Below, piece by piece: positions 1-64,000 of a DNA stretch of 64,000 nucleotides. Numbering within the stretch: the first letter of the stretch is position 1; each line of letters opens with the position of its first letter. Where the stretch lies: positions 244,251-308,250 of the forward strand of contig NZ_JABVED010000007.1 of the NCBI RefSeq assembly GCF_014323725.1, in the 5' to 3' direction. Origin of the DNA: Actinokineospora xionganensis (GTDB lineage: Bacteria; Actinomycetota; Actinomycetes; Mycobacteriales; Pseudonocardiaceae). The notes beneath the pieces are model-generated. The model searched no databases and was not told the DNA's origin. It saw only the letters and a program-made list of their open reading frames with translations. Both the position numbers and the translations under genes were made by a program.

Positions 1-448
1 GGTCGCCATCGAGCCTGCCGCGGGTGCGCATCGACGCGGTGTCCGACCCGGCCTCGCGCTCCGACAGCGCGTAGGAGGCCATCTCGCCCGCGGCGATCGA
101 GGGGAGGACGAGCTTCTTGAGCTCCTCGGACCCACCCAGGATCAGGTTCATCGTGCCGAGCTTGTTGACCGCCGGGATCAGCGACGAGGACGCGCACACC
201 CGGGCGACTTCCTCGATCACGATGTTCGTGGCGATCGAGTCCGCGCCCTGGCCGTCGTAGGCCTCGGGGATGTGCGGGGCCGCGAAGCCCGCCTTGGTCA
301 GCGCCTTCTGCGCCTCGACCGGGTAGCGCTCGTTCTCGTCGACGTCGGCCGCGTGCGGCGCGATCTCCTTCTCCGCCAGGTCGCGAACGGCCTCGCGCAG
401 CGCGTTGTGCTCGTCGCCGAGCTGGTAGAGACCGAAGCCCGCGTCCAC
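1..448 (-). CDS. Acyl-CoA dehydrogenase, N-terminal part (FadE25-like), runs off the window
   Basis: Flavoprotein that would oxidise acyl-CoA to the 2-enoyl-CoA in fatty-acid or branched-chain catabolism. I translated the minus strand from a GTG at 448, which has GGAGG at 455-459 six bases upstream. The first ~149 residues are visible: an all-helical N-terminal domain starting VDAGFGLYQLGDEHNALREA and the FAD/substrate-loop motif YALSEREAGSDTASM near the cut edge. The rest of the protein, including the catalytic base, lies outside the window. Its place next to purE/purK matches M. tuberculosis fadE25 (Rv3274c), so that orthology is likely but rests on half a protein. It is divergent from a second acyl-CoA dehydrogenase across 118 bp. 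Confidence 0.9.
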   Translation of the reverse strand, partial: MDAGFGLYQLGDEHNALREAVRDLAEKEIAPHAADVDENERYPVEAQKALTKAGFAAPHIPEAYDGQGADSIATNIVIEEVARVCASSSLIPAVNKLGTMNLILGGSEELKKLVLPSIAAGEMASYALSEREAGSDTASMRTRGRLDGD

Positions 449-540
449 GTCTTACCTCCAGGAAATCGTTGAGTCCACGAATGATGTTAGTACGCGTTTA
501 CTTGGATGTCCTTGTGTCTTGCCGCACCGCTTCCCAACAA

Positions 541-558
541 AGTTACCACCGGGTAACT
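541..558. promoter_or_regulatory. Perfect dyad, candidate TetR-type operator
   Basis: AGTTACC, four bases, then GGTAACT: seven-base perfect arms ending 8 bases before the ATG of the downstream acyl-CoA dehydrogenase, in the shared divergent region of two fatty-acid-type genes. Size and spacing suit a dimeric TetR/GntR-type repressor. No regulator gene is adjacent, so the protein that would bind is unknown. Confidence 0.4.
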
Positions 559-566
559 TGACCCCT

Positions 567-2285
567 ATGACAAGTCTGCTGTTCAACCCCTCGGACTATG
601 ACCCGCGACACTTCGACGCGGAGACCCGCAGGCTGCTGCGCGCGACTATCGACTGGTTCGAGCAGCGCGGCAAGCGGACGCTCGTCGAGAAGTTCCACGC
701 GAAAGAGTTCCACGCGGACTTCCTGGAGTTCGCCGCCAAGGAGAACCTCTTCGCGACGCTGCTGACCCCGGCGGCCGACGCCAAGGGCGACCCGGACAAG
801 CGCTGGGACACCGCCCGGGTGGCCGCGCTGTCGGAGATCCTGGGCTTCTACGGGCTGTCCTACTGGTACCCGTGGCAGGTGACCATCCTCGGGCTCGGCC
901 CGGTCTGGCAGAGCGCGAACCCGGCCGCCCGCGAGCGCGCCGCGAAGCTGCTCGCCGACGGTGGGGTGTGCGCCTTCGGCCTGTCCGAGAAGGACCATGG
1001 CGCGGACATCTACGCCACCGACATGGTCCTCACCCCGGACGGCCAGGGCGGCTACCGCGCCACCGGCGGCAAGTACTACATCGGCAACGGCAACGTCGCG
1101 GGCGTGGTCTCGGTGTTCGGCCGCATCGAGGGCGTCGAGGGCCCTGACGGCTACGTGTTCTTCGTGGCTGACAGCAGGCACGAGAACTACCACCTGGTGA
1201 AGAACGTCGTGCCGTCGCAGATCTTCGTCTCCGAGTTCCGGCTCGAGGACTACCCGGTGACCGCCGACGACATCCTGCACACCGGCCCGGCCGCGTTCGA
1301 CGCCGCGCTGAACACGGTCAACGTCGGCAAGTTCAACCTGTGCTTCGGCGGTATCGGCATCGCCGAGCACGCGTTCTACGAGGCCATCACGCACGCGCAC
1401 AACCGGATCCTCTACGGCCACCCGGTGACGGACTTCCCGCACGTCAAGGCCCAGTTCGTCGACGCGTACGCGCGCCTGGTCGCCTCGAAGCTGTTCTGCG
1501 ACCGCGCGGTCGACTACTTCCGCTCGGCGAACCCGGACGACCGCCGCTACCTGCTGTTCAACCCGGTCACCAAGATGAAGGCGACGACCGAGGCGGAGAA
1601 GATCATCGCGCTGCTGACCGAGGTGGTCGCGGCCAAGAGCTTCGAGGCCGACAGCTACCTGACGGTCGCCGCGACCGATATCCGCGGCCTGCCGAAGCTC
1701 GAGGGCACCGTCGCGGTGAACCTGGCGCTGATCTTGAAGTTCATGCCGAACTACCTGTTCGCGCCCACCGAGTACCCGCCGGTGCCGACCCGCCAGGACG
1801 CCGCGGATGACGAGTTCCTGTTCCGCCAGGGCCCGGCCCGCGGCCTGGGCAAGGTCCAGTTCCACGATTGGCGCGAGGCGTACCGGACGTTCGTGCACGT
1901 GCCCAACGTCGAGCGGTTCGCCCTGCAGGCCGAGGGCCTGGCCGAGTTGCTGATGACCGCGCCGCCGTCGGCCGAGCAGCAGAAGGACCTGGACTTCTTG
2001 CTGACGCTGGGCGAACTGTTCACGCTGGTCGTCTACGGGCAGCTGATCCTGGAGCAGGCAGAGCTGACCGGGGTGGACCCGCTGGTGCTCGACCAGATCT
2101 TCGACACCTTCGTGCGCGACTTCTCCGGCTACGCCGTGGCCCTGCACGGCAAGCCGTCGACGACGCTGCCGCAGCAGCAGTGGGCGGTCGGCCAGATCCG
2201 CAAGCCGGTCGTGGACGCCGAGCGCTTCGCGCACGTGTGGTCGCAGGTGGAGAACCTGTCCGGCGCGTACGAGATGCGGCCGTAG
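567..2285 (+). CDS. Acyl-CoA dehydrogenase family protein
   Basis: A 572-residue acyl-CoA dehydrogenase-like flavoprotein, longer than the usual ~380-400 residues because of an extended N-terminus and a C-terminal helical region of about 100 residues. The middle-domain motif CAFGLSEKDHGADIY (residues ~135-150) corresponds to the FAD-binding CM.TEP.AGSD segment of the family, followed by a beta domain (GGKYYIGNGNVAGVVSVFGR) and the C-terminal helical bundle. Start chosen at the ATG at 567, giving MTSLLFNPSDYDP; a longer in-frame reading from 519 adds 16 residues that overlap a palindromic operator-like site and look non-coding. Divergent from the FadE25-like gene. Substrate cannot be read from the sequence; long-chain or unusual acyl-CoA is plausible. 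A strong hairpin follows the stop. Confidence 0.9.
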   Translation: MTSLLFNPSDYDPRHFDAETRRLLRATIDWFEQRGKRTLVEKFHAKEFHADFLEFAAKENLFATLLTPAADAKGDPDKRWDTARVAALSEILGFYGLSYWYPWQVTILGLGPVWQSANPAARERAAKLLADGGVCAFGLSEKDHGADIYATDMVLTPDGQGGYRATGGKYYIGNGNVAGVVSVFGRIEGVEGPDGYVFFVADSRHENYHLVKNVVPSQIFVSEFRLEDYPVTADDILHTGPAAFDAALNTVNVGKFNLCFGGIGIAEHAFYEAITHAHNRILYGHPVTDFPHVKAQFVDAYARLVASKLFCDRAVDYFRSANPDDRRYLLFNPVTKMKATTEAEKIIALLTEVVAAKSFEADSYLTVAATDIRGLPKLEGTVAVNLALILKFMPNYLFAPTEYPPVPTRQDAADDEFLFRQGPARGLGKVQFHDWREAYRTFVHVPNVERFALQAEGLAELLMTAPPSAEQQKDLDFLLTLGELFTLVVYGQLILEQAELTGVDPLVLDQIFDTFVRDFSGYAVALHGKPSTTLPQQQWAVGQIRKPVVDAERFAHVWSQVENLSGAYEMRP

Positions 2286-2288
2286 CTC

Positions 2289-2328
2289 GAGCGGTGGCCC
2301 CACGCACCAGGCGGCGGGGCCACCGCTC
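2289..2328. terminator. Bidirectional hairpin terminator between convergent genes
   Basis: Thirteen-base perfect arms GAGCGGTGGCCCC (2289-2301) and GGGGCCACCGCTC (2316-2328) with a 14-base loop, starting 3 bases after the stop at 2285 and touching the stop codon of the convergent Uma2 gene. No U tract, which is usual for high-GC actinobacterial terminators. Confidence 0.75.
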
Positions 2329-2902
2329 AGGTCAGGTCTGCGAGGTCTACGGAAAGGTCGAAGGGATCGGTGACCAGCAGCGTGCCGGTATCCACACCCG
2401 CGACCGCGTAGGTTCTCGTCGTCGGATCGAGCCGATACCGGAAGACGGTCAGCTTCTTCTCGTCCATCTCGGCGCTCTCGATCCGCCAGAAATACGGGAT
2501 CTCAGAGGCAGCGTACTCGGCGGGCTTGTCGGTCTGGTCGGTCGTGATCGATCCCGGCGACATGATCTCGACGACCAGGAGGCAGTGCTGGGGACGCAGC
2601 ACCGCATCGTCTGGGAGCATTCCGTCATAGACGACGATGTCGGGTCGTCGGTTCAACAGTGGAACATCGCGCAATCGGAGATCGACGTCAGTGTCGACAG
2701 CGAAACGCCGGCCGCAAACCTCCTCCAGAGCGTTCGCCAGGCGGCGTGCGGCTCGCTGGTGCGGGCGACGTGGGGCGGCGTTCACGACGATGGCTCCGTC
2801 GATGACCTCGATACGGCGACAGACCTCTTCTGGCAGCGCCTCGTAGTCCGCCGCGCTCAGCCCCTCGGGGCGTAAGACCATCCAGTCAGGCAGCGCCGTC
2901 AC
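2327..2902 (-). CDS. Uma2 family endonuclease-like protein (DUF820)
   Basis: A 191-residue protein of the Uma2/DUF820 family, which has a PD-(D/E)XK restriction-nuclease fold. The fold's signature is visible: RRPDIVVYD (acidic metal ligand), LLVVEIMSPGS (E of the E-X-K pair) and a Lys/Glu pair near TDKPAEYA that often completes the site. I chose the GTG at 2902 because GGGAGGAGG lies just upstream (2908-2916), rather than the longer reading from 2947. The gene sits alone between the convergent acyl-CoA dehydrogenase and purE, interrupting an otherwise conserved order, so it may be a later insertion. The family is common in multicellular actinobacteria and cyanobacteria; its biological target is unknown. 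Confidence 0.85.
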   Translation of the reverse strand: MTALPDWMVLRPEGLSAADYEALPEEVCRRIEVIDGAIVVNAAPRRPHQRAARRLANALEEVCGRRFAVDTDVDLRLRDVPLLNRRPDIVVYDGMLPDDAVLRPQHCLLVVEIMSPGSITTDQTDKPAEYAASEIPYFWRIESAEMDEKKLTVFRYRLDPTTRTYAVAGVDTGTLLVTDPFDLSVDLADLT

Positions 2903-2963
2903 GTCGACCTCCTCCCGCGTCGTCACAACAAGGGTAGCCGGTCCCAATCACACGACGCACGAC

Positions 2964-3467
2964 TCAGAGCGATGCGCGCAGGGCGGCATCCTTCTCCAGA
3001 ACCAGCTTCTCCAGGTCGGCCTGGAACGTCGCGACCCGCTCCCGCAAGGCCGGGTCGGCCGCCGCGAGGATGCGCACAGCCAGCAGGCCCGCGTTGCGCG
3101 CGCCCGCGACCGAGACCGTCGCGACTGGAATGCCCGCGGGCATCTGCACGATGGAGAGCAGCGAGTCCATGCCGTCGAGGTACTTCAGCGGCACCGGCAC
3201 GCCGATGACCGGCAGGACCGTCGCGGAGGCGACCATCCCCGGCAGGTGGGCCGCGCCGCCCGCGCCGGCGATGATCGTGCGCAGGCCGCGCTCGGCGGCG
3301 GAGTTGGCGTAGTCGAGCATCCGCTGCGGGGTGCGGTGCGCGGAGACCACGCTGACCTCGTAGGGCACGTCGAACTCGGCGAGCGCCTCGGCGGCGAGCT
3401 TCATCACCGGCCAGTCCGAGTCGCTGCCCATGATGACGCCGACCAAGGGGGTGGAAGACACATTCAC
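2964..3467 (-). CDS. purE: N5-carboxyaminoimidazole ribonucleotide mutase (PurE)
   Basis: Cytosolic enzyme of de novo purine synthesis that converts N5-CAIR, made by PurK, into CAIR. At 167 residues it is typical class I PurE length. Signatures are GSDSDW near the N-terminus, SAHRTP (catalytic His), [11 protein letters not shown] and [10 protein letters not shown]. The GTG start lies 2 bases after the purK stop, with the TAGGAG around that stop serving as ribosome-binding site, so the two are translationally coupled. The purK-purE pairing implies the two-step ATP/bicarbonate route. Confidence 0.97.
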
Positions 3468-3469
3468 TC

Positions 3470-4642
3470 CTAGTGGATCTCGTACCCGTCAAGCCATTCG
3501 CCGTGCGAGAGCCAGTGGGCGGCCAGGTTGGCGCGCGTGCGCACGTCCGCCATGGCCTCGCCGAGCATCGTCACGTGGCCGATCTTGCGACCGGGACGCT
3601 CCTGCTTGCCGTAGTAGTGCACGTGCGCGTCGCGGTATCGCGCGAAGAGGTGATGCAGGCGTTCGTCGGCGCCCATGGCCGGGGCCTGCGGCGCGCCCAG
3701 GACGTTCACCATGACGACGGCGGGCGCGAGGGGATCGGTGTCGCCCAGGGGGTAGTCGAGGACGGCGCGCAGGTGCTGCTCGAACTGCGACGTCCGGGCG
3801 CCCTCGATGGTCCAGTGCCCCGAATTGTGCGGGCGCATCGCCAACTCGTTGACGACGATCCCGCCGTCGGTCTCGAACAGTTCGACCGCCAGTACGCCGA
3901 CCACGTCGAGCTCGGTGGCGACCCGTAGCGCGAGGTCCTGCGCGGCGATCGCGTCGGCCTCGGACAGGTCGGGGGCGGGGGCGAGCACCTCGACGCAGAT
4001 GCCGTCGACCTGGACGGTCTCGACCAGCGGCCAGCAGGCGCCCTGGCCGAACGGCGAGCGGGCGACGAGCGCGGCCAGCTCGCGGCGCAGGACGACCCGC
4101 TCCTCGACCAGCAGCGGGGTGCCCGCGGCCAGCAGGTCGGGGACGAGCGCGGCGGCGTCGGCATCGGAGTCGAGCATCCAGACGCCGCGGCCGTCGTAGC
4201 CGCCGCGGGCGGCCTTGAGGACGCACGGGGTGCCGAACTTGACCACGTCCTCGACCGAGGTGACCTCGGCGAACGCGGGAATCGGCAGGCCCAGCTCGGC
4301 GAGCTTGTGCCGCATGACGAGCTTGTCCTGGGCGTGCACGAGCGCGTCCGGGCCGGGCCGCACGGTGACGCCGTCGGCGATCAGGGCGCGCAGGTGCTCG
4401 GTCGGCACGTGCTCGTGGTCGAAGGTGAGCACGTCACAGCCCTGGGCGAAGCCGCGCAGGGCGTCGAGGTCGGTGTGGTGGCCGAGCGTGACGTTGGGCG
4501 AGACCAGGGGGGCGGGCTCGTCCGCGGAGACCGCCAGGACATGCAGCGACTGGCCGAGGGCGACGGCCGCCTGATGAGTCATCCGGGCCAGCTGTCCGCC
4601 GCCCACCATCCCGACGACGGGAAAACCGGTACGTGAGTCCAC
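3470..4642 (-). CDS. purK: N5-carboxyaminoimidazole ribonucleotide synthase (PurK)
   Basis: ATP-grasp ligase that carboxylates AIR with bicarbonate to give N5-CAIR for PurE. At 390 residues it is full length: an N-terminal Rossmann-like domain with [11 protein letters not shown], central ATP-grasp ([29 protein letters not shown]) and a C-terminal domain containing [14 protein letters not shown], the family's strongly conserved metal/ATP-site segment. Starts at GTG 4642. First gene of the purK-purE operon; only 11 bases separate it from the stop of the upstream same-strand membrane protein, so all may be co-transcribed. Confidence 0.97.
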
Positions 4643-4653
4643 GACCGAGAACC

Positions 4654-5853
4654 CTAACGCCGCGCCTGTCTGATCAGGACAATCGCCCCCGCCACGAGCG
4701 GGACCAGCAGGTAGGCGCTGCCGACGACGTACTCCAGCGGGTTCCAGTCGAACTCGACCGCCTTGCCGTTGCGCATGGCCAGCAGGACGCAGCTGGCGAA
4801 GACCGCCACGACCGAGCCCACGCCCGCCGCCTCACGCCACGTGGGCGCGCGGTCGGGCAGCCGGGAGAGCAGGAACACGACGAGCGGCACCACCCAGACC
4901 CAGTGGTGCGACCACGACACCGGGCTCACCAGCAGCCCGAGGAACGCGGTTACCAGCAGCGCGGGCAGCGCCCGGTTCTGAGTGTGCAGCCTGCGCACCC
5001 ACATCAGGCACGGGATGGCCAGCAGCGCGCCGATCGGCAGGGCGACCCGCAGCGTCCAGTCGGCGTTGTCGGTCAGCCGCAGCAGCAGGCCGTTGATCGA
5101 CTGGTTGCCCGCCCAGTAGATCGGCCCGATGCGCTGCGGGTCGCGCACGGCGTGGCCCCAGAACTGGAAGACGTCATGCGGGACGAGGACGAACATCAAG
5201 CCCTGCAACACGAAGAAGGTCACGACCGCGCGGACGGCGTCGGCTTTGCGGCCGATCGCGAGCAGGTGCGGCACGAAGATCAGTGGGGTCAGCTTGATCG
5301 CGGCGGCCACTCCGATCAGGACGCCGCCGAACCGGGTGCTCTTGGCGCCCACCAGCAGGACGTCGACCACGACCAGGGCCATGAGGACGAGATTGATCTG
5401 ACCGAGGAACACCGTGCGCCACACCGGTTCGATGCCCAGCAGGACGATCCCGAGCACGGCGGTGGTCCGGGCCGGGTCCATCCACTGTGGACGGCTGGGC
5501 AGCGCCTCGACGGAGAGCTTGATGACCCACGCCATCCCGATGATGGACACCGCGCCGAGCACCCCCCAGGCGACCTGGGTGGGCACCAGTGCCAACGGCA
5601 CGAACATGAGCGTCGCGGTCGGCGGGTAGGTGAAGGGCAACCGCGCCCACGACGGCTCGTCACTGAGGAAGGGCAGGTCATAGAGCGGCTCGCCGTGCAG
5701 CAGGGCGACGGCGCCGGACCGGTAGACCGCGTTGTCGACACCGAGATGCCAGCCGAGCAGCCACCCCACGACGCCCGCAACCACACACACCATGGGGAAG
5801 ATCGACACCGCTGCGGCTGATCGCGGCCGGACGTCCAAGACAGAGGCGGTCAC
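4654..5853 (-). CDS. GT87-type integral membrane glycosyltransferase (alpha-mannosyltransferase-like)
   Basis: Predicted polytopic membrane protein (about 399 residues, roughly ten hydrophobic helices) resembling the GT87/DUF2029 family, which transfers mannose from polyprenyl-phosphate-mannose onto lipoglycans on the outer face of the membrane. Family features include an acidic first loop (LGVDNAVYRSG), LPFTYPP after it, and conserved WAGNQSINGLL and VSPVSWSHHWVW in later loops. The reading frame stays open up to 5994 but that would run into the upstream gene; I chose GTG 5853 just before the first membrane segment, and this start is uncertain. Acceptor sugar cannot be inferred. Lies directly upstream of purK on the same strand. 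Confidence 0.8.
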   Translation of the reverse strand: MTASVLDVRPRSAAAVSIFPMVCVVAGVVGWLLGWHLGVDNAVYRSGAVALLHGEPLYDLPFLSDEPSWARLPFTYPPTATLMFVPLALVPTQVAWGVLGAVSIIGMAWVIKLSVEALPSRPQWMDPARTTAVLGIVLLGIEPVWRTVFLGQINLVLMALVVVDVLLVGAKSTRFGGVLIGVAAAIKLTPLIFVPHLLAIGRKADAVRAVVTFFVLQGLMFVLVPHDVFQFWGHAVRDPQRIGPIYWAGNQSINGLLLRLTDNADWTLRVALPIGALLAIPCLMWVRRLHTQNRALPALLVTAFLGLLVSPVSWSHHWVWVVPLVVFLLSRLPDRAPTWREAAGVGSVVAVFASCVLLAMRNGKAVEFDWNPLEYVVGSAYLLVPLVAGAIVLIRQARR

Positions 5854-5942
5854 GCGCGAGAGCAAATCATGGAGCCGATCAAGACTCGCGCACCGCTCCC
5901 CCAGGATGAGATCAGCACCACCAGCCCCGGTGCCGAGAGTCG

Positions 5943-6902
5943 TCAGGCGCGGCGGACGGCGTGGACCAGGGATTGGGCGGCTTCCTCCGCGCACGGCAGG
6001 CGTTCGACGCGGACCTCTGCCCGGCGGGCGCCGCGTAGGTCCGGGTCCACCGCCAGGCGGTCGGCTATCCGCATGCGGGCCTCGAAGGTCCGTTTGGGCA
6101 GTGCCGCGTCACGTTCGGCGAGGACCACGGCTACCGACGGGCCGATCACGGCCAAGGTCTCGCCGCCGTCGAAGACCGAGCGCAGGACGTCGCCGACCAG
6201 GATCATCGCCATCAGCCTCGGCCAGCCCGCGACCTCGGTCAGGTCCAGGGTGACCACGAGCAGCACGTACCGGTCGGCCGGGTGGAAGCCCTTGCGCCTG
6301 CCGAGCCGGTACAGCTCGCCCAGCCGGATCCGCAGGTACTCCTCGGTGGCCAGCCCGGTCAGCGACTCGCCCGGCTCGACGCCGCGCAGGTCGCCGAGGG
6401 TGGCGTCGGCCCATGCGACCGCCACGGCGCGCAGCAGCCTGCTCGGGGTGGCGTCCGGGTCGGGGGCGACCAGACCGCCGACCTCGGCCGGATTGGTCAC
6501 CACGGCGTGCAGGGCGGCCAGGTCGGTGAGGGTCTCCTCGAGACCGGCCCCGGAGCGGGCGCGGGCCCTGCCCAGTTCGGCGAGGGCGCCCGCGAGTTCC
6601 GCCTCGGTCACGACGCTGGCGCAGACCTCGTCCACCTCCGGCACTCCCCAGTCGTTCGGGAACCGCCAGCCCGCGGCGAGGCTGGCCGTGCGCCAACGCG
6701 CCCGCAGGACCCTGAGCTGGCGGTCCGTACCGTCCGCGTCGCCACGGTGCCACCGTGAACCCGCTTCTCGTACCGACACGCTGAGAGTCCCTTCTTCGGT
6801 GGTCCACGAAAGAAACGCCACCGACAGCGTTCCGTGACGCCATTCCGGAGAATCGGGTGGCCCTCCCCCGCGTGAGTGAGGAGGTGACGGTTCCTTACTC
6901 AT
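5943..6902 (-). CDS. Hypothetical protein, possibly a degenerate GGDEF-like fold
   Basis: A 319-residue cytosolic protein I do not recognise confidently. The N-terminal two thirds are helical and acidic. The C-terminal ~120 residues alternate strands and helices in a nucleotide-cyclase-like order (RYVLLVVTLDLTEV, then FDGGETLAVIGPSVAVVLAE), as if a GGDEF domain had lost its signature; this is inference from pattern only. It is divergent from the anchored sigma-factor gene with only 53 bp between start codons, so shared regulation is likely. No clear ribosome-binding site precedes the ATG at 6902; an internal start cannot be excluded. Alternative reading: an actinobacterial protein family with no assigned function. 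Confidence 0.6.
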   Translation of the reverse strand: MSKEPSPPHSRGGGPPDSPEWRHGTLSVAFLSWTTEEGTLSVSVREAGSRWHRGDADGTDRQLRVLRARWRTASLAAGWRFPNDWGVPEVDEVCASVVTEAELAGALAELGRARARSGAGLEETLTDLAALHAVVTNPAEVGGLVAPDPDATPSRLLRAVAVAWADATLGDLRGVEPGESLTGLATEEYLRIRLGELYRLGRRKGFHPADRYVLLVVTLDLTEVAGWPRLMAMILVGDVLRSVFDGGETLAVIGPSVAVVLAERDAALPKRTFEARMRIADRLAVDPDLRGARRAEVRVERLPCAEEAAQSLVHAVRRA

Positions 6903-6955
6903 CCGTCACACTTGGTCGCGATGCTGTTTGCGCGCAGTGCGAATTAGGGAGGACC

Positions 6956-9175
6956 GTGTCGACCGTCCCGGCTGAACTCGACGGCCCGAGCGATGCCGAA
7001 CTGATCGATTCGGTCCGTGCGGGGACCGTGTCGGCCTACGGCCCGCTCTATGAGCGGCACGTCGGCGCGGCGCGCAACCTCGCCCGTCAGCTGGCCCGGT
7101 CCTCCGCGGAGGCCGACGACCTCGTCTCCGAGGCGTTCGCCAAAGTCCTCGACACGCTGCGCCAGGGCCGCGGGCCCGACTCGGCCTTCCGCGCCTACCT
7201 GCTCACCGCGCTGCGCCACACCGCCTATGACAAGACCCGGCGCGACAAGAAGGTCGAGCTGTCCGACGACGTCAGCCAGGTCAGCGGGGTCAACCCGGAC
7301 GCGGTGAGCGTCCCGTTCACCGACACCGCGGTCGCGGGCCTCGAACGCAGCCTCGCCGCGCAGGCGTTCTCGATGCTGCCCGAGCGCTGGCAGGCCGTGC
7401 TGTGGCACACCGAGATCGAAGGCCAGTCCCCCGCCCAGGTCGCCCCACTGCTCGGCCTCACCGCCAACGGCGTCTCCGCGCTCGCCTACCGCGCCCGCGA
7501 GGGCCTGCGCCAGGCCTACCTGCAGGTCCACCTCGCCGAGACCACCGCCGACCGCTGCCGCTCCACCGCCGACCGGCTCGGCTCCTGGGTGCGCGGCGGG
7601 CTGTCCAAGCGGGAGACCGCGCAGGTCGAAGCCCACCTCGACGAGTGCGAGCGCTGCCGCACACTGGCCGCCGAACTGTCCGACATCAACACCGGCCTGC
7701 GCGTCAGCGTCGCCCCGCTGGTGCTGGGTCTGGGCGCCACGGCGGGCTACCTGGCCGCCGCCAAGGCCGCCGCCGGATCCGCTGCCCTCGCGACCGCCGG
7801 TGTCGCCACCGCGAGCGCGGGCGCCGGAGCCGCGGGGGCCGCCGCGAGCGCGCCCCGGCAGTTCCTCGGTGTCGCCGCCTCCGGTGTGGCCCTGGCCGCC
7901 GCCGTCGCGGTCGGGCTGGCGTCCTCGCCGTCGGGCCAGCAGATCCCGGCGGCCGCGCCCGCGCCCACCACCCAGGCCCCGCCGCCCGCACCGCCCGCGC
8001 CACCCGCCACCCAGGCGCCCGCCCCTCCCGCGCAGGTCCCGCCGCCCGCACCGGTGCCGGAGCGGGTGCCCGAGCAGGCGGTACCGCCGCCCGAGCCGAC
8101 ACCGACGGCGACCCCGGCCCCGGCCGACCTGTCCGCCGAGGGACCCGCGCAGGCGCTCTCGCTGGTGCCCGGCGGCGACCCGGTCGACCTGCCGATCACT
8201 GTGCGCAACACCGGCGGCAGTGTGTCGAAGCCGATCAGCGCGACCCTGAACCTGCCGCCCGGCGTCCGCGCGATCTCCGGCCCGAACAAGCTGACCCACA
8301 ACGCCCTGCTGCGCTTCGACGCGCCTCGACAGTCCGCCCAGCGCAGCGACTCCGTGCGCTGCCCGGGCGGCACCGGGTCGGTCACCTGCGGGACAGCCGA
8401 GGGGCTCAACCCGGGCGACTCGGTCACGCTGGTGTTCCGCCTGGTCGCCGATTCCGGCGCCACCGGCGGACAGATCACCGGCACGGTCAGCGCCGGGCAG
8501 CAGCTCACCGTCTCCGTGTCCGTCCCGGTGGTGGTCAAGGAGCCCGCGACGACCGACGGCGTCGACGTGCGTGCCCACGCGACGGCCGACGGCTGGTTCT
8601 CCCAGCTGTGGCCGTGGGAGCGGGAAGTGCTGCTCAAGGTCCGGGTGGTCAACACCGGCACGAGCACCAAGGCGGTCTCGCTCGGCGTGGACGAGGGCGG
8701 GCACCTGATCACGTCGACCCGGCCGGTCCAGTGCGCGGAGACGCCGTCGCAACTGGACTGCGCGACCGAGCCACTGGCGCCGAACCAGGGTGTCAACGTG
8801 GTGTTCCGACTCGGTCGCGGCCACGACCACCCGCACGACGGCAAGGCGCGCAGGATCACCGTCACCGCCGTCCTGGGCACCGCGACCGACCAGGACACGG
8901 TCCGGATCCCCTGGAGCCACGGCCCGGGCTGGCCCGGCCACAACTCGGCCACGGCGACCAACACCAAGCCGACGTCCGACGCGGTCGAGCCGACGAAGCA
9001 CCCCGTGCCGACCAGGACGACGAGTCCCGCTCCGACGCCGACGCCACCCGCGGTGGTGGTCCCGACCCCGACGCCGGAGCCCCCGCCGTCGACCGAGCCG
9101 GGCACCATGCCGACCCCCAACTGCGTCGGCGGCGACCACCGACCGAAGCGCTGGGATGTGCCCTGCCCGAGCTGA
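6956..9175 (+). CDS. Membrane-anchored ECF sigma factor fused to zinc-finger and extracytoplasmic beta domains
   Basis: A 739-residue fusion. Residues ~25-95 are a sigma-70 region 2 (LYERHVGAARNLARQL; AEADDLVSEAFAKVL) and ~130-190 region 4 (LPERWQAVLW; QVAPLLGLTANGVSALAYRA). Then comes an anti-sigma-type zinc finger with probable ligands Cys201, His227, Cys231 and Cys234, hydrophobic segments at ~250-268 and ~302-322, a Pro/Ala-rich stalk (~330-400) and two DUF11/Ig-like beta domains, each with a Cys pair, ending in a Thr/Pro-rich tail. Sigma and anti-sigma parts would face the cytoplasm and the beta domains the cell wall, making a one-protein signalling device. Start at GTG 6956 because AGGGAGGA lies just upstream. 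Groups of ECF factors with such tails are known in actinobacteria (ECF52-like). No separate anti-sigma gene is nearby. Confidence 0.9.
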   Translation: MSTVPAELDGPSDAELIDSVRAGTVSAYGPLYERHVGAARNLARQLARSSAEADDLVSEAFAKVLDTLRQGRGPDSAFRAYLLTALRHTAYDKTRRDKKVELSDDVSQVSGVNPDAVSVPFTDTAVAGLERSLAAQAFSMLPERWQAVLWHTEIEGQSPAQVAPLLGLTANGVSALAYRAREGLRQAYLQVHLAETTADRCRSTADRLGSWVRGGLSKRETAQVEAHLDECERCRTLAAELSDINTGLRVSVAPLVLGLGATAGYLAAAKAAAGSAALATAGVATASAGAGAAGAAASAPRQFLGVAASGVALAAAVAVGLASSPSGQQIPAAAPAPTTQAPPPAPPAPPATQAPAPPAQVPPPAPVPERVPEQAVPPPEPTPTATPAPADLSAEGPAQALSLVPGGDPVDLPITVRNTGGSVSKPISATLNLPPGVRAISGPNKLTHNALLRFDAPRQSAQRSDSVRCPGGTGSVTCGTAEGLNPGDSVTLVFRLVADSGATGGQITGTVSAGQQLTVSVSVPVVVKEPATTDGVDVRAHATADGWFSQLWPWEREVLLKVRVVNTGTSTKAVSLGVDEGGHLITSTRPVQCAETPSQLDCATEPLAPNQGVNVVFRLGRGHDHPHDGKARRITVTAVLGTATDQDTVRIPWSHGPGWPGHNSATATNTKPTSDAVEPTKHPVPTRTTSPAPTPTPPAVVVPTPTPEPPPSTEPGTMPTPNCVGGDHRPKRWDVPCPS

Positions 9176-9227
9176 CCTGGCCCGGACCGCCGGACGCGCT
9201 GAACCCGAGGCTCCGTAGACTGCCGGG

Positions 9228-9788
9228 GTGACCGTCGTCGAGTCCGTGCTGGCCCGCGTTCCGGGGCCGCTGCGCAAGGTGCTGATAAAGCACCGCGAGA
9301 TGCTCAAGTTCGCGATTGTCGGCGGCACGACGTTCGTCATCGACAACGTGATCTGGTACGTCCTGAAGTTCACGGTGCTCGAGGACAAGCCGATCACCGC
9401 GAAGGCGATCGCGGTGATCGTCGCGACGATCGTGTCCTACATCCTCAACCGCGAGTGGTCCTTCCGCACCCGCGGCGGCCGGGAGACCCACCACGAGGCC
9501 GCGCTGTTCTTCCTGATCAGCGGCGGTGGCGTGGCGATCAACCTGATCCCGCCCTACATCTCGCGCTACGTGCTTGATCTGGAGACCCCGCACGTCAGCC
9601 TGCTCGTGCAGGAGATCGCGGACTTCGCCAGCGGGTCGATTCTCGGCATGCTGCTGGCGATGTTCTTCCGGTTCTGGGGCTTCCGGAAGTGGGTCTTCCC
9701 CGATGAGCTGGGCGCGCGCGAAGGCACGCGCGTCTACGACGAGGACGAGCCCGACACCGAGTCCGAGGAAGCCCTGGGCCACTCGTGA
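9228..9788 (+). CDS. GtrA family membrane protein
   Basis: A 186-residue protein with four membrane helices (FAIVGGTTFVIDNVIWYVLK; VIVATIVSYILNREWSF; FFLISGGGVAINLIPPYI; ILGMLLAMFFRFWGFRKWVF), the GtrA/DPMS pattern. GtrA proteins flip or help use polyprenyl-phosphate sugars in cell-wall or lipoglycan glycosylation. The conserved NREWSFR after helix 2 and FRFWGFRKWVF at the end support the family. It begins at GTG 9228, 52 bases after the sigma-factor gene, and has an acidic C-terminal tail. M. tuberculosis has a GtrA protein (Rv3277) at the same place beside purK; a functional link with the GT87-type gene nearby is plausible. Confidence 0.9.
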   Translation: MTVVESVLARVPGPLRKVLIKHREMLKFAIVGGTTFVIDNVIWYVLKFTVLEDKPITAKAIAVIVATIVSYILNREWSFRTRGGRETHHEAALFFLISGGGVAINLIPPYISRYVLDLETPHVSLLVQEIADFASGSILGMLLAMFFRFWGFRKWVFPDELGAREGTRVYDEDEPDTESEEALGHS

Positions 9789-9797
9789 GCTGTTCGG

Positions 9798-9885
9798 CCT
9801 CCCCGGAATTTTCTGTTCGGGTCACCACCGCGCTATAGGTGCGGATCGTCGGTGACCGTGCTCAGCCGTCGTCACGGTGCCCCTT
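9798..9885 (+). repeat. Interspersed ~88-bp intergenic repeat, copy A
   Basis: Starts with CCTCCCCGGAATTTT and ends with GTCGGTGACCGTG, TCAG and GTCACGGTGCCCCTT, separated by a variable ~35-base core. A second copy with nearly the same spacing lies at 25287-25373. ACCGTG and CACGGT near the right end can pair into a small hairpin. Both copies sit just after, or across, the end of a plus-strand gene. Origin and function unknown. Confidence 0.6.
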
Positions 9886-9921
9886 AGGTGCAGGCAAGTC
9901 GTCGCAAGGTTTCGACTGCGG

Positions 9922-11211
9922 CTACCTGGGCGCCCCGTCTGTGGACCAGCGGACTCCCCGCACGTCGCCCGCCTTCGGGACGGGCAGGAACACCGTGAAC
10001 GTCGCCGGGCGCGCGGTGGACAGCTCCAGCCTGCCGCCGTCGGAGTCGACCAGCGCCCGTGCGAGCGCCAGCCCCAGGCCGGTGGAGCCCGCCCCGGACA
10101 CGCCCCGGTCGAAGATGTGCGGCGCCAACTCCTGCGGCACCCCGGCGCCCGCGTCCGTCACCTCCACCACGACCGTGTCCGCCCGGGTGAGGTCGCCGTT
10201 GCGGGCCGACAGGGTCACCGTGCCGCCGCCGTGGCGCAGCGCGTTGTCGAGCAGCACGCCGATCGCCTCGCGCAGCCGGGCGGGGGTGGCCTTGGCGAGC
10301 AACCCCCCGGGCAGCCGCAGGCGCAGCGACCGGCCCTGGGAGCGCAGCGGGCCGCGCCACTCGTCGGCGATGGCGGCGAGTTCGGTCGACAGGTCGATCG
10401 GCTCGGCGTCGACCGCGCGGGCCTCACGCGCGGCGGCGAGCAGTTCGTCGAGGACACCCGCCAGGCGCTCGGCCTGTTCCAGGGCCGCCCCGGCCTCGGC
10501 GGCGGTCTCCGCGTCCGGGGCCGCGGCCAGGGCTTCGAGCCGCAGCTGCAGCGCGGTGAGCCTGCTGCGCAGCTGGTGGGACACATCACTGACCAGGTCG
10601 CGTTCGCGCTGCACGAGCAGGGCGAGCGCGGTCGCCGAGGTGTCGAGGGCTTCCGCGACCAGGTCGAGTTCCTGCAGGTCGTAACGGGTCGGGTCGAGCC
10701 GGAAGTCGCCCGCGCCGAGGCGGGTGGCGCGCTGCGCGACGTGCCGCAGCGGGCGGGCGAGCCTGCGCGCCGTCGCCGTCGCCACCACCGTGCCGATGCC
10801 GACCGTGAGCGCCACGACCAGGGCCACGAGGATGGCCACCTGGGTCTGCCTGGTCCGCATCGGACTGGCGTCGACGGAGAGCCGGACCTGGCCCTGGCCG
10901 ACGATCGGCACGACCTCCGAGACGGTGTCCGGCGGCAGCATCGGCCCGAGGGTCCATTCCCCCTCACCGGGGAGCACCACCGTCAGCCTGCCGTTGGGCG
11001 GCACGGCGAGCTGCACCGTGGTCAGGTCGACGCCCCGGCCGTGCGCGATCTCGTCGTCGAGGGTGGCCGCGATCTGCTGGCCGCGGGCGACGAGGTCCTC
11101 CCTGGTCAGCGACTCCACGACCTGCAGGGCCGTGTAGCCGAGCGGGATGCCGAGGACGAACGCGGTGACCAGCACGGCGATGAGGATGGCGCGGAGGATG
11201 CGGCGGCGCAT
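9922..11211 (-). CDS. Sensor histidine kinase
   Basis: Membrane sensor kinase, 429 residues. An N-terminal membrane helix (~8-30), an extracytoplasmic sensor loop of about 90 residues, a second helix (~123-146) and a HAMP region (ARRLARPLRHVAQRA) precede the dimerisation domain with phospho-acceptor His212 in SDVSHQLRSRLTAL. The ATPase domain has the N box DNALRHG, the G1 box DAGAGVP and the G2 box STGLGLALARALV. The downstream end of the response-regulator gene lies 2 bases away, so the pair forms one operon, regulator first. The signal is unknown. The order HAMP-HisKA-HATPase and SHQLRS-type H box resemble cell-envelope sensors of actinobacteria, but no target is suggested by the neighbours. 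Confidence 0.95.
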   Translation of the reverse strand: MRRRILRAILIAVLVTAFVLGIPLGYTALQVVESLTREDLVARGQQIAATLDDEIAHGRGVDLTTVQLAVPPNGRLTVVLPGEGEWTLGPMLPPDTVSEVVPIVGQGQVRLSVDASPMRTRQTQVAILVALVVALTVGIGTVVATATARRLARPLRHVAQRATRLGAGDFRLDPTRYDLQELDLVAEALDTSATALALLVQRERDLVSDVSHQLRSRLTALQLRLEALAAAPDAETAAEAGAALEQAERLAGVLDELLAAAREARAVDAEPIDLSTELAAIADEWRGPLRSQGRSLRLRLPGGLLAKATPARLREAIGVLLDNALRHGGGTVTLSARNGDLTRADTVVVEVTDAGAGVPQELAPHIFDRGVSGAGSTGLGLALARALVDSDGGRLELSTARPATFTVFLPVPKAGDVRGVRWSTDGAPR

Positions 11212-11213
11212 GG

Positions 11214-11888
11214 CTACTCGGCGTTGAACCGGAAGCCGACGCCGCGCACGGTCGCGATCCGCCGCTCCGCCGGGCCGGGGCCGCCCTCGCCGAGCTTTCG
11301 GCGCAGCCAGGACATGTGCATGTCGAGCGTCTTGCTGCTTTTCAGCTCAGGGTCGCTCCAGACCTCGATGAGGATCTCGTCGCGGGTCACGACCTTGCCC
11401 GCGCGCTGGATCAGCACCCGCAGCAACTCGAACTCCTTGTTGGCCAACGTGATCTCCACACCGTCGACGGTGACCACCCGGGCGGCCAGGTCCATCCGCA
11501 CCCCGTTGACGTCGATCGCGCCCGGCGCCTGGCGGCGCAGCAGCGCGCGGATCCGGGCGAGCAACTCGGCCAGCCGGAACGGCTTGGCGACGTAGTCGTC
11601 GGCGCCCGCGTCGAGCCCGACGACGAAGTCGACCTCGTCGGCGCGGGCGGTCAGCATCAGCACGGGGAGGCTCCGGCCTGCCGCACGCAGCCTGCGGCAC
11701 ACCTCCAGGCCATCGATTCCGGGAAGGCCCAAGTCGAGCACGAGCAGGTCGGGGTGGCTGGTGGAGGCCACCTCGAGCGCTCGGTGTCCGTCGCCCACCA
11801 CCTCGACCTCATAGCCCTCCCGCTGCAGTGCCCGGGAAAGCGGGTCGGCGATGGAGGCATCGTCCTCGGCCAGCAGCACCACGCTCAC
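11214..11888 (-). CDS. OmpR/PhoB-family response regulator
   Basis: DNA-binding response regulator of 224 residues paired with the downstream kinase. The receiver domain has the acidic pair D9/D10, phospho-acceptor Asp52 in LLVLDLGLPG, Thr80 and Lys102 in DDYVAKPF. The C-terminal winged helix (residues ~125-224) has the typical NKEFELLRVLI and ends VRGVGFRFNAE, in line with the OmpR subfamily. Starts at ATG 11888 and is divergent from the hisN-type gene across 33 bp, so their promoters overlap. Confidence 0.96.
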   Translation of the reverse strand: MSVVLLAEDDASIADPLSRALQREGYEVEVVGDGHRALEVASTSHPDLLVLDLGLPGIDGLEVCRRLRAAGRSLPVLMLTARADEVDFVVGLDAGADDYVAKPFRLAELLARIRALLRRQAPGAIDVNGVRMDLAARVVTVDGVEITLANKEFELLRVLIQRAGKVVTRDEILIEVWSDPELKSSKTLDMHMSWLRRKLGEGGPGPAERRIATVRGVGFRFNAE

Positions 11889-11921
11889 GGGGCTCAGCGT
11901 AGGCGTGACACGATCGGAGCT

Positions 11922-12716
11922 GTGTCAAGCGACCTCACCTTCGCCCTGCGGCTGGCCGACGCGGCCGACGCGATCACCCGTTCGCGCTTCCGGGCCACCG
12001 ATCTGGTGGTCGAGCGCAAGCCCGACCGAACCCCCGTGACCGACGCCGACACCGCCGTCGAGGACGCGGTGCGCGCGTTGCTCGCGGAGGAGTTCCCCAC
12101 CGACACGGTCGCGGGCGAGGAACGCGGCGGCACCGTCGGCGCGGGCCGGGCGTGGGTCCTCGACCCGATCGACGGCACCAAGAACTTCCTGCGCGGCGTG
12201 CCCGTGTGGGCGACCCTGATCGCGCTGGTCGAGGACGGCTCGCCGACCGTTGGTGTCGTCAGCGCGCCCGCTCTGGGCAGGCGCTGGTGGGCCGCGCGCG
12301 GCGAGGGCGCCTGGATGTCCACCGACGGGGTCCCGCGGCGCATCGGCGTGTCCCGCGTGCGCGACCTGGAAGACGCCTACCTGTCGACCACGGACCTCGG
12401 GTCATGGACCAAGTACCACTCGCGGGAGCGCTATCTCGCGCTCCTCGACGCCTGCTGGGAGAGCCGCGCGTTCGGCGACTTCTACCAGCACTGCCTGGTC
12501 GCCGAGGGCGCCATCGACATCGCGGCCGAGTGCATCGTCAACCCCTGGGACGTCGCACCGATGCAGGTGCTGATCGAGGAAGCGGGCGGCCGGTTCACCG
12601 ACCTGAGCGGCGTGGCGACGTTCGACGGCGGGTCAGCCCTGTCGACGAACGGCCTCGTCCACGACGCCGCGCTCGGCCTGCTCAAGCACGCCGACGACAC
12701 CGCGCACGACCTGTGA
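11922..12716 (+). CDS. hisN: Histidinol-phosphatase of the inositol monophosphatase family (HisN-type)
   Basis: Mg-dependent phosphatase of 264 residues. Metal and substrate motifs are GEE (residues ~67-69), DPIDGTKNF and NPWDVAPMQVLIEEAGG. Overall resemblance is to the actinobacterial HisN that dephosphorylates histidinol phosphate in histidine synthesis; other family members hydrolyse inositol or fructose phosphates, so substrate is inferred. Start is GTG 11922 (VSSDLTFALRLADAAD); the much longer open frame upstream is antisense to the response regulator. Its last 84 bases overlap, on the opposite strand, the end of the small immunity-like gene. Confidence 0.88.
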   Translation: MSSDLTFALRLADAADAITRSRFRATDLVVERKPDRTPVTDADTAVEDAVRALLAEEFPTDTVAGEERGGTVGAGRAWVLDPIDGTKNFLRGVPVWATLIALVEDGSPTVGVVSAPALGRRWWAARGEGAWMSTDGVPRRIGVSRVRDLEDAYLSTTDLGSWTKYHSRERYLALLDACWESRAFGDFYQHCLVAEGAIDIAAECIVNPWDVAPMQVLIEEAGGRFTDLSGVATFDGGSALSTNGLVHDAALGLLKHADDTAHDL

Positions 12717-12935
12717 CCAGGTGAGCCTGCCGAACAGGTAGTGGCAGGCGACGGTCTCGCTGGTGAAGCGGGCCCAGTCGTAGCGGTTGCCCTGCTCGCG
12801 CCAGAACACCTCCCACCCGTCGCCGTCGCTGTCGCGCAGCAGACACCAGGTGTTGTCGGCTTCGACGCCGACCGAGACGATCCCCTTGGGGATGCCCACG
12901 GCGCGCAGCAGCTCGGTGATCGACTCGGCGTTCAC
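12633..12935 (-). CDS. Probable immunity protein for the TNT-domain toxin
   Basis: A 100-residue protein, GTG start at 12935 overlapping the toxin's TGA (GTGA), so it is translated by coupling from the toxin reading. The middle pattern GWEVFWREQGNRYDWARF followed by SETVACHYLFGRL resembles small proteins encoded directly after TNT-type NAD glycohydrolase toxins (W-E-V-x-Y/F-x-E/Q-x-G ... F-x-S/N-E-x-x-A-C-x-Y-L). It would bind and block the toxin in the producing cell, as IFT does for M. tuberculosis TNT, although it is shorter than IFT. The assignment rests on position and this pattern, not on a proven homology. The 3' end overlaps hisN antisense by 84 bp. Confidence 0.72.
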   Translation of the reverse strand: MNAESITELLRAVGIPKGIVSVGVEADNTWCLLRDSDGDGWEVFWREQGNRYDWARFTSETVACHYLFGRLTWSQVVRGVVGVLEQAERGVVDEAVRRQG

Positions 12936-15466
12936 TGTTGGTCTCCGTGGGTCGTGTCGGCCAGGTAGCCCAGGGCGAGCAGGTCCGCCGCCGACTGGGT
13001 CGCGCGATACCGCTCCCCGCCTCCCGACTGCCCGAACCAGGGCGCCGACACCGAGCGCCAAACCGGGATCGGGCGCAGCACCCGGTAGCGGCGATAGCCG
13101 GCTTCCAGGTGGGCGGGTGGCAGTGAGCGGGCGCCGAACCTGGTGGCGGCGGCGGAGAAGACCCGGCCCTCGGGGGTGCCGAATCGGTCGAGCTCCGTGC
13201 CCTCGGCGAGGACTTCGGGCTCGCCTTCGGCGCTCCCGCCTTCGGGGTAGAGCTCGCCGGGCGGCCACGCGTACTCGACGGGGTGGGCGTCGCGGACGAG
13301 GAAGCGCCGGTCCCAGTCCCGCTCGTGCTCGCCGCCGAGCGGGTCGTACCCCTCGGTCAGCTCGGCGGGCGCGGGCGCGCCGTCCGACGGCGCCGCCGGT
13401 TGGCGGGTGGTGAGGTCGATCAGGCGGGACTCGGGGTGGTCGTCGGCTTCGAACCGCAGGCCCGCGGCGTAGTCCAGTTCGGCGGGCGGGGCCGGGAGCT
13501 GGCGCGCGGGGTGGCTTGTGGCTTTCGGGAGGTGGCCGATGGGGAACATGTGGACCAGGAACAGGGCCAGTGAGCCGGTGGAGACCGGCGGCTCCTGATC
13601 GTGCTGGTCGGGTGCGGGCACGTCGACCGCCGCGACCGCGAACCCGGCGGGCCGCGACACGCCGGGCTGCTGGGCGGGACCCGCACCCTGCCGCGACGGG
13701 GAGTCCGGCGCGCCCGGGTGACCGGCGCCGAGCCGAGACTGGATGTCCTGCGCGCCGCCCGGCTGACCCGATCCCGACCGCGACTGGGTGTCAGCCGCGC
13801 CCGCGTGCGGTTGCCGCGACTGGGTGTCCTGGTGGTCGCCGGGTTGCTGCCGGTTGGCCTGCTGGGCTCCGGGCGCACCGTCGATGGGAGGCCTGCCCGC
13901 GGACTGGCCCCCGCTGTACTGGTTGGGGGCGAAGCCGAGCATCGCGGCGGAGCCCGCCGCCTCCTCCGCCTGCCTGCCCGATCCTTCCGACCGGACCGGC
14001 ATCCCCGGGCCGCCACCCGGCTTGCCACGCTGGTCGGGGACAGGCACCGCGGTGCTCTCGCGTCCCGGTCCGGGCTGCGGCTGGCGACCGCCACCGGCCG
14101 CCGGAGCGCCACCGACGGCACCGCCGCCGAGCACACCGCCGCCCACCGGCCCGCCCGCGAGTCCACCCGCGACCGCGCCGGGACCCGCGGGCGCGGCGCC
14201 CGCAAGCCCACCGCCACCGGGCACACCGCCCACACCTGGGGCGGCGGGCTGGCCGGACTGCGGCTGCGCGCCCGCCGAGGGTGCCGGGGCGTCGAGGACG
14301 GCGGCGGAGGCGGCCTGGACGGAGTCGTTCGCGACGGCCGGGAAACCGGTCGGCGGGGTGGGCGCGTCGGCGATGGCGTCCATCGGGAGGCGGATCGGAC
14401 CGGTGCCCGCGTTGGCGTCGCCGTAGAAGTCGACCACGTTCGCCGGGTCCGCGGTCTCGGCGACCGCACTGGTCGCGCCGTCCGCCGCCTGCATGAGGCC
14501 GGGGGCCATCCCGAGCGCTGCCTCCGAGACGCCGTGGGTCGCGCCCGCGACAGCGCCGGTCACGCCACCCACTGCCTCGGTCACGCCACCCACCGTCTGG
14601 TTCACACCACCGACAGCCGTGTCGGCCACGCCCGCGACAGCGCCGGTCACGCCACCCACGGTCTGGTTCACGCCACCGACAGCCGTGTTGGCCACGCCCG
14701 CGACAGCGCCGGTCACACCGTGCGCTGTCTGGGCCAGTCCCTCCACCGCGCCACCGGCGGTCCCGACGACGCCCGCCGAGAGTCCGGTGGCAGCGTGGCC
14801 CACTGCCTGGGTGAGACCCGAAGTCGTGTTCACGGCGGTGTCGACAAGGGCGCCGGTCGTGCCGATCACCGTCTGCCCGAGCCCGTCCACGACCCCGCCG
14901 AGCAGCGAGGCGCCGTGCGCGCCGGGGTTCGCGTTGACCACGTCCCGGACGGCCGACACGTCCTGCCCCGAACTCGGCTGGACCGCGCTGATCAGGGTTT
15001 CGGTGATGGCGGCGACGTTGACCGCCGTCCCCCGGATCGCCGTGTCCAAGCCCAGCAGCGCGGTCGGGTTCCCGGCCGCGGCGGCCTGGTTCGCGGCGTC
15101 GCTGTTCTTGGCCAGGGCCACCAGGTCGCGGACGATCTCGACCTTCGCCGCGCCCACCTGCTCGGCGGCGTGCTCGAGGCGGTCGGCCGCGCTGACGCAG
15201 TCGCGGGCGGTGCCGGTCAGGTAGCCGGTGTCGGGTGCCACGAACCGGGTCCAGTGGTTCGCCGCGGCCGTGCCGGTCTCGCCCTCGACGGCCGACAGGG
15301 TGGTCCGCGCGACGGTGTCGGCGTCGCCGGTCAGGGTGGACATCTGGGTGCCCGCGTCCCGCCAGGCCTGGGCGGCTTCGCGCATGGCGTCCTCGTCGGC
15401 CTGCGGCCAGGTGACGCCCGCCGCGGTGGCGACGTCGGCGAGTTCGGGGGGCAGTTGGATTCCCAC
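12932..15466 (-). CDS. TNT-domain (NAD+ glycohydrolase) polymorphic toxin, CpnT-like
   Basis: An 844-residue modular toxin. Residues ~1-130 are a helical WXG100-like/CpnT-type N-terminal domain (MGIQLPPELADVATAAGV; ANHWTRFVAPDTGYLTG). Residues ~215-330 are Gly/Val-rich with a 22-residue tandem repeat. Residues ~380-640 are low-complexity Pro/Gly/Gln linker. The C-terminal ~138 residues (from 707) are a TNT domain: YDPLGG, AWPPGELYPEGG, LDRFG, RSLPPAH, APWFGQSGGGERY and LLALGYL. TNT cleaves NAD+ and kills target cells. Start is GTG 15466, 8 bases after the WXG-like gene. Likely exported by an ESX/type VII system encoded elsewhere. Whether every catalytic residue is kept needs alignment; the position commonly Gln in GGGxQ is Glu-Arg here. 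Confidence 0.9.
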   Translation of the reverse strand: MGIQLPPELADVATAAGVTWPQADEDAMREAAQAWRDAGTQMSTLTGDADTVARTTLSAVEGETGTAAANHWTRFVAPDTGYLTGTARDCVSAADRLEHAAEQVGAAKVEIVRDLVALAKNSDAANQAAAAGNPTALLGLDTAIRGTAVNVAAITETLISAVQPSSGQDVSAVRDVVNANPGAHGASLLGGVVDGLGQTVIGTTGALVDTAVNTTSGLTQAVGHAATGLSAGVVGTAGGAVEGLAQTAHGVTGAVAGVANTAVGGVNQTVGGVTGAVAGVADTAVGGVNQTVGGVTEAVGGVTGAVAGATHGVSEAALGMAPGLMQAADGATSAVAETADPANVVDFYGDANAGTGPIRLPMDAIADAPTPPTGFPAVANDSVQAASAAVLDAPAPSAGAQPQSGQPAAPGVGGVPGGGGLAGAAPAGPGAVAGGLAGGPVGGGVLGGGAVGGAPAAGGGRQPQPGPGRESTAVPVPDQRGKPGGGPGMPVRSEGSGRQAEEAAGSAAMLGFAPNQYSGGQSAGRPPIDGAPGAQQANRQQPGDHQDTQSRQPHAGAADTQSRSGSGQPGGAQDIQSRLGAGHPGAPDSPSRQGAGPAQQPGVSRPAGFAVAAVDVPAPDQHDQEPPVSTGSLALFLVHMFPIGHLPKATSHPARQLPAPPAELDYAAGLRFEADDHPESRLIDLTTRQPAAPSDGAPAPAELTEGYDPLGGEHERDWDRRFLVRDAHPVEYAWPPGELYPEGGSAEGEPEVLAEGTELDRFGTPEGRVFSAAATRFGARSLPPAHLEAGYRRYRVLRPIPVWRSVSAPWFGQSGGGERYRATQSAADLLALGYLADTTHGDQQ
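14542..14716 (-). repeat. 66-bp tandem repeat inside the toxin gene
   Basis: The segment beginning GTCTGGTTCAC recurs at 14595 and 14661, a 66-base period, with a further degenerate partial copy to the left. In protein it encodes a 22-residue unit with the core AVGGVNQTVGGVTGAV, so the repeat is in frame and can change copy number without breaking the toxin. It probably forms an extended or helical linker between the export and toxin domains. Confidence 0.8.
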
Positions 15467-15474
15467 GTGTCCCC

Positions 15475-15783
15475 CTACAAGCCGAGTCTGCCGACGTTGT
15501 CCTGCTCGCCCTCGGTGTAGGCGCCCGCGTTGGCGGTGAACCGCTCGCCGACGTCACCCAGCTTTCCGGCGAGACCACCCAACGCGGTGAGCGCCTCGTC
15601 GGCGGGGACGGCGTGGACGGCGCCGAAGCTCTGACCGATCGCGTCGGCGCCCCAGCACTCGCCGAGGGCGGCCAACCGGTCGGCTAGGTCGCGGTGGATG
15701 GTGTCGACCCGCTCGGCCAGACCCGCGAACTGACCGGCGTTGGCGGCGAGTTCGTCGGCGGAGACGCGGAAACCCTCGGTCAT
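15475..15783 (-). CDS. WXG100/ESX-like secreted partner protein
   Basis: A 102-residue helical-hairpin protein: MTEGFRVSADELAANAGQFA, then a turn with CWGADAIGQSFG (a W-G-x-D variant of the WXG turn), then a second helix. Size and layout match EsxA/B-like proteins. It starts by ATGA overlap with the upstream YbaB-like gene and ends 8 bases before the toxin, the arrangement of EsxE/EsxF with CpnT. Likely co-secreted with, or chaperoning, the toxin. Confidence 0.82.
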   Translation of the reverse strand: MTEGFRVSADELAANAGQFAGLAERVDTIHRDLADRLAALGECWGADAIGQSFGAVHAVPADEALTALGGLAGKLGDVGERFTANAGAYTEGEQDNVGRLGL

Positions 15784-16205
15784 GAGCGCCCCGATTCGAG
15801 CCAGTGGACGTCCTCGAAGCTCTCGTCATCGATGACGGGGTCCGGGATGGTCTCGGTCGGGGTGAGGTCGGCGGTGCCCTTGATCAGCGCCTCCGGGTCG
15901 GTGCCCGCGGGCAGGACCGGCGCGACGACCTCACTCATCGCGCGGCCGGCCTTGAGGGCGGCGTCGGCCGCGGCGCGGACGATCACGGTGGACAACTCGT
16001 GCGGCCGGTAGGTGCGGTACGCGGTGTCGGCGATCTCCAGCCCGGTCAAGGCGCCCTGCGCCGACACGGTCACCGTGACCAGCCCGCACGGGCTGGTCGC
16101 CGACTCGCTGATACCGGCGAGCGCGCGGTGCACGCCCGCCAGTTGATCACGACTGCGGCGGTAGTCCGCTAGCAGGTCTTCGACCTGGGCCCGGTGGTCG
16201 GCCAC
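15780..16205 (-). CDS. YbaB/EbfC-like protein, first gene of the toxin operon
   Basis: A 141-residue protein with an N-terminal helix (QVEDLLADYRRSRDQLAGV), a three-stranded middle (GLVTVTVSAQGALTGLEIAD) and a helical region ending in an acidic tail. This is the YbaB/EbfC nucleoid-protein pattern. In actinobacteria such paralogues commonly open operons for ESX-type effectors; whether they bind DNA or act as secretion adaptors is unclear. Starts at GTG 16205 with GGAGG about 8 bases upstream; stop overlaps the next start (ATGA). The 169 bp upstream to the HMG-CoA lyase stop should hold the operon promoter. Confidence 0.78.
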   Translation of the reverse strand: MADHRAQVEDLLADYRRSRDQLAGVHRALAGISESATSPCGLVTVTVSAQGALTGLEIADTAYRTYRPHELSTVIVRAAADAALKAGRAMSEVVAPVLPAGTDPEALIKGTADLTPTETIPDPVIDDESFEDVHWLESGRS

Positions 16206-16374
16206 CTAAGCCACCTCCGCGTGTAGTCGTCACATTCGCGCGTTGGACGCCCGGGCGGCCAGCCCGGTTCCCCTCCGTTCGGGTGAAACCCGGCACGCTC
16301 ACCCAGTCGGGCCAGGCGTGGCCGGTCCCGCCCCCGCCTAACGAGCGGCACGCCGCGAGGACGCGGAGATCTGC

Positions 16375-17316
16375 CTATCCCCGCAGGGCCCGCACGACCC
16401 GTGAGGGACTCGGCCTGCCCAGCCGCTCGGCCATCCACGCGCTGGTGTCGGCGAGTTTGTCCAGGTCCACGCCGGTTTCGACGCCGAGGCCGTCGAGCAT
16501 CCACACGAGGTCCTCGGTGGCGAGGTTGCCGGTCGCGGACTCCGCGTACGGGCAGCCGCCGAGGCCGCCCGCGGACGAGTCGACGGTGGTGACGCCGAGG
16601 CGCAGCGCGGCCAGGGTGTTGGAGAGCGCCTGGCCGTAGGTGTCGTGGAAGTGCACGGCGACCGCGTCGACCGGGACACCGTCGAGGGCGACGGCCGCGA
16701 TCACGGCCTCGACCTGGCCGGGCGTGGCGACGCCGATGGTGTCGCCGAGGGAGAGCTGCGAGCAGCCCATGTCCATCAGCCGCTTGCCGACCGCGGCCAC
16801 CTGCTTGGGCTCGACCGGGCCCTCCCACGGGTCGCCGAAGCACATCGAGACGTACGCGCGCACGTCCAGGCCCTCGGCGCGGGCGCGGGTGACGACCGGG
16901 TCGAACATGGCGAACTGCTCGTCGAGCGAGCGGTTGAGGTTCTTGTTGGCGAAGGTCTCCGTGGCGCTCCCGAAGATCGCGATGTCGCGCACCCCGGCCG
17001 CGAGGGCGCGGTCGAGGCCGCGCTCGTTGGGCACCAGCACCGGGTAGCGGACACCGTCGACCCGCGTCAGCGCGGCCAGGAGGTCCTCGGCGTCGGCCAG
17101 CTGCGGCACCCACTTGGGGTGCACGAAGCTGGTCGCCTCCAGGATCGACAGGCCCGCGGCTGCGAGCCGGTCGAGGAACTCGATCTTGACGTCGACCGGG
17201 ACGACCGACTGCTCGTTCTGCAGCCCGTCGCGCGCGCCGACCTCCCAGATGGTCACCCTGGCCGGGAGGCCGTCAGCGGGGACGACCATCGGCAGACCGA
17301 CCTCGCGCGCGCCCAT
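16375..17316 (-). CDS. Hydroxymethylglutaryl-CoA lyase
   Basis: Splits HMG-CoA into acetyl-CoA and acetoacetate, the last step of leucine breakdown. The 313-residue protein has the DRE-TIM barrel signature GARDGLQNE, the metal-site HFHDTYGQAL and the active-site loop GGLGGCPYA with its catalytic Cys. Starts at ATG 17316, sharing a base with the upstream TAA (TAATG), so it is coupled to the PH-domain gene. The closely related 2-isopropylmalate/homocitrate synthases lack the GGCPYA loop. Confidence 0.93.
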   Translation of the reverse strand: MGAREVGLPMVVPADGLPARVTIWEVGARDGLQNEQSVVPVDVKIEFLDRLAAAGLSILEATSFVHPKWVPQLADAEDLLAALTRVDGVRYPVLVPNERGLDRALAAGVRDIAIFGSATETFANKNLNRSLDEQFAMFDPVVTRARAEGLDVRAYVSMCFGDPWEGPVEPKQVAAVGKRLMDMGCSQLSLGDTIGVATPGQVEAVIAAVALDGVPVDAVAVHFHDTYGQALSNTLAALRLGVTTVDSSAGGLGGCPYAESATGNLATEDLVWMLDGLGVETGVDLDKLADTSAWMAERLGRPSPSRVVRALRG

Positions 17317-17882
17317 TACCGGCGTCCGCGGGCGTCCCCCGCGTCGGGGAACTGCTGGGTCTCGAAGCCCGGGGCGCCCTGGCGGTGGAAGTCGTCGTTC
17401 GGGTTGTCGTTGACCTCGCGGTAAAGCAGGGTCTGGACCTTCTCGACGTTCGGGATGTCGTCGAAGGTCAACGGGTCCTGCGCGGAGGACTCCATGATCA
17501 GCGTGCCGCAGCCGACGATCCGGTCGATCAAGCCGTGCTCGAAGCGCACACTGCTGATCCGCGAGAGCGGGATGTCGATGCCGGTGCGGTTGACCACGCC
17601 GACGCGGTACATGACGCGGTCGGTGGTGACCACGAAATGCGTGGTGCGCCAGCGGATGAACGGCGCGATGAACAGCCACGCGATCAGCAGGACCGCGACC
17701 GCGGCGATGATGATCTGCGCGATCATCGCCCACGACAGGTCCTGGACCAGGATGGCGCCCCAGATCGCGAGGCCGAGCACGACCACCAGGATCAGGTAGG
17801 GAAGCAGCAGCATCTTCCAGTGCGGGTGCTTGTGCAGCACGACGCGCTCGCCGTCGCTGAGCAGGTCGTCCGGATATGCCAC
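17316..17882 (-). CDS. PH domain-containing membrane protein (bPH_2/DUF304)
   Basis: A 188-residue membrane protein: short cytosolic N-terminus (PDDLLSDGERVVLHKHPHWK), two hydrophobic helices (~27-47 and ~52-74), then a bacterial pleckstrin-homology domain (FVVTTDRVMYRVGVVNRTG, SRISSVRFEHGLIDRIVGCG). Start GTG 17882 has GGGAGG upstream. M. tuberculosis has the equivalent gene (Rv3278c) next to birA. Function is not established; such domains are thought to arrange membrane protein complexes. Upstream of and coupled to HMG-CoA lyase. Confidence 0.88.
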   Translation of the reverse strand: MAYPDDLLSDGERVVLHKHPHWKMLLLPYLILVVVLGLAIWGAILVQDLSWAMIAQIIIAAVAVLLIAWLFIAPFIRWRTTHFVVTTDRVMYRVGVVNRTGIDIPLSRISSVRFEHGLIDRIVGCGTLIMESSAQDPLTFDDIPNVEKVQTLLYREVNDNPNDDFHRQGAPGFETQQFPDAGDARGRR

Positions 17883-17964
17883 GGTTTCCTCCCGATCACC
17901 ACTGATGACGCGGCTACCGTACCGGCGCACGGCTGCGAAGCGCGTGGAACTCACCAAACTGTCA

Positions 17965-18771
17965 TCATGCGCCGCGAAGGTGCACCACGTCGCCCGCCGA
18001 GACCGTTCTCGCCGTGCCCGCCGCGTCGACGACGAGCCTGCCGTCGGTGTCGACGTCGATGGCGATGCCCTGCAGGTCGTGGCCCTCGGGCATCTCCACG
18101 CGCACTCGCTGGCCGAGCGTCGAGCAGTGGCTTCGGTATTCGGCGAGCAGCCCGGCCGCCGCCAGGTCGCCATGGGCGTCGCGCCAGGAGCGTTCGGCCT
18201 CGTCGAAGGCGCGCAGCAGGGCGATGGCGACTTCGGCGCGGTCGCCCGACCCACCCTCCTCGGCCAGCGACGTCGCGGGCAGCCCGCCCGGGCCGGGCGG
18301 CACGTCGATGCCCAGCGGGCCGACGTTGAGTCCGATCCCGACGACCACGGCGGTGTGCTGCCCGCCGTCGACCTCGGCCAGCACACCCGCGCACTTGCGC
18401 ATGGACGTACCCGCGAGCAGGTCGTTCGGCCATTTCAGCGCCGCCGTGACCCCCGCGTGCCGAGCGGCGCGCACCAGCGCGATCCCCGCCACGAGGGCCA
18501 GCGACCCGTAGCGGGCGGGCGGCACCCCATCGGGGCGCAGGAGCACGCTCAGGTAGAGACCTGCGTCCGGCGGCGACACCCACTCCCGGCTGCGCCGACC
18601 GCGCCCGGCGGTCTGCGACTCGGCGATGAGGACCGTCCGGTCGGCCGCGTCGGCGGTGGCCAGGAGGTCGGCGTTGGTCGACCCGGTCGTGTCCACCACA
18701 TCGAGTGCCGCGTACGCGCCCGCGGGCGCGACAAGAGCCGCGCGCAGAGCCTCCGCATCGAGAGCTGCCAT
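17965..18771 (-). CDS. birA: Biotin--[acetyl-CoA-carboxylase] ligase (BirA)
   Basis: Attaches biotin to the carrier lysine of acyl-CoA carboxylases; its target here is the EAMKMEN lysine of AccA3 in the same window. 268 residues from ATG 18771. The biotin-AMP loop GRGRRSREW and catalytic KWPNDLL are present, with a small C-terminal SH3-like domain. There is no N-terminal helix-turn-helix, so this is a monofunctional ligase and not a repressor. It is divergent from accD5 across 260 bp. Confidence 0.96.
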   Translation of the reverse strand: MAALDAEALRAALVAPAGAYAALDVVDTTGSTNADLLATADAADRTVLIAESQTAGRGRRSREWVSPPDAGLYLSVLLRPDGVPPARYGSLALVAGIALVRAARHAGVTAALKWPNDLLAGTSMRKCAGVLAEVDGGQHTAVVVGIGLNVGPLGIDVPPGPGGLPATSLAEEGGSGDRAEVAIALLRAFDEAERSWRDAHGDLAAAGLLAEYRSHCSTLGQRVRVEMPEGHDLQGIAIDVDTDGRLVVDAAGTARTVSAGDVVHLRGA

Positions 18772-18913
18772 GCCGGTCAGCGTAGATCCGTTCGCCAGGT
18801 CCGGCCGCACGGACGCGCGGTCACACAGGAGCGCGAAGAGAGGTCGCGGGGCTTGTTCAGCCGCACGATGTGCTTGTCGACCAGGTGCAGATCATGCGGA
18901 AGCAAGCTTGTCA

Positions 18914-18957
18914 GAACGACAGTTCCGTATCCGCGGTGTTACTCGGTGGTGTCGTTC
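18914..18957. promoter_or_regulatory. Inverted repeat in the birA-accD5 intergenic region
   Basis: GAACGACA (18914-18921) and TGTCGTTC (18950-18957) are perfect eight-base arms 28 bases apart, upstream of accD5. The wide spacing suits two half-operators or a looped site better than a terminator. Nothing identifies the binding protein. Confidence 0.3.
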
Positions 18958-19031
18958 CGCCCACCCGAACGGCGTGATGTCGAATACGCCAGGCCCCTCC
19001 GACCTGCTCCGGATCGCTAGGCTGCCGCCTC

Positions 19032-20669
19032 ATGAGCAGCGCGACCGAGCCGATCGGAAAAGCCCCGGTGGACGAGCCCGATATCCACACCACGGCGGGC
19101 AAGCTCGCGGACCTCTATCGCCGCAACGACGAAGCGGTGCACGCGGGGTCGGCGCGGGCGGTGGAGAAGCAGCACGCCAAGGGCAAGATGACCGCCCGCG
19201 AGCGCATCGACATGCTGCTCGACCCCGGTTCGTTCATCGAACTCGACGAGCTCGCGCGGCACCGGTCGACGAACTTCGGCCTGGAGAAGAACCGCCCCTA
19301 CGGCGACGGCGTGGTGACCGGCTACGGCACGGTCGACGGCCGCCCGGTGTGCGTGTTCTCCCAGGATGTGACGGTCTTCGGCGGCTCGCTCGGCCAGGTG
19401 TACGGCGAGAAGATCGTCAAGGTCATGGACCTGGCGATCAAGACCGGCCGCCCGATCATCGGCATCAACGAGGGCGGTGGCGCGCGCATCCAAGAGGGTG
19501 TGGTGTCGCTGGGCCTCTACGGCGAGATCTTCACCCGCAACGTGCGCGCGTCCGGCGTGGTCCCGCAGATCTCGCTGATCATGGGCGCCAACGCGGGCGG
19601 GCACGTGTACTCGCCCGCGCTGACCGACTTCATCGTGATGGTCGACCAGACCTCGCAGATGTTCATCACCGGGCCGGACGTGGTCAAGACCGTCACCGGT
19701 GAGGAAGTCACCCTCGAGGAGCTCGGCGGCGCGCGCACGCACAACACCAAGTCCGGTGTCGCGCACTACATGGGCGCCGACGAGGAGGACGCGATCTCCT
19801 ACGTCAAGGAGCTGCTGTCCTTCCTGCCGTCGAACAACCTGTCCGAGGCGCCGCTGTTCCCCGGGTTCACCGAGGAGGGCTCGGTCAACGACAACCTGAC
19901 CGACACCGACCGCGAGCTCGAGACGCTGATCCCGGACTCCGCGAACCAGCCGTACGACATGCACGAGGTGATCACCAGGGTCGTCGACGACGGCGAGTTC
20001 CTGGAGGTCCACCCGCTGTTCGCGCCGAACATCCTGGTCGGCTTCGGCCGGGTCGAGGGGCACAGCGTCGGCATCGTGGCCAACCAGCCGACCCAGTTCG
20101 CGGGCTGCCTGGACATCGACGCGTCCGAGAAGGCCGCCCGGTTCGTCCGCACCTGCGACGCCTTCAACATCCCGGTGCTGACCTTCGTCGACGTCCCCGG
20201 CTTCCTCCCGGGCACCGACCAGGAGTGGACCGGCATCATCCGCCGCGGCGCGAAGCTCATCTACGCCTACGCGGAGGCCACGGTCCCGCTGATCACGGTC
20301 ATCACCCGCAAGGCCTACGGCGGCGCGTACGACGTCATGGGCTCCAAGCACCTCGGCGCCGACATGAACCTGGCGTGGCCCACCGCCCAGATCGCCGTCA
20401 TGGGCGCCTCCGGCGCGTCCAACATCCTGCACCGCAAGACCCTCAAGAATGCTCTGGACGCGGGCGAGGACGTCGACGCCCTGCGCGCGAAGCTGGACCG
20501 CGAGTACGAGGACACCCTGCTCAACCCGTATGTGGCGGCCGAGCGCGGCTATGTGGACTCGGTCATCCCGCCGTCCTACACCCGCGGCTACGTCGCCCGG
20601 TCATTGCGCATGCTGCGTGACAAGCGGGAGACTTTGCCTCCCAAGAAGCACGGCAACATCCCGCTGTAG
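19032..20669 (+). CDS. accD5: Acyl-CoA/propionyl-CoA carboxylase beta subunit (AccD5-like carboxyltransferase)
   Basis: 545-residue carboxyltransferase that moves CO2 from biotin to propionyl-CoA (or acetyl-CoA), giving methylmalonyl-CoA for catabolism or branched-lipid synthesis. Two crotonase-like halves are visible. The first has [19 protein letters not shown] and the oxyanion loop region [12 protein letters not shown]. The second has [14 protein letters not shown] and [18 protein letters not shown]. Starts at ATG 19032. Followed after 22 bases by the epsilon subunit. With AccA3 (26451-28235) and the AccE subunit it forms the actinobacterial long-type carboxylase. Substrate is inferred from the accD5 gene context. 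Confidence 0.95.
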
Positions 20670-20691
20670 AGCCAGTGACACAGGAGAGCCC

Positions 20692-20901
20692 GTGAGCGAC
20701 CAACCCCTGCTGCGCATCGTCCGCGGCACCCCGGACGACGTCGAACTGGCCGCCCTGACGGCGGTGGTCGCGGTCGCGGCCTCCGCATCGGGGGAGGAAG
20801 AGACAGAGACGTCGTCGGCATGGTCGGCCAAGACAACCTTGGTCCGCAGGCAACTGGACCACGGCCCCGGCGCTTGGCGCGCGTCGGGCCTACCGCGCTG
20901 A
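20692..20901 (+). CDS. accE5: Acyl-CoA carboxylase epsilon subunit (AccE-like)
   Basis: A 69-residue protein, GTG start with CAGGAGAG just upstream, 22 bases after accD5. The N-terminal VSDQPLLRIVRGTPDDVELA and the helix AALTAVVAVAASA are the hallmark of actinobacterial epsilon subunits (RVVRGxPxxEELAALxAVL). It tightens assembly of the carboxylase alpha-beta complex. The charged N-terminal extension seen in mycobacterial AccE5 is missing; the C-terminus LVRRQLDHGPGAWRASGLPR is typical (W..SGLPR). Confidence 0.92.
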   Translation: MSDQPLLRIVRGTPDDVELAALTAVVAVAASASGEEETETSSAWSAKTTLVRRQLDHGPGAWRASGLPR

Positions 20902-20968
20902 TCCAGCACTGGCGATTTTGGCTTTTAATCCCTGCTCCTCCCCCTGCACCCTCGTCCTGGCCGCTTTC

Positions 20969-21055
20969 AACTCTCGATCATCGGTGTCAAGGGTCAGCTT
21001 GCTGATCGCGCAGCGACGGCGCTCGCGCCGCCCTTGACGCCGATGATCGAGAGTT
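20969..21055. repeat. Long near-perfect inverted repeat after accE (25-bp arms, 37-base loop)
   Basis: Arm 20969-20993 (starts AACTCTCGATCATCGG) and arm 21031-21055 (ends CCGATGATCGAGAGTT) match at 24 of 25 positions. The GC-rich loop has a smaller GGCGC/GCGCC hairpin. It lies in a 309-bp gap with no gene. It could terminate the accD5-accE5 transcript, but it is longer than a terminator needs and looks like a REP/MITE-type palindromic element. The rest of the gap (20902-20968, 21056-21210) shows only a small dyad before the MFS gene. Confidence 0.8.
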
Positions 21056-21171
21056 AAACAAATATGGCTGAGGGAGACTATTCCCCTTGTGGCTTAAGGG
21101 ATCTGCACGCGACCGTGGCGTCGATCTGTCTCGTTTGATGGGTGCAGTCGCCCCCGATACGCGCCAGATGC

Positions 21172-21187
21172 TTCACTTCCGAGTGAA
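21172..21187. promoter_or_regulatory. Small dyad upstream of the MFS exporter, candidate operator
   Basis: TTCACT, four bases, AGTGAA: a six-base perfect dyad ending 23 bases before the ATG of the transporter. Drug-exporter genes are often held by a TetR/MarR repressor at such a site, but no regulator gene is adjacent. Confidence 0.3.
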
Positions 21188-21210
21188 ATCGGCGGCCTGC
21201 GGGAGCGACC

Positions 21211-22809
21211 ATGGTGAGCACTGAGCGGCGGTCGTGGGTCGCGCTCATGGCGCTGTGTGCGTGCTTCTTCATGGTGATGCTGGATTCCACGATCGTCACA
21301 GTGGCCATCCCCGCCATCCTCACCGGCCTCGACGCCAACCTCAACGAGGTCATCTGGGTCAACAGCGTCTACCTGCTGGCCAACACCGTCCCCCTGCTCC
21401 TCACCGGCCGACTGGGCGACCGGTACGGGCCCAAGCGGGTCCTCATCGTGGGGCTGGTCATCTTCCTCGCCGCCTCCCTCTGGTGCGGGCTCGCCACCTC
21501 CGCCGGGTCGTTGATCGCCGCCCGTGCTGTTCAAGGGCTTGGGGCGGCGGCGATGACGCCGCAGACGTTGACGTTCATCACGCGGTTGTTTCCGCCCGAG
21601 AAGCGGGGGACGCCGATCGCGGTGTGGGGCGCCGTCGCGGGGGTCGCGACAATCACCGGGCCGGTGATCGGGGGACTGCTTGTCGAGCAGTTCGGGTGGC
21701 AGTGGATCTTCCTGCTGAACCTCCCGATCGGCGCCGTGGGCCTGGTCGTCGGGCTGGTGTTCCTTCCCGACTGGCTGCCGAACGGGCGGATCCGGTTCGA
21801 CACCCTGGGTGCCTTGTTGGCCTCCACCGGGCTGGCGGCGCTGGTGTTCGGCCTGCAGAACGGGCAGCACTACCACTGGGGGACGGTCGTCGGGCCCGTC
21901 GGCGTGCCGCACGTGATCGGGGTCGGGCTGCTGCTGATCGGCGGCTTCGTCATCTGGCAGCGGCGGATGACCGACGAGCCGCTGGTGCCGCTCGGCCTGT
22001 TCGCCAACCCCACCTTCGCCTTCGCCAACCTCACCCACGGCGCGCTCGGGTTCGCCGTCACCGGGATGTTCCTGCCGCTGGTGATCTACGTGCAGTCCGT
22101 CCTCGGCCTCGGGCCGGTGGAGTCGAGCCTGCTGTGCGCGCCGATGGCCGTCGCGGCTGGTGCGGCGGCCATCGCGGCGGGCCGGATCGGCGGGAAACGC
22201 CTGATCATGAGCGGGTTGGGTGCGCTCGCGGGCGGGACGGTGCTGATCGCGGCGCTGGCTGAGCCGGACACCGAGCCGATGGTGCTGGTGCCCGGCCTGG
22301 TCATCGCGGGCGTCGGGATCGGGCTGGTGTACTCGCCGCTGACCGCGGCGGCCACGTTCGGGCTGCCGGGGCACCTTGTCGGCGCGGCTTCGGGGGTGTT
22401 CAACACGTCCCGGCAGGTCGGCGGGGTCCTGGGGAGCGCGACAACCGGGTTGCTGCTGCAGGTCGGGCTCAGCGTGTCGGTGCCGGAGGCGGCCCGGCAG
22501 ACCGCCAAGTCGCTGCCGCCGCGCTACGTCGAGGAGTTCGTCCGGCGGGTCAGCGACGCGGCCAACACGGCCAGCCAGTTCCGCCAGACCGGCCCGCAGG
22601 TGCCTGCCGACTGGTCCCCGTCGATCGCCGCGCGGGTGCGTGACCTCGCGACGGACGCCTACGCTCTGGGGTTCACCAACGCGGCCAAGGCGACCCTGGT
22701 GCTGCCCGTCGTCGTGCTGGTTCTCGGCATCCTCTGCGCCGCGGGCATCCAACCCCCAAGTGGTAACGCGAAGAACCTGGACTATCGCCCGGAACGCGCG
22801 ACTCCGTAG
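21211..22809 (+). CDS. MFS transporter, DHA2 (14-helix) drug exporter type
   Basis: A 532-residue membrane proton antiporter of the DHA2 family. It has about 14 hydrophobic helices. Helix 1 carries FMVMLDSTIVTVAIPAI, the usual D1 motif; the loop between helices 2 and 3 has GRLGDRYGPKRV (motif A); helix 5 has GPVIGG (motif C, antiporter signature); and a longer C-terminal loop precedes the last helix. Predicted role is efflux of drugs or small metabolites across the plasma membrane; the substrate cannot be inferred. Start is ATG 21211 after GGGAGCG. Only 10 bases precede the secreted peptidase gene, so co-transcription is likely. Confidence 0.92.
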   Translation: MVSTERRSWVALMALCACFFMVMLDSTIVTVAIPAILTGLDANLNEVIWVNSVYLLANTVPLLLTGRLGDRYGPKRVLIVGLVIFLAASLWCGLATSAGSLIAARAVQGLGAAAMTPQTLTFITRLFPPEKRGTPIAVWGAVAGVATITGPVIGGLLVEQFGWQWIFLLNLPIGAVGLVVGLVFLPDWLPNGRIRFDTLGALLASTGLAALVFGLQNGQHYHWGTVVGPVGVPHVIGVGLLLIGGFVIWQRRMTDEPLVPLGLFANPTFAFANLTHGALGFAVTGMFLPLVIYVQSVLGLGPVESSLLCAPMAVAAGAAAIAAGRIGGKRLIMSGLGALAGGTVLIAALAEPDTEPMVLVPGLVIAGVGIGLVYSPLTAAATFGLPGHLVGAASGVFNTSRQVGGVLGSATTGLLLQVGLSVSVPEAARQTAKSLPPRYVEEFVRRVSDAANTASQFRQTGPQVPADWSPSIAARVRDLATDAYALGFTNAAKATLVLPVVVLVLGILCAAGIQPPSGNAKNLDYRPERATP

Positions 22810-22819
22810 CGTCGCCCCC

Positions 22820-24646
22820 ATGACGATCAGGCGATCCCTGCTCACTGTCGCGGCCGCCGTCGGCGCCGTGCTCGTCCCGCTCAGCCCGGCCGTGGCCGAG
22901 CCGCTGGAGAGCACGCCGGTCTACTCCTACGCCGACGCCGTACGCGAGACGGTCTGGGTCGACACCGGGCTGACCTCGCCGCAGGGCGCTCGGGTGCGGG
23001 TCGCCGCCGACATCATCCGGCCGCGCGAGGCGCAGGCCACGGGCGTCAAAGTGCCGGTGATCATGGACGCCAGCCCGTATTACACCTCCGTGGGCCGCGG
23101 CAACGAAAGCCAGAAGAAGACCTACGACTCCGCGGGCCGCCCGATCCAGTTCCCGCTCTTCTACGACAACTACTTCGTCCCCCGCGGCTACGCGATCGTG
23201 CTGGTCGACCTGTCCGGCACCGCCCGCTCCAACGGGTGTGTCGACGTCGGCGGCCGCTCCGAGGTGGCCTCCGCCAAGGCCGTGGTCGACTGGCTCAACG
23301 GCCGCGCCACCGGCTACACCTCCGCCACCGGCTCGACGCGGGCGAGCGCGTCCTGGTCGAGCGGCGCGGTCGGCATGATCGGCAAGTCGTGGGACGGCAC
23401 GATCGCCAACGGGGTGGCCGCGACCGGGGTCGACGGGCTCAAGACCATCGTCGCGATCGGCGCCATCAGCTCCTGGTACGACTACTACCGAGCGCACGGC
23501 GCGACCCTGACCATGGGCACCCCGTCCGGACTCGCCTCCCGCGTGGAGAACTCGGCCGCGGCGACCAACTGCGCCACCGTGAAGTCCACTTTGGACAGCG
23601 GATCCCCGTCGAGCGGCGACCTGACGGCGATGTGGCGCGAGCGCGACTACGTGCCCGACGCCGCGAACGTCAAGGCGAGCATGTTCGTCGTGCACGGCGT
23701 CAACGACCTGAACGTGAAGTCGATCAACTTCGGCCAGTGGTGGAACGCCCTGCCCGCCACCGTCGAGCGCAAGATCTGGCTGACCCAGGCCGGACACGTC
23801 GACCCGTTCGACTTCCGCCGCGCGGTGTGGGTCGACACGCTGCACCGCTGGTTCGACCACTACCTGATGGGCATCGACAACGGCATCCAGAACGAGCCGC
23901 GATCCACCGTCGAGCACCAGCCGGACGCCTGGAAGGACGACGTGGGCTGGCCCGTCGTCACCACCCCGAAGCACCTCTACGCGCACGCGTCGAGCACCGC
24001 GGGCGTCGGCACGCTCAGCTCCGCCGCGCCGCCGCCCACCGAGATCCCGGTGTGGGCGCGGTTCACCGACAACCGCGGCAGCGAGTACACATGGGTCAGC
24101 AACCCGACCTCGACCTCCTCGGCTCGCCTGATCTACAGCTCGCCCGCGCTCACCGCCGACAACCGTGTCTCCGGCACTCCGCGGATCACGATCACCGCGA
24201 CGTCGTCGTCCAGCGCCGCCCGGCTGACCGCCGTCCTGGTCGACCTCGGCCCGTCGACGATCCGCTACTACCGCGGCTCCGGCGAGGGCATCACCACGCT
24301 GGCCACCCGGTCCTGCTGGGGTGAGAGCGCGACCGGCGACAGCGCCTGCTTCCTCGACACGGCCACCAACAAGGCCACCACCAGCGCCAACATCATCAGC
24401 CGCGGCTGGGCCGACCTCGGCCACCACGCGTCCCTGGACTCACGCAAGACGCTGTCCCCCAACACGCCCTACAAGATCACTTTCAACCTGGCGAGCACCG
24501 ACCAGGTCATCCCCGCGGGCCACAAGCTCGCGCTGGTGATCGGCAGCACCGACAGCGCCTACATCGGCTCGGTGGGCAGCTATCCGAAGCTCGCCGTCGA
24601 CCTGACCAAGACGGTCCTGCAGATCCCGATGACAGGGTCCTTCTAG
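22820..24646 (+). CDS. Secreted Xaa-Pro dipeptidyl-peptidase-like hydrolase (S15 family)
   Basis: A 608-residue exported alpha/beta hydrolase. ATG 22820 opens a Sec signal peptide (RRSLLTVAAAVGAVLVPL, cleavage likely after AVAEP). The catalytic domain has the nucleophile elbow GKSWDGTIANG, an acid in HGVNDLNVK and the His in AGHVDPF; the C-terminal jelly-roll (CocE/NonD-type) follows, ending at TVLQIPMTGSF. S15 enzymes release X-Pro dipeptides from peptides outside the cell. The longer open frame back to 22376 is antisense or out of frame with the MFS gene and is rejected. Lies 10 bases after the MFS gene, so a joint peptide-use function is possible but unproved. Confidence 0.9.
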   Translation: MTIRRSLLTVAAAVGAVLVPLSPAVAEPLESTPVYSYADAVRETVWVDTGLTSPQGARVRVAADIIRPREAQATGVKVPVIMDASPYYTSVGRGNESQKKTYDSAGRPIQFPLFYDNYFVPRGYAIVLVDLSGTARSNGCVDVGGRSEVASAKAVVDWLNGRATGYTSATGSTRASASWSSGAVGMIGKSWDGTIANGVAATGVDGLKTIVAIGAISSWYDYYRAHGATLTMGTPSGLASRVENSAAATNCATVKSTLDSGSPSSGDLTAMWRERDYVPDAANVKASMFVVHGVNDLNVKSINFGQWWNALPATVERKIWLTQAGHVDPFDFRRAVWVDTLHRWFDHYLMGIDNGIQNEPRSTVEHQPDAWKDDVGWPVVTTPKHLYAHASSTAGVGTLSSAAPPPTEIPVWARFTDNRGSEYTWVSNPTSTSSARLIYSSPALTADNRVSGTPRITITATSSSSAARLTAVLVDLGPSTIRYYRGSGEGITTLATRSCWGESATGDSACFLDTATNKATTSANIISRGWADLGHHASLDSRKTLSPNTPYKITFNLASTDQVIPAGHKLALVIGSTDSAYIGSVGSYPKLAVDLTKTVLQIPMTGSF

Positions 24647-24656
24647 GCTTACCGGC

Positions 24657-25304
24657 ATGCGCTTCGTTCTCGCCTCACAGTCCCCCGCCCGCCTCGGCTT
24701 GCTCCGCGACGCGGGGATCGATCCGGTGGTCCGGGTGTCGGGTGTGGACGAGGAGGCGATCGAGGCGTCACTGCCGGACGCGAAGCCCGACACGGTGGTC
24801 GTCGCGCTCGCCGAGGCCAAGGCGCGGGCGGTGCTGGCCGACGTCGTGGCCGAGCACCCGGACGCGCTCATCGTGGGCTGCGACTCGATGCTGCACTTCG
24901 ACGGGCAACTGATGGGCAAGCCCGCCACGGTCGACATCGCGCGCGAGCGGTGGGGCCGGATGGCGGGCAACACCGGCGACCTGATGACCGGGCACGCCGT
25001 GCTGCGGGTCGAGGGCGGCGAGGTCACCGCGACCGCGGTAGGCACCGAGAGCACGGTGGTGCGCTTCGGCAAGCCCACCGAACGCGAACTGGAGTCCTAC
25101 CTGGCCTCCGGCGAGCCGCTGCGGGTCGCGGGCGCGTTCACCCTCGACGGGCACGGCGGCTGGTTCGTCGACGGCATCGACGGCGACTCGTCCGGGGTGA
25201 TCGGGATCAGCCTGCCGCTGATGCGTCGGCTGCTCAACGAGGTCGGCCTCAGCGTCGTCGATTTCTGGAGCGCTCCCACTGTGCCGCCTCCCCGGAATTT
25301 TTGA
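24657..25304 (+). CDS. maf: Nucleoside triphosphate pyrophosphatase (Maf)
   Basis: 215-residue Maf protein that hydrolyses non-canonical or UTP/dTTP-type nucleotides to monophosphates. Motifs: LASQSPARLGLL at the N-terminus (S-x-S-P-R variant), VDEEAIEA, KARAVL, GCDSMLHFDGQLMGKP and the C-terminal AGAFTLDGHGGWFVDGIDGD with the acid residue of the active site. ATG 24657 is 10 bases after the peptidase. The order accD5-accE5-maf-accA3 matches mycobacteria, here split by the MFS/peptidase insertion. The stop lies inside intergenic repeat copy B. Confidence 0.94.
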   Translation: MRFVLASQSPARLGLLRDAGIDPVVRVSGVDEEAIEASLPDAKPDTVVVALAEAKARAVLADVVAEHPDALIVGCDSMLHFDGQLMGKPATVDIARERWGRMAGNTGDLMTGHAVLRVEGGEVTATAVGTESTVVRFGKPTERELESYLASGEPLRVAGAFTLDGHGGWFVDGIDGDSSGVIGISLPLMRRLLNEVGLSVVDFWSAPTVPPPRNF

Positions 25305-25373
25305 GCCTGGCCACCTGGGAGCGAACCTCCGGAATGTCGGTGACCGTGGTCAGCTTGCGTCACGGTGCCCCTT
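25287..25373 (+). repeat. Interspersed ~88-bp intergenic repeat, copy B
   Basis: Same ends as copy A at 9798-9885: CCTCCCCGGAATTTT at the left and GTCGGTGACCGTG, TCAG, GTCACGGTGCCCCTT at the right, with core length differing by one base. It overlaps the last 18 bases of maf, so the element supplies that gene's C-terminal codons and stop. This suggests insertion at a gene end. Confidence 0.6.
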
Positions 25374-25607
25374 GGCAGCGTTGGTCGTCGGTCAAGGACA
25401 GTCGCAGAGCAGGACGGATGGCGCGCTGATCTAGCCAGGTCCAAGTCCCGGAGTTCGCGCGACTTCGGCATCGCCGTTCTCGCCGGGCTGATCCTCGGCG
25501 CGTTACCCGGCTTCCTTTTGCATCGACGAGATCCTCACCGCCCGACCGCCCCACCCCTCCTCGACACCCCCGAGCCGGCCCCCACAAAGGAACCCGCCCT
25601 CGTCTGA
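25365..25607 (+). CDS. Possible small single-span membrane protein
   Basis: An open frame of 80 residues ending 3 bases before the convergent exported-protein gene. The C-terminal 60 residues look real: basic run ARSKSRSSRD, hydrophobic helix FGIAVLAGLILGALPGFLL, HRRD, then a Pro-rich tail. The first ~20 residues come from intergenic repeat copy B and have no ribosome-binding site, so the true start may be an internal non-ATG codon, or the frame may be untranslated. Confidence 0.35.
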   Translation: MPLGSVGRRSRTVAEQDGWRADLARSKSRSSRDFGIAVLAGLILGALPGFLLHRRDPHRPTAPPLLDTPEPAPTKEPALV

Positions 25608-25610
25608 CCG

Positions 25611-26321
25611 TCAGGGGCAGTCGCGGAGTTGGGCGGAGGGCACGCTGATCTGCGGGTAGCCGGGGAGTTGCTCGATGCGGCCGTAGGTGCGGGTGCAGCC
25701 GATCTCCTGGCCGCTGAGGCCGAACACCTGCGCGTACACCGGACGCTTGGCGCACGAGTCCTGAGCAGGCGGGCAGTCGTACTGGGCGGCGATGACCTCC
25801 GGCGAGGAATCGCTGACCACGTTGTTGAGCACCAGCAGACCCGCCGACGACAGATACGCGCGCTCCTGGGCGTTCCACTTGTCCGAGCGGCCGACGACGA
25901 CCTGACCCGTGGTGCCCTCCGGCCCCTCCCCGCGGACGAGGCAAGCCGACGCGGAACCTGGCACGCACTGCAGCGAGGTCGGGGTGAGCGTCACACCCAG
26001 CTCGGTGACTGTCGTCTCGATCACCTGACTGGCTGACGGTCCGCCGATGCGCAATCGCCCCGAAGTGGCCCCGGCGTCGGCGATCAGCTCGACGAAAGTG
26101 CCCCCCACGGTGGTCGACGCTAGCACCTGGCAGGGCTCGCGAAGGCACCCGGAAAGGCCGACACCCGGGGTCGTCGGCGGGGCGGAAACGCTGCTCGACG
26201 TGGGTGTCGACACCCGCTCCGACCTGGCCTTGAGCACCGCGGCACCGATCAGCGAGGTGGCGGTCACCAGGCCGCACAGCAGCGCGGTCACGACCACCGA
26301 GCGGGGCATCCGTCGGGCCAT
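25611..26321 (-). CDS. Hypothetical exported or membrane-anchored protein
   Basis: 236 residues from ATG 26321. An N-terminal hydrophobic segment after RRMPRSV (VVTALLCGLVTATSLIGAAV) acts as signal anchor, followed by a Ser/Pro/Thr stalk and a globular extracytoplasmic domain with six cysteines (GCLREPCQ; QCVPGSASACLV; DCPPAQDSCAK; GCTRTY; final DCP), probably disulfide-bonded. No family recognised. An AGGAGG lies 10 bases before the start, slightly far; this is the only plausible start before the signal segment. Divergent from accA3; convergent with the small open frame before it. The long open frame that continues across accA3 on this strand is a shadow. Confidence 0.75.
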   Translation of the reverse strand: MARRMPRSVVVTALLCGLVTATSLIGAAVLKARSERVSTPTSSSVSAPPTTPGVGLSGCLREPCQVLASTTVGGTFVELIADAGATSGRLRIGGPSASQVIETTVTELGVTLTPTSLQCVPGSASACLVRGEGPEGTTGQVVVGRSDKWNAQERAYLSSAGLLVLNNVVSDSSPEVIAAQYDCPPAQDSCAKRPVYAQVFGLSGQEIGCTRTYGRIEQLPGYPQISVPSAQLRDCP

Positions 26322-26450
26322 GGCGCTGTCACCTCCTGGGGTGCGGTGAGAACTGGGCACAGTATCCACACACATGTGGGGTTGCTCTCGGTTCACTAAT
26401 GGCGTTGGGTCCGTAAACTCCCCCCAAGCCCGCGAACTAGGAGGAACGGC

Positions 26451-28235
26451 GTGCCCGAGTCGGCAAAGACGCTGAGCAAGGTTCTCATCGCCAATCGCGG
26501 CGAGATCGCTGTCCGCGTTATTCGTGCCTGCCAGGACGCCGGTCTGGGCAGCGTGGCCGTCTACGCCGAGCCCGACCGGGACGCCCCGTTCGTGCGGCTG
26601 GCCGACGAGGCCTTCGCACTGGGCGGCAACACTCCCGGTGAGAGCTACCTGTCCTTCGACAAGCTGCTCGACGTGGCCAAGCGCTCCGGCGCCGACTCCG
26701 TGCACCCCGGCTACGGCTTCCTGTCCGAGAACGCCGAGTTCGCCCAGGCGGTGCTCGACGCGGGTCTGATCTGGATCGGACCCACCCCGCAGGCCATCCG
26801 CGACCTCGGCGACAAGGTGACCGCGCGGCACATCGCGATGCGCGCGGGCGCGCCGCTGGTGCCCGGCACCAAGGAGCCGGTCAGCGGCGCCGAGGAGATC
26901 GTCGCGTTCGCCGAGGAGCACGGTCTCCCGGTCGCGATCAAGGCCGCGTTCGGCGGCGGCGGGCGTGGCCTGAAGGTGGCCCGCACGATCGAGGAGATCC
27001 CCGAGCTGTTCGACTCGGCGGTCCGCGAGGCCGTCACCGCCTTCGGCCGCGGCGAGTGCTTCGTCGAGCGCTACCTGGACAAGCCCCGCCACGTCGAGGC
27101 CCAGGTGCTCGCCGACCAGCACGGCAACGTGGTCGTCGTCGGCACCCGCGACTGCTCGCTGCAGCGCCGCCACCAGAAGCTGGTCGAGGAGGCCCCGGCC
27201 CCGTTCCTCACCGACAGCCAGCGCGCCGAGATCCACTCCTCGGCGAAGGCCATCTGCAAGGAGGCGGGCTACTCCGGCGCGGGCACGGTGGAATACCTGG
27301 TCGGCACCGACGGCACCATCTCGTTCCTCGAGGTCAACACCCGGCTGCAGGTCGAGCACCCGGTCTCCGAGGAGACCGCGGGCGTCGACCTGGTCCGCGA
27401 GCAGTTCCGCATCGCCGCCGGCGAGAAGCTGCGCTTCACCGAGGACCCGGAGCCCCGCGGCCACTCGATCGAGTTCCGCATCAACGGCGAGGACGCGGGC
27501 CGCGGCTTCCTGCCCGCCCCGGGAACCGTCACCAGGTTCGTCACCCCCGACGGCCCCGGCGTCCGCGTCGACGCGGGTGTCGAGTCCGGCACGGTCATCG
27601 GCGGCCAGTTCGACTCGCTGCTCGCCAAGATCATCGTCACCGGCGAGAACCGCGACGAGGCCATCGCCCGCTCCCGCCGCGCCCTGGACGAGTTGGTGGT
27701 CGAGGGCATGGCCACCGTGACCCCGTTCCACCGCGCCATCGTGCGCGACCCGGCGTTCATCGGCGACGGCAAGACCTTCTTCGTCCACACCCGCTGGATC
27801 GAGACCGAGTTCGACAACACCATCGAGCCCTTCGTCGGCGGCGCGGAAGCCGCGGAGGAAGAGCAGCCCCGCCAGAACGTCGTGGTCGAGGTCGGCGGCA
27901 GGCGGCTCGAGGTCTCCCTCCCCGGCACGTTCTCCCTTGGCTCGGGCGGCGGCGGTGGCGCGGCGGCGAAAGCCAAGCCCCGCAAGCGTTCCGGCGGCAA
28001 GGGCGGCGCCGCGGCGTCCGGCGACTCGGTCACGGCACCGATGCAGGGCACCATCGTGAAGATCGCGGTGGAGGACGGCCAGACCGTCGAGGCGGGCGAC
28101 CTGCTGCTGGTGCTTGAGGCGATGAAGATGGAGAACCCGGTCACCGCCCACAAGTCGGGCACCATCACCGGCCTGGGCATCGCGGTCGGCGAGACCGTCA
28201 CCACCGGCACGGTCATCTGCGAGATCAAGGACTGA
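26451..28235 (+). CDS. accA3: Acyl-CoA carboxylase alpha subunit: biotin carboxylase plus biotin carrier (AccA3-like)
   Basis: 594-residue two-domain enzyme. Residues ~8-450 are biotin carboxylase: [21 protein letters not shown]-grasp loop [30 protein letters not shown] and [15 protein letters not shown] Gly/Ala/Lys-rich linker leads to the biotinyl domain (from ~522) with the modified lysine in LEAMKMENP. It carboxylates biotin using ATP and bicarbonate and shares this carrier among several AccD subunits. Start is GTG 26451 with AGGAGG upstream. Works with AccD5/AccE in this window; BirA activates it. A strong hairpin follows. Confidence 0.97.
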
Positions 28236-28253
28236 CACCGCACGACACAGCCA

Positions 28254-28293
28254 CGAAATCGGGGACCTGCCATCCGGCGGGTCCCCAATTTCG
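28254..28293 (+). terminator. Hairpin terminator after accA3
   Basis: CGAAAT-C-GGGGACCTGCC, loop ATCC, GGCGGGTCCCC-A-ATTTCG: a 17-18 bp stem with one bulged mismatch and one G-U type pair, 18 bases after the accA3 stop. No U tract. Confidence 0.75.
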
Positions 28294-28375
28294 TCAGGGC
28301 ACCCTTAATCCCGCACTCGGCGAGGACTGAGAGCGACCTCAGCTCAGGCTCCACAGGTTTCCGTAGGATCGACAC

Positions 28376-28813
28376 ATGGCCCACGACCCGCAGCCCAACA
28401 TGCGCATCGGTGATGCCGAGCGTGAGGACGGCCTGCGCGCGCTGGGCGAGCACATGGCCGCGGGCAGACTGACCGTCGACGAGTACGGCGACCGCAGCGC
28501 CAAGGTGGCGACCGCGCGAACGCGCGGTGAACTGCTGTCCCTGTTCACCGATCTTCCCGACCCCCGGCCACGCTTTCTCGCTCCCCCACCGGCTTTCGTG
28601 GCGCCCATGCCCCCCGTGCCCTACCTGCCATCGCGTCCCCTGGGCCTGCGCCTGTCCTCCGCGCTGGTCCCGATCGCGATGATCGTGGGCGTCGTGATGG
28701 CCTTCCGGTTCGGCTTCTTCCCCCTCATCGCCCTGCCCATCATCGTCGCCGTCCTCGTCAACCGGTCCAACAACGACTGGCGGCGCAGGCATCTCGGTCG
28801 GGGTGGGCACTGA
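28376..28813 (+). CDS. DUF1707 domain membrane protein
   Basis: 145 residues. The N-terminal DUF1707 motif MRIGDAEREDGLRALGEHMA and AAGRLTVDEYGDRS (residues ~9-45) is a short SHOCT-like domain found at the N-terminus of many actinobacterial membrane or LiaF-like proteins. A Pro-rich linker follows, then two C-terminal hydrophobic helices (~88-123) and a basic tail. Role unknown; SHOCT-like domains are thought to help oligomerisation. A larger relative with a different C-terminal part is at 62669-63310. Stop at 28813; the HAD gene starts 12 bases later. Confidence 0.88.
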   Translation: MAHDPQPNMRIGDAEREDGLRALGEHMAAGRLTVDEYGDRSAKVATARTRGELLSLFTDLPDPRPRFLAPPPAFVAPMPPVPYLPSRPLGLRLSSALVPIAMIVGVVMAFRFGFFPLIALPIIVAVLVNRSNNDWRRRHLGRGGH

Positions 28814-28824
28814 GCGGGCCGGAG

Positions 28825-29412
28825 TTGCTGCTGCTCGACCTCGACGGGGTCCTGCGCGGGTTCGACTCCTTCGACGACGCCGAGTTCGGGCTGGCCGCCG
28901 GGTCGGTCGCCGACACCGCGTTCTCCCCGGAGCTGTTGACCCCCGCCATCACCGGTCTGGTCAGCCACGACCGCTGGCTGGCCACGGTCGCGCGTGAGCT
29001 CTCGGGCGGTGATGTGTCCAGCGCGGCGGCCGCGGCCGCGGTGTCGGCCTGGTCCCGGCCTGGATACGTGATCACGACCGCGTTGACGCTGGTCCGGGCG
29101 GCGCGGACGCGGTGCCGGGTCGCGCTGCTGACGAACGCCACCACCCGCCTCCCGCAGGACATGGCGCTGCTCGGGCTCGACCGGGAGGTGGACGGGGTGA
29201 TCTCGTCGGCCGAGACCGGTGCGCGCAAACCCGAACCCGAGGCCTACCTGGCCGCCCTGGCCCTGCTGGACGCCACGGCGGGAACGACACTGTTCTGCGA
29301 TGACAGCGAGGCCAACGTGCTGGCCGCGCACGCGCTGGGCATCGCCGCGGCCCACGTGCCGGACACCGACTCGCTGCGCACGGCGCTGTCCGTGCATGGG
29401 CTGCTCGGCTGA
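28825..29412 (+). CDS. HAD-superfamily hydrolase
   Basis: 195-residue haloacid-dehalogenase-type phosphatase. Motif I LLLDLDGVLRGFDS carries the nucleophile Asp and the acid at +2; motif II is LLTNATT; motif III/IV are GARKPEPEAY and FCDDSEANV. The small helical cap is of subfamily IA type. No ATG or GTG precedes motif I in frame, so TTG 28825 (after GGAG) is taken as start; a CTG at 28810 is the alternative. Likely translated with the DUF1707 gene. Substrate unknown. Confidence 0.82.
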   Translation: MLLLDLDGVLRGFDSFDDAEFGLAAGSVADTAFSPELLTPAITGLVSHDRWLATVARELSGGDVSSAAAAAAVSAWSRPGYVITTALTLVRAARTRCRVALLTNATTRLPQDMALLGLDREVDGVISSAETGARKPEPEAYLAALALLDATAGTTLFCDDSEANVLAAHALGIAAAHVPDTDSLRTALSVHGLLG

Positions 29413-29430
29413 ACAGCTAGCGTGGCGCCC

Positions 29431-29943
29431 GTGGAAATGGTGGAGATCAACGCGGGCAAGTACTACCTGAGGGCCCTGCGCGCGGACGACCGGATCGATG
29501 ACCGGCAGGCCATCATCGAGGGTTTCGCCGACCCGGAGAGCAAGCGCTGGATGTCGCACCTCGACCTCTCCGACCTGCAGCGAGCCGAGGCCTACATCAC
29601 CCGGCGCGCGCAGGGGTGGGCCGAGGAGACGAGGTTCTCCTGGGCCGTGGCCGAGCCGACCACCGGCGACCTGCTCGGCGAGGTGCTGCTCAAGCGGGTC
29701 GACTGGGACAACCACACCGCCGAGGCGGGCTGCTGGGCGCACCCGTCGGCCCGGGGCCGCGGCATGACCACCGAGGCGCTCGGCGCGGTCCTGCGCTTCG
29801 GCTTCGGCGCGCTCGGGCTGCGTGAGGTCTTCTACAAACACCACCCCGACAACAAGGCGTCGCGGCGGGTCGCCGAGAAGCTCGGTTTCACCGTGCTCTC
29901 CGAGGACGCCGAAAACTCGGTCTTGGTGCTGCGTAACGCTTGA
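29431..29943 (+). CDS. GNAT family N-acetyltransferase (RimJ/RimL type)
   Basis: 170-residue acetyltransferase. The acetyl-CoA pyrophosphate loop is ARGRGMTTEALGAVL (R-x-x-G-x-G/A variant), preceded by the strand EAGCWAHPS and followed by LREVFYKHHPDNKASRRVAEKLGF, the classical C-terminal GNAT motif B. It would acetylate a protein N-terminus or a small amine; substrate unknown. GTG at 29422, GTG 29431 and ATG 29437 are all in frame; I took 29431. Nineteen bases after the HAD gene. Confidence 0.88.
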   Translation: MEMVEINAGKYYLRALRADDRIDDRQAIIEGFADPESKRWMSHLDLSDLQRAEAYITRRAQGWAEETRFSWAVAEPTTGDLLGEVLLKRVDWDNHTAEAGCWAHPSARGRGMTTEALGAVLRFGFGALGLREVFYKHHPDNKASRRVAEKLGFTVLSEDAENSVLVLRNA

Positions 29944-30078
29944 GCGCTCACGGACGGTACCTAGATCGGAACCCGCCGGAGTTCCCGCGCGTCCACAACA
30001 GGGGTATCGAACAGTCGAATCCGAGTGTCGACTCTCGATAAGGTGGACGCAGCACAGGTAGTGACGGGGAGGCGCGAC

Positions 30079-30429
30079 GTGCCGGACACGCACGGGCACA
30101 ACCACAAGGACCTGCTCGACGTCGAGCCGAACGCCGTCCCCGCCCTGCGCGGCGCGTTCGTCTCGGCGCTCGACCAGGTCGACCGCCAACTCGAACTGGC
30201 CGCCGCCGAGGTCAGGGTCGCCGCGTGGGCGAACGACCCGGTGAGCCAGGACGCCGCCGAGGGGATCAACGCGCTGTCGGTCGACACCGAAACCGCCGCG
30301 CTGGAGCAGCTGCGCTCGTTCCGCACGCAGTTGGGGACGGCGGTCGACACGCTCGACAAGATCGCCGCGCGGTACCGGCTGCTGGAGGACGACAACCGAG
30401 CGAACGTCAGTCACACCGGCCAGGGCTGA
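30079..30429 (+). CDS. ESX/PE-like small helical protein upstream of the PPE-like gene
   Basis: 116 residues, GTG 30079 with GGGGAGG upstream. After a His-rich leader (DTHGHNHKDL) there are two long amphipathic helices separated by a turn (FVSALDQVDRQLELAAAEVR; LEQLRSFRTQLGTAVDTLDK), the helical-hairpin layout of PE/WXG100 partners. The next gene, 10 bases away, encodes a PPE-like protein, which suggests a cognate heterodimer for type VII export. No WXG or YxxxD/E motif is clear, so family placement is inference from structure and position. Confidence 0.68.
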   Translation: MPDTHGHNHKDLLDVEPNAVPALRGAFVSALDQVDRQLELAAAEVRVAAWANDPVSQDAAEGINALSVDTETAALEQLRSFRTQLGTAVDTLDKIAARYRLLEDDNRANVSHTGQG

Positions 30430-30439
30430 GGGGGACGAG

Positions 30440-31615
30440 ATGACCGAGCAGACCAAGCGCTGGCGCGGTTTCACGCACGAGGAGCTCTACCGCCTCTTAC
30501 ATGAGGGCCCGGGCGCGCAGGCGTCAGCCGACCCGGGCCGCCGGTGGGCGGAGTTGGCGAGCACCCTGTCCGATGTGGGCCAGGACCTCGCCACCGCGCT
30601 GGACAGCTCCGGCGCGACCTGGTCGGGCCGGGCGGCGGGCCGTGCCTACGAGCGGCTCACCCCATTGGCGGCCTGGGCGACCGCGGCCGGGGAGTCCGCG
30701 GCCGAGATGCGGGTCGCCGTCGAGAACCAGGGTGACTACGTCGCCAAGGCGCGGGCCGACATGCCGGTGCCCGAGAACGTCCCCCAGCAGCAGCCGGACC
30801 CCACGATCGCACCCGCGATCCAGGTCGTCGGTGCGCAGACCGACCCGGAACCCATCGAGGCCGCGCGGTCGACCGGCGAGCAGCGGGCGTTCGAGGTGAT
30901 GGCCGCCTACGCGGAGGTCACCGCCGCGAACGTGACCGCCCTGTCCGCGTTCGAACAGCCCGCGGAACTGCTCGACAGCGGCCGGGAACGGCACGGCAAC
31001 CGCGGCCACGGCATCGGCCTGTCCGCGGTCGTGTCGACCATCGCGTCGGCCGTCGCGGCCGCGCTGCCCCCGCTTGACGAGAAGCCGCGCGGGCGCCACT
31101 CGCCACATGTCCGCGACGTCGTGGGCAACCAGGGCGTCGTCCTGTCGGGGGCGACGCTGCAACCCGAGCCGGCTCGGCGGACCGTGACCCCGGGTATGTC
31201 GTCGGGGACGGCGCCGGTCGAGGCACACCCGGCGATCGGGGCGGCCCCTGGTCCTGCTCCGAAAGCTCGGGAAGACCGTAGTTCGGCTCGAGGCGTACCG
31301 GCTGTTCCCGCTGCTCCGGCCGCTCCCGCGATCGGTGATCTGGCGGCGACGCCTGCCGGGGCGATGGCGGGTCATGCCGGGGCGCCGGTCTCACCCACTG
31401 GGGCGGTGGCGCCGACCACCGCCGACAAGATGGCGATGCGGCGATTCGGGACTGAGGCGTTGGGGTCGAGCCAGTGGTTCGCGGAGACGGAGTCGGCGCC
31501 TAGTCGGGATGTTTCGGGGCGGCGGCGTGATCTCGGATCCGCGGCGCCGGTCACTGAATCCGTTGTGGTGGATGGGGAGGATCACCAGTTGCCGCCCAAC
31601 GTCATCGGCGGCTGA
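30440..31615 (+). CDS. PPE-domain-like protein
   Basis: 391 residues. The first ~130 (WRGFTHEELYRLLHEGPG; WAELASTLSDVGQDLATAL; WSGRAAGRAYERLTPLAAWA) form the helical PPE-type domain typical of Pseudonocardiaceae, with the W-S-G turn equivalent to WXG. The rest is a disordered, Ala/Pro/Gly-rich tail whose last 100 residues have lower codon bias than the front. Starts at ATG 30440 after GGGGA. Pairs with the upstream small helical protein; probable ESX substrate. No ESX core genes (EccC etc.) are in the window. Confidence 0.78.
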   Translation: MTEQTKRWRGFTHEELYRLLHEGPGAQASADPGRRWAELASTLSDVGQDLATALDSSGATWSGRAAGRAYERLTPLAAWATAAGESAAEMRVAVENQGDYVAKARADMPVPENVPQQQPDPTIAPAIQVVGAQTDPEPIEAARSTGEQRAFEVMAAYAEVTAANVTALSAFEQPAELLDSGRERHGNRGHGIGLSAVVSTIASAVAAALPPLDEKPRGRHSPHVRDVVGNQGVVLSGATLQPEPARRTVTPGMSSGTAPVEAHPAIGAAPGPAPKAREDRSSARGVPAVPAAPAAPAIGDLAATPAGAMAGHAGAPVSPTGAVAPTTADKMAMRRFGTEALGSSQWFAETESAPSRDVSGRRRDLGSAAPVTESVVVDGEDHQLPPNVIGG

Positions 31616-31757
31616 CGTTCGCCGGCCTGCTTTGCGGGTGGGCCTGCTTGGGATTGGCCCGTGGCGTTTTGTGCAGTTGGGTAGGCGTGATTAGGCGTGG
31701 TCATGCCCCGCGCGTCTTATGTCGACAAGGCGCCTTCGACCGATCGCCGCCCAGGTC

Positions 31758-33518
31758 CTAGACCACCGGCTCCACCAAGTGCGGCCGGGCTTCTGGGGCC
31801 GCCGACCGGGTGGCGTCCGCTGCCTGGTCGTCGGGTTGGGTTTGGGAGTCGCGTTCCGCTTCCACGCGGGACAGGTAGACCTCGACCTCCCTGGTCACGT
31901 CGTCCGGTGACCAGCCGAGGGTTTCGCCCATCAGCTCCGCGACCTGCCTGGCGCAGTCCACTCCCCGGTGTGGGTATTCGATCGAGATGCGGGTTCGCCG
32001 GGCCAGGGCGTCCTCCACGTGCAGCGCGCCCTCGTGGCCGGCGGCATAGACGATCTCCACTTTCAGGTAATCCGGGGCCGAGTCCAGTGGCTTCAGCAGT
32101 TCCGGCCTGCCCGCGCCCAGGTTGAGGACCTCGTGCACCAGCGAGCCGTACCGGTCGAGCAGGTGTCGGACCCGGTAGGGGTGCAACCCGTGTCGGGCGG
32201 CCAGCAGGTCCACCTGGTTCACCAGCGCGTGGTAGCCGTCGGCGCCCAGCAGCGGCACGCGGTCGGTGATGGACGGCTGGAGCCTGCCCGGCAGGTCCAC
32301 GGAGGCCGCGTCGATCGCATCGGCCGCCATCACCCGGTAGGTCGTGTACTTGCCGCCCGCGATGGCGACCAGGCCCGGCGCCACGCGGGCCACGGCGTGC
32401 TCGCGGGACAGCTTGGAGCTCTCCTCGCTCTCGCCTGCCAGCAGCGGGCGCAGGCCGGCGTAGACGCCCTCGATGTCGGCGTGGGTGAGCGGGGTCGCGA
32501 GGACTGAGTTGACGTGGTCGAGGATGTAGTCGATGTCGCGCTTCGTGGCCGCGGGGTGGGCGAGGTCGAGGTTCCAGTCCGTGTCGGTGGTTCCCACGAT
32601 CCAGTGGTTGCGCCACGGGATCACGAACAGGACCGACTTCTCCGTGCGCAGGATCAGCCCCGATTCCGAGACGATCCGGTCGCGCGGGACCACGATGTGC
32701 ACGCCTTTGCTCGCGCGCACCCGGAAGCGGCCGCGGCTGCCCGAGACGCGCTGCAGCTCGTCGGTCCAGACGCCGGTGCAGTTGATCACCGCGTTGGCGC
32801 TGACGTCCACTTCGCGCCCGTTCTCGACGTCGCGCACGCGCACGCCGCGGACCCTGTCGGCCTCGTGCAGGAAGTCGACCACCTGGGTGGACGTCCTGAT
32901 CACCGCGCCGTAGTGGGCGGCGGTGCGCGCGACCGTCATGGTGTGGCGGGCGTCGTCGGCCTGGGCGTCGAAGTAGCGGATGCCGCCGATCAGGGCGTTG
33001 CGCTTGAGCGCGGGCACCATGCGCAGCGCGCCCGCGCGGCTCAGGTGCTTCTGGCCCGGCACCGAGCGGGCGCCGCCCATGGTGTCGTAGAGCAGCAATC
33101 CGGCCGCGGTGTACGGGCGTTCCCAGATCCGGCGGGTCAGCGGGTACAGGAAGCTGACCGGCTTCACCAGGTGCGGCGCGATGAGCGTCAGCATCAGCTC
33201 GCGTTCCCGCAGAGCCTCGCGGACCAGGCCGAACTCCAGCTGTTCGAGGTAGCGCAGGCCGCCGTGGAAGAGTTTGCTCGACCGGCTCGACGTCCCCGAC
33301 GCCAGGTCGCGGGCCTCCACCAGGGCGACCGTGAGCCCCCGGGTGGCCGCGTCGAGCGCGGCTCCGGCGCCGACGACCCCGCCGCCGATGATCACCACGT
33401 CGAAGGTGTCCGAGCCCAGGCGCTCCCAGGCACGCTCGCGGGCGGCGGCGTCGAGTCTGCCGCCGAACGGGTCCGAATCGGAACGATTTTCGGCCGTCCT
33501 TGGCTTGCGAGTCGCCAC
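31758..33518 (-). CDS. glpD: Aerobic glycerol-3-phosphate dehydrogenase (GlpD)
   Basis: Membrane-associated FAD enzyme of 586 residues oxidising glycerol-3-phosphate to dihydroxyacetone phosphate and passing electrons to quinone. N-terminal FAD fold VVIIGGGVVGAGAALDAATRG, SSRSSKLFHGGLRYLEQ, and the central IPWRNHWIVGTTDTDW are characteristic. The C-terminal ~35 residues are a disordered acidic/Gln-rich tail. GTG 33518 is the start, with GGGAGG upstream. Divergent from glpF-glpK across 200 bp, so one control region probably governs glycerol use. Nothing else was recognised in the 142 bp between its stop and the PPE-like gene. Confidence 0.96.
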   Translation of the reverse strand: MATRKPRTAENRSDSDPFGGRLDAAARERAWERLGSDTFDVVIIGGGVVGAGAALDAATRGLTVALVEARDLASGTSSRSSKLFHGGLRYLEQLEFGLVREALRERELMLTLIAPHLVKPVSFLYPLTRRIWERPYTAAGLLLYDTMGGARSVPGQKHLSRAGALRMVPALKRNALIGGIRYFDAQADDARHTMTVARTAAHYGAVIRTSTQVVDFLHEADRVRGVRVRDVENGREVDVSANAVINCTGVWTDELQRVSGSRGRFRVRASKGVHIVVPRDRIVSESGLILRTEKSVLFVIPWRNHWIVGTTDTDWNLDLAHPAATKRDIDYILDHVNSVLATPLTHADIEGVYAGLRPLLAGESEESSKLSREHAVARVAPGLVAIAGGKYTTYRVMAADAIDAASVDLPGRLQPSITDRVPLLGADGYHALVNQVDLLAARHGLHPYRVRHLLDRYGSLVHEVLNLGAGRPELLKPLDSAPDYLKVEIVYAAGHEGALHVEDALARRTRISIEYPHRGVDCARQVAELMGETLGWSPDDVTREVEVYLSRVEAERDSQTQPDDQAADATRSAAPEARPHLVEPVV

Positions 33519-33718
33519 GGTCCGCCTCCCTGATCACGCGGGCAAACACGACCACGATCACGCTACCGCGTCCGGCCCGCTGGGGCATTCGACTGATGGA
33601 CAGTGCACACCGGCCCGGGTAGCGTCCGAATCCCTCAGGGTAGGCATCGCCGCCGCGCCCGTGCCAGGCAACTCGGCTGCCTGCCCCTTCGCTACTGGGA
33701 GCGAGAGGGAGATCAGCC

Positions 33719-34462
33719 ATGGACCTCAATTTCGGCGAGATATTCCTATGGGAACTGATGGGCACCGCCGCGCTGACACTGCTGGGCTGCGGTGTCGTCG
33801 CGAACGTGGTGCTCAGAAAGTCGCTCGGCTTCGGCGGCGGCTGGCTGCTGATCAACATCGGCTGGGGTTTCGCCGTCTTCATCGGGGCGAGCATCGCCAA
33901 CCCGACCGGGGCGCACATCAACCCGGCGGTCACGCTCGGACTCGTCTCGGCCGACAAACTCGGCTGGGACAAGGTCCCGGCCTACCTGGCAGGCCAGTTC
34001 ACCGGCGCTTTCCTGGGCGCGGTGCTCTGCTGGCTGGTCTACAAACTGCAGTTCGACGACCACGACGAGCCCGAGAACACCCGCGGCATCTTCGCCACCG
34101 GCCCGACCGTCCCGAACTACCTGTGGAACCTGGTCACGGAGATCGTCGGCACGTTCGTCCTGGTGTTCTGGATCCTCACCAGTCCCACGATGACCAACGA
34201 GGGCGGCGTCCCGCAGTTCGGCAACGCCGCGCTGGGCTACGCGGCCGTGGCGTTCGTCGTCATCGGCATCGGCGCCTCGCTCGGTGGCCCCACCGGCTAC
34301 GCCATCAACCCGGCCCGCGACCTGGGCCCCCGTATCGCGTACGCGATCCTGCCGATCAAGAACAAGGGCGGAGCGGACTGGAACTACTCGTGGGTCCCAG
34401 TCGTCGGCCCGTTGGTCGGCGCCGTGCTCGCCGGCCTGCTCTCACAGATCCTGCCTTCCTGA
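33719..34462 (+). CDS. glpF: Glycerol uptake facilitator (aquaporin family)
   Basis: 247-residue channel with six helices and two half-helices carrying the NPA boxes GAHINPAVTLG (~residues 66-76) and GYAINPARDLGPR (~196-208). The Asp after the second NPA (NPARD) is the mark of glycerol-conducting members as opposed to water-only aquaporins. ATG 33719 has GAGCGAGAGGGAG upstream. It sits 28 bases before glycerol kinase, which traps the imported glycerol as its phosphate. Confidence 0.95.
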   Translation: MDLNFGEIFLWELMGTAALTLLGCGVVANVVLRKSLGFGGGWLLINIGWGFAVFIGASIANPTGAHINPAVTLGLVSADKLGWDKVPAYLAGQFTGAFLGAVLCWLVYKLQFDDHDEPENTRGIFATGPTVPNYLWNLVTEIVGTFVLVFWILTSPTMTNEGGVPQFGNAALGYAAVAFVVIGIGASLGGPTGYAINPARDLGPRIAYAILPIKNKGGADWNYSWVPVVGPLVGAVLAGLLSQILPS

Positions 34463-34490
34463 TCGACCAGCTCCGAAGGGCGAATGACAG

Positions 34491-36005
34491 ATGACCAAAT
34501 ACGTGGCCGCGATCGACCAGGGCACTACGTCCACCCGCTGCATGATCTTCAGTCACGCCGGCGAGGTGGTCGCGGTCGACCAGCGCGAGCACAAGCAGAT
34601 CTTCCCCAAGGCGGGCTGGGTCGAGCACGACCCGAAGGAGGTCTGGGAGAACACCCGGGCGGTCGCGGCGGGCGCGCTCGCCAAGGCGGACCTGCACGCC
34701 TCCGACATCGCCGCGGTCGGCATCACGAACCAGCGCGAGACCGCGGTGGTGTGGGACCGCGAGACCGGCGAGCCGGTGTACAACGCGATCGTCTGGCAGG
34801 ACACCCGGACCGACCGGATCGCCACCGACCTCGGCAACCTCGGCGGCGGCCAGGAGCGCTACCGGGCGAAGACCGGCCTCCCCCTGGCGACGTACTTCTC
34901 CGGCCCCAAGATCCGCTGGATCCTCGACAACGTCGACGGCGCGCGCGCCAAGGCGGAGGCGGGCAAGCTGCTGTTCGGCAACATGGACACCTGGGTGCTG
35001 TGGAACATGACCGGCGGCGTCGACGGCGGCGTGCACGTCACCGACCCGACGAACGCGTCCCGGACCCTGCTGATGGACCTGTCGACCCTGTCGTGGGACG
35101 CCGACATCGCTTCGGAGATGGGTGTTCCGCTGTCGATGCTGCCGGAGATCCGGTCGTCGTCGGAGGAGTACGGCAAGGTCCGCGAACGCGGCGCGCTCGC
35201 CGGTGTCCCCATCGCCGGAATCCTCGGCGACCAGCAGGCCGCCACCTTCGGCCAGGCGTGCCTGTCGCCCGGAGAGGCCAAGAACACCTACGGCACCGGC
35301 AATTTCGTCCTCCTCAACACGGGCACCGACCAAGTGATGAGCGAGAACGGTTTGCTCACAACGGTTTGCTACAAGATCGGCACGCAGGCGCCGGTGTACG
35401 CGCTCGAAGGATCGATCGCGGTCACCGGGTCGCTGGTCCAGTGGATCAGGGACAACCTGGGGATGATCAACTCGGCGGCGGAGATCGAGGAACACGCGCG
35501 CACGGTCGAGGACAACGGCGGCTGCTACTTCGTGCCCGCGTTCTCCGGCCTGTTCGCCCCCTACTGGCGCTCCGACGCCCGCGGCGCGATCGTGGGCCTG
35601 ACCCGGTTCGTCAACAAAGGACACCTCGCGCGCGCGGTCCTGGAGGCCACGGCTTTCCAGACCCGCGAGGTCATCGACGCCATGAACGCCGACTCCGGGG
35701 TGCCGCTGACCGCGCTCAAGGTGGACGGCGGCATGGTCGGCAACGAACTGCTGATGCAGTTCCAAGCCGACATCCTCGGCGTCCCCGTCATCCGCCCGGT
35801 GGTCGCGGAGACGACCGCGCTGGGCGCGGCCTACGCGGCCGGACTCGCCGTCGGGTTCTGGGAGAGCGAGGACGACATCCGCAAGAACTGGGCCAAGGAC
35901 AAGGAATGGACCCCGGCGATGGCGGACGACGCGCGGGAGAAGACGTTCGGACAGTGGAAGAAGGCGGTGACGCGCACCTTCGACTGGGTGGAGCAGGAAG
36001 ACTGA
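34491..36005 (+). CDS. glpK: Glycerol kinase
   Basis: 504-residue FGGY-family kinase, normal length. Signatures: [17 protein letters not shown] at the N-terminus, [42 protein letters not shown] and the C-terminal [17 protein letters not shown]. Phosphorylates glycerol with ATP; downstream of glpF in a two-gene operon and followed by a strong terminator. Regulation by the divergent control region upstream of glpF is likely, but no operator was identified. Confidence 0.97.
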
Positions 36006-36011
36006 GTGTCA

Positions 36012-36040
36012 GGCCAGGTCGGGCTGATCCCGACCTGGCC
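36012..36040 (+). terminator. Hairpin terminator after glpK
   Basis: Perfect 12-bp arms GGCCAGGTCGGG / CCCGACCTGGCC with a five-base loop, 7 bases after the glpK stop. Confidence 0.85.
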
Positions 36041-36183
36041 CTCACTTCCGGCGCCGTGTCGACAAGTCGGACTGACAGATTCCGCACGAACCCACTTCCG
36101 CAAGGCGTTGGAACTGGCCAAGGCGGGCGACCGTAGGCCTGACTTCCCGGACACACGGCAGCGTCGCGCTCCAGCCTGCCCGG

Positions 36184-36216
36184 CGGTCGCGCACCCAGCC
36201 CATGGGTGCGCGACCG
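36184..36216 (-). terminator. Hairpin terminator after the zinc-ribbon gene
   Basis: Perfect 13-bp arms CGGTCGCGCACCC / GGGTGCGCGACCG with a seven-base loop, 22 bases beyond the minus-strand stop at 36239. Together with the glpK hairpin it separates two convergent transcripts, and supports the small gene as real. Nothing else was seen in the 36041-36183 gap. Confidence 0.75.
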
Positions 36217-36238
36217 GCTGCTCCTGGTCCGCGGGGCG

Positions 36239-36376
36239 CTATCTGCGGATCGCGATATGACTGAATCCGCCAAGGCGCGGGATCTGGCCGATGCCGCCAC
36301 AGCGAGGGCAGAAGTCGCGACGGTTGGGGGCCAAGCCCGAGCCCAGGCATTCGGGACATTCGATTCGGCGAGACAT
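36239..36376 (-). CDS. 45-residue zinc-ribbon protein with two CxxCxGxG-type knuckles
   Basis: Short gene on the minus strand: ATG 36376, GGAGG 6 bases upstream, TAG at 36239. The protein starts MSRRIECPECLGSG and continues FCPRCGGIGQIPR, giving two C-x-x-C pairs (C7/C10 and C23/C26) each followed by Gly-rich turns, like half of the DnaJ cysteine-rich domain; one Zn can be bound. A perfect hairpin (36395-36414) lies in its 5' leader just before the ribosome-binding site, and its own terminator follows. Likely a conserved small actinobacterial protein; function unknown. Confidence 0.8.
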   Translation of the reverse strand: MSRRIECPECLGSGLAPNRRDFCPRCGGIGQIPRLGGFSHIAIRR

Positions 36377-36582
36377 CGCGCCTCCAAAGGGGTTCCGGGC
36401 CTGTTTTGGCCCGGGCTATCAGACGTACCGCCTCAGTAGGTCGAACCCCAGCTAATCCGGCGATGTTCACCCGTTCTTGCAGCTCGTTCGACACCGCCAT
36501 GACGGACAGTGTCAATCCGCGCGCTCAGTTGGGTTCACACCAAGCGCGATGTCGGTAAATCACATTCTGGTTTACTCGGATC

Positions 36583-37587
36583 ATGAACGTCACACGAAGG
36601 TCCGCTCTGGGCCTCGGCGCCGTTGTCGGCGCCACCGCACTGGGGGTCGGCGCCACCACACCGGCGTCGGCGAGCACTCCTGCCACGGCAGCGCAGGCCT
36701 GCTCCAAGATCAAATCTGTTTACGACCGCGAGACAACCCGGGCCGCGGGCACCTGGTCGTCCTTCATCACCGTGACCGGGGAGGCCACGCCCGCCGTCGA
36801 GGCGCTGGCGGACCAGGTCGTGGAGGCCTACAGCGTCAACAAGATCGCGGTCGCCACGGCCGTGCTCGACAAGATCGACCGTGGGCTGCTGGCACTCGAC
36901 CAGCGCGTCGACGTCACCGCGGACATCGTCAGCCACGACGGCGACGGGATCTTCGGCTACGACGGCGCGTACCCGAGTTCCGTCACCCTCGGCCACGTCC
37001 TGGCCAACCTGCTCACCGTCTCGGACAACACCGCCGTGCGGCTGTGCGGGCTCGTCGTTCCGGCCGCCGAGCTCAACGAGATCCTGCGCGCCAAGGGTTT
37101 CGTGCACACCCAGGTCAAGCCGGTGGCGAACCCGAACCGGTTCTACCTCGGCACCACGACCGCGCGTGAGACGCACACAATGCTGCAGCGGCTCGTCGAC
37201 GGGACCTTGCTCTCGGCCACGTCGAGCGCCTATGTGCTCTCGCTGCTGTGCTCGCTGACCTCGTTCACCGACGGGATCCGGCTGAACATGAGCTCCGCGG
37301 AACGGGTGCGCGTGGCGGCCAAGGCGGGCTGGTTCGCCGACGGCCGCAACGAGGCGGGCATCGTCTTCGACACCGCGGGCAAGGCCGCCATCACCTACGC
37401 CCTGTTCGCCTCCGGGCAGTTCAGCGGCGACGCGGCGGCCAACGCCGACAACTACAGCGCCACCCACCCGGCGCTGCGGGCCCGACAGGCCATCGGCCGC
37501 ACCCTGCTCGACTCGGTGCCGCCGGTCAGCGCCCCGACCGCGCGCAAGTTCAGCGTCCCGCGGTACCACCCGTCCAACGGCGGCTGA
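36583..37587 (+). CDS. Class A beta-lactamase-like secreted serine hydrolase
   Basis: 334-residue exported protein. The N-terminus TRRSALGLGAVVGATALGVG is a twin-arginine-type (Tat) signal, with likely cleavage after ASA. The active-site SxxK is YSVNKIAVA, the SDN box is TVSDNTAV, and the KTG triad is replaced by KAGWFAD. The family's omega-loop Glu is not obvious. The protein may hydrolyse beta-lactams, or be a related D-Ala-type peptidase; the KAG variant makes classical activity uncertain. Its N-terminal start is the ATG 36583. Divergent from the zinc-ribbon gene across 206 bp in which I saw no clear operator; followed by a terminator. Confidence 0.85.
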   Translation: MNVTRRSALGLGAVVGATALGVGATTPASASTPATAAQACSKIKSVYDRETTRAAGTWSSFITVTGEATPAVEALADQVVEAYSVNKIAVATAVLDKIDRGLLALDQRVDVTADIVSHDGDGIFGYDGAYPSSVTLGHVLANLLTVSDNTAVRLCGLVVPAAELNEILRAKGFVHTQVKPVANPNRFYLGTTTARETHTMLQRLVDGTLLSATSSAYVLSLLCSLTSFTDGIRLNMSSAERVRVAAKAGWFADGRNEAGIVFDTAGKAAITYALFASGQFSGDAAANADNYSATHPALRARQAIGRTLLDSVPPVSAPTARKFSVPRYHPSNGG

Positions 37588-37594
37588 CCCGGCG

Positions 37595-37626
37595 ACCTGG
37601 CGGCCCGGGCGACCGGGCCGCCAGGT
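37595..37626. terminator. Strong hairpin terminator between beta-lactamase-like gene and lpdA
   Basis: Perfect 14-bp arms ACCTGGCGGCCCGG / CCGGGCCGCCAGGT with a GCGA tetraloop, 8 bases past the beta-lactamase stop and 30 bases before the convergent lpdA end; can serve both strands. Confidence 0.85.
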
Positions 37627-37655
37627 TGACCACGTCGGGGCGTTCAGCCAGTCCG

Positions 37656-39059
37656 TCAGTCCAGGTCGTCGTGGCGCATCAGCTGGCGGCCCGCCTCGGT
37701 GATGGAACCCGAGAGCGACGGGTACACCGAGAAGGTCAGCGCCAGGTCGTCCACCGTCAGCTGGTTCTGAACCGCGAGCGCGATAGGCAGGATCAGCTCG
37801 CTCGCACTCGGGGCCACGATCACACCGCCGATGACCACACCGGTCGCGGGGCGACAGAAAAGCTTCACGAAACCGCGCCGCAGGCCCTCCATCTTGGCTC
37901 GGGCGTTGGTGGCCAGCGGCAGCATCACGGTGCGCGCGGGCACCTCGCCGGAGTCGATGGCCTGCTGGCTGATGCCGACGGTCGCGATCTCCGGGTGGGT
38001 GAAGACGTTGGCGGCGACGGTCTTGAGCTTGATCGGCGCGACACCCTCGCCCAGCGCGTGCCACATCGCGATGCGGCCCTGCATGGCCGCGACCGACGCC
38101 AGCATCAGCACACCGGTGCAGTCACCCGCCGCGTAGACACCGGGGACGCTGGTGCGGGAAACACGGTCGACGTTGATGAAGCCGCCGGGACCGAGGTCGA
38201 TGCCGATCTTGTCCAGGCCGATGTCGCTGGTGTTGGGCACCGAGCCGACCGTCATCAGCGCGTGCGACGCCTCGACGATCTCGCCGCCCTTGAGGTGGAC
38301 CTTGACGCCGGTGTCGTCGCGCTCGATCTTCTCCGCGCGGGCGTGCTTGACCAGGGTGGTGCCGCGCTCGGAGAACACGTCCTCCAACACGGCGGCGGCG
38401 TCGGCGTCCTCATGCGGCAGGACGCGGTCGCGGCTGGAGATGACGGTGACCTTGACGCCCATCTCGATGAACGCCGAGGCGAACTCGGCGCCGGTCACCC
38501 CGGAGCCGACGACCACCAGGTGCTCGGGCAGCTCGGGGAGGTCGTAGATCTGCCGCCAGTCGAGCACCCGCTTGCCGTCCGGCTCGGCGCCCGGGATGAC
38601 CCGCGGGTTCGCGCCGGTGGCGATGAGGACGACGTCGGCGTCGAGGACCTCCTCGGTCCCGTCGTTGCCGGTGACGGCGACCCGGTGGGCGGCCATGCCG
38701 GGGCGGTCGTTGCAGAAACGGCCGTAGCCGGTCAGCAGGCGCACACCCTCACGCTGGATGCGGTTACGGATGTCGGCGGACTGGGCGAGGGCGAGCCCGC
38801 GCACCCGGCCGCGCACGACCGGCAGGTTGACCGAGGAGTCGACGTCCTCGACGCCGATGCCCAGCTCATCGGCATCGCGGAAGGCCGAACGGGCGCCCGC
38901 GGAGGCGATGAACGTCTTCGACGGCACGCAGTCATAGAGGACGCAGGCCCCGCCCAGTCCGTCCCGCTCGACCACGGTGACATCGGCGCCGTGCTGGGCC
39001 GCGACCAGGGCCGCCTCGTAACCCGCGGGGCCGCCACCCATGATCACGATCCGGCTCAC
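37656..39059 (-). CDS. lpdA: NAD(P)H:quinone reductase of the dihydrolipoamide dehydrogenase family (LpdA)
   Basis: 467-residue FAD/NAD(P)-binding flavoprotein. N-terminal RIVIMGGGPAGYEAALVA, then GGACVLYDCVPSKTFIASAG: both cysteines of the CxxxxC disulfide are present. The second Rossmann motif is VVVGSGVTGAEFASAF, and the FAD site GVYAAGDCTG. The C-terminal HPTLSE, whose His-Glu is needed for dihydrolipoamide turnover, is replaced by VYPSLSGSITEAG. This is the pattern of the M. tuberculosis LpdA (Rv3303c), a quinone reductase next to glpD2. GTG start 39059 has GAGGAGG upstream; the ATG nearer 39086 is a longer alternative. Confidence 0.9.
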   Translation of the reverse strand: MSRIVIMGGGPAGYEAALVAAQHGADVTVVERDGLGGACVLYDCVPSKTFIASAGARSAFRDADELGIGVEDVDSSVNLPVVRGRVRGLALAQSADIRNRIQREGVRLLTGYGRFCNDRPGMAAHRVAVTGNDGTEEVLDADVVLIATGANPRVIPGAEPDGKRVLDWRQIYDLPELPEHLVVVGSGVTGAEFASAFIEMGVKVTVISSRDRVLPHEDADAAAVLEDVFSERGTTLVKHARAEKIERDDTGVKVHLKGGEIVEASHALMTVGSVPNTSDIGLDKIGIDLGPGGFINVDRVSRTSVPGVYAAGDCTGVLMLASVAAMQGRIAMWHALGEGVAPIKLKTVAANVFTHPEIATVGISQQAIDSGEVPARTVMLPLATNARAKMEGLRRGFVKLFCRPATGVVIGGVIVAPSASELILPIALAVQNQLTVDDLALTFSVYPSLSGSITEAGRQLMRHDDLD

Positions 39060-39186
39060 GTGCGTCCTCCTCATATGCGCGCTCACGTCCGCGAATACGG
39101 TACGCGCGGGACGCAGGTCACATCTGGTCGGATGGAAAAGGCCCGGCTTCCCTGCCGATGATCGGTTGTGTCGCTACTCTGTCGGA

Positions 39187-39645
39187 GTGCCGCTTTACGC
39201 CGCTTATGGGTCGAACATGGACCCGGCCCAGATGATGCAGCGAGCCCCGCACTCGCCGATGGCGGGAACCGGATGGCTGGTGGGATGGCGGCTGACCTTC
39301 GGAGGCGAAGACCTCGGTTGGGAAGGCGCCCTCGCCACCATCGTCGAGGACCCGGACTCGCAGGTGTTCGTCGTGCTCTACGACGTCACCGACGACGAAC
39401 CGCTGCTCGACCGGTGGGAAGGCTCCGAGCTGGGCCTTCACTCGAAAATCCGGCTGCGGGTGCAGACCCTTGAGGGGTCGGTGCTCGCGTGGCTCTACGT
39501 CCTCGACGCCTACGAGGGCGGTCTGCCCTCGGCCCGATACCTGGGGGTGGTCGCCGACGCGGCAGAGGCCGCGGGCGCCCCCGCCGACTACGTCGCCGAC
39601 CTGCGGGTCCGGCCATGCGACGGCATCGGGCCGGCAAACGGCTGA
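39187..39645 (+). CDS. Gamma-glutamylcyclotransferase-fold protein
   Basis: 152-residue AIG2/GGCT-like protein: LYAAYGSNMDPAQM at the N-terminus, the strand ATIVEDPDSQVFVVLYDVT and a Glu near DRWEGSEL in the position of the family's catalytic acid. Members cleave gamma-glutamyl amino acids to 5-oxoproline, but many bacterial paralogues are uncharacterised. Starts at GTG 39187; divergent from lpdA. Same position as Rv3304 in M. tuberculosis. Confidence 0.85.
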   Translation: MPLYAAYGSNMDPAQMMQRAPHSPMAGTGWLVGWRLTFGGEDLGWEGALATIVEDPDSQVFVVLYDVTDDEPLLDRWEGSELGLHSKIRLRVQTLEGSVLAWLYVLDAYEGGLPSARYLGVVADAAEAAGAPADYVADLRVRPCDGIGPANG

Positions 39646-39746
39646 CCGACCACAACCAGCGGGCCCGCCACACGTCTTCTCGGTTATGACCGAAATCACG
39701 GTCAGACGCTCGCCGAACGATTCGGCCGGTGCGAGGAGAGATGGCG

Positions 39747-40316
39747 ATGAAGGCTCGAAGATGGACCAAGCGACTGACCACCCTGGCGGTCACCCTCGGC
39801 GCGGCAGCCGCGGTCGCGGTAGTGGGCCCGTCGTCGGCAGCGGCGACTGAGGGGTACTGCGGGATCAGCTGGGGCTCCCTGGCGAAAACCGCGTCATCGA
39901 CCGAGGTCGCGCCCCTGGTTGGGGTCCGCGGCGGCAGGCACTACTGCTGGGACCGGCTCGTCGTCGACATCCGCTCCGGCGGGGCCGACGGCTACCGCGT
40001 CCAGTACGTCAGCGAAGTCACCCAGGACGGCTCCGGCCACGTCGTCCCCCTGCGTGGCGGCGCCAAACTGCAGATCATCGCGATCGCCCCGGCATACGAC
40101 GGCTCCGGCAACTCGACCTTCAACCCGGCGAACCGCAGCGAACTCGTCAACGTCGCAGGCTGGCAGACCTTCCGCCAGGTCGCGTACGCGGGCAGCTTCG
40201 AAGGCCAGACCACCATCGGTCTCGGCGTCCGGGCCCGCCTCCCCTTCCGCGCCTTCACCCTCAACAACCCCGACGGCGGCTCCCGCATAGTCATCGACGT
40301 AGCCCACTTCTGGTAA
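39747..40316 (+). CDS. Secreted AMIN-like domain protein
   Basis: 189-residue exported protein. ATG 39747 has GAGGAGA upstream; the signal peptide runs from MKARRWTKRLTTLAVTLGAA to about SAAATEG. The mature domain has two Cys (GYCGISW; HYCWDRL), a DIRSGGADGYRVQYV strand pair and VPLRGGAKLQIIAIAPA, a beta-sandwich pattern of AMIN-like domains in actinobacterial lipoproteins and secreted proteins. No lipobox, so freely secreted. Probably binds cell-wall polymer; substrate unknown. Its TAA stop begins the 21-bp tandem repeat. Confidence 0.8.
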   Translation: MKARRWTKRLTTLAVTLGAAAAVAVVGPSSAAATEGYCGISWGSLAKTASSTEVAPLVGVRGGRHYCWDRLVVDIRSGGADGYRVQYVSEVTQDGSGHVVPLRGGAKLQIIAIAPAYDGSGNSTFNPANRSELVNVAGWQTFRQVAYAGSFEGQTTIGLGVRARLPFRAFTLNNPDGGSRIVIDVAHFW

Positions 40317-40377
40317 CCCGCGAGTCCAACGTCCAAAACAACGAGTCCAACGTTCAGAACAGTGAGTCCAACGTTCG
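40314..40377 (+). repeat. 21-bp tandem repeat, three units, starting at a stop codon
   Basis: Begins with the TAA of the AMIN-like gene, then CCGCGAGTCC. GAGTCCAACG starts at 40322, 40343 and 40364, an exact 21-base period. Full unit: GAGTCCAACGTTCAGAACAA plus C. It fills the whole gap to the convergent DUF559 gene. Other copies at 41365-41413 and 55839-55930. Confidence 0.9.
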
Positions 40378-40379
40378 GC

Positions 40380-41282
40380 TCAGGCGCATTTGAATCTCCG
40401 GGCGGTGAAGGCCGCCCGGAGATCGCCCATGAGGCGTTCCGGCGAGCGCAAGTCCGCCACATTCGCACGAACGATCAACCAACCACGTGAACGCAGATCA
40501 GTATCTCGCTCGGCATCTCGCTCAACACGAGCCTCATGAGCGACGTAGCCGTCGTATTCCAGTGCGATCATGGGTTCCTCCCAGGCGAAATCGAGCCGGT
40601 AGCGTTCACGGCCGTGGATGTCCGTGACCGGCACTTGAGCTCTCGGGACCGGCAACCCGTCGTCGAAGAGGGCCAGCAACAACGCACTTTCAGCTGGAGA
40701 CTCAGGTTTACCGGTGGCGAGATCCATCAGTGCCTGCGCCCGCCGCCGTCCGCGTGGGTCTCGACGGGTGTCGATTCGGTGCCGGATCGCCGCGTGCAAT
40801 TCGCCTCGATCGGCGGGCTGCACCAACGCCAGTGCCTGGTCAGCACAGGCGAGCACGGTCGGCCGATGACCTCCACAGAGGACCTCGGCGATGGCGAAGT
40901 CCAGACCGACCACCCGCAGCCCGGCCAACTCGGTCGTGTCGAGGCCGTCCAGGATTCCGCTGTGGACAGCTAGTCCCGCTCGGCCGCGTATGGGGCGGTG
41001 GTAGCTAGTCAGTATGTGCACGACGCCGATATCTGCTGCGGTGCAGCCATAAAGCCAGGCAGCCGTTGGGCCGGTGAGTGCCGACCCCGGTCCCACATGA
41101 AGCAGTCCCGCAGCGGCGCGCGTGGGCATCTCAAGCATCCGTTTGCGCTCAAGAACGACCTTGCGCGAATAGGCGATCAATCGACCATTGGCCAGCGCTG
41201 AACGGACCGCGTTGTGGCCGATCGCGGCGACGAGTTCCTGACGGTCGTGGGCCCCGTGCAGGCCAGGCGGAAGTTCGAGCAC
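40380..41282 (-). CDS. DUF559-domain protein with AbiEi-like N-terminal part
   Basis: 300 residues. The N-terminal ~170 residues (LYGCTAADIGVVHILT; RVVGLDFAIAEVL) resemble AbiEi-type antitoxin/winged proteins common in actinobacteria. The C-terminal ~100 residues form a DUF559 (Vsr-like PD-(D/E)XK) domain: YRLDFAWEEPMIALEYDG, then HEARVERDAERDTDLRSRGW. The metal-binding D and E-x-D are recognisable, so nuclease activity is possible. Role may be DNA repair or defence; unknown. ATG 41282 is the start. Its upstream region carries another copy of the 21-bp repeat. Confidence 0.78.
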   Translation of the reverse strand: MLELPPGLHGAHDRQELVAAIGHNAVRSALANGRLIAYSRKVVLERKRMLEMPTRAAAGLLHVGPGSALTGPTAAWLYGCTAADIGVVHILTSYHRPIRGRAGLAVHSGILDGLDTTELAGLRVVGLDFAIAEVLCGGHRPTVLACADQALALVQPADRGELHAAIRHRIDTRRDPRGRRRAQALMDLATGKPESPAESALLLALFDDGLPVPRAQVPVTDIHGRERYRLDFAWEEPMIALEYDGYVAHEARVERDAERDTDLRSRGWLIVRANVADLRSPERLMGDLRAAFTARRFKCA

Positions 41283-41364
41283 GCCACCACAGTGCCGTTT
41301 TCCGGGCCTGCTGTCGCGGGCATCCCAGGCGCCTGTGGATAACTCAGGGCGGAACTACCAGTTC

Positions 41365-41413
41365 ATCGTTCTGAACGTTGGACTCGTTGTTCTGAACGTT
41401 GGACTCGCGGTTA
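41365..41413 (-). repeat. 21-bp tandem repeat, two full units plus a decayed third, minus orientation
   Basis: Read on the minus strand from the TAA stop of the amidohydrolase: TAACCGCGAGTCCAACGTTC, AGAACAAC, GAGTCCAACGTTCAGAAC; the units start 21 bases apart (the GACTC blocks are at 41381 and 41402). Same direction relative to its gene as the copy at 40314. Confidence 0.9.
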
Positions 41414-42604
41414 GGACAAAGCGGTTAGGGCGGTGTGGGTCATGGTGCGGATGCCGGTGATGAGGGCGCGTTCGTCCAATTGGAACGTTGGCTGGTGCAA
41501 GTCGTGGATGGGGCCTTCGCCGGACCAGACGCCGAGGCGCATGAAGGAGCCGGGGACCTTTTCCAGGTACCAGCCGAAGTCTTCGCCGCCGCTGGACTGC
41601 TTGGTGCCTGCCAGGGCGTCCTGGCCCAGGGCCGACTCGATGCCCGCGCGGAGGATCTGGGTGCTCTCGCGGTCGTTGATGACCGGGGGGACGCCCCGGG
41701 TGTGGATCAGCTCGAAGCCGACGCCCGTGGGGGCCAGGAGGGACTCGACCAGGCTGGCCACGATGGGCTCCAAGTCCGCCCAGACGTCGTGGTCGCCGGT
41801 GCGCAGGGTGCCACGCAGGACGCCGTCCTGGGGGACCGCGTTGGCCGCCTCGCCCGCGTGGACCGCGCCCCAGACCAGGACGGTGCCGGAGCGGGGGTCG
41901 ATGCGGCGGGACAGCAGCGCCGGGAGGCCGGTGATGACCGTGCCGAGGGCGTGGACCAGGTCTGCCGTCAGGTGCGGGCGCGAGGTGTGGCCGCCCGGCG
42001 AGGTGAGGCGCAGCTCCAGCAGGTCGGTCGCCGAGGTGATGGCGCCGACGCGGGTGCCGATGCGGCCGACCTCCAGGCGCGGGTCGCAGTGCAGGCCGAA
42101 GATGCGGTCGACCCCGTCCAGCCCGCCTGCCTCGATGACCTCCAGGGCGCCGCCGGGCATGACCTCCTCGGCGGGCTGGAAGATCAGCCGGACCCGGCCG
42201 GGCAGCTCCGGCGCGGACGCCAGGGCGATGCCGGTGGCCAGCAGGATCGTGGTGTGGGCGTCGTGGCCGCACGCGTGGCAGACGCCCTGGACCTTGGCCG
42301 CGTACGGCAGGCCGGTCGCCTCGGTCATCGGGAGGGCGTCCATGTCGGCGCGCAGGGCGACGCAGCGGTCGCCCTCCCCGACGTCGCAGATCAGGCCGTT
42401 GCCCGCGGGGAGCAGCTCCGGCTGCAGGCCGAACGACTTGAGCAGGCCCGCGACCATCTCGGTGGTCGCGAACTCCTGCCGGGACAGCTCCGGGTGCTCG
42501 TGGAAATGCCGGAACCACGCCAAGACGTCGGACGCGTTGGCGTCCAACCACTGGTCGAGCCAGGCAGGTCCACGCCCGGCCGCGAGATCCTCCACAGTGG
42601 GCAT
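41411..42604 (-). CDS. Peptidase M20D-type amidohydrolase
   Basis: 397-residue Zn/Mn-dependent amidohydrolase (AmiA/AmiB, HipO-like) cleaving N-acyl amino acids. Metal ligands appear in CHACGHDAHTT, the Glu pair in FQPAEEVMPGGA, HCDP and the C-terminal SSGGEDFGWYL; dimerisation domain is the insert with PGGHTSRPH. ATG 42604 gives MPTVEDLAAGRGPAWLDQWL; the frame stays open upstream to 42838 but that part is unlike the family. About 300 bp (42605-42902) before it hold no recognisable gene, only possible promoter sequence. Ortholog of the M. tuberculosis ami genes next to deoD. Confidence 0.9.
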   Translation of the reverse strand: MPTVEDLAAGRGPAWLDQWLDANASDVLAWFRHFHEHPELSRQEFATTEMVAGLLKSFGLQPELLPAGNGLICDVGEGDRCVALRADMDALPMTEATGLPYAAKVQGVCHACGHDAHTTILLATGIALASAPELPGRVRLIFQPAEEVMPGGALEVIEAGGLDGVDRIFGLHCDPRLEVGRIGTRVGAITSATDLLELRLTSPGGHTSRPHLTADLVHALGTVITGLPALLSRRIDPRSGTVLVWGAVHAGEAANAVPQDGVLRGTLRTGDHDVWADLEPIVASLVESLLAPTGVGFELIHTRGVPPVINDRESTQILRAGIESALGQDALAGTKQSSGGEDFGWYLEKVPGSFMRLGVWSGEGPIHDLHQPTFQLDERALITGIRTMTHTALTALS

Positions 42605-42902
42605 ACTGACCCCACTGGACGTGATCAGCACGGCTGAATCCTCTCCGGAGACGGCGAGGTGTCCGTTTCGACCACCCTCCGACGGGAGTTCGGGTCGCGA
42701 GTCCAGCAGAGTCACGCGACCCCTCCGGCTGTGGTTTCGGTTTCCATCTCCTGTCCCATAGTGCATCATCCCCCGCTCCGATCCGTTACGGCGACCACAT
42801 CGCAAGACCGCCGGTAGTGACCTTGCGACGAACGGCACGCGGTGTTCGGCCGGGCAGTTCGATGATCAAGACGAAGGACCGTCTACCGGCGCTGAGCTGC
42901 GG

Positions 42903-43163
42903 TCATCCCTTCTTGCGCCGCTTCGCCCTCACCCGGTTGCCGTAGATGACGATTCCCAAGAGGACAGCCGCGGTCAGCCCGATCACGAGCTTGTTCTTCG
43001 AACGTGCCGCATCTTCCTCGGTGGGCGCGGGCTCCAGGGTCGGGCCGGTCGGCGCGACGGTCTCCGTGGGCTGCGCCAGGGGGTCGGCACCGGCCATCGG
43101 GGCCGCGCCGAGCACGACGAGCGCGCTGAGCAGAAGTCCGAGCAGCAGCCTGGTCACAGGCAT
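42903..43163 (-). CDS. Small exported single-span protein
   Basis: 86 residues from ATG 43163 (AGGGCTC upstream). Signal peptide VTRLLLGLLLSALVVLGAA cleaved after AGA, a short Thr/Pro-rich outer segment, then a membrane helix (LVIGLTAAVLLGIVIYG) and a basic tail RVRAKRRKKG inside: a type I membrane protein. No family recognised. Thirty-six bases beyond the meaB stop on the other side of its start; separate transcript likely. Confidence 0.75.
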   Translation of the reverse strand: MPVTRLLLGLLLSALVVLGAAPMAGADPLAQPTETVAPTGPTLEPAPTEEDAARSKNKLVIGLTAAVLLGIVIYGNRVRAKRRKKG

Positions 43164-43199
43164 CCGAGCCCTCCAAAGGGTGGTGAGGTCGTGACCAGA

Positions 43200-44190
43200 T
43201 TAGTCGGACCGCTCACGCTCCGAGAAGGCCGCGAGGATGCGTTCGGCGGCCAGGGTGGCCGTCAGTTCGCCGTCGCGGACCTGTCGTTCCAGGTCCGGGG
43301 CCAGCGCGCGCACGGCAGGGTGGTCGTGAAGTCGGCCGAGAAGGATGTCCTGGACCATCGACCAGGTCCAGTCGACCTGCTGGCGGCGCCGCTTGTCGGC
43401 CAGCTCGCCGGACTCCGACAGGGTGCGGTGGTGCAGCTCGATCTGCTGCCAGAGCGTGTCGAGGCCCAGGTTCTCCTGGCCGCTGCAGGTCAGCACGGGC
43501 GGAGTCCAGGCCCCTTCGGGCGCACGCAGCAGCCGCAGGGCGCCAGCGAGCTCCCGGGCGGCCTTCTGGGCCTCTCGCGCGTGGTCGCCGTCGGCCTTGT
43601 TGACCGCGATCACGTCTGCCAGCTCCAGGACGCCCTTCTTGATGCCCTGCAGCTGGTCACCCGTTCGCGCCAGGGTCAGGAACAGGAAGCAGTCGACCAT
43701 GTTGGCCACGGTGACCTCGGACTGCCCGACGCCGACGGTCTCGACCAGCACGGTGTCGTAGCCCGCGGCCTCCATCAGCACGATGGTCTCGCGAGTCGCC
43801 TTGGCGACGCCGCCGAGCGTGCCCGACGTCGGCGACGGCCGGATGAACGCCGCCGGGTCGACCGCGAGCCGCGCCATCCGGGTCTTGTCGCCCAGGATGC
43901 TGCCGCCCGTGCGGGTCGACGACGGGTCGACGGCGAGCACCGCGACCCGGTGCCCCGCGGCGGTCAGGTTCGAGCCGAGGGCGTCGATGAACGTCGACTT
44001 GCCCACCCCCGGCACGCCGGTGATGCCGACCCGGTGCGCCCCTCCCGCATGCGGCAGCAGCTCGACCAGCAGCTCCTGAGCCAGCGCGCGGTGGTCGGCG
44101 CGCTTGGACTCCACCAGCGTGATGGCCCGCGAGAGCAGCCCTCGGTCGCAGGCGAGCACACCCTTGGCGTACTCGCCGACATCGATCTTC

Positions 44191-44198
<8 letters not shown>
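43200..44198 (-). CDS. meaB: Methylmalonyl-CoA mutase-associated GTPase (MeaB)
   Basis: 332-residue G3E P-loop GTPase protecting and reactivating B12-dependent methylmalonyl-CoA mutase. Walker [10 protein letters not shown] (~residues 60-68), [27 protein letters not shown] (Walker B/switch region) and NKADGD. The first 8 bases of the gene overlap the end of mutB, giving translational coupling. Third gene of mutA-mutB-meaB. Confidence 0.95.
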
Positions 44199-46367
<2,169 letters not shown>

Positions 46368-46371
<4 letters not shown>

Positions 46372-48218
46372 GCCTTGACTCCCAACGTCTCCATGGTAGC
46401 TCGCAGAACGGCGAGCGCGTCGCAGCCCGCGAACACGAACTCGTCCACAGTGGACAATTCGGCGTTCGGTTTGCCCGCCAGCAGGATCCGCTGGGCCCCC
46501 GCCGACTTCAGGGTCTCGATGACCGCCGCCGCGTCGGCGGCGTAGGCCTTGTCGGTGCCCGCGAGACAGGCGATGGTCGCGCCGCTCGCAGCGAACTCCT
46601 CGACCGGTCCGGCGACGGTCTCGATGCCGCCTGCCTGGAACAGGTTGGCGGCAAAGGTTGCCCGCGCGGTGTGCGCGGCCACCGGCCCAAGCGTGGCGAG
46701 GAAGATCTTCGGTCGCGCGCCCGTCTCGGCGAGTGTCCGATCGGAACGGTCGCGCAGTTCCTCATAGGCCTCGGCGTAGTGGATGACCGGCAGGCCGCCG
46801 GTCGGTGCGGCGGGCTCCGGCTCGCGCACGATCGGCTTCTCCGCGAGGTTCGGGAACTCGTTGACCCCGGTGATCGCGTCGGTCCGGTTCGCGATGTTGG
46901 CCGAGCGGGCCGCCCAGGTGGCGGCGAGCCGGTCGGAGATGACGCCGGTGTCGAGGGCGGCGATGATCCCGCCCGCGCGCTCGATCTCGGTGAAGAAGTC
47001 CCACGCGGTGCGGGCCAGGTCGTCGGTGAGCCGTTCCACGAACCAGGAACCGCCCGCCGGGTCGATCACACCGGCCAGTTTGGACTCGTCGAGCAGCACC
47101 GACTGGGTGTTGCGGGCGATGCGCCGGGCGAACCCGTCGGGCAGGCCGAGCGCGGCGTCGAACGGGAGGACGGTGACCGAGTCGGCGCCGCCGACACCCG
47201 CGCCGAAGCAGGCCAGCGTGGTGCGCAGCATGTTCACCCACGGGTCGCGCCTGGTCATCATGGCCGGCGAGCTGACGGCGTGCTGGCGCTGCGGCGCCGT
47301 GAACCCGGCGACCTCGGCGACGCGCGCCCAGAGTCGGCGGGCGGCGCGGAACTTGGCGATGGTGAGGAACTGGTCGGCCGTGGCGGCGTAGCGGAACTCC
47401 AGCTGCGCGGCGGCGGCCTCGACGCCGAGCCCGGCGTCGGTCAGCGCGCGCAGGTAGGCGACACCGGCGGCGATGGACGCGCCCAGTTCCTCGGCATCGG
47501 ACCCGCCCGCGTGGTGGACGGGAAGGCCGTCGACGACGATCGAGCGCAGCGCCGGGTACTCGGTGGCGACCCTGACCGCGAGCGTGGCGGCCCCGTCGAG
47601 GTCGGCGCCCGCGGCGGTGCGGGCGTGGTGGCCGATCGGGTCGGCGCCCAGGTTGCCCTTGACCTCACCGGCGGGTATGCCCTTGTCGGCGTGCACCCGC
47701 AGCAGTTCGTCGGCGGCGGCGCGGAAGTCGGCGCCCGCGTCGAGGGTGACCGGCGCGAGGTCGAGGTAGACGTCCTCAAGCACGTCGGCCAGCGCCGAGA
47801 CCGGCAACCCGCTGCCACCCACAGCCAGCCAGAGCGAGGTGACACCGTTCTCCAGGTCCGCCATCACCGCCTTGCGGGCGGACGCGGGGTCGGGATCGGT
47901 GTGGCGCTGACGCACATCCCACCCGGTCGCGACGTTGCCCTGGGGCTTGCCGCCGCGGACATAAGGCGGCAGTCCGGGAAAGCCCGCGGGCGGCGGCGCG
48001 TCCTCGGCGGTGTAGAGCGGCTCCAGGACGATGCCGTCATAGGTGGTGGTCGCGAGCAGCGACTCGACCGCGCCGTCGAACTCTTCGGGCAGGGCACCTG
48101 ACTTGCGGAGCACGCCCGCGACAAGGTCCTGCCACTGCTCGCGGGCGGCGTCGGCGAACTCGCCCGCCAGAACCAAGTCGTGCGGCGCCGTGCTCGCCCT
48201 CGCAGTGGGGGATGTCAT
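46368..48218 (-). CDS. mutA: Methylmalonyl-CoA mutase small subunit
   Basis: 616-residue beta subunit. Same layout as MutB, but the C-terminal domain lacks D-x-H-x-x-G (the equivalent is [13 protein letters not shown]), so it does not bind cobalamin; it stabilises the heterodimer. Conserved surfaces: [37 protein letters not shown] 48218; divergent from the Ser/Thr kinase across 135 bp. No cobalamin riboswitch was seen in that short leader. Confidence 0.96.
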
Positions 48219-48353
48219 GCCCAGAAATGCTACGGAAACCGAGCGTCAACACCAGGCGAGGACGTTGTGAGGCTAATCGCGATTCACAAACCGTCCGGGG
48301 TCTTGTCTGCTTTCGCCACCGCCGAGCCCGAGGTTTCGGGGAACAATGGGCCA

Positions 48354-50027
48354 GTGTCCACTGTGTCTGACTCGCAACCACCTCAGCGCCTGGTCGCAGG
48401 CCGTTACCGGCTGCGCGCGCTGCTTGGACAGGGGTCCATGGGGACGGTCTGGGAGGCCTACGACGAGCACCTGCACCGCCCGGTCGCGGTGAAGGAGGTC
48501 CGGCTCGACCAGGGAATCCCCGAGGGCGAGGCCGATGAGCTGCGGGAACGCACGATGCGCGAGGCCAGGGCCATCGCCGTGGTGTCGCACCCGAACGTCA
48601 TCACCCTGCACGATGTCGTCCGGGTCGACGGCGAGCCGTTCGTGATCATGGAATACATGCCCGCGGCCAGCCTGGCGCAGATTTTGCGGGCCAACGGGCC
48701 GCTCACCGACACCCAGGCGGCCGTTGTCGGAGACGCGATCGCCGCGGGCCTACAGGCCGCGCACGAGGCGGGAATCACACATCGAGACGTCAAGCCGGGC
48801 AACGTGCTGGTGGGTCTGGACGGCCGGGTCAAGCTCACCGATTTCGGAATCGCGCGCAATGTCTCGGAGAAAACACTCACCCGGACCGGCATCATGCTCG
48901 GCTCCCCGGCCTATATCGCCCCCGAGATCGCCTCGGGCGCGGCGGTCAGCCCCCGCGCCGACCTGTGGGGGCTCGGCGCCACGCTCTACGCCGCGGTCGA
49001 GGGTCGGGCGCCGTACGACCCCGAGGGCGAGGCGCTCGCCATCGTCTCGGAGGTCGTGCACGGCGAGATCCCCACACCGACGATCGACGGCCCGCTGCGG
49101 TCGGTCATCGAGGAGCTGATGGTCAAGGACCCGGCCGAGCGGATCTCCCTGAGCGAGGTCCGCGCCCGACTGCACCCGCTGCAGCCGGTCCCGGGGACGC
49201 CGGTGTTCGCCGGTCTGACCACGACACTGCCCGCGCCCGTGACAGCGGAGGCCGCGCCGAGCGACCCGACGGTCACGATCGCCGCCGACGCGGTGTCGTC
49301 CCCCAGCATGCCGCTGGCGGCCGCGCCCGGCCCGCTGCCCTTCACCGAGCCCCCACCCAGGCGGTCGCACTGGGGCGTCGCCGCGGCCGGGGTCGCCGCT
49401 GCCGTGCTGTTCGCCGCCGCCGCGGCCGGCGGTTTCGCGCTGACCCGGGTGGTCGGCGGCGAGCCGATCGGGCCGCGGCCCCAGACCCAGACGTCGCAGG
49501 CGTCGGCGCCGGTTCGCGATGTCGAGGTGCGCACGGCGGACGCCGCCACCCTCGCGGGCGAGCAGGGCGGCAGCTTCTCCATCCCCGTGCCCGCCGACTG
49601 GGTCAAGTTCGTCGAGCAGCGCGCGGAGAAGAAGCTGACCAACAGCACCCGCGTGCACTGGGTGGCCCCGGACGGCACGTCGGAACTGGTGGTGGAGCGG
49701 TTCCCGAACTTCTACCCCGACCACCGAATCGACAAGTACCTCGCGGTCCTGGCCGCCCGCGCGCCCGGATACCGGCTGGTGGGGACATCCGAGCCTGCGG
49801 CGGGCGAGCCCGAAATGCCGCTGCAGCTGACCTACCGGACGGTGGAGATGGCCGACGACGCGATCGGGCAGGTGCCCGCCGACCTCAACCGGGCGACGTT
49901 CGCGAACCTGCTGCCCGCGGGATCGGACCTGTGGGTGGTCAGCCTGACGGTGCCGATCGAGCAGGAGGACAGCGGCAAGCGCGGCCTGTTCACCCGCACG
50001 GTCGCGGAGTTCCGCCCGACTGGGTAG
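48354..50027 (+). CDS. Membrane Ser/Thr protein kinase (PknB-like) with an extracytoplasmic sensor domain
   Basis: 557 residues from GTG 48354. Kinase domain ~16-275: GQGSMG loop, Lys47 in VAVKEV, HRDVKPGN (catalytic Asp145), DFG at 163-165, SPAYIAPE. A Pro/Ala juxtamembrane linker (~290-380) is followed by one membrane helix (WGVAAAGVAAAVLFAAAAAG) and an outer domain of ~150 residues with GGSFSIPVPADWVKF and ELVVERFPNF. The outer part has no PASTA repeats and looks like a compact alpha/beta domain found in actinobacterial kinases. Alternative starts upstream (48267) are possible. Signal and substrates unknown. Confidence 0.92.
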   Translation: MSTVSDSQPPQRLVAGRYRLRALLGQGSMGTVWEAYDEHLHRPVAVKEVRLDQGIPEGEADELRERTMREARAIAVVSHPNVITLHDVVRVDGEPFVIMEYMPAASLAQILRANGPLTDTQAAVVGDAIAAGLQAAHEAGITHRDVKPGNVLVGLDGRVKLTDFGIARNVSEKTLTRTGIMLGSPAYIAPEIASGAAVSPRADLWGLGATLYAAVEGRAPYDPEGEALAIVSEVVHGEIPTPTIDGPLRSVIEELMVKDPAERISLSEVRARLHPLQPVPGTPVFAGLTTTLPAPVTAEAAPSDPTVTIAADAVSSPSMPLAAAPGPLPFTEPPPRRSHWGVAAAGVAAAVLFAAAAAGGFALTRVVGGEPIGPRPQTQTSQASAPVRDVEVRTADAATLAGEQGGSFSIPVPADWVKFVEQRAEKKLTNSTRVHWVAPDGTSELVVERFPNFYPDHRIDKYLAVLAARAPGYRLVGTSEPAAGEPEMPLQLTYRTVEMADDAIGQVPADLNRATFANLLPAGSDLWVVSLTVPIEQEDSGKRGLFTRTVAEFRPTG

Positions 50028-50033
50028 CGGGGT

Positions 50034-50663
50034 TCACTCGACGGGATCGTCCGGCCCGTAGCGGCGGTGGGATTCCGCGGTCTGCGCGAGTTTCCGCAAC
50101 GCCGCCAGTGCCGAATCACCCAGGACAGTGCCGACCACGACACCCTCCAGGACGCGGTCGATGCCTGTGAAGTTCGCGACGTAGTCAAGATCGGTCCGCG
50201 CGATCACCTCGCACGCCTCGGCGTAACGGCGCATCCCGGCGATGAGCTGAGGGTGGTCGATCTCGCGGGCCGCTGTGTAGACCATGGCGAGCGAGCGGGC
50301 GGCCGGGTGATCCCGAGTGCAGGTCCAGCCCATGTCCTCGATGAGAGCGACGACCTCGTCCAGCGCGGCCTCGTCGACCTCCTCCGGCGCCTGGGTCAGC
50401 CCCTTCGAGACCGTGCCCATCAGCTTGTCGAGGTCGTCGGTCGGGGAGTCGACGGTGGCGAGGATGTCGTGGACGGCCGCCACCGAGAGCCCGCCGAGTT
50501 CGATCATCGCCCGTACGAGTCGCAGCCTGCGGACGTGGCTGTCATCGTATCTGGCCTGGTTGGGGCTGGTGCGTTCGCCCGGCGGGAGGATGCCCTCACG
50601 CAGGTAGAACTTGATCGTCGGCACGGCGACACCGCTGCGCCTGCTCAGTTCCGCGATCCGCAC
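50034..50663 (-). CDS. MerR family transcriptional regulator
   Basis: 209 residues. The winged helix-turn-helix MRIAELSRRSGVAVPTIKFYLREGILPPGERTSP (given in pieces: RIAELSRRSGVAVPTIKFYL) matches MerR; the long coiled-coil helix and a C-terminal helical effector domain follow (residues ~80-209). No metal-binding Cys, so a drug/organic-ligand type. GTG 50663 start, divergent from the membrane protein at 50757 across an AT-rich region with nested dyads, the probable operator. Its C-terminus ends 6 bases past the kinase gene stop (convergent). Confidence 0.88.
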   Translation of the reverse strand: MRIAELSRRSGVAVPTIKFYLREGILPPGERTSPNQARYDDSHVRRLRLVRAMIELGGLSVAAVHDILATVDSPTDDLDKLMGTVSKGLTQAPEEVDEAALDEVVALIEDMGWTCTRDHPAARSLAMVYTAAREIDHPQLIAGMRRYAEACEVIARTDLDYVANFTGIDRVLEGVVVGTVLGDSALAALRKLAQTAESHRRYGPDDPVE

Positions 50664-50717
50664 CGCGCCTCCTTCGGAATTTTCCTTGCCAACGAGCCGG
50701 ATAGATAGTGTACTTAT

Positions 50718-50735
50718 CGATAGTAGAGAGTATCG
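50718..50735. promoter_or_regulatory. Dyad-rich AT region, candidate MerR operator
   Basis: CGATA, eight bases, TATCG at 50718-50735, within the AT-rich run 50700-50745 that also has GATAG/CTATC and TATCGATA palindromes. It stands out from 70% GC surroundings and lies between divergent MerR and membrane-protein starts. Confidence 0.4.
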
Positions 50736-50756
50736 CTATCCATTCAGGGGGATCTT

Positions 50757-51680
50757 GTGCGCACCAGACTCAGTCAAGCCATCGACTGGCACCGGCCGTT
50801 GATGATCTTCTCGCTGGCCATGGTCGTCATGACAGTGGCGTCCGTGCTCGGTCTCATCGTGGACGACCGGATGATCGCCGGCGCGCCCAACTGGCTCAAG
50901 CCGTTCAAGTTCGCCGTGTCGTTCATCGCCTACAGCGTCATGTGGGCCTGGCTGATGTCGCTGCACCCGCGCAGGCCACGCTGGCTGCACCACACCGGAA
51001 CGCTGCTGGCCGTCGCCGGGGTGGTCGAGATGGCCGCGATCGCGGGCCAAGCCCTGCGCGGCAAGCCCAGTCACTTCAACGTCCAGACCGAGTTCGACGC
51101 CACGCTGTGGATCACCATGGGCATCACCGTCGCGATCCTCTGGGTCGCGACGCTGGCCGCGTCGATCTCCGTGGCACGCGACGTCCTGCTTCCCCGGCCG
51201 CTCAAGCTCTCGATCAACCTGGGCATGGCGATCTCGCTGGCCGGGATGCTCACCGGCCCGCTGATGTCGCAACGCGAGACGGGGATCAAGGGGGTGGCCG
51301 GAGCGCACTCGATCGGGGTGCCCGACGGCGGGCCGGGCATGCCGATCACCGGCTGGAACCTCGTCGGCGGCGACCTGCGTGTCGGCCACTTCATCGGCAT
51401 CCACGGGCTGCAGGTGCTTCCGCTGGTCGCGGTCGTGCTGGCCGCGTTCGTCGCCCGGCACGCGATCCTGGCGCGCGAGGAGGTGCGGACCCGGCTCGTG
51501 TGGACCGCGGGCGGTGTCTACACCGGACTGTTCGCGCTCGTCACCTGGCAGGCGTTCCGCGGGCAGTCCCTGGTCGAGCCGGACGCGCTCACGCTGCTCG
51601 CGTTCGCCGGAATCGTCGCGGCGGGCACCGCCGGGGTCACCTGGGCGAAGTCCGCCGCGCGGACACCGGTGCCCGCGTGA
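50757..51680 (+). CDS. Seven-helix membrane protein of unknown function
   Basis: 307 residues from GTG 50757 with AGGGGGA upstream. Hydropathy suggests seven helices: LMIFSLAMVVMTVASVLGLI, KFAVSFIAYSVMWAWLMSL, GTLLAVAGVVEMAAIAGQAL and four more, with conserved-looking WLKPFKF, and VGHFIGIHGLQVLP (His pair) in a later helix. The His residues could bind haem or a metal, but no family was recognised. Stop overlaps the start of the ABA4-like gene (GTGA). Likely controlled by the divergent MerR. Confidence 0.75.
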   Translation: MRTRLSQAIDWHRPLMIFSLAMVVMTVASVLGLIVDDRMIAGAPNWLKPFKFAVSFIAYSVMWAWLMSLHPRRPRWLHHTGTLLAVAGVVEMAAIAGQALRGKPSHFNVQTEFDATLWITMGITVAILWVATLAASISVARDVLLPRPLKLSINLGMAISLAGMLTGPLMSQRETGIKGVAGAHSIGVPDGGPGMPITGWNLVGGDLRVGHFIGIHGLQVLPLVAVVLAAFVARHAILAREEVRTRLVWTAGGVYTGLFALVTWQAFRGQSLVEPDALTLLAFAGIVAAGTAGVTWAKSAARTPVPA

Positions 51681-52093
51681 ACGCCCTGCTGTTCGACCTC
51701 GCCTTCTGGGTCACCGTCCCGTTCTGGGCGCTGATGGTGTTCGCGCCCGCGTGGTCGTGGACCCACCGGATCGTCTCGTCGCCGTGGATCGTGCTGCCGC
51801 CGGTGGCGGTCTGGGCGGTCCTGGCCGTGCCGCGGTTCCCCGAGCTGTGGTCGGCGGTGAGCACGCCGTCGGTGGAGAAGTTCACCGCGTTCGCCGCCGA
51901 CGGCGGGGCGGCGGCGCTGATCTGGGCGCAGATCATCGCGTGGGACCTGTTCATCGGCCGGTGGATGTACCTCGAGGCGCGCAGGCTCGGAATCCACCCG
52001 CTGATCATGGGCCCCCTGCTCGTGTTCACCATCCTGCTCTCACCGATCGGGCTGCCGGCGTTCCTCGTGCTCCGGGCGCGCACGCGCGCGTAG
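51677..52093 (+). CDS. ABA4-like/DUF4281 membrane protein
   Basis: 138 residues, four hydrophobic helices ([66 protein letters not shown]). The pattern [15 protein letters not shown] and LLxSPIGL matches the DUF4281/ABA4-like family; the plant member acts in neoxanthin formation, bacterial roles are unknown. GTG start overlaps the previous gene's TGA, so they form one unit with the seven-helix protein. Confidence 0.8.
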
Positions 52094-52103
52094 GCTTCCC
52101 GGA

Positions 52104-52916
52104 GTGACCGCTATCGACATCGACACAGACCCGAAGGCCTTCGCGGAGCAGGCGGCAAAAGCGCTTGCCGAACGGACCGGGGTCGAACAACACGACCTGG
52201 CATTCGTCCTCGGCTCCGGCTGGCGGCCCGCCGCCGACGAACTCGGCGAGCCGATCGCCGAGGTGCCGATGGCGGAGCTGCCCGGCTTCCTCGCGCCGAC
52301 CGTCCAGGGACACGGCGGCACGATCCGGTCGGTCGACGTCGACGGCAAGAAGGTGCTGCTCGTGCTCGGCCGCACCCACCTCTACGAGGGCCACCCAGTC
52401 GCGCGTGTGGTCCACGGGATTCGCACGGCGGCGGCCGCCGGTGTGCGCGCCGTGGTGCTGACCAACGCGGCGGGCTGCCTGATGGAGGGCGTGCAGGTCG
52501 GCCAGCCGGTGCTGATCAGCGACCACCTGAACCTGACCGCGCGCTCCCCGCTGGTCGGCGCGGACTTCGTCGACCTGACCGACCTGTACTCGGCACGACT
52601 GCGGGCGGTCGCCAGGAGCATCGACCCGACGCTGGTCGAAGGCGTCTACGCGGGCCTGCCCGGGCCGCACTTCGAGACCCCGGCGGAGATCCACATGCTC
52701 CGGGTCATGGGTGCGGGCCTGGTCGGCATGTCCACGGTCCTCGAAGCCATCGCGGCCCGCGCGGCCGGTGTCGAGGTGCTGGGGCTGTCGCTGGTGACGA
52801 ACCTGGCCGCGGGCATCACCGGCGAGCCGCTCGACCACCTGGAAGTGCTGGAGGCCGGTCGGATCGCGGCGAGTTCGATGGGCACGCTGCTGCGCGAGTT
52901 GGCTCTGCGCTCGTGA
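52104..52916 (+). CDS. punA: Purine nucleoside phosphorylase
   Basis: 270-residue trimeric-type PNP cleaving inosine/guanosine to base and ribose-1-phosphate. Signatures: VLGSGW, phosphate-site [39 protein letters not shown] with the catalytic Asn. GTG 52104; the stop overlaps pmmB start (GTGA). Same gene order as Rv3307 (deoD)-Rv3308 (pmmB); the two may form a ribose-phosphate salvage operon. Confidence 0.95.
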
Positions 52917-54574
52917 CCCGGCTGACCTCGGAGCTGCGCGACCGCGCGTTCCGCTGGATGGCCGACGACCCCGACCCGGACACCAGGCTGGAGCTGCAGA
53001 AGCTCGTCGCGGCGGCCATGGGCGGCGACCCGGCGGCGGTCGACGAGGTGGCAGATCGGATGGCGGGCACGTTGGAGTTCGGCACCGCCGGGCTGCGCGG
53101 GCCGGTTCGCGCGGGCTCGAACGGGATGAACCGCGCGGTGGTCATCCGCACGACGGCCGGTCTTGCGGAGTGGCTCAAGGCGCAGGGCCGGGGTTCGGGG
53201 ATCGTGATCGTCGGCCGGGACGCGCGGCGCGGGTCGGAGGCGTTCTACGCCGACGCCGCCGGGGTGCTCGCCGCGGCAGGCTTCGACGTGCGGGTGCTCC
53301 CCCGCCCGCTGCCGACACCGGTGCTGGCGTTCGCCGTGCGCGAGTTCGGCGCGGTGGCGGGAATCCAGATCACGGCGTCGCACAACCCGCCCGCGGACAA
53401 CGGGTACAAGCTCTACCTCGACTCGGGCGCGCAGATCGTGCCGCCCGCGGACCGCGAGATCGAGGCCGCCGTCACGGTGGCCCCGCCAGCGGTGTCCGTG
53501 CCGCGCTCGGACACCTGGACGACCCTGGGCGACGACGTCCTGCAAGCGTATCTGGACCGCGTGTCGTCGCTTCCCCATGGCACCGCCCGCGAACTGCGCG
53601 TGGTGGCGACCGCCCTGCACGGTGTCGGCGCGGGCACTCTCGCGCCGGCGTTGAACCAGGCCGGGTTCGTCGACGTGCGGATGGTGTCGGAACAGGCCCA
53701 GCCGGATCCGGACTTCCCGACCGTCCCGTTCCCCAACCCGGAGGAACCGGGTGCCACGGATCTGTTGCTCGCCAAGGCAACCGAGGTCGACGCGGACGTC
53801 GCGATCGCCTTGGACCCGGACGCCGACCGCTGCGCCGTGGGCGTTCGCGGCGCTGACGGTGTCTGGCGGATGCTGCTGGGCGACGAGACCGGCGCGCTGC
53901 TCGGCGTGCACCTTTTGTCCACTTTGGACCGAGTGGCGCATCCCGACGCGTTGGTGGCCAACACGATCGTCTCGTCCTCGCTGCTCAAGTCGATCGCCTC
54001 GGCGGAGAACGTCCGGTATGACGCCACCCTCACCGGGTTCAAATGGCTGATGCGGGCGGGCGACGGGAACGGCACCGGACTTGTCTACGCCTACGAGGAG
54101 GCACTGGGTCACTGCGTCGACCCGGACTCGGTGCGCGACAAGGACGGCATCTCGGCGGCCGTGCTGGTGTGCGACCTCGCCGCGACCCTGAAGGCTGCCG
54201 GCCGGACGCTGCTGGACGCGTTGGACGACCTCGCCGTCACCCACGGCCTGCACCTGACCCGGCAGGTTTCGTTGCGGGTGACGGACCTGGCGCGAATCGC
54301 CCGACTCATGTCGGACCTTCGGGTCGATCCGCCCGCCGAGCTGGCGGGCGTCCCGGTGGCTTGCGAGGACCTGCTGCCCGCGGCGGATGTGCTGCGGTTC
54401 AGCGGCGAAGGCGTTCGGGTGATCGTGCGTCCATCTGGGACCGAGCCGAAAATCAAGGCATATCTGGAGATCGTGGAACCGGTGGCGGACCGGTCTTCGC
54501 TCGCCGACGTTCGCACTCGGGCAACCGGCTCGCTGGACGCACTGGCCGACGAGGTGGCCGGGCTGCTGCGTTAG
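52913..54574 (+). CDS. pmmB: Phosphomannomutase/phosphoglucomutase-type alpha-D-phosphohexomutase (PmmB/PGM2-like)
   Basis: 553-residue mutase. Four domains are recognisable: the phosphoserine loop [15 protein letters not shown] (Ser is the phospho-carrier), metal loop [10 protein letters not shown], sugar loop YEEALGHC, and C-terminal phosphate loop [11 protein letters not shown]-terminal [18 protein letters not shown] is typical of PGM2/phosphopentomutase-like members. Coupled to punA by GTGA overlap, which suggests it may convert ribose-1-phosphate to ribose-5-phosphate; hexose-phosphate activity is the alternative. Confidence 0.93.
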
Positions 54575-54628
54575 CGCGATGACCGTTATCCGCCAGCGGT
54601 GGCGCGGCCGAGCCAGCAGGCTGGTGTC

Positions 54629-55372
54629 ATGAACACACCACTTGAGGGCAAGGCCGCGCTGGTCACCGGCGGCAGCAGGGGAATCGGCGCGGCGACGGCG
54701 ATCCGTCTCGCCCAGGACGGCGCCGACGTCGCTTTCACCTTCCACAGCAACGAGACCGCGGCCGCGGCCGTTGTCGAGCAGATCAAGGCGACGGGCGGAC
54801 GAGCGCTCGCGATCCAGGCGGACAGCGCTGACGCGGGAGCGGTCATGGCCGCCGTCGAACAGACCGCCGCGGAGTTCGGCCGATTCGACATCCTGGTCAA
54901 CAACGCCGCGACCTATGTCGTGGAACCGTTGGAGGAACTCGATTTCGCCGCGTTCGACCGAAGCGTGGCGGTCAACATCCGGGCGCCGTTCGCCGCGGCC
55001 AAGGCGGCCGTCCCGCTGATGGCCGACGGCGGGCGGATCATCTCGATCGGCACCCTGGTCAACGACCGGGTCGCGTTTCCGAACTACACGCACTACGCCA
55101 CCACGAAGACCGCGCTGATCGGCCTCACCAAGGGACTGGCGCGCGAACTCGGGCCGCGAGGGATCACGGTGAACCTGGTCAACCCGGGTCCGACCGACAC
55201 GGAGTTGAACCCGGCGGACGGGCCGTATGCCGACACGATCCGCGGGTTCACCGCGCTCGGGCGGTTCGCCGAGCCGTCGGAGGTGGCGGGCGCGGTGGCG
55301 TTCCTGGCCGGGCCGGACGGCCGGTACGTGACGGGCGCGACGCTCACCATCGACGGCGGGTTCACCAGCTGA
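54629..55372 (+). CDS. SDR family oxidoreductase
   Basis: 247-residue classical short-chain dehydrogenase. NAD(P) motif TGGSRGIG near residue 15, NNAAT, active-site Ser in ISIGTLV and YATTK (Y-x-x-x-K), then NPGPTDTEL. The Arg after the glycine motif suits NADP preference. Substrate unknown. ATG 54629 chosen; the 10-residue longer reading has no ribosome-binding site. Nineteen bases before the flavodoxin-like gene on the same strand. Confidence 0.92.
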   Translation: MNTPLEGKAALVTGGSRGIGAATAIRLAQDGADVAFTFHSNETAAAAVVEQIKATGGRALAIQADSADAGAVMAAVEQTAAEFGRFDILVNNAATYVVEPLEELDFAAFDRSVAVNIRAPFAAAKAAVPLMADGGRIISIGTLVNDRVAFPNYTHYATTKTALIGLTKGLARELGPRGITVNLVNPGPTDTELNPADGPYADTIRGFTALGRFAEPSEVAGAVAFLAGPDGRYVTGATLTIDGGFTS

Positions 55373-55391
55373 TCTGGCAGACTCGGTGGCC

Positions 55392-55841
55392 GTGCCCAGA
55401 CTGCTGATCGTCCACCACACACCGTCGCCCGCACTGCAGGCGATGTTCGAGGCCGTGGTGTCCGGGGCGAGTGACCCTGAGCTGGCCGAGGTCGAGGTCG
55501 TCCGCGAGCCCGCCCTCTCCGCGACGGCCGCCGACGTCCTGGCCGCCGACGCCATCGTGCTCGGCACCCCGGCCAACATCGGGTACATGTCGGGCGCGTT
55601 GAAGCACTTCTTCGACACCGTCTACTACCCGTGCCTGGACGCGGGCAAGGGCACGCCCTTCGGCTTCTACGTCCACGGCAACCAGGGCACCGAGGGCGCC
55701 GTCACCAGCGTCCGCACCATCGCCAAGGGCATGGGCTGGACGCCGGTGGCGGAACCCGTGGTCGTCCTCGGCCAACCCGAGAAGCCCGACCTGGAACGCT
55801 GCTGGGAACTCGGCGCGACGGTCGCGGCCGGACTGCTCTAA
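55392..55841 (+). CDS. Flavodoxin/NADPH-dependent FMN reductase-like protein
   Basis: 149 residues. FMN-binding-type fold: first strand RLLIVHHTPSP with the phosphate-loop S/T-rich segment, AIVLGTPANIGYMSGALKHFFDTVY and GFYVHGNQGTEGAV, typical of flavodoxin-like and NAD(P)H:quinone reductase families. Its stop TAA opens the long palindromic 21-bp repeat. GTG 55392 (GTG 55386 alternative). Confidence 0.85.
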   Translation: MPRLLIVHHTPSPALQAMFEAVVSGASDPELAEVEVVREPALSATAADVLAADAIVLGTPANIGYMSGALKHFFDTVYYPCLDAGKGTPFGFYVHGNQGTEGAVTSVRTIAKGMGWTPVAEPVVVLGQPEKPDLERCWELGATVAAGLL

Positions 55842-55927
55842 CCGCGAGTCCAACGTTCCCGACAACGAGTCCGACGTTCGGGACCGCCTGAACGTCGGAC
55901 TCGTTGTTCTGGCTGTTGGACTCGCGG

Positions 55928-55930
<3 letters not shown>
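55839..55930. repeat. Palindromic 21-bp repeat cluster spanning two convergent stop codons
   Basis: Two direct units (GAGTCC at 55846 and 55867) are followed by two inverted units, giving arms of ~41 bases that both begin TAACCGCGAGTCC. The left TAA is the flavodoxin-like stop, the right one (minus strand) the aldo/keto reductase stop. Outer and inner thirds pair perfectly; the middle has mismatches. Works naturally as a bidirectional terminator. Confidence 0.9.
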
Positions 55931-56904
<974 letters not shown>

Positions 56905-56908
<4 letters not shown>

Positions 56909-57282
56909 GCGGAAGCCTCCTCGGACCGCATGAGGCGGTCATAGTTGTCGATCTTGTAGTCGAGGATGTCGAGACACGCCAGCAGCTGTTGGACGCGCTC
57001 GGCGACGGCGTCGCGGTGCCGTTCCAGGATTTCCTTGCGCGGGGCCGCGGTGACCGCGCCCTCGCGGCACAGCGCCGCGTATTCGCGCATCAGCTGGATG
57101 GGCATGCCGGTGGTGCGCAGCTTGGTCAGGAACTCCAGCCACGCGAGGTCGTCGTCGGAATAGGCGCGTCTGCCCGCGGAATCACGTGCCGGGGGCGAGA
57201 TCAGCTCGATGCGCTCGTAGTACCGAAGGGTGTCGATCGACAGCCCACTGCGGTGGGCCGCCTCGGCGATCGCGTATGTCAC
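56905..57282 (-). CDS. MerR family regulator of the aldo/keto reductase operon
   Basis: 125 residues: [20 protein letters not shown] helix-turn-helix, [20 protein letters not shown], and a C-terminal coiled-coil helix; no metal-binding Cys. GTG start 57282. First gene of the operon, with its own palindromic operator 14 bases upstream in an elongated-spacer promoter, the classical MerR arrangement in which the bound regulator twists the promoter to activate it. Confidence 0.93.
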
Positions 57283-57295
57283 GCCTTCGACCGTA

Positions 57296-57319
57296 TGACC
57301 TGGAGTGCGCTCCAGGTCA
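57296..57319 (-). promoter_or_regulatory. MerR-type promoter/operator dyad
   Basis: TGACCTGGAG, four bases, CTCCAGGTCA: ten-base perfect arms. On the minus strand TTGACC at its edge serves as -35 and TACGGT as -10, 19 bases apart, with the dyad in the spacer. This is the known geometry of MerR/SoxR-activated promoters. Start codon GTG is about 7 bases past the -10. Confidence 0.8.
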
Positions 57320-57320
57320 A

Positions 57321-57710
57321 CTACAAGTCACTTTCTTTCGGCAAAGCCCACGCCTCCAGGTGCTCCGCGAGCTTCGGGACCTCCAGCGCGCCCCGGCCCA
57401 CCTCGCGGACCAGGTCGAGGGCGTCGTCGGTCTCCGCGTCGATCCACCAGCCGTTGAGGTCGCAGAAGGTGACCACCGCGACCCAGCCCAGGCGCCAGTT
57501 CCCCTCGGCCAGCGGCCGGGTGCGCACGATGGAGTCGAGCAGGGCGGCGGCCTTGAGCCAGAGGTTGTCGTACGCCTCGACACCGAGCACTGTCGCGCGC
57601 GGGCGGTGGGCGGCGGAATCGAGCAGGCCGAGGTCGCGGACCACAAGGTCGCCCCCGGTCACGGCGGCGGCCAGGACAAGCAGGTCGCTGGCGTCGAGAT
57701 AAGTCGTCAC
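57321..57710 (-). CDS. Doc/Fic-like toxin with a changed catalytic motif
   Basis: 129 residues. The core VLGVEAYDNLWLKAAALLDSIV and WRLGWVAVVTFCDLNGW belong to death-on-curing (Doc) toxins, which phosphorylate EF-Tu or AMPylate targets. The catalytic box HxFx(D/E)GNKR is here RPLAEGNWR (residues 65-73): His is Arg and Lys is Trp. Activity is therefore doubtful, or altered. Its start overlaps the upstream antitoxin stop (ATGA), the typical antitoxin-toxin order. Confidence 0.85.
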   Translation of the reverse strand: MTTYLDASDLLVLAAAVTGGDLVVRDLGLLDSAAHRPRATVLGVEAYDNLWLKAAALLDSIVRTRPLAEGNWRLGWVAVVTFCDLNGWWIDAETDDALDLVREVGRGALEVPKLAEHLEAWALPKESDL

Positions 57711-57913
57711 ACCGTGCCGATGCGGTCGAGCAGGCCCCGGTAGCGGGGCAGGACACGACCGAGGACCTCGCCGAGTTGCTCCTCGCGGTGCAGCCGCGCC
57801 CAGCGGTCGGCCAGCGCCAGCCGCAGGATCTCCTGCTTGGAACGCCCTTCCGCGGCCGCGAGCTCATCGAGGCGGGCGTTCTCCTCGTCGGTCAAGCGCA
57901 GTGTCATCGCCAT
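57707..57913 (-). CDS. Ribbon-helix-helix (CopG-like) antitoxin
   Basis: 68 residues: MTLRLTDEENARLDELAAAE (N-terminal strand and helix), GRSKQEILRLALADRWARL (second helix), matching the CopG/RHH fold that binds DNA as a dimer and represses its own operon; the C-terminal segment would bind the toxin. Start taken at the ATG for MAMTLRL (57913). Coupled to the Doc-like gene by ATGA. Confidence 0.87.
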   Translation of the reverse strand: MAMTLRLTDEENARLDELAAAEGRSKQEILRLALADRWARLHREEQLGEVLGRVLPRYRGLLDRIGTV

Positions 57914-57981
57914 GGGTTGATGGTATCACCACGGTACCAACAATCCTGTTCACCAAACCGGCCCGCACTAGGCTGAATCGC

Positions 57982-58569
57982 GTGCCCCGACCGAAGACCC
58001 ATGACGACGCGCTGCGGGTCCGACTGCTCGACCGGGCCGGTGAGCTGATCTCCACCCAGGGCGCGTCCGCGTTGAGCCTGCGCAAACTCGCCTCCGACGC
58101 CGACACGTCGACCACCGCCGTCTACTCCCTCTTCGGCGGCAAGCCCGCGCTGGTCCGCGAGCTCTACCTCGAGGCGTTCGACCGCCTCGGCCGCAGACTG
58201 CGCGCGGTCACCCCGTCAGGCGACCCGAAAGAGGACATGGTCCGGCTGGGCCTGGCCTACCGGGAGAGCGCCCTGGCCGACCCGCACCTCTACGGCGTGA
58301 TGTTCGGCGAGGTGATCCCCGGATTCGAGCCCGACAAGGAGGCGCACGCCGAGGCCTTGGCCGCGCTCGCGCCGCTGCGGGACGTCATCCACGCCGGGAT
58401 CGACGCGGGTGTGTTCATCGAACCCGCCGAGGACATGGCGATGGCGTGCTGGGGCATCGTGCACGGGCTGGTGTCGCTGGAGCTGTCCGGCAACCTGCCG
58501 CCGGACCTCGATGTCGAGTCCACCTACGAGCGCGCGCTCCGCAACAACCTCGTCGGCTGGCTGAGCTAG
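57982..58569 (+). CDS. TetR family transcriptional regulator
   Basis: 195 residues from GTG 57982. N-terminal helix-turn-helix: [22 protein letters not shown] and [21 protein letters not shown]-terminal ligand-binding domain of the WHG-type (residues ~75-195: [19 protein letters not shown]). Target unknown; the neighbours (antitoxin behind, upp convergent) give no clue. Its TAG stop and the upp stop overlap (CTAG). Confidence 0.92.
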
Positions 58570-59189
58570 ACCGCGCCGTACTGGCGGTCTCCCGCGTCGC
58601 CGAGGCCCGGGACGATGAAGCCCGAGTCGTTGAGGCGCTCATCGATGCTCGCCGTCACCAGCCGGACCGGCAGACCGGACTGAGTCAGGTGCTCCACGCC
58701 CTCCGGCGCGGCCAGCGCGCAGATCGCGGTGACATCGGTGGCGCCGCGGTCGGCCAGCAGCTTGATCGTGTAGACCATCGAGCCGCCGGTCGCGAGCATC
58801 GGGTCGAGCACGAACACCGGCCGGTCGGACAGGTCGGCGGGCAGCGACTCCATATACGGCGTCGGCTGCAGGGTCTCCTCGTCGCGGGCCAGCCCGACGA
58901 AGCCCATCTGCGCGTCCGGGATCAGCTTGTGCGCCTGGTCGGCCATGCCCAGCCCAGCGCGTAGAACTGGCACGAGCAGCGGCGGGTTCGCCAGCCAGTG
59001 CCCGTCGGTGCGCGCGACCGGGGTGTGGATCCGCTCGACCCGCAGCGGCGCGGCGCGCATCGCCTCGTAGGTGAGCATGACGGTCAGCTCGTGCAACGCC
59101 GCCCGGAAATTGGCGCTGTCGGTGCGTGCGTCGCGCATGACCGTGAGGCGGGCTTTGGCGAGCGGGTGATCCACGGTCAAGACGTCCAT
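58566..59189 (-). CDS. upp: Uracil phosphoribosyltransferase
   Basis: 207 residues from ATG 59189. Uracil salvage enzyme (uracil + PRPP to UMP). Signatures: [42 protein letters not shown]-site [14 protein letters not shown] and the uracil-binding C-terminal [17 protein letters not shown]. The longer open frame on this strand is a shadow of the plus-strand genes. Stop overlaps TetR's. Matches Rv3309c. Confidence 0.97.
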
Positions 59190-59301
59190 GAACGCACACG
59201 GTAGCGGTTGGGCGACTGGTGTGGGTCGAGTGACAAGTTGGGCATACCGAGCATCGTCGTCGCCCGATAGGGTGACGCGGTCCACCGAGCTGGAGTGACC
59301 G

Positions 59302-59706
59302 ATGCCCGACTTACCCACCGCAGCACCGGTGTTCGTCGACCCGACCGGGAAGCGGCGCAAACACGTGCGAACCACCGCCGTCGTGAGCGTCGCCGCACTG
59401 GTCGCCGTGGGTGGTCTCCTGGTCGCGGCGCTGTTCGGCGCACCGCTCGGACCCACCGCGTCGCTGCCGATCCCGCCGCCGCCCTCGGCGCCCGCGCGGC
59501 CCGCGCCCGTCGTGACCACGACCGAGGCCCCGGACCGCACCTCGCGCGTCCAGACCACCGCGGCGCCCACCAGCACCACGACGACGACCTCGAAGGCCCC
59601 GGCGACAACGACCACCTCGTCGGCCGCCGGCACCACGACCAAGCCCGGCAACACACCGCCCGGCAGGCCAAGCGACCTTCCCCGCCCCACCAAGCCGCCG
59701 CGCTAG
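59302..59706 (+). CDS. Single-span membrane protein with Thr/Pro-rich outer stalk
   Basis: 134 residues. Basic cytosolic start (GKRRKHVRT), one helix ([21 protein letters not shown]), then ~80 residues of Pro, Thr and Ser, likely O-glycosylated and wall-embedded. No family recognised. Its TAG shares a base with the GTG start of the deacetylase/glycosyltransferase gene (TAGTG), so the two are made together and may act in the same envelope polysaccharide pathway. Confidence 0.72.
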
Positions 59707-61823
59707 TGGCCCGGCATCTCCGGGCACGCAAACCGCGTGCGCACTGGGTTCTGCTCGTCGCCGTGCTCGTCGCGGTGGCCGGTTTGCTCACGGTACAAGC
59801 GATCATGAACGGCGGGATCGGAGCGGAAGGCGCCGCACCGAACGGCACGGCGAACAACGTCCCGGCCGCCGCGCGGGACGGCGGCGCGGTCATCGATCCG
59901 CGCGGGGACACGCCGGTCACGGTGGGCCCGAAAGACAAGATGCTCGCCCTGACCTTCGACGACGGCCCGGACCCCGAGTGGACCCCGAAGATCCTGGAGA
60001 CACTCGCCCGGCACAACGTCCGGGCGACGTTCTTCATCACCGGCGCGAGCGCGGCGAAACACCCCGGCCTCGTCGAGGAGATCATCCTGCGGGGCCACGA
60101 GATCGGCCACCACACCACCACGCACACGGACCTGCGCGAAGCGGGCGAATCGCGCACGTGGATGGAGCTGCGGGCGACGGACCTGACCCTGGCGTGGACC
60201 GCGAACCGCACCACCGCCTTGGTCCGACCGCCCTACGCCGCGACGCCGGAATCACTCGACGACCTGGCCTGGCAGGCCGCGCGCAGGCTCGGCGCCGACG
60301 GCAGGCTCGTGGTGCTCTCCGACCTGGACTCGCAGGACTGGCGCAAGCCCGGTGTCGACGCGATCGTCGCCAACTCCACGCCGCGTGACGACCGTGGCGC
60401 GATCCTGCTCATGCACGACGCGGGCGGCGACCGGTCCGAGACGGTGGCCGCGCTGGACCGGCTCATCCCGGACCTGCACGCGCGCGGCTGGACCATCGGG
60501 TCGGTGTCGACGACAACCGGGTTGCAGGACTCCGGAGCCTTGCCGGGGATGCTGGCCCGACTGGGCGGGCTGCTGCTGGTGGGCATCGTGCAGCTCGCGG
60601 AGTTCGTCGCGGGATCGCTGGAGGTGGTGCTGATCGCGGCGACCGCCGTTGCCGCGCTGCGCACGCTGCTGGTGCTGCTGACGACCGGGGTGCACGTGCG
60701 CCGGGTCCGGGGAAAACGTTTGCGTCCGGTCCGCTACCCGGTCACGGTGCTGGTGCCCGCGTACAACGAGGCGAAGGGCATCGAGGCGACCCTGCGGTCG
60801 ATCCTGGAATCGCGGCATCCGCTGGAGATCATCGTGATCGACGACGGCTCCACCGACGGCACCGGGCGCATCGTCCGCGACCTGCAACTGCCCAGGGTCC
60901 GGCTGATCCGGCAGGCCAACGCGGGCAAGGCGGCGGCGCTCAACACCGGCATCGCCGCCGCCCGGACCGAACTGATCGTCATGGTCGACGGCGACACCGT
61001 GCTGGAAGCGGAAGCGGTCGGCACGCTGGCCGCGCACTTCGCCGACCCCACGATCGGCGCCGTGTCGGGCAACGCGAAGGTCGGCAACCGCGGCGGCGTC
61101 CTCGGCCGCTGGCAGCACATCGAGTACGTCATCGGCTTCAACCTCGACCGCCGCATGTACGACGTGCTGCAGTGCATGCCGACCGTGCCGGGCGCGATCG
61201 GCGCGTTCCGACGGTCGGCGGTGCTCGAGGTGGGCGGCGTCGGCGAGGACACGCTCGCCGAGGACACCGACCTCACCATGGCCCTGGAGCGCGACGGGTG
61301 GCGGGTGATCTACGCGGAGGGCGCGGTCGCGTGGACCGAGGCCCCGGCGACGCTCGGGCAGCTGTGGAAGCAGCGCTACCGTTGGTGCTACGGCACTTTG
61401 CAGGCCGTGTGGAAGCACCGGCGCGCGGTCATCGAGCCGGGCCAGTCGGGCAAGCTCGGCAGGCGTGGGCTGCCGTACCTGCTGATGTTCCAGGTGCTAC
61501 TGCCGGTGCTCGCGCCGATCGTGGACGTCGCCGCCGTGTTCGGCCTGCTCACCGGCGACGCCACGACGACGCTGCTGACGTGGCTCGGTTTCCTGCTGAT
61601 GCAGGCGATCCCGGCGGTCATCGCGTTCCGGCTCGACGGTGAGCGGCTGGGACCGCTGTGGGCGCTGCCGCTGCAGCAGTTCGTGTACCGGCAGCTGATG
61701 TACCTGGTGGTGATCCAGTCGCTGGCCACGGCGGTCTCCGGGGTGCGGCTGCCCTGGCACAAACTGGAGCGGCGCGGTCAGGACCTAGCCCTTGTGGGCC
61801 AGGACAGCGAACATCGTCACTGA
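59706..61823 (+). CDS. Bifunctional polysaccharide deacetylase - family 2 glycosyltransferase
   Basis: 705-residue fusion. N-terminal membrane helix (~14-34), then a NodB deacetylase (~78-270): TFDDGPDP with Asp85/Asp86, HHTTTH with His136/His140, and a late HDAGG motif. Two hydrophobic helices (~275-320) lead to a cytosolic GT2 domain (VLVPAYNEAKG; DDGSTDG; DGDT; EDTDLTM; QRYRW), followed by C-terminal membrane helices. The layout is that of a processive polysaccharide synthase (PgaC/NodC-like) joined to its outer deacetylase, suited to making and partly deacetylating an N-acetylhexosamine polymer. Polymer identity unknown. Its end overlaps the convergent methyltransferase by 39 bp. Confidence 0.92.
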   Translation: MARHLRARKPRAHWVLLVAVLVAVAGLLTVQAIMNGGIGAEGAAPNGTANNVPAAARDGGAVIDPRGDTPVTVGPKDKMLALTFDDGPDPEWTPKILETLARHNVRATFFITGASAAKHPGLVEEIILRGHEIGHHTTTHTDLREAGESRTWMELRATDLTLAWTANRTTALVRPPYAATPESLDDLAWQAARRLGADGRLVVLSDLDSQDWRKPGVDAIVANSTPRDDRGAILLMHDAGGDRSETVAALDRLIPDLHARGWTIGSVSTTTGLQDSGALPGMLARLGGLLLVGIVQLAEFVAGSLEVVLIAATAVAALRTLLVLLTTGVHVRRVRGKRLRPVRYPVTVLVPAYNEAKGIEATLRSILESRHPLEIIVIDDGSTDGTGRIVRDLQLPRVRLIRQANAGKAAALNTGIAAARTELIVMVDGDTVLEAEAVGTLAAHFADPTIGAVSGNAKVGNRGGVLGRWQHIEYVIGFNLDRRMYDVLQCMPTVPGAIGAFRRSAVLEVGGVGEDTLAEDTDLTMALERDGWRVIYAEGAVAWTEAPATLGQLWKQRYRWCYGTLQAVWKHRRAVIEPGQSGKLGRRGLPYLLMFQVLLPVLAPIVDVAAVFGLLTGDATTTLLTWLGFLLMQAIPAVIAFRLDGERLGPLWALPLQQFVYRQLMYLVVIQSLATAVSGVRLPWHKLERRGQDLALVGQDSEHRH

Positions 61824-62594
61824 CATGTGGAAGTCGCCCGACCGAGCGCCCGCGGCCAGGTCGGCGAGGAACTTGTCGGCCTGCTCCTGGGTGATCGCGC
61901 CGCGGCCGACGCCGGTGGCGGCCAGCATGCGCACCAGCGAGCCGTCAGCGGCGGTGTGGTCTTGGATCAGGGCCTGCGAGCCGATGTCGGTCACCTTCAA
62001 CCCGGCCGCCGTGAGCTGCCCGGCGAGCCTGCGCCCGCTGTAGGGGTTGGGCGTGGTGGTGAGCATTGCCTCGGTGAGGGCGCCCAGGACGGCCGGGTCG
62101 CCGGGGTGCAGGATCGCGGTGGCCCAGTCGGAGTCGATCACCACCGCGCGTCCGCCCGGCCGCAGCACCCGCGCGATCTCGACGGCCGCGCGCTCGGGCT
62201 CGGCGAGGTGCTGGAAGACCCGCTCACAGCGGACAGCGTCGAAAGTGTTGTCCCCAAAGGGAAGCTGGTATGCGTCGCCGTCGACGAACCGGGCGGATGA
62301 GGCTTTCTCGCCTGCGCGCTTCTCGGCGACGCAACGCATTCCGGCGTTCGGCTCGACCCCGACAGCATCGCCCGCGGACCCGACGGCCGCGGCGAAGGCC
62401 TGCACGTCCTCCCCCGTCCCGGCGCCGATGTCGAGCGCCTTCTCGCCGGGGTGGAGGTCGAGGGCGAGCATGGCCCACTGGCGCAGTCGCTGGATGCCGG
62501 GCAGGGCGGCCTGGAGGTCGAGGACCTCGACCAGGCGGTCGAGGTCGGCCGGATTGATCTGCTCGGCGCGGAACGACGGTTCACTTTCTGGCAT
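61785..62594 (-). CDS. Class I SAM-dependent methyltransferase
   Basis: 269 residues from ATG 62594. SAM motif I ALDIGAGTGEDVQAFAAAVG, acidic VEPNAGM, motif II DGDAYQLPFGDNTFDAVRCE, and VFQHLAEPERAAVEIARVLRPGG: the UbiE/Coq5-like methyltransferase_11 pattern. Substrate unknown. The gene is convergent with, and overlaps by 39 bp, the deacetylase/glycosyltransferase. Confidence 0.9.
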   Translation of the reverse strand: MPESEPSFRAEQINPADLDRLVEVLDLQAALPGIQRLRQWAMLALDLHPGEKALDIGAGTGEDVQAFAAAVGSAGDAVGVEPNAGMRCVAEKRAGEKASSARFVDGDAYQLPFGDNTFDAVRCERVFQHLAEPERAAVEIARVLRPGGRAVVIDSDWATAILHPGDPAVLGALTEAMLTTTPNPYSGRRLAGQLTAAGLKVTDIGSQALIQDHTAADGSLVRMLAATGVGRGAITQEQADKFLADLAAGARSGDFHMSVTMFAVLAHKG

Positions 62595-62668
62595 GGGTTC
62601 ACGGTAGCCGGATCGGATCGTCTCGACTTGCGGTCATGGTGTCACCCGATCGCGCTACGCTGCCGGGC

Positions 62669-63310
62669 GTGAGCGAGCAGCCAGGAATCCCAGGTCCGCA
62701 CGAGATGCGCGCGTCCAACGACGACCGGGAGCGCTTCTCGAAAATCCTGCACGAAGCCATGTCCGAGGGCAGGCTCACCGTGGGGGAACTCGAGGAGCGC
62801 TTGGACCAGGTCTACGCGGCGAAAACCTACGGAGACCTGATCCCGGTGGTCCGCGACCTGCCGGGTCACCAGGTGGTCCCCCGGCTGCAACAGCCCCTCG
62901 CCACGCCCGCGCCGAACCGCATCGGCGGTCGCGGCACGTCGTCCAACGCCATCGCGATCATGTCGGGCTCGGAACGCAAGGGCCCCTGGGTGGTCCCGCC
63001 GTCGTTCAACGCCATCGCGATCATGGGCGGGGTCGAAATCGACCTGACCCAGGCCACTTTCGAGGCGGCGGAGACGATGATCCAGGCGTACGCCCTGATG
63101 GGCGGGGTCGAGATCCGGGTGCCGGAGGGCATCACGGTGGTGGTCGACGGCATCGGCTTCATGGGCGGCTTCGCCAACTCGGTCCGCACCCAGGGCCCTC
63201 CCGGCTCGCCGGTCGTCCGCATCACCGGCTTCGCGATGTGGGGCGGCGTGGACGTCAAGCCACCGCGGCGGCGCAAGGGCAGGCACGGACACAACGAGAT
63301 CGAGAGCTGA
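62669..63310 (+). CDS. DUF1707 plus LiaF-like (cell-wall-active antibiotics response) protein
   Basis: 213 residues. DUF1707 N-terminal part: MRASNDDRERFSKILHEAMSE, GRLTVGELEERLDQV (residues ~13-55). The C-terminal ~110 residues repeat the strands SNAIAIMSGSERKG, FNAIAIMGGVEIDL, AYALMGGVEIRVPEG and FAMWGGVDVKPP: a beta-solenoid-like LiaF/DUF2154 C-terminal domain. In Firmicutes this domain regulates the LiaRS envelope-stress response; actinobacterial role unknown. GTG 62669 used; ATG 62705 is an alternative. No membrane helix in this one, unlike the relative at 28376. Confidence 0.9.
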   Translation: MSEQPGIPGPHEMRASNDDRERFSKILHEAMSEGRLTVGELEERLDQVYAAKTYGDLIPVVRDLPGHQVVPRLQQPLATPAPNRIGGRGTSSNAIAIMSGSERKGPWVVPPSFNAIAIMGGVEIDLTQATFEAAETMIQAYALMGGVEIRVPEGITVVVDGIGFMGGFANSVRTQGPPGSPVVRITGFAMWGGVDVKPPRRRKGRHGHNEIES

Positions 63311-63326
63311 GAAACGCGCACGTTTC
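63311..63326 (+). terminator. Short hairpin after the DUF1707/LiaF-like gene
   Basis: GAAACG CGCA CGTTTC, six-base perfect arms starting right after the stop at 63310. Weak for a terminator but well placed before the convergent unknown gene. Confidence 0.35.
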
Positions 63327-63347
63327 GGAGCCACCGGTGGTGGCCCA

Positions 63348-63791
63348 TCACGGCGGCCCGTCCACCACCAGATCATCAATGCCCACGCAGATCCCCCGCA
63401 CGACCACTGCGGGCAGTGCTTGATCATTGATGGAGACAGTCCACGTCGAACTGTCGAACGCTTCCACGGCCACTAGACACTGCTCGTAGTCATCGGCCAT
63501 AACCCGGTCTGGTGCGACGCCATCCCAGGTGTGAACCGCTACGACCAAGCAATCAATGGTCTGCTCCAGATCCACGGCGAACGCGGTCAGAGTTGGCCAA
63601 TCGAATTTGTAGCCACCGTCGCGAACCGAGCTCACGAACTGCTCGTACGGCTGTCCGTCCGGCAGCCGCCCCACGCCGTCGTAATCCAGCATCGACCACT
63701 GCCAGGTATTGACCGGAATCGTGGCCAACACCCGGCACAGCCTGATGATGCCGCCCGCATCCTCGTGCATCGAGAATTCGCGGGTGATCAT
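63348..63791 (-). CDS. Hypothetical protein downstream of Imm53-like gene
   Basis: 147 residues from ATG 63791, whose ATG overlaps the previous TGA (ATGA). Mixed alpha/beta, aromatic-rich, acidic (IPVNTWQWSMLDYDGVG; GGYKFDWPTLTAFAVDLEQ; FDSSTWTVSINDQALP). Size, composition and coupling to an Imm53-like gene suggest a second immunity-type or toxin-neutralising protein, but I recognise no family. Codon GC is lower than the window average, consistent with recent acquisition. Confidence 0.65.
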   Translation of the reverse strand: MITREFSMHEDAGGIIRLCRVLATIPVNTWQWSMLDYDGVGRLPDGQPYEQFVSSVRDGGYKFDWPTLTAFAVDLEQTIDCLVVAVHTWDGVAPDRVMADDYEQCLVAVEAFDSSTWTVSINDQALPAVVVRGICVGIDDLVVDGPP

Positions 63792-63946
63792 TCGCGCACG
63801 ATGAATTCGCGGGACCCGGCAAGCACGTCTTCGAGCGTCAGCGGATTGTCGAGTGTGTCGATCTTGACGCCGAGCTCGTGTTCCCATTCCTCGTCGCACT
63901 GGGATTGATACCAGCGCTGCGGGAAGCCCAACGCACTCTCAGGCAT
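63788..63946 (-). CDS. Imm53-family-like immunity protein (52 residues)
   Basis: Short gene: ATG 63946, GGAGG 9 bases upstream, TGA at 63788. The motif GFPQRWYQSQCDEEWEH followed by LGVKIDTLDNP closely follows the Imm53 consensus (W..WY..QCdg.WEH.yGi.I.TLDNPGW). Normal Imm53 proteins are ~90 residues; this one stops soon after TLDNP, so it may be a trimmed version. Imm53 proteins protect against contact-dependent/polymorphic toxins. Upstream frames toward 64000 are open (one would end at 63939, overlapping this start), so a toxin gene may lie just outside the window. Confidence 0.72.
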   Translation of the reverse strand: MPESALGFPQRWYQSQCDEEWEHELGVKIDTLDNPLTLEDVLAGSREFIVRE

Positions 63947-64000
63947 ATGCCGTGCCTCCGCCCTCAGCGAGTGAAGCGGCGATGCGATGGAGGTTGTCGC

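Follow-up and report, generated by a model that had tools for sequence, protein, structure and literature searches.

Gene-end palindromes of an actinomycete and a nuclease gene bracketed by their repeat unit

Contact with stop codons, or a role as terminators, is known for other interspersed repeats, namely the mycobacterial MIRU units, which lie at stop/start overlaps, and the DNA-uptake-sequence terminators. In this the repeat described here resembles them; we know of no dedicated, bracketed nuclease gene in either system. REP-like palindromes are common in bacteria, and to our knowledge their only dedicated partner enzymes are the RAYT transposases. AbiE systems are type IV toxin-antitoxin systems with an adjacent AbiEii nucleotidyltransferase toxin. 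Published accounts describe REPIN-RAYT systems (REPtrons) as extragenic inverted-repeat doublets that fold into hairpins and are found for the most part where neighbouring genes are unidirectional or convergent, with a dedicated single-copy gene that is flanked by its repeat and with repeat groups that pair with enzymes (PMC3116915, PMC8049555, PMC3733652). Other accounts describe CGTC repeats on record without a dedicated transposase (PMC3733652), REP clusters whose palindromes often lie between convergent genes and are targeted by insertion sequences (PMC1525189), and the MTES_1575 Vsr-type REase as a very long multidomain protein (PMC3710099).

The family that we describe resembles REPIN-RAYT in its dispersed extragenic inverted-repeat doublets, which form hairpins (42 clusters in the stretches fetched), and in a dedicated gene flanked by the repeat of a dispersed family. 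The latter holds in the window, that is, the whole 64,000-nucleotide stretch analysed, and in a sister genome (G001), with matching dispersed units in three further genomes (G046, G097 and G045). It differs in that the enzyme is an AbiEi-like/Vsr-type nuclease and not a tyrosine transposase, in that the arms consist of tandem 20-22-bp units starting with GAGTY or GTGTY where the REPs are GTAG-tagged, and in that the gene separates the arms of a single palindrome. Convergent-gene palindromes are likewise shared with the REP clusters, whereas here one nuclease lineage is bracketed in many genera. The nuclease family is that of MTES_1575 by Pfam, with the window protein below the cutoff, but the protein is short and two-part, unlike MTES_1575 itself. 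Among the open-access papers listed in our searches, no title or abstract connects interspersed palindromes to DUF559 or Vsr-type nucleases. We thus did not find this repeat-enzyme partnership described in the literature searched; lineage-specific spellings of the unit suggest that it is one.

Two palindromes in the window and their family in the genome

The preliminary description reported a 21-bp repeat starting with the TAA stop codon of four unrelated genes. The four places are as described, with TAA at 40314-40316, 41411-41413 (minus), 55839-55841 and 55928-55930 (minus), each followed by C(C)GCGAGTCC and then by 21-bp units. Allowing at most 3 mismatches, the window has 8 copies of GAGTCCAACGTTCAGAAC, versus 0.03 expected from shuffles. 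The copies are not independent of one another, however, nor is the element short and one-directional: those at 40314 and 41413 form a single palindrome whose arms are held apart by a nuclease gene (Table 1), and those at 55839 and 55930 belong to an intact 92-nt palindrome that joins two stop codons (fold -72.8 kcal/mol, z -11.4, 0 of 200 shuffles). Four independent insertions are therefore rejected in favor of two two-armed palindromes. The third left-array unit (40364) overlaps the stop codon of the nuclease gene (40380-40382).

Table 1. Features of the two palindromes and the adjoining genes in the window
Feature	Position	Strand	Remarks
AMIN-like domain gene	39729..40316	+	PF24837 E 2e-45; TAA stop (40314-40316) starts left arm
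Left half-array: outer flank and three 21-bp GAGTCCAACGTTC-type units	40314..40384	+	units at 40322, 40343, 40364
Nuclease gene, 300 aa	40380..41282	-	AbiEi-like part ~56-164; DUF559 / REase_MTES_1575 part ~221-289
DnaA-box-like TTATCCACA	41334..41342	-	upstream of nuclease start, gene-sense orientation; candidate from sequence
Right half-array: two 21-bp units and outer flank	41365..41413	-	ends at M20 gene TAA stop
M20-family amidohydrolase gene, convergent neighbour	41411..42838	-	PF01546 E 1.9e-40; start uncertain
FMN-reductase/flavodoxin-like gene	55386..55841	+	PF03358 E 1e-9; end is second palindrome's left edge
Intact palindromic element, convergent stops	55839..55930	.	both TAA within stem
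Aldo/keto reductase gene	55928..56908	-	PF00248 E 6e-81; end is second palindrome's right edge

In the genome that contains the window (G000), GAGTCCAACGTTCAGAACAA with at most 2 mismatches has 120 matches, and its reversed control has none. The palindromes lie directly downstream of genes, chiefly between convergent ones: 27 of the 42 unit clusters in the stretches fetched are convergent, 14 tandem, none divergent and 1 at a contig edge, which bears out the reported gene-end location. None of the clusters falls within a called gene; the few that overlap a gene end do so by at most 23 bp, and a coding role for the 21-bp frame is rejected. Genes around the clusters were called with a small purpose-made caller, which missed the nuclease gene itself. 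Four further array places (L153-L156) stand outside these context counts and contribute pattern hits only. At L014, L017 and L025, extra units after an n resemble assembly-join duplicates by eye, and were kept in the counts.

Both unit orientations are present in 36 of the 42 clusters, with stems of up to 54 bp, and the dispersed copies have similar loops. The arms of one palindrome co-vary: with arms containing N dropped, they share 71 deviations versus 21.4 expected and a permutation maximum of 39 (n=2000). In the two-armed clusters, which were the ones followed up, no gene other than that of the nuclease was found between arms.

Exact TAACCGCGAGTCC and exact TAACCCGCGAGTCC each occur only 6 times in the genome, so TAA often belongs to the element without being fixed in it. 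TAA is enriched among stops that adjoin the element (32 of 63, versus 22 of 238 elsewhere; p 3e-12), the others being 28 TGA and 3 TAG. The idea that the stop codon belongs to the element therefore holds as a bias and fails as a fixed stop of its own. Nor is it supported that the element brings the stop with it: at three loci (L033, L035 and L042) the gene has an unchanged end in the sister species, where the element is absent. The other role proposed in the preliminary description, a gene-end signal for termination, is plausible, given a perfect 54-bp stem in one element, and one trait of intrinsic terminators, a stable hairpin directly after the stop codon, is present.

Gain and loss in a sister species

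At the nuclease locus, G001 has an identical gene order and neighbour genes of 94-95% DNA identity. Protein identity of its nuclease is 59%, and a different unit (GAGTCGCCCCTCC..) is present in both arms there. Of 16 genomes of the genus, only our genome and G001 have the nuclease (E <= 1e-3; absent from the other 14), and the same two are the only ones with matches to GAGTCCAACGTTCNNNAC. An unselected 400-kb piece of G001 gave 8 hits to a general pattern versus 0 in the control, only 4 of the 8 being in the unit of the nuclease locus. A looser count of the G001 unit, allowing 1 mismatch, gave 11 in a 400-kb sample versus 19 in the reversed control, and the stricter general pattern was therefore used.

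Comparison of orthologous gene ends, proposed earlier as a check for insertion, showed 6 of 21 collinear G001 sites without the repeat, which indicates gain or loss. At two places (L033 and L045), an ordinary hairpin is seen by eye at the matching position in the sister species. The inverted repeats, the dispersed copies with similar loops and the precise presence or absence would also fit a non-autonomous element derived from an ordinary DNA transposon or a true RAYT system, in which the nuclease is cargo. We give this hardly any weight: the nuclease gene alone was found between two arms among the two-armed clusters of its own genome, and inspection by eye of the 6 empty sites, whose flanks have diverged, showed no target-site duplication.

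The nuclease and its pairing with the repeat across a family

The window protein matches PF04480 with 24.4 bits (cutoff 20.6) and PF18741 with 27.7 bits, under the cutoff of 38.2. Among the 31 homologues, Pfam found DUF559 and MTES_1575 in all 31, AbiEi_1 in one and no transposase family (RAYTs being Y1 HUH tyrosine transposases), while AbiEi models of PADLOC match 31 of 31; residues D231, E242, D244 and H249 are invariant (alignment A2). The A2 profile matched no solved structure at E <= 0.1, and no nuclease relatives were found in the viral contigs scanned. An AlphaFold model from the single nuclease sequence had a mean pLDDT of 34 and was set aside. The M20 gene recurs, by eye, beside the nuclease in many loci.

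Of the 51 homologous loci classed as strong or mid, 39 have DnaA-box-like sites upstream of the gene, versus 1 of 20 weak ones. These sites, placed beside the 5' array, together with the AbiEi-like part that all 31 homologues share and a tandem spacing of two turns that suits protein binding, are compatible with arrays that serve as sites of an AbiEi-like regulator-nuclease, the flanking ones for autoregulation and the dispersed ones, not mobilised by it, as self-marks, decoys or targets in defence or replication control. That seems unlikely to us. Dispersed copies sit after gene ends rather than at divergent promoters, they are long palindromes and not simple operators, and their presence and absence between sister species amounts to turnover. 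The protein shares its AbiEi-like part with AbiE, but here a nuclease domain follows, and no AbiEii-like partner adjoins the gene in the window, where its neighbours are the AMIN-like and M20 genes.

We compared nuclease loci across a family that we infer to be Pseudonocardiaceae. The strong loci are the best 30 among the matches listed plus G001; 20 mid and 20 weak loci were chosen by hand, and 3 of these lacked enough flank. The strong nuclease is mostly present in one copy per genome (one match each in our genome and in G001; two strong matches in 6 of the 76 genomes with any), between inverted arms of 20-22-bp units. Tandem units stand on both flanks at 20 of the 31 strong loci, at 13 of the 19 mid loci and at none of the 18 weak loci, and inverted matching arms with the unit motif were found in 27 of 31, 13 of 19 and 1 of 18, respectively. 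A looser test, an inverted match that beats 60 shuffles, gave 28 of 31, 15 of 19 and 6 of 18; the stricter counts are quoted because this test counts non-unit matches (for example at L235), and its cross-locus scores, inflated by homologous neighbour genes, were unused. Bracketing was surveyed around nuclease genes in all these loci and around other genes in our own genome. Among strong loci, units are one-sided at L190, L191 and L201, L197 has an inverted match without the unit motif, and L203, L205, L206, L212 and L217 have short inverted arms with no tandem units; no units were found in the flanks of four mid loci (L223, L227, L235 and L236).

The unit varies by lineage and between paralogues, and is also dispersed in several genomes. 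G045 has two paralogues that agree at 241 of 298 residues, yet each is flanked left and right by a unit of its own; one of these units recurs twice more, away from the gene, in a sample of 200 kb. Units elsewhere in the genome are those of the nuclease locus exactly in G046 and closely in G097. Units could be derived for 39 of 51 loci, 12 being dropped for fewer than 3 units or a broken or short reading frame; 38 of the 39 start with GAGTY or GTGTY and one with GAGTG, a G-A/T-GT start being required by the script. Distance between units tracks distance between proteins only weakly (Mantel r 0.20, reached by 48 of 2000 permutations).

A palindrome split by a gene and a unit that differs with the enzyme could also mark a free-standing homing endonuclease, its gene sitting in the loop of its own target palindrome and spreading by cutting intact ones, and Vsr-type folds are known among homing enzymes. 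Such an enzyme is expected to cut intact palindromes, yet dozens coexist with it in one genome, and its gene occurs there once with no spread into other palindromes; we consider this very improbable.

Array and nuclease co-occur. Of 200 family genomes, 42 have at least 20 array-pattern hits, and a strong nuclease is present in 38 of these 42 versus 38 of the remaining 158 (Fisher p 2e-15, kinship ignored); it is present in all 30 genomes with at least 50 hits, tallies that include G101, among the 30 richest, with a high control count (57 versus 103), and G034, whose strong match has an internal stop. Among the array-rich genomes, G019, G078 and G171 have no strong nuclease, and the match in G024 is in two pieces. 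Another 38 genomes have a strong nuclease and fewer than 20 pattern hits, and some of these use GTGT-type units that are invisible to the pattern. Strong nucleases occur in 27 of the 46 genera of the surveyed genomes. Hairpins of the L253 type, beside a weak DUF559 hit in G019, were not dispersed in a 200-kb sample.

These data bear on whether the palindromes are bidirectional terminators only, with the nuclease a passenger between convergent genes and its arms due to chance or insulation. Gene-end placement, stable stems (to -120.6 kcal/mol, the most stable fold) and the ordinary hairpins of the sister species agree with that account. It leaves unexplained why tandem units stand on both sides of one nuclease lineage at 33 of the 50 strong and mid loci and at none of the 18 weak ones, as well as the paralogue-specific units and the co-occurrence across 200 genomes; moreover, prediction of U-tract terminators gave 3 terminator-like calls in 39000-57000, none of them at the elements. 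As a complete explanation, we find it quite unlikely.

A possible working of the pair

On balance, the repeat is probably the non-coding partner in a two-part system that works in a REPIN-RAYT-like manner with an unrelated enzyme. The preliminary description recognized the gene-end element and missed its link to the nuclease, which is the main point. In such a system, the N-terminal part of the nuclease would bind the unit, whose 21-22 bp correspond to about two helical turns and would place the motifs on one face, and the nuclease part may cut an extruded hairpin or cruciform. Repair of the break could then copy or homogenise palindromes into other gene-end hairpins. Copied palindromes would persist at gene ends because they presumably act as strong two-way transcription terminators. 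The upstream DnaA-box-like sites suggest that nuclease expression may be tied to replication, when hairpins would extrude.

More tentatively, and at somewhat less than an even chance, the pair may represent a new class, in which an AbiEi-like/Vsr-type fusion disperses or homogenises its own palindromes at terminator positions, with DnaA-linked expression and dialects that coevolve with the enzyme: a transposase-free counterpart of REPIN-RAYT in Pseudonocardiaceae and perhaps more widely in Actinomycetes. If so, pairs of repeat and enzyme would have arisen repeatedly, a function would be assigned to part of the large DUF559 family, and enzyme-driven spread and uniformity of gene-end palindromes would become testable, with the matched dialects (two in G045 and two in the pair of sister species) as ready-made specificity controls. 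A wider pattern scan of contigs gave at least 99 loci, of which 19 were looked at; judged from titles and single matches, the hits outside actinomycetes were taken for chance.

Gene-end palindromes

The preliminary description had reported a 21-bp repeat at four gene ends, each beginning with a TAA stop codon. The copies are indeed present at 40314, 41413, 55839 and 55930 with an exact 21-bp period; within the window, however, they are two pairs and not four separate sites (see table). The palindrome joining the two convergent genes folds at -72.8 kcal/mol (z -11.4), and the single arms of the other pair fold weakly (z -0.7 and -2.7).

Repeat features of the window, and the 21 collinear sites as they appear in the sister species G001 (L numbers are fetched stretches; site classes were assigned by eye, backed for L024 and window 40314 by additional sequence analysis)
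Feature	Position or sites	Strand	Context or layout
Left arm, three units	from 40314		3' of the AMIN-like gene
Right arm, two units	to 41413		3' of the M20 gene, opposite strand
Nuclease gene, 300 aa	40380-41282	minus	between left and right arms
Single palindrome	55839-55930		joins a convergent gene pair at its stop codons; both TAA within the stem
Distinct degenerate 21-bp tandem array	14537-14716		strong 66-bp period
G001, same unit type (5/21)	L025, L029, L038, L041, window 55839
G001, same layout in other unit (8/21)	L024, L026, L032, L039 (part), L044, L046, L048, window 40314		palindrome or arms in unit GAGTCGCCCCTCC..
G001, mixed (1/21)	L020
G001, without repeat (6/21)	L033, L035, L036, L042, L045, L047		ordinary hairpin in place of repeat at L033 and L045
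G001, unrelated sequence (1/21)	L034

The unit GAGTCCAACGTTCAGAACAA matched the own genome 120 times with at most two mismatches (58 forward, 62 reverse), and a reversed control gave 0. Forty stretches around places among the matches listed, together with the window, held at least 42 clusters, a count that takes the split window element as two and leaves out further own-genome arrays such as L153-L156; four G001 clusters were tabulated alongside, outside the 42. As called by a small purpose-made gene caller, 27 clusters were in convergent and 14 in tandem context, one was at a contig start and none of the 42 lay between divergent genes, and gene pairs overall in the same stretches were 57 convergent, 208 tandem and 53 divergent (G001 and element-bearing pairs included). 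Units occurred in both orientations in 36/42 clusters, the one-orientation clusters being L009, L020, L025, L029 and both halves of the split window element. At L048 the stem reaches 54 bp, stop codons included (-120.6 kcal/mol). Arms can be unequal, with two units on one side and eight on the other at L031, and at one G001 site (L160:7300-8830) an arm, made of degenerate 21-bp-type units, has grown beyond 1 kb. Some palindromes contain contig breaks or joins by a single n next to duplicated sequence (L014, L017, L025, and the end of contig C7 with the start of C17); hairpins seem to disturb assembly. At L040:3020-3200, a palindrome is apparently nested in an older GCGAGTCC...GGACTCGC palindrome.

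The proposed link to TAA survives in part. Within 60 bp of an element, 63 gene ends used 32 TAA, 28 TGA and 3 TAG, versus 22, 162 and 54 at 238 other gene ends (Fisher p 3e-12 for the TAA excess); TAA is therefore a genuine bias, but not a rule. Both arms of the nuclease locus start with TAACC, so that copies of that locus would carry TAA, and our guess is that the bias stems from such copying.

The two arms of an element covary. In a set of 34 elements, identity across the outermost 42 bases was 90.8% between arms of one element versus 83.3% between arms of different elements, and 71 departures from consensus were common to both arms, with 149 on a single arm. Since permuting arm partners (2000 trials) gave a mean of only 21.4 shared departures and a maximum of 39, the palindrome is kept. 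Either the hairpin is under selection or one arm is copied to the other, and the arm data fit both.

A bracketed nuclease gene and its presence or absence in related species

At its C-terminus the nuclease reaches 24.4 bits with DUF559 (cutoff 20.6), and 27.7 bits with REase_MTES_1575, under that model's cutoff of 38.2; residues ~56-164 match PADLOC AbiEi models. MTES_1575 is a Vsr-type REase according to a passage of its published description (PMC3710099). Among 31 homologues, D231, E242, D244, H249, D256 and R259 are invariant.

Of 16 genus genomes, two carry the gene, the own genome and G001, and GAGTCCAACGTTCNNNAC was matched in these same two. In G001 it occupies the equivalent place, with 59% protein identity versus 94-95% DNA identity for its neighbours, and both flanking arms use the GAGTCGCCC unit. 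In G010, which has no nuclease gene, the AMIN-M20 junction is ~60 bp with an ordinary hairpin.

G001 is collinear with the own genome, and its DNA is ~90-93% identical when queried with the window; L012 and L013 have an inverted position there and allow no clean comparison. A 400-kb stretch of G001 taken without selection gave 8 matches to a general pattern (reversed control 0), four in the GAGTCGCCC unit, all from one palindrome, and four in other units. G001 is thus not uniform.

Paired nuclease and repeat dialects across the family

A profile built from both nucleases matched 154/200 family genomes at E <= 1e-6, and strongly (E <= 5e-70) 76 genomes in 27/46 genera, six of them with two such matches. 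We infer that this family is Pseudonocardiaceae, since named Actinophytocola and Saccharothrix records among the matches listed have arrays of this kind, and an array of genome G158 is identical to that of an Actinophytocola record.

Arrays and nuclease co-occur. Matches to the pattern GAGTYSNNNNYYCN{8,9}GAGTYS numbered fewer than 20 in 158 of the same 200 genomes and up to 469 in the others. A strong nuclease match was present in 38/42 genomes with at least 20 pattern matches versus 38/158 others (p 2e-15, kinship ignored), and in 30/30 with at least 50, one of which (G101) has a high control count (57 vs 103). The exceptions are G019, G078 and G171, in which a strong match is absent, and G024, whose nuclease match is split into two overlapping pieces (G024:C10:214283-215133). 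Some nuclease genomes with few pattern matches use GTGT-start units, which the pattern cannot see.

We examined flanks of 31 strong (30 among the matches listed, plus G001), 20 mid and 20 weak loci, the latter two classes hand-picked from the profile-match list, with sufficient flank at 19 and 18. Tandem GWGTY units 20-22 bp apart were found on both flanks at 20/31 strong, 13/19 mid and 0/18 weak loci, and on a single flank at 6/31, 2/19 and 0/18; this nuclease-centred survey gives no rate of bracketing for other genes. Flank-to-flank inverted matches with a unit start occurred at 27/31, 13/19 and 1/18 loci, and under a less strict criterion, an inverted match better than 60 shuffles, the counts were 28/31, 15/19 and 6/18.

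Units vary from lineage to lineage (GTGTCCCAC.., GTGTCCAACGTTC.., GAGTCGTACGTTC.., GAGTCGTAAGTTC.., GTGTTGGCC.. and more): 37 of 39 derived 15-mers were distinct, one being common to L196 and L220 and one to L229 and L230. Of two nuclease paralogues in G045, identical at 241/298 residues, one is bracketed by GTGTCCCAC-type and the other by GTGTCCCCTCC-type arrays, and the two copies in G094 (149/299 residues identical) have unlike units. The correlation of unit distance with protein distance is positive but weak (Mantel r 0.20; 48/2000 permutations; 39 of 51 loci used).

Upstream of the gene, within 200 bp and in gene sense, TTATCCACA or TTGTCCACA, which we take to be the DnaA-box consensus, was found at 22/31 strong, 17/20 mid and 1/20 weak loci, usually near -60 and often again near -79; the opposite orientation occurred at 0/71 loci in that range. 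As background, stretches totalling 781,770 bp, drawn from the own genome, its sister and three further genomes of the genus and including the two nuclease loci, had 10 occurrences on the two strands together. The AMIN-M20 junction of G009 (L175) has no nuclease gene, yet contains two TTGTCCACA boxes and a long inverted sequence; it may be what is left of a former nuclease locus.

Proposed mechanism and known systems

We propose, as the most likely mechanism, that the N-terminal part of the nuclease would bind the unit and the nuclease part would cut the hairpin. Repair would then bring dispersal or arm correction, and the palindromes would persist as two-way terminators.

In its logic, the closest known system is REPIN-RAYT. 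In passages of the published accounts, inverted REP doublets form hairpins and REPs lie in RAYT-flanking DNA (PMC3116915), RAYTs are single-copy and vertically inherited (PMC8049555), and the repeats sit between unidirectional and convergent genes (PMC3733652). The present enzyme, however, is not a RAYT, and the system is therefore no member of that family. The open-access literature searched held no repeat-enzyme pair with such an enzyme or such an array layout, and for this reason we regard the pairing as a new kind; if logic is weighed over homology, it may instead be seen as a variant. At four weak DUF559 matches in other genera (L251, L253, L255, L257), matching inverted or hairpin repeats without a 21-bp period lie on both flanks. 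The principle possibly extends to a broader family that includes such distant DUF559 genes.
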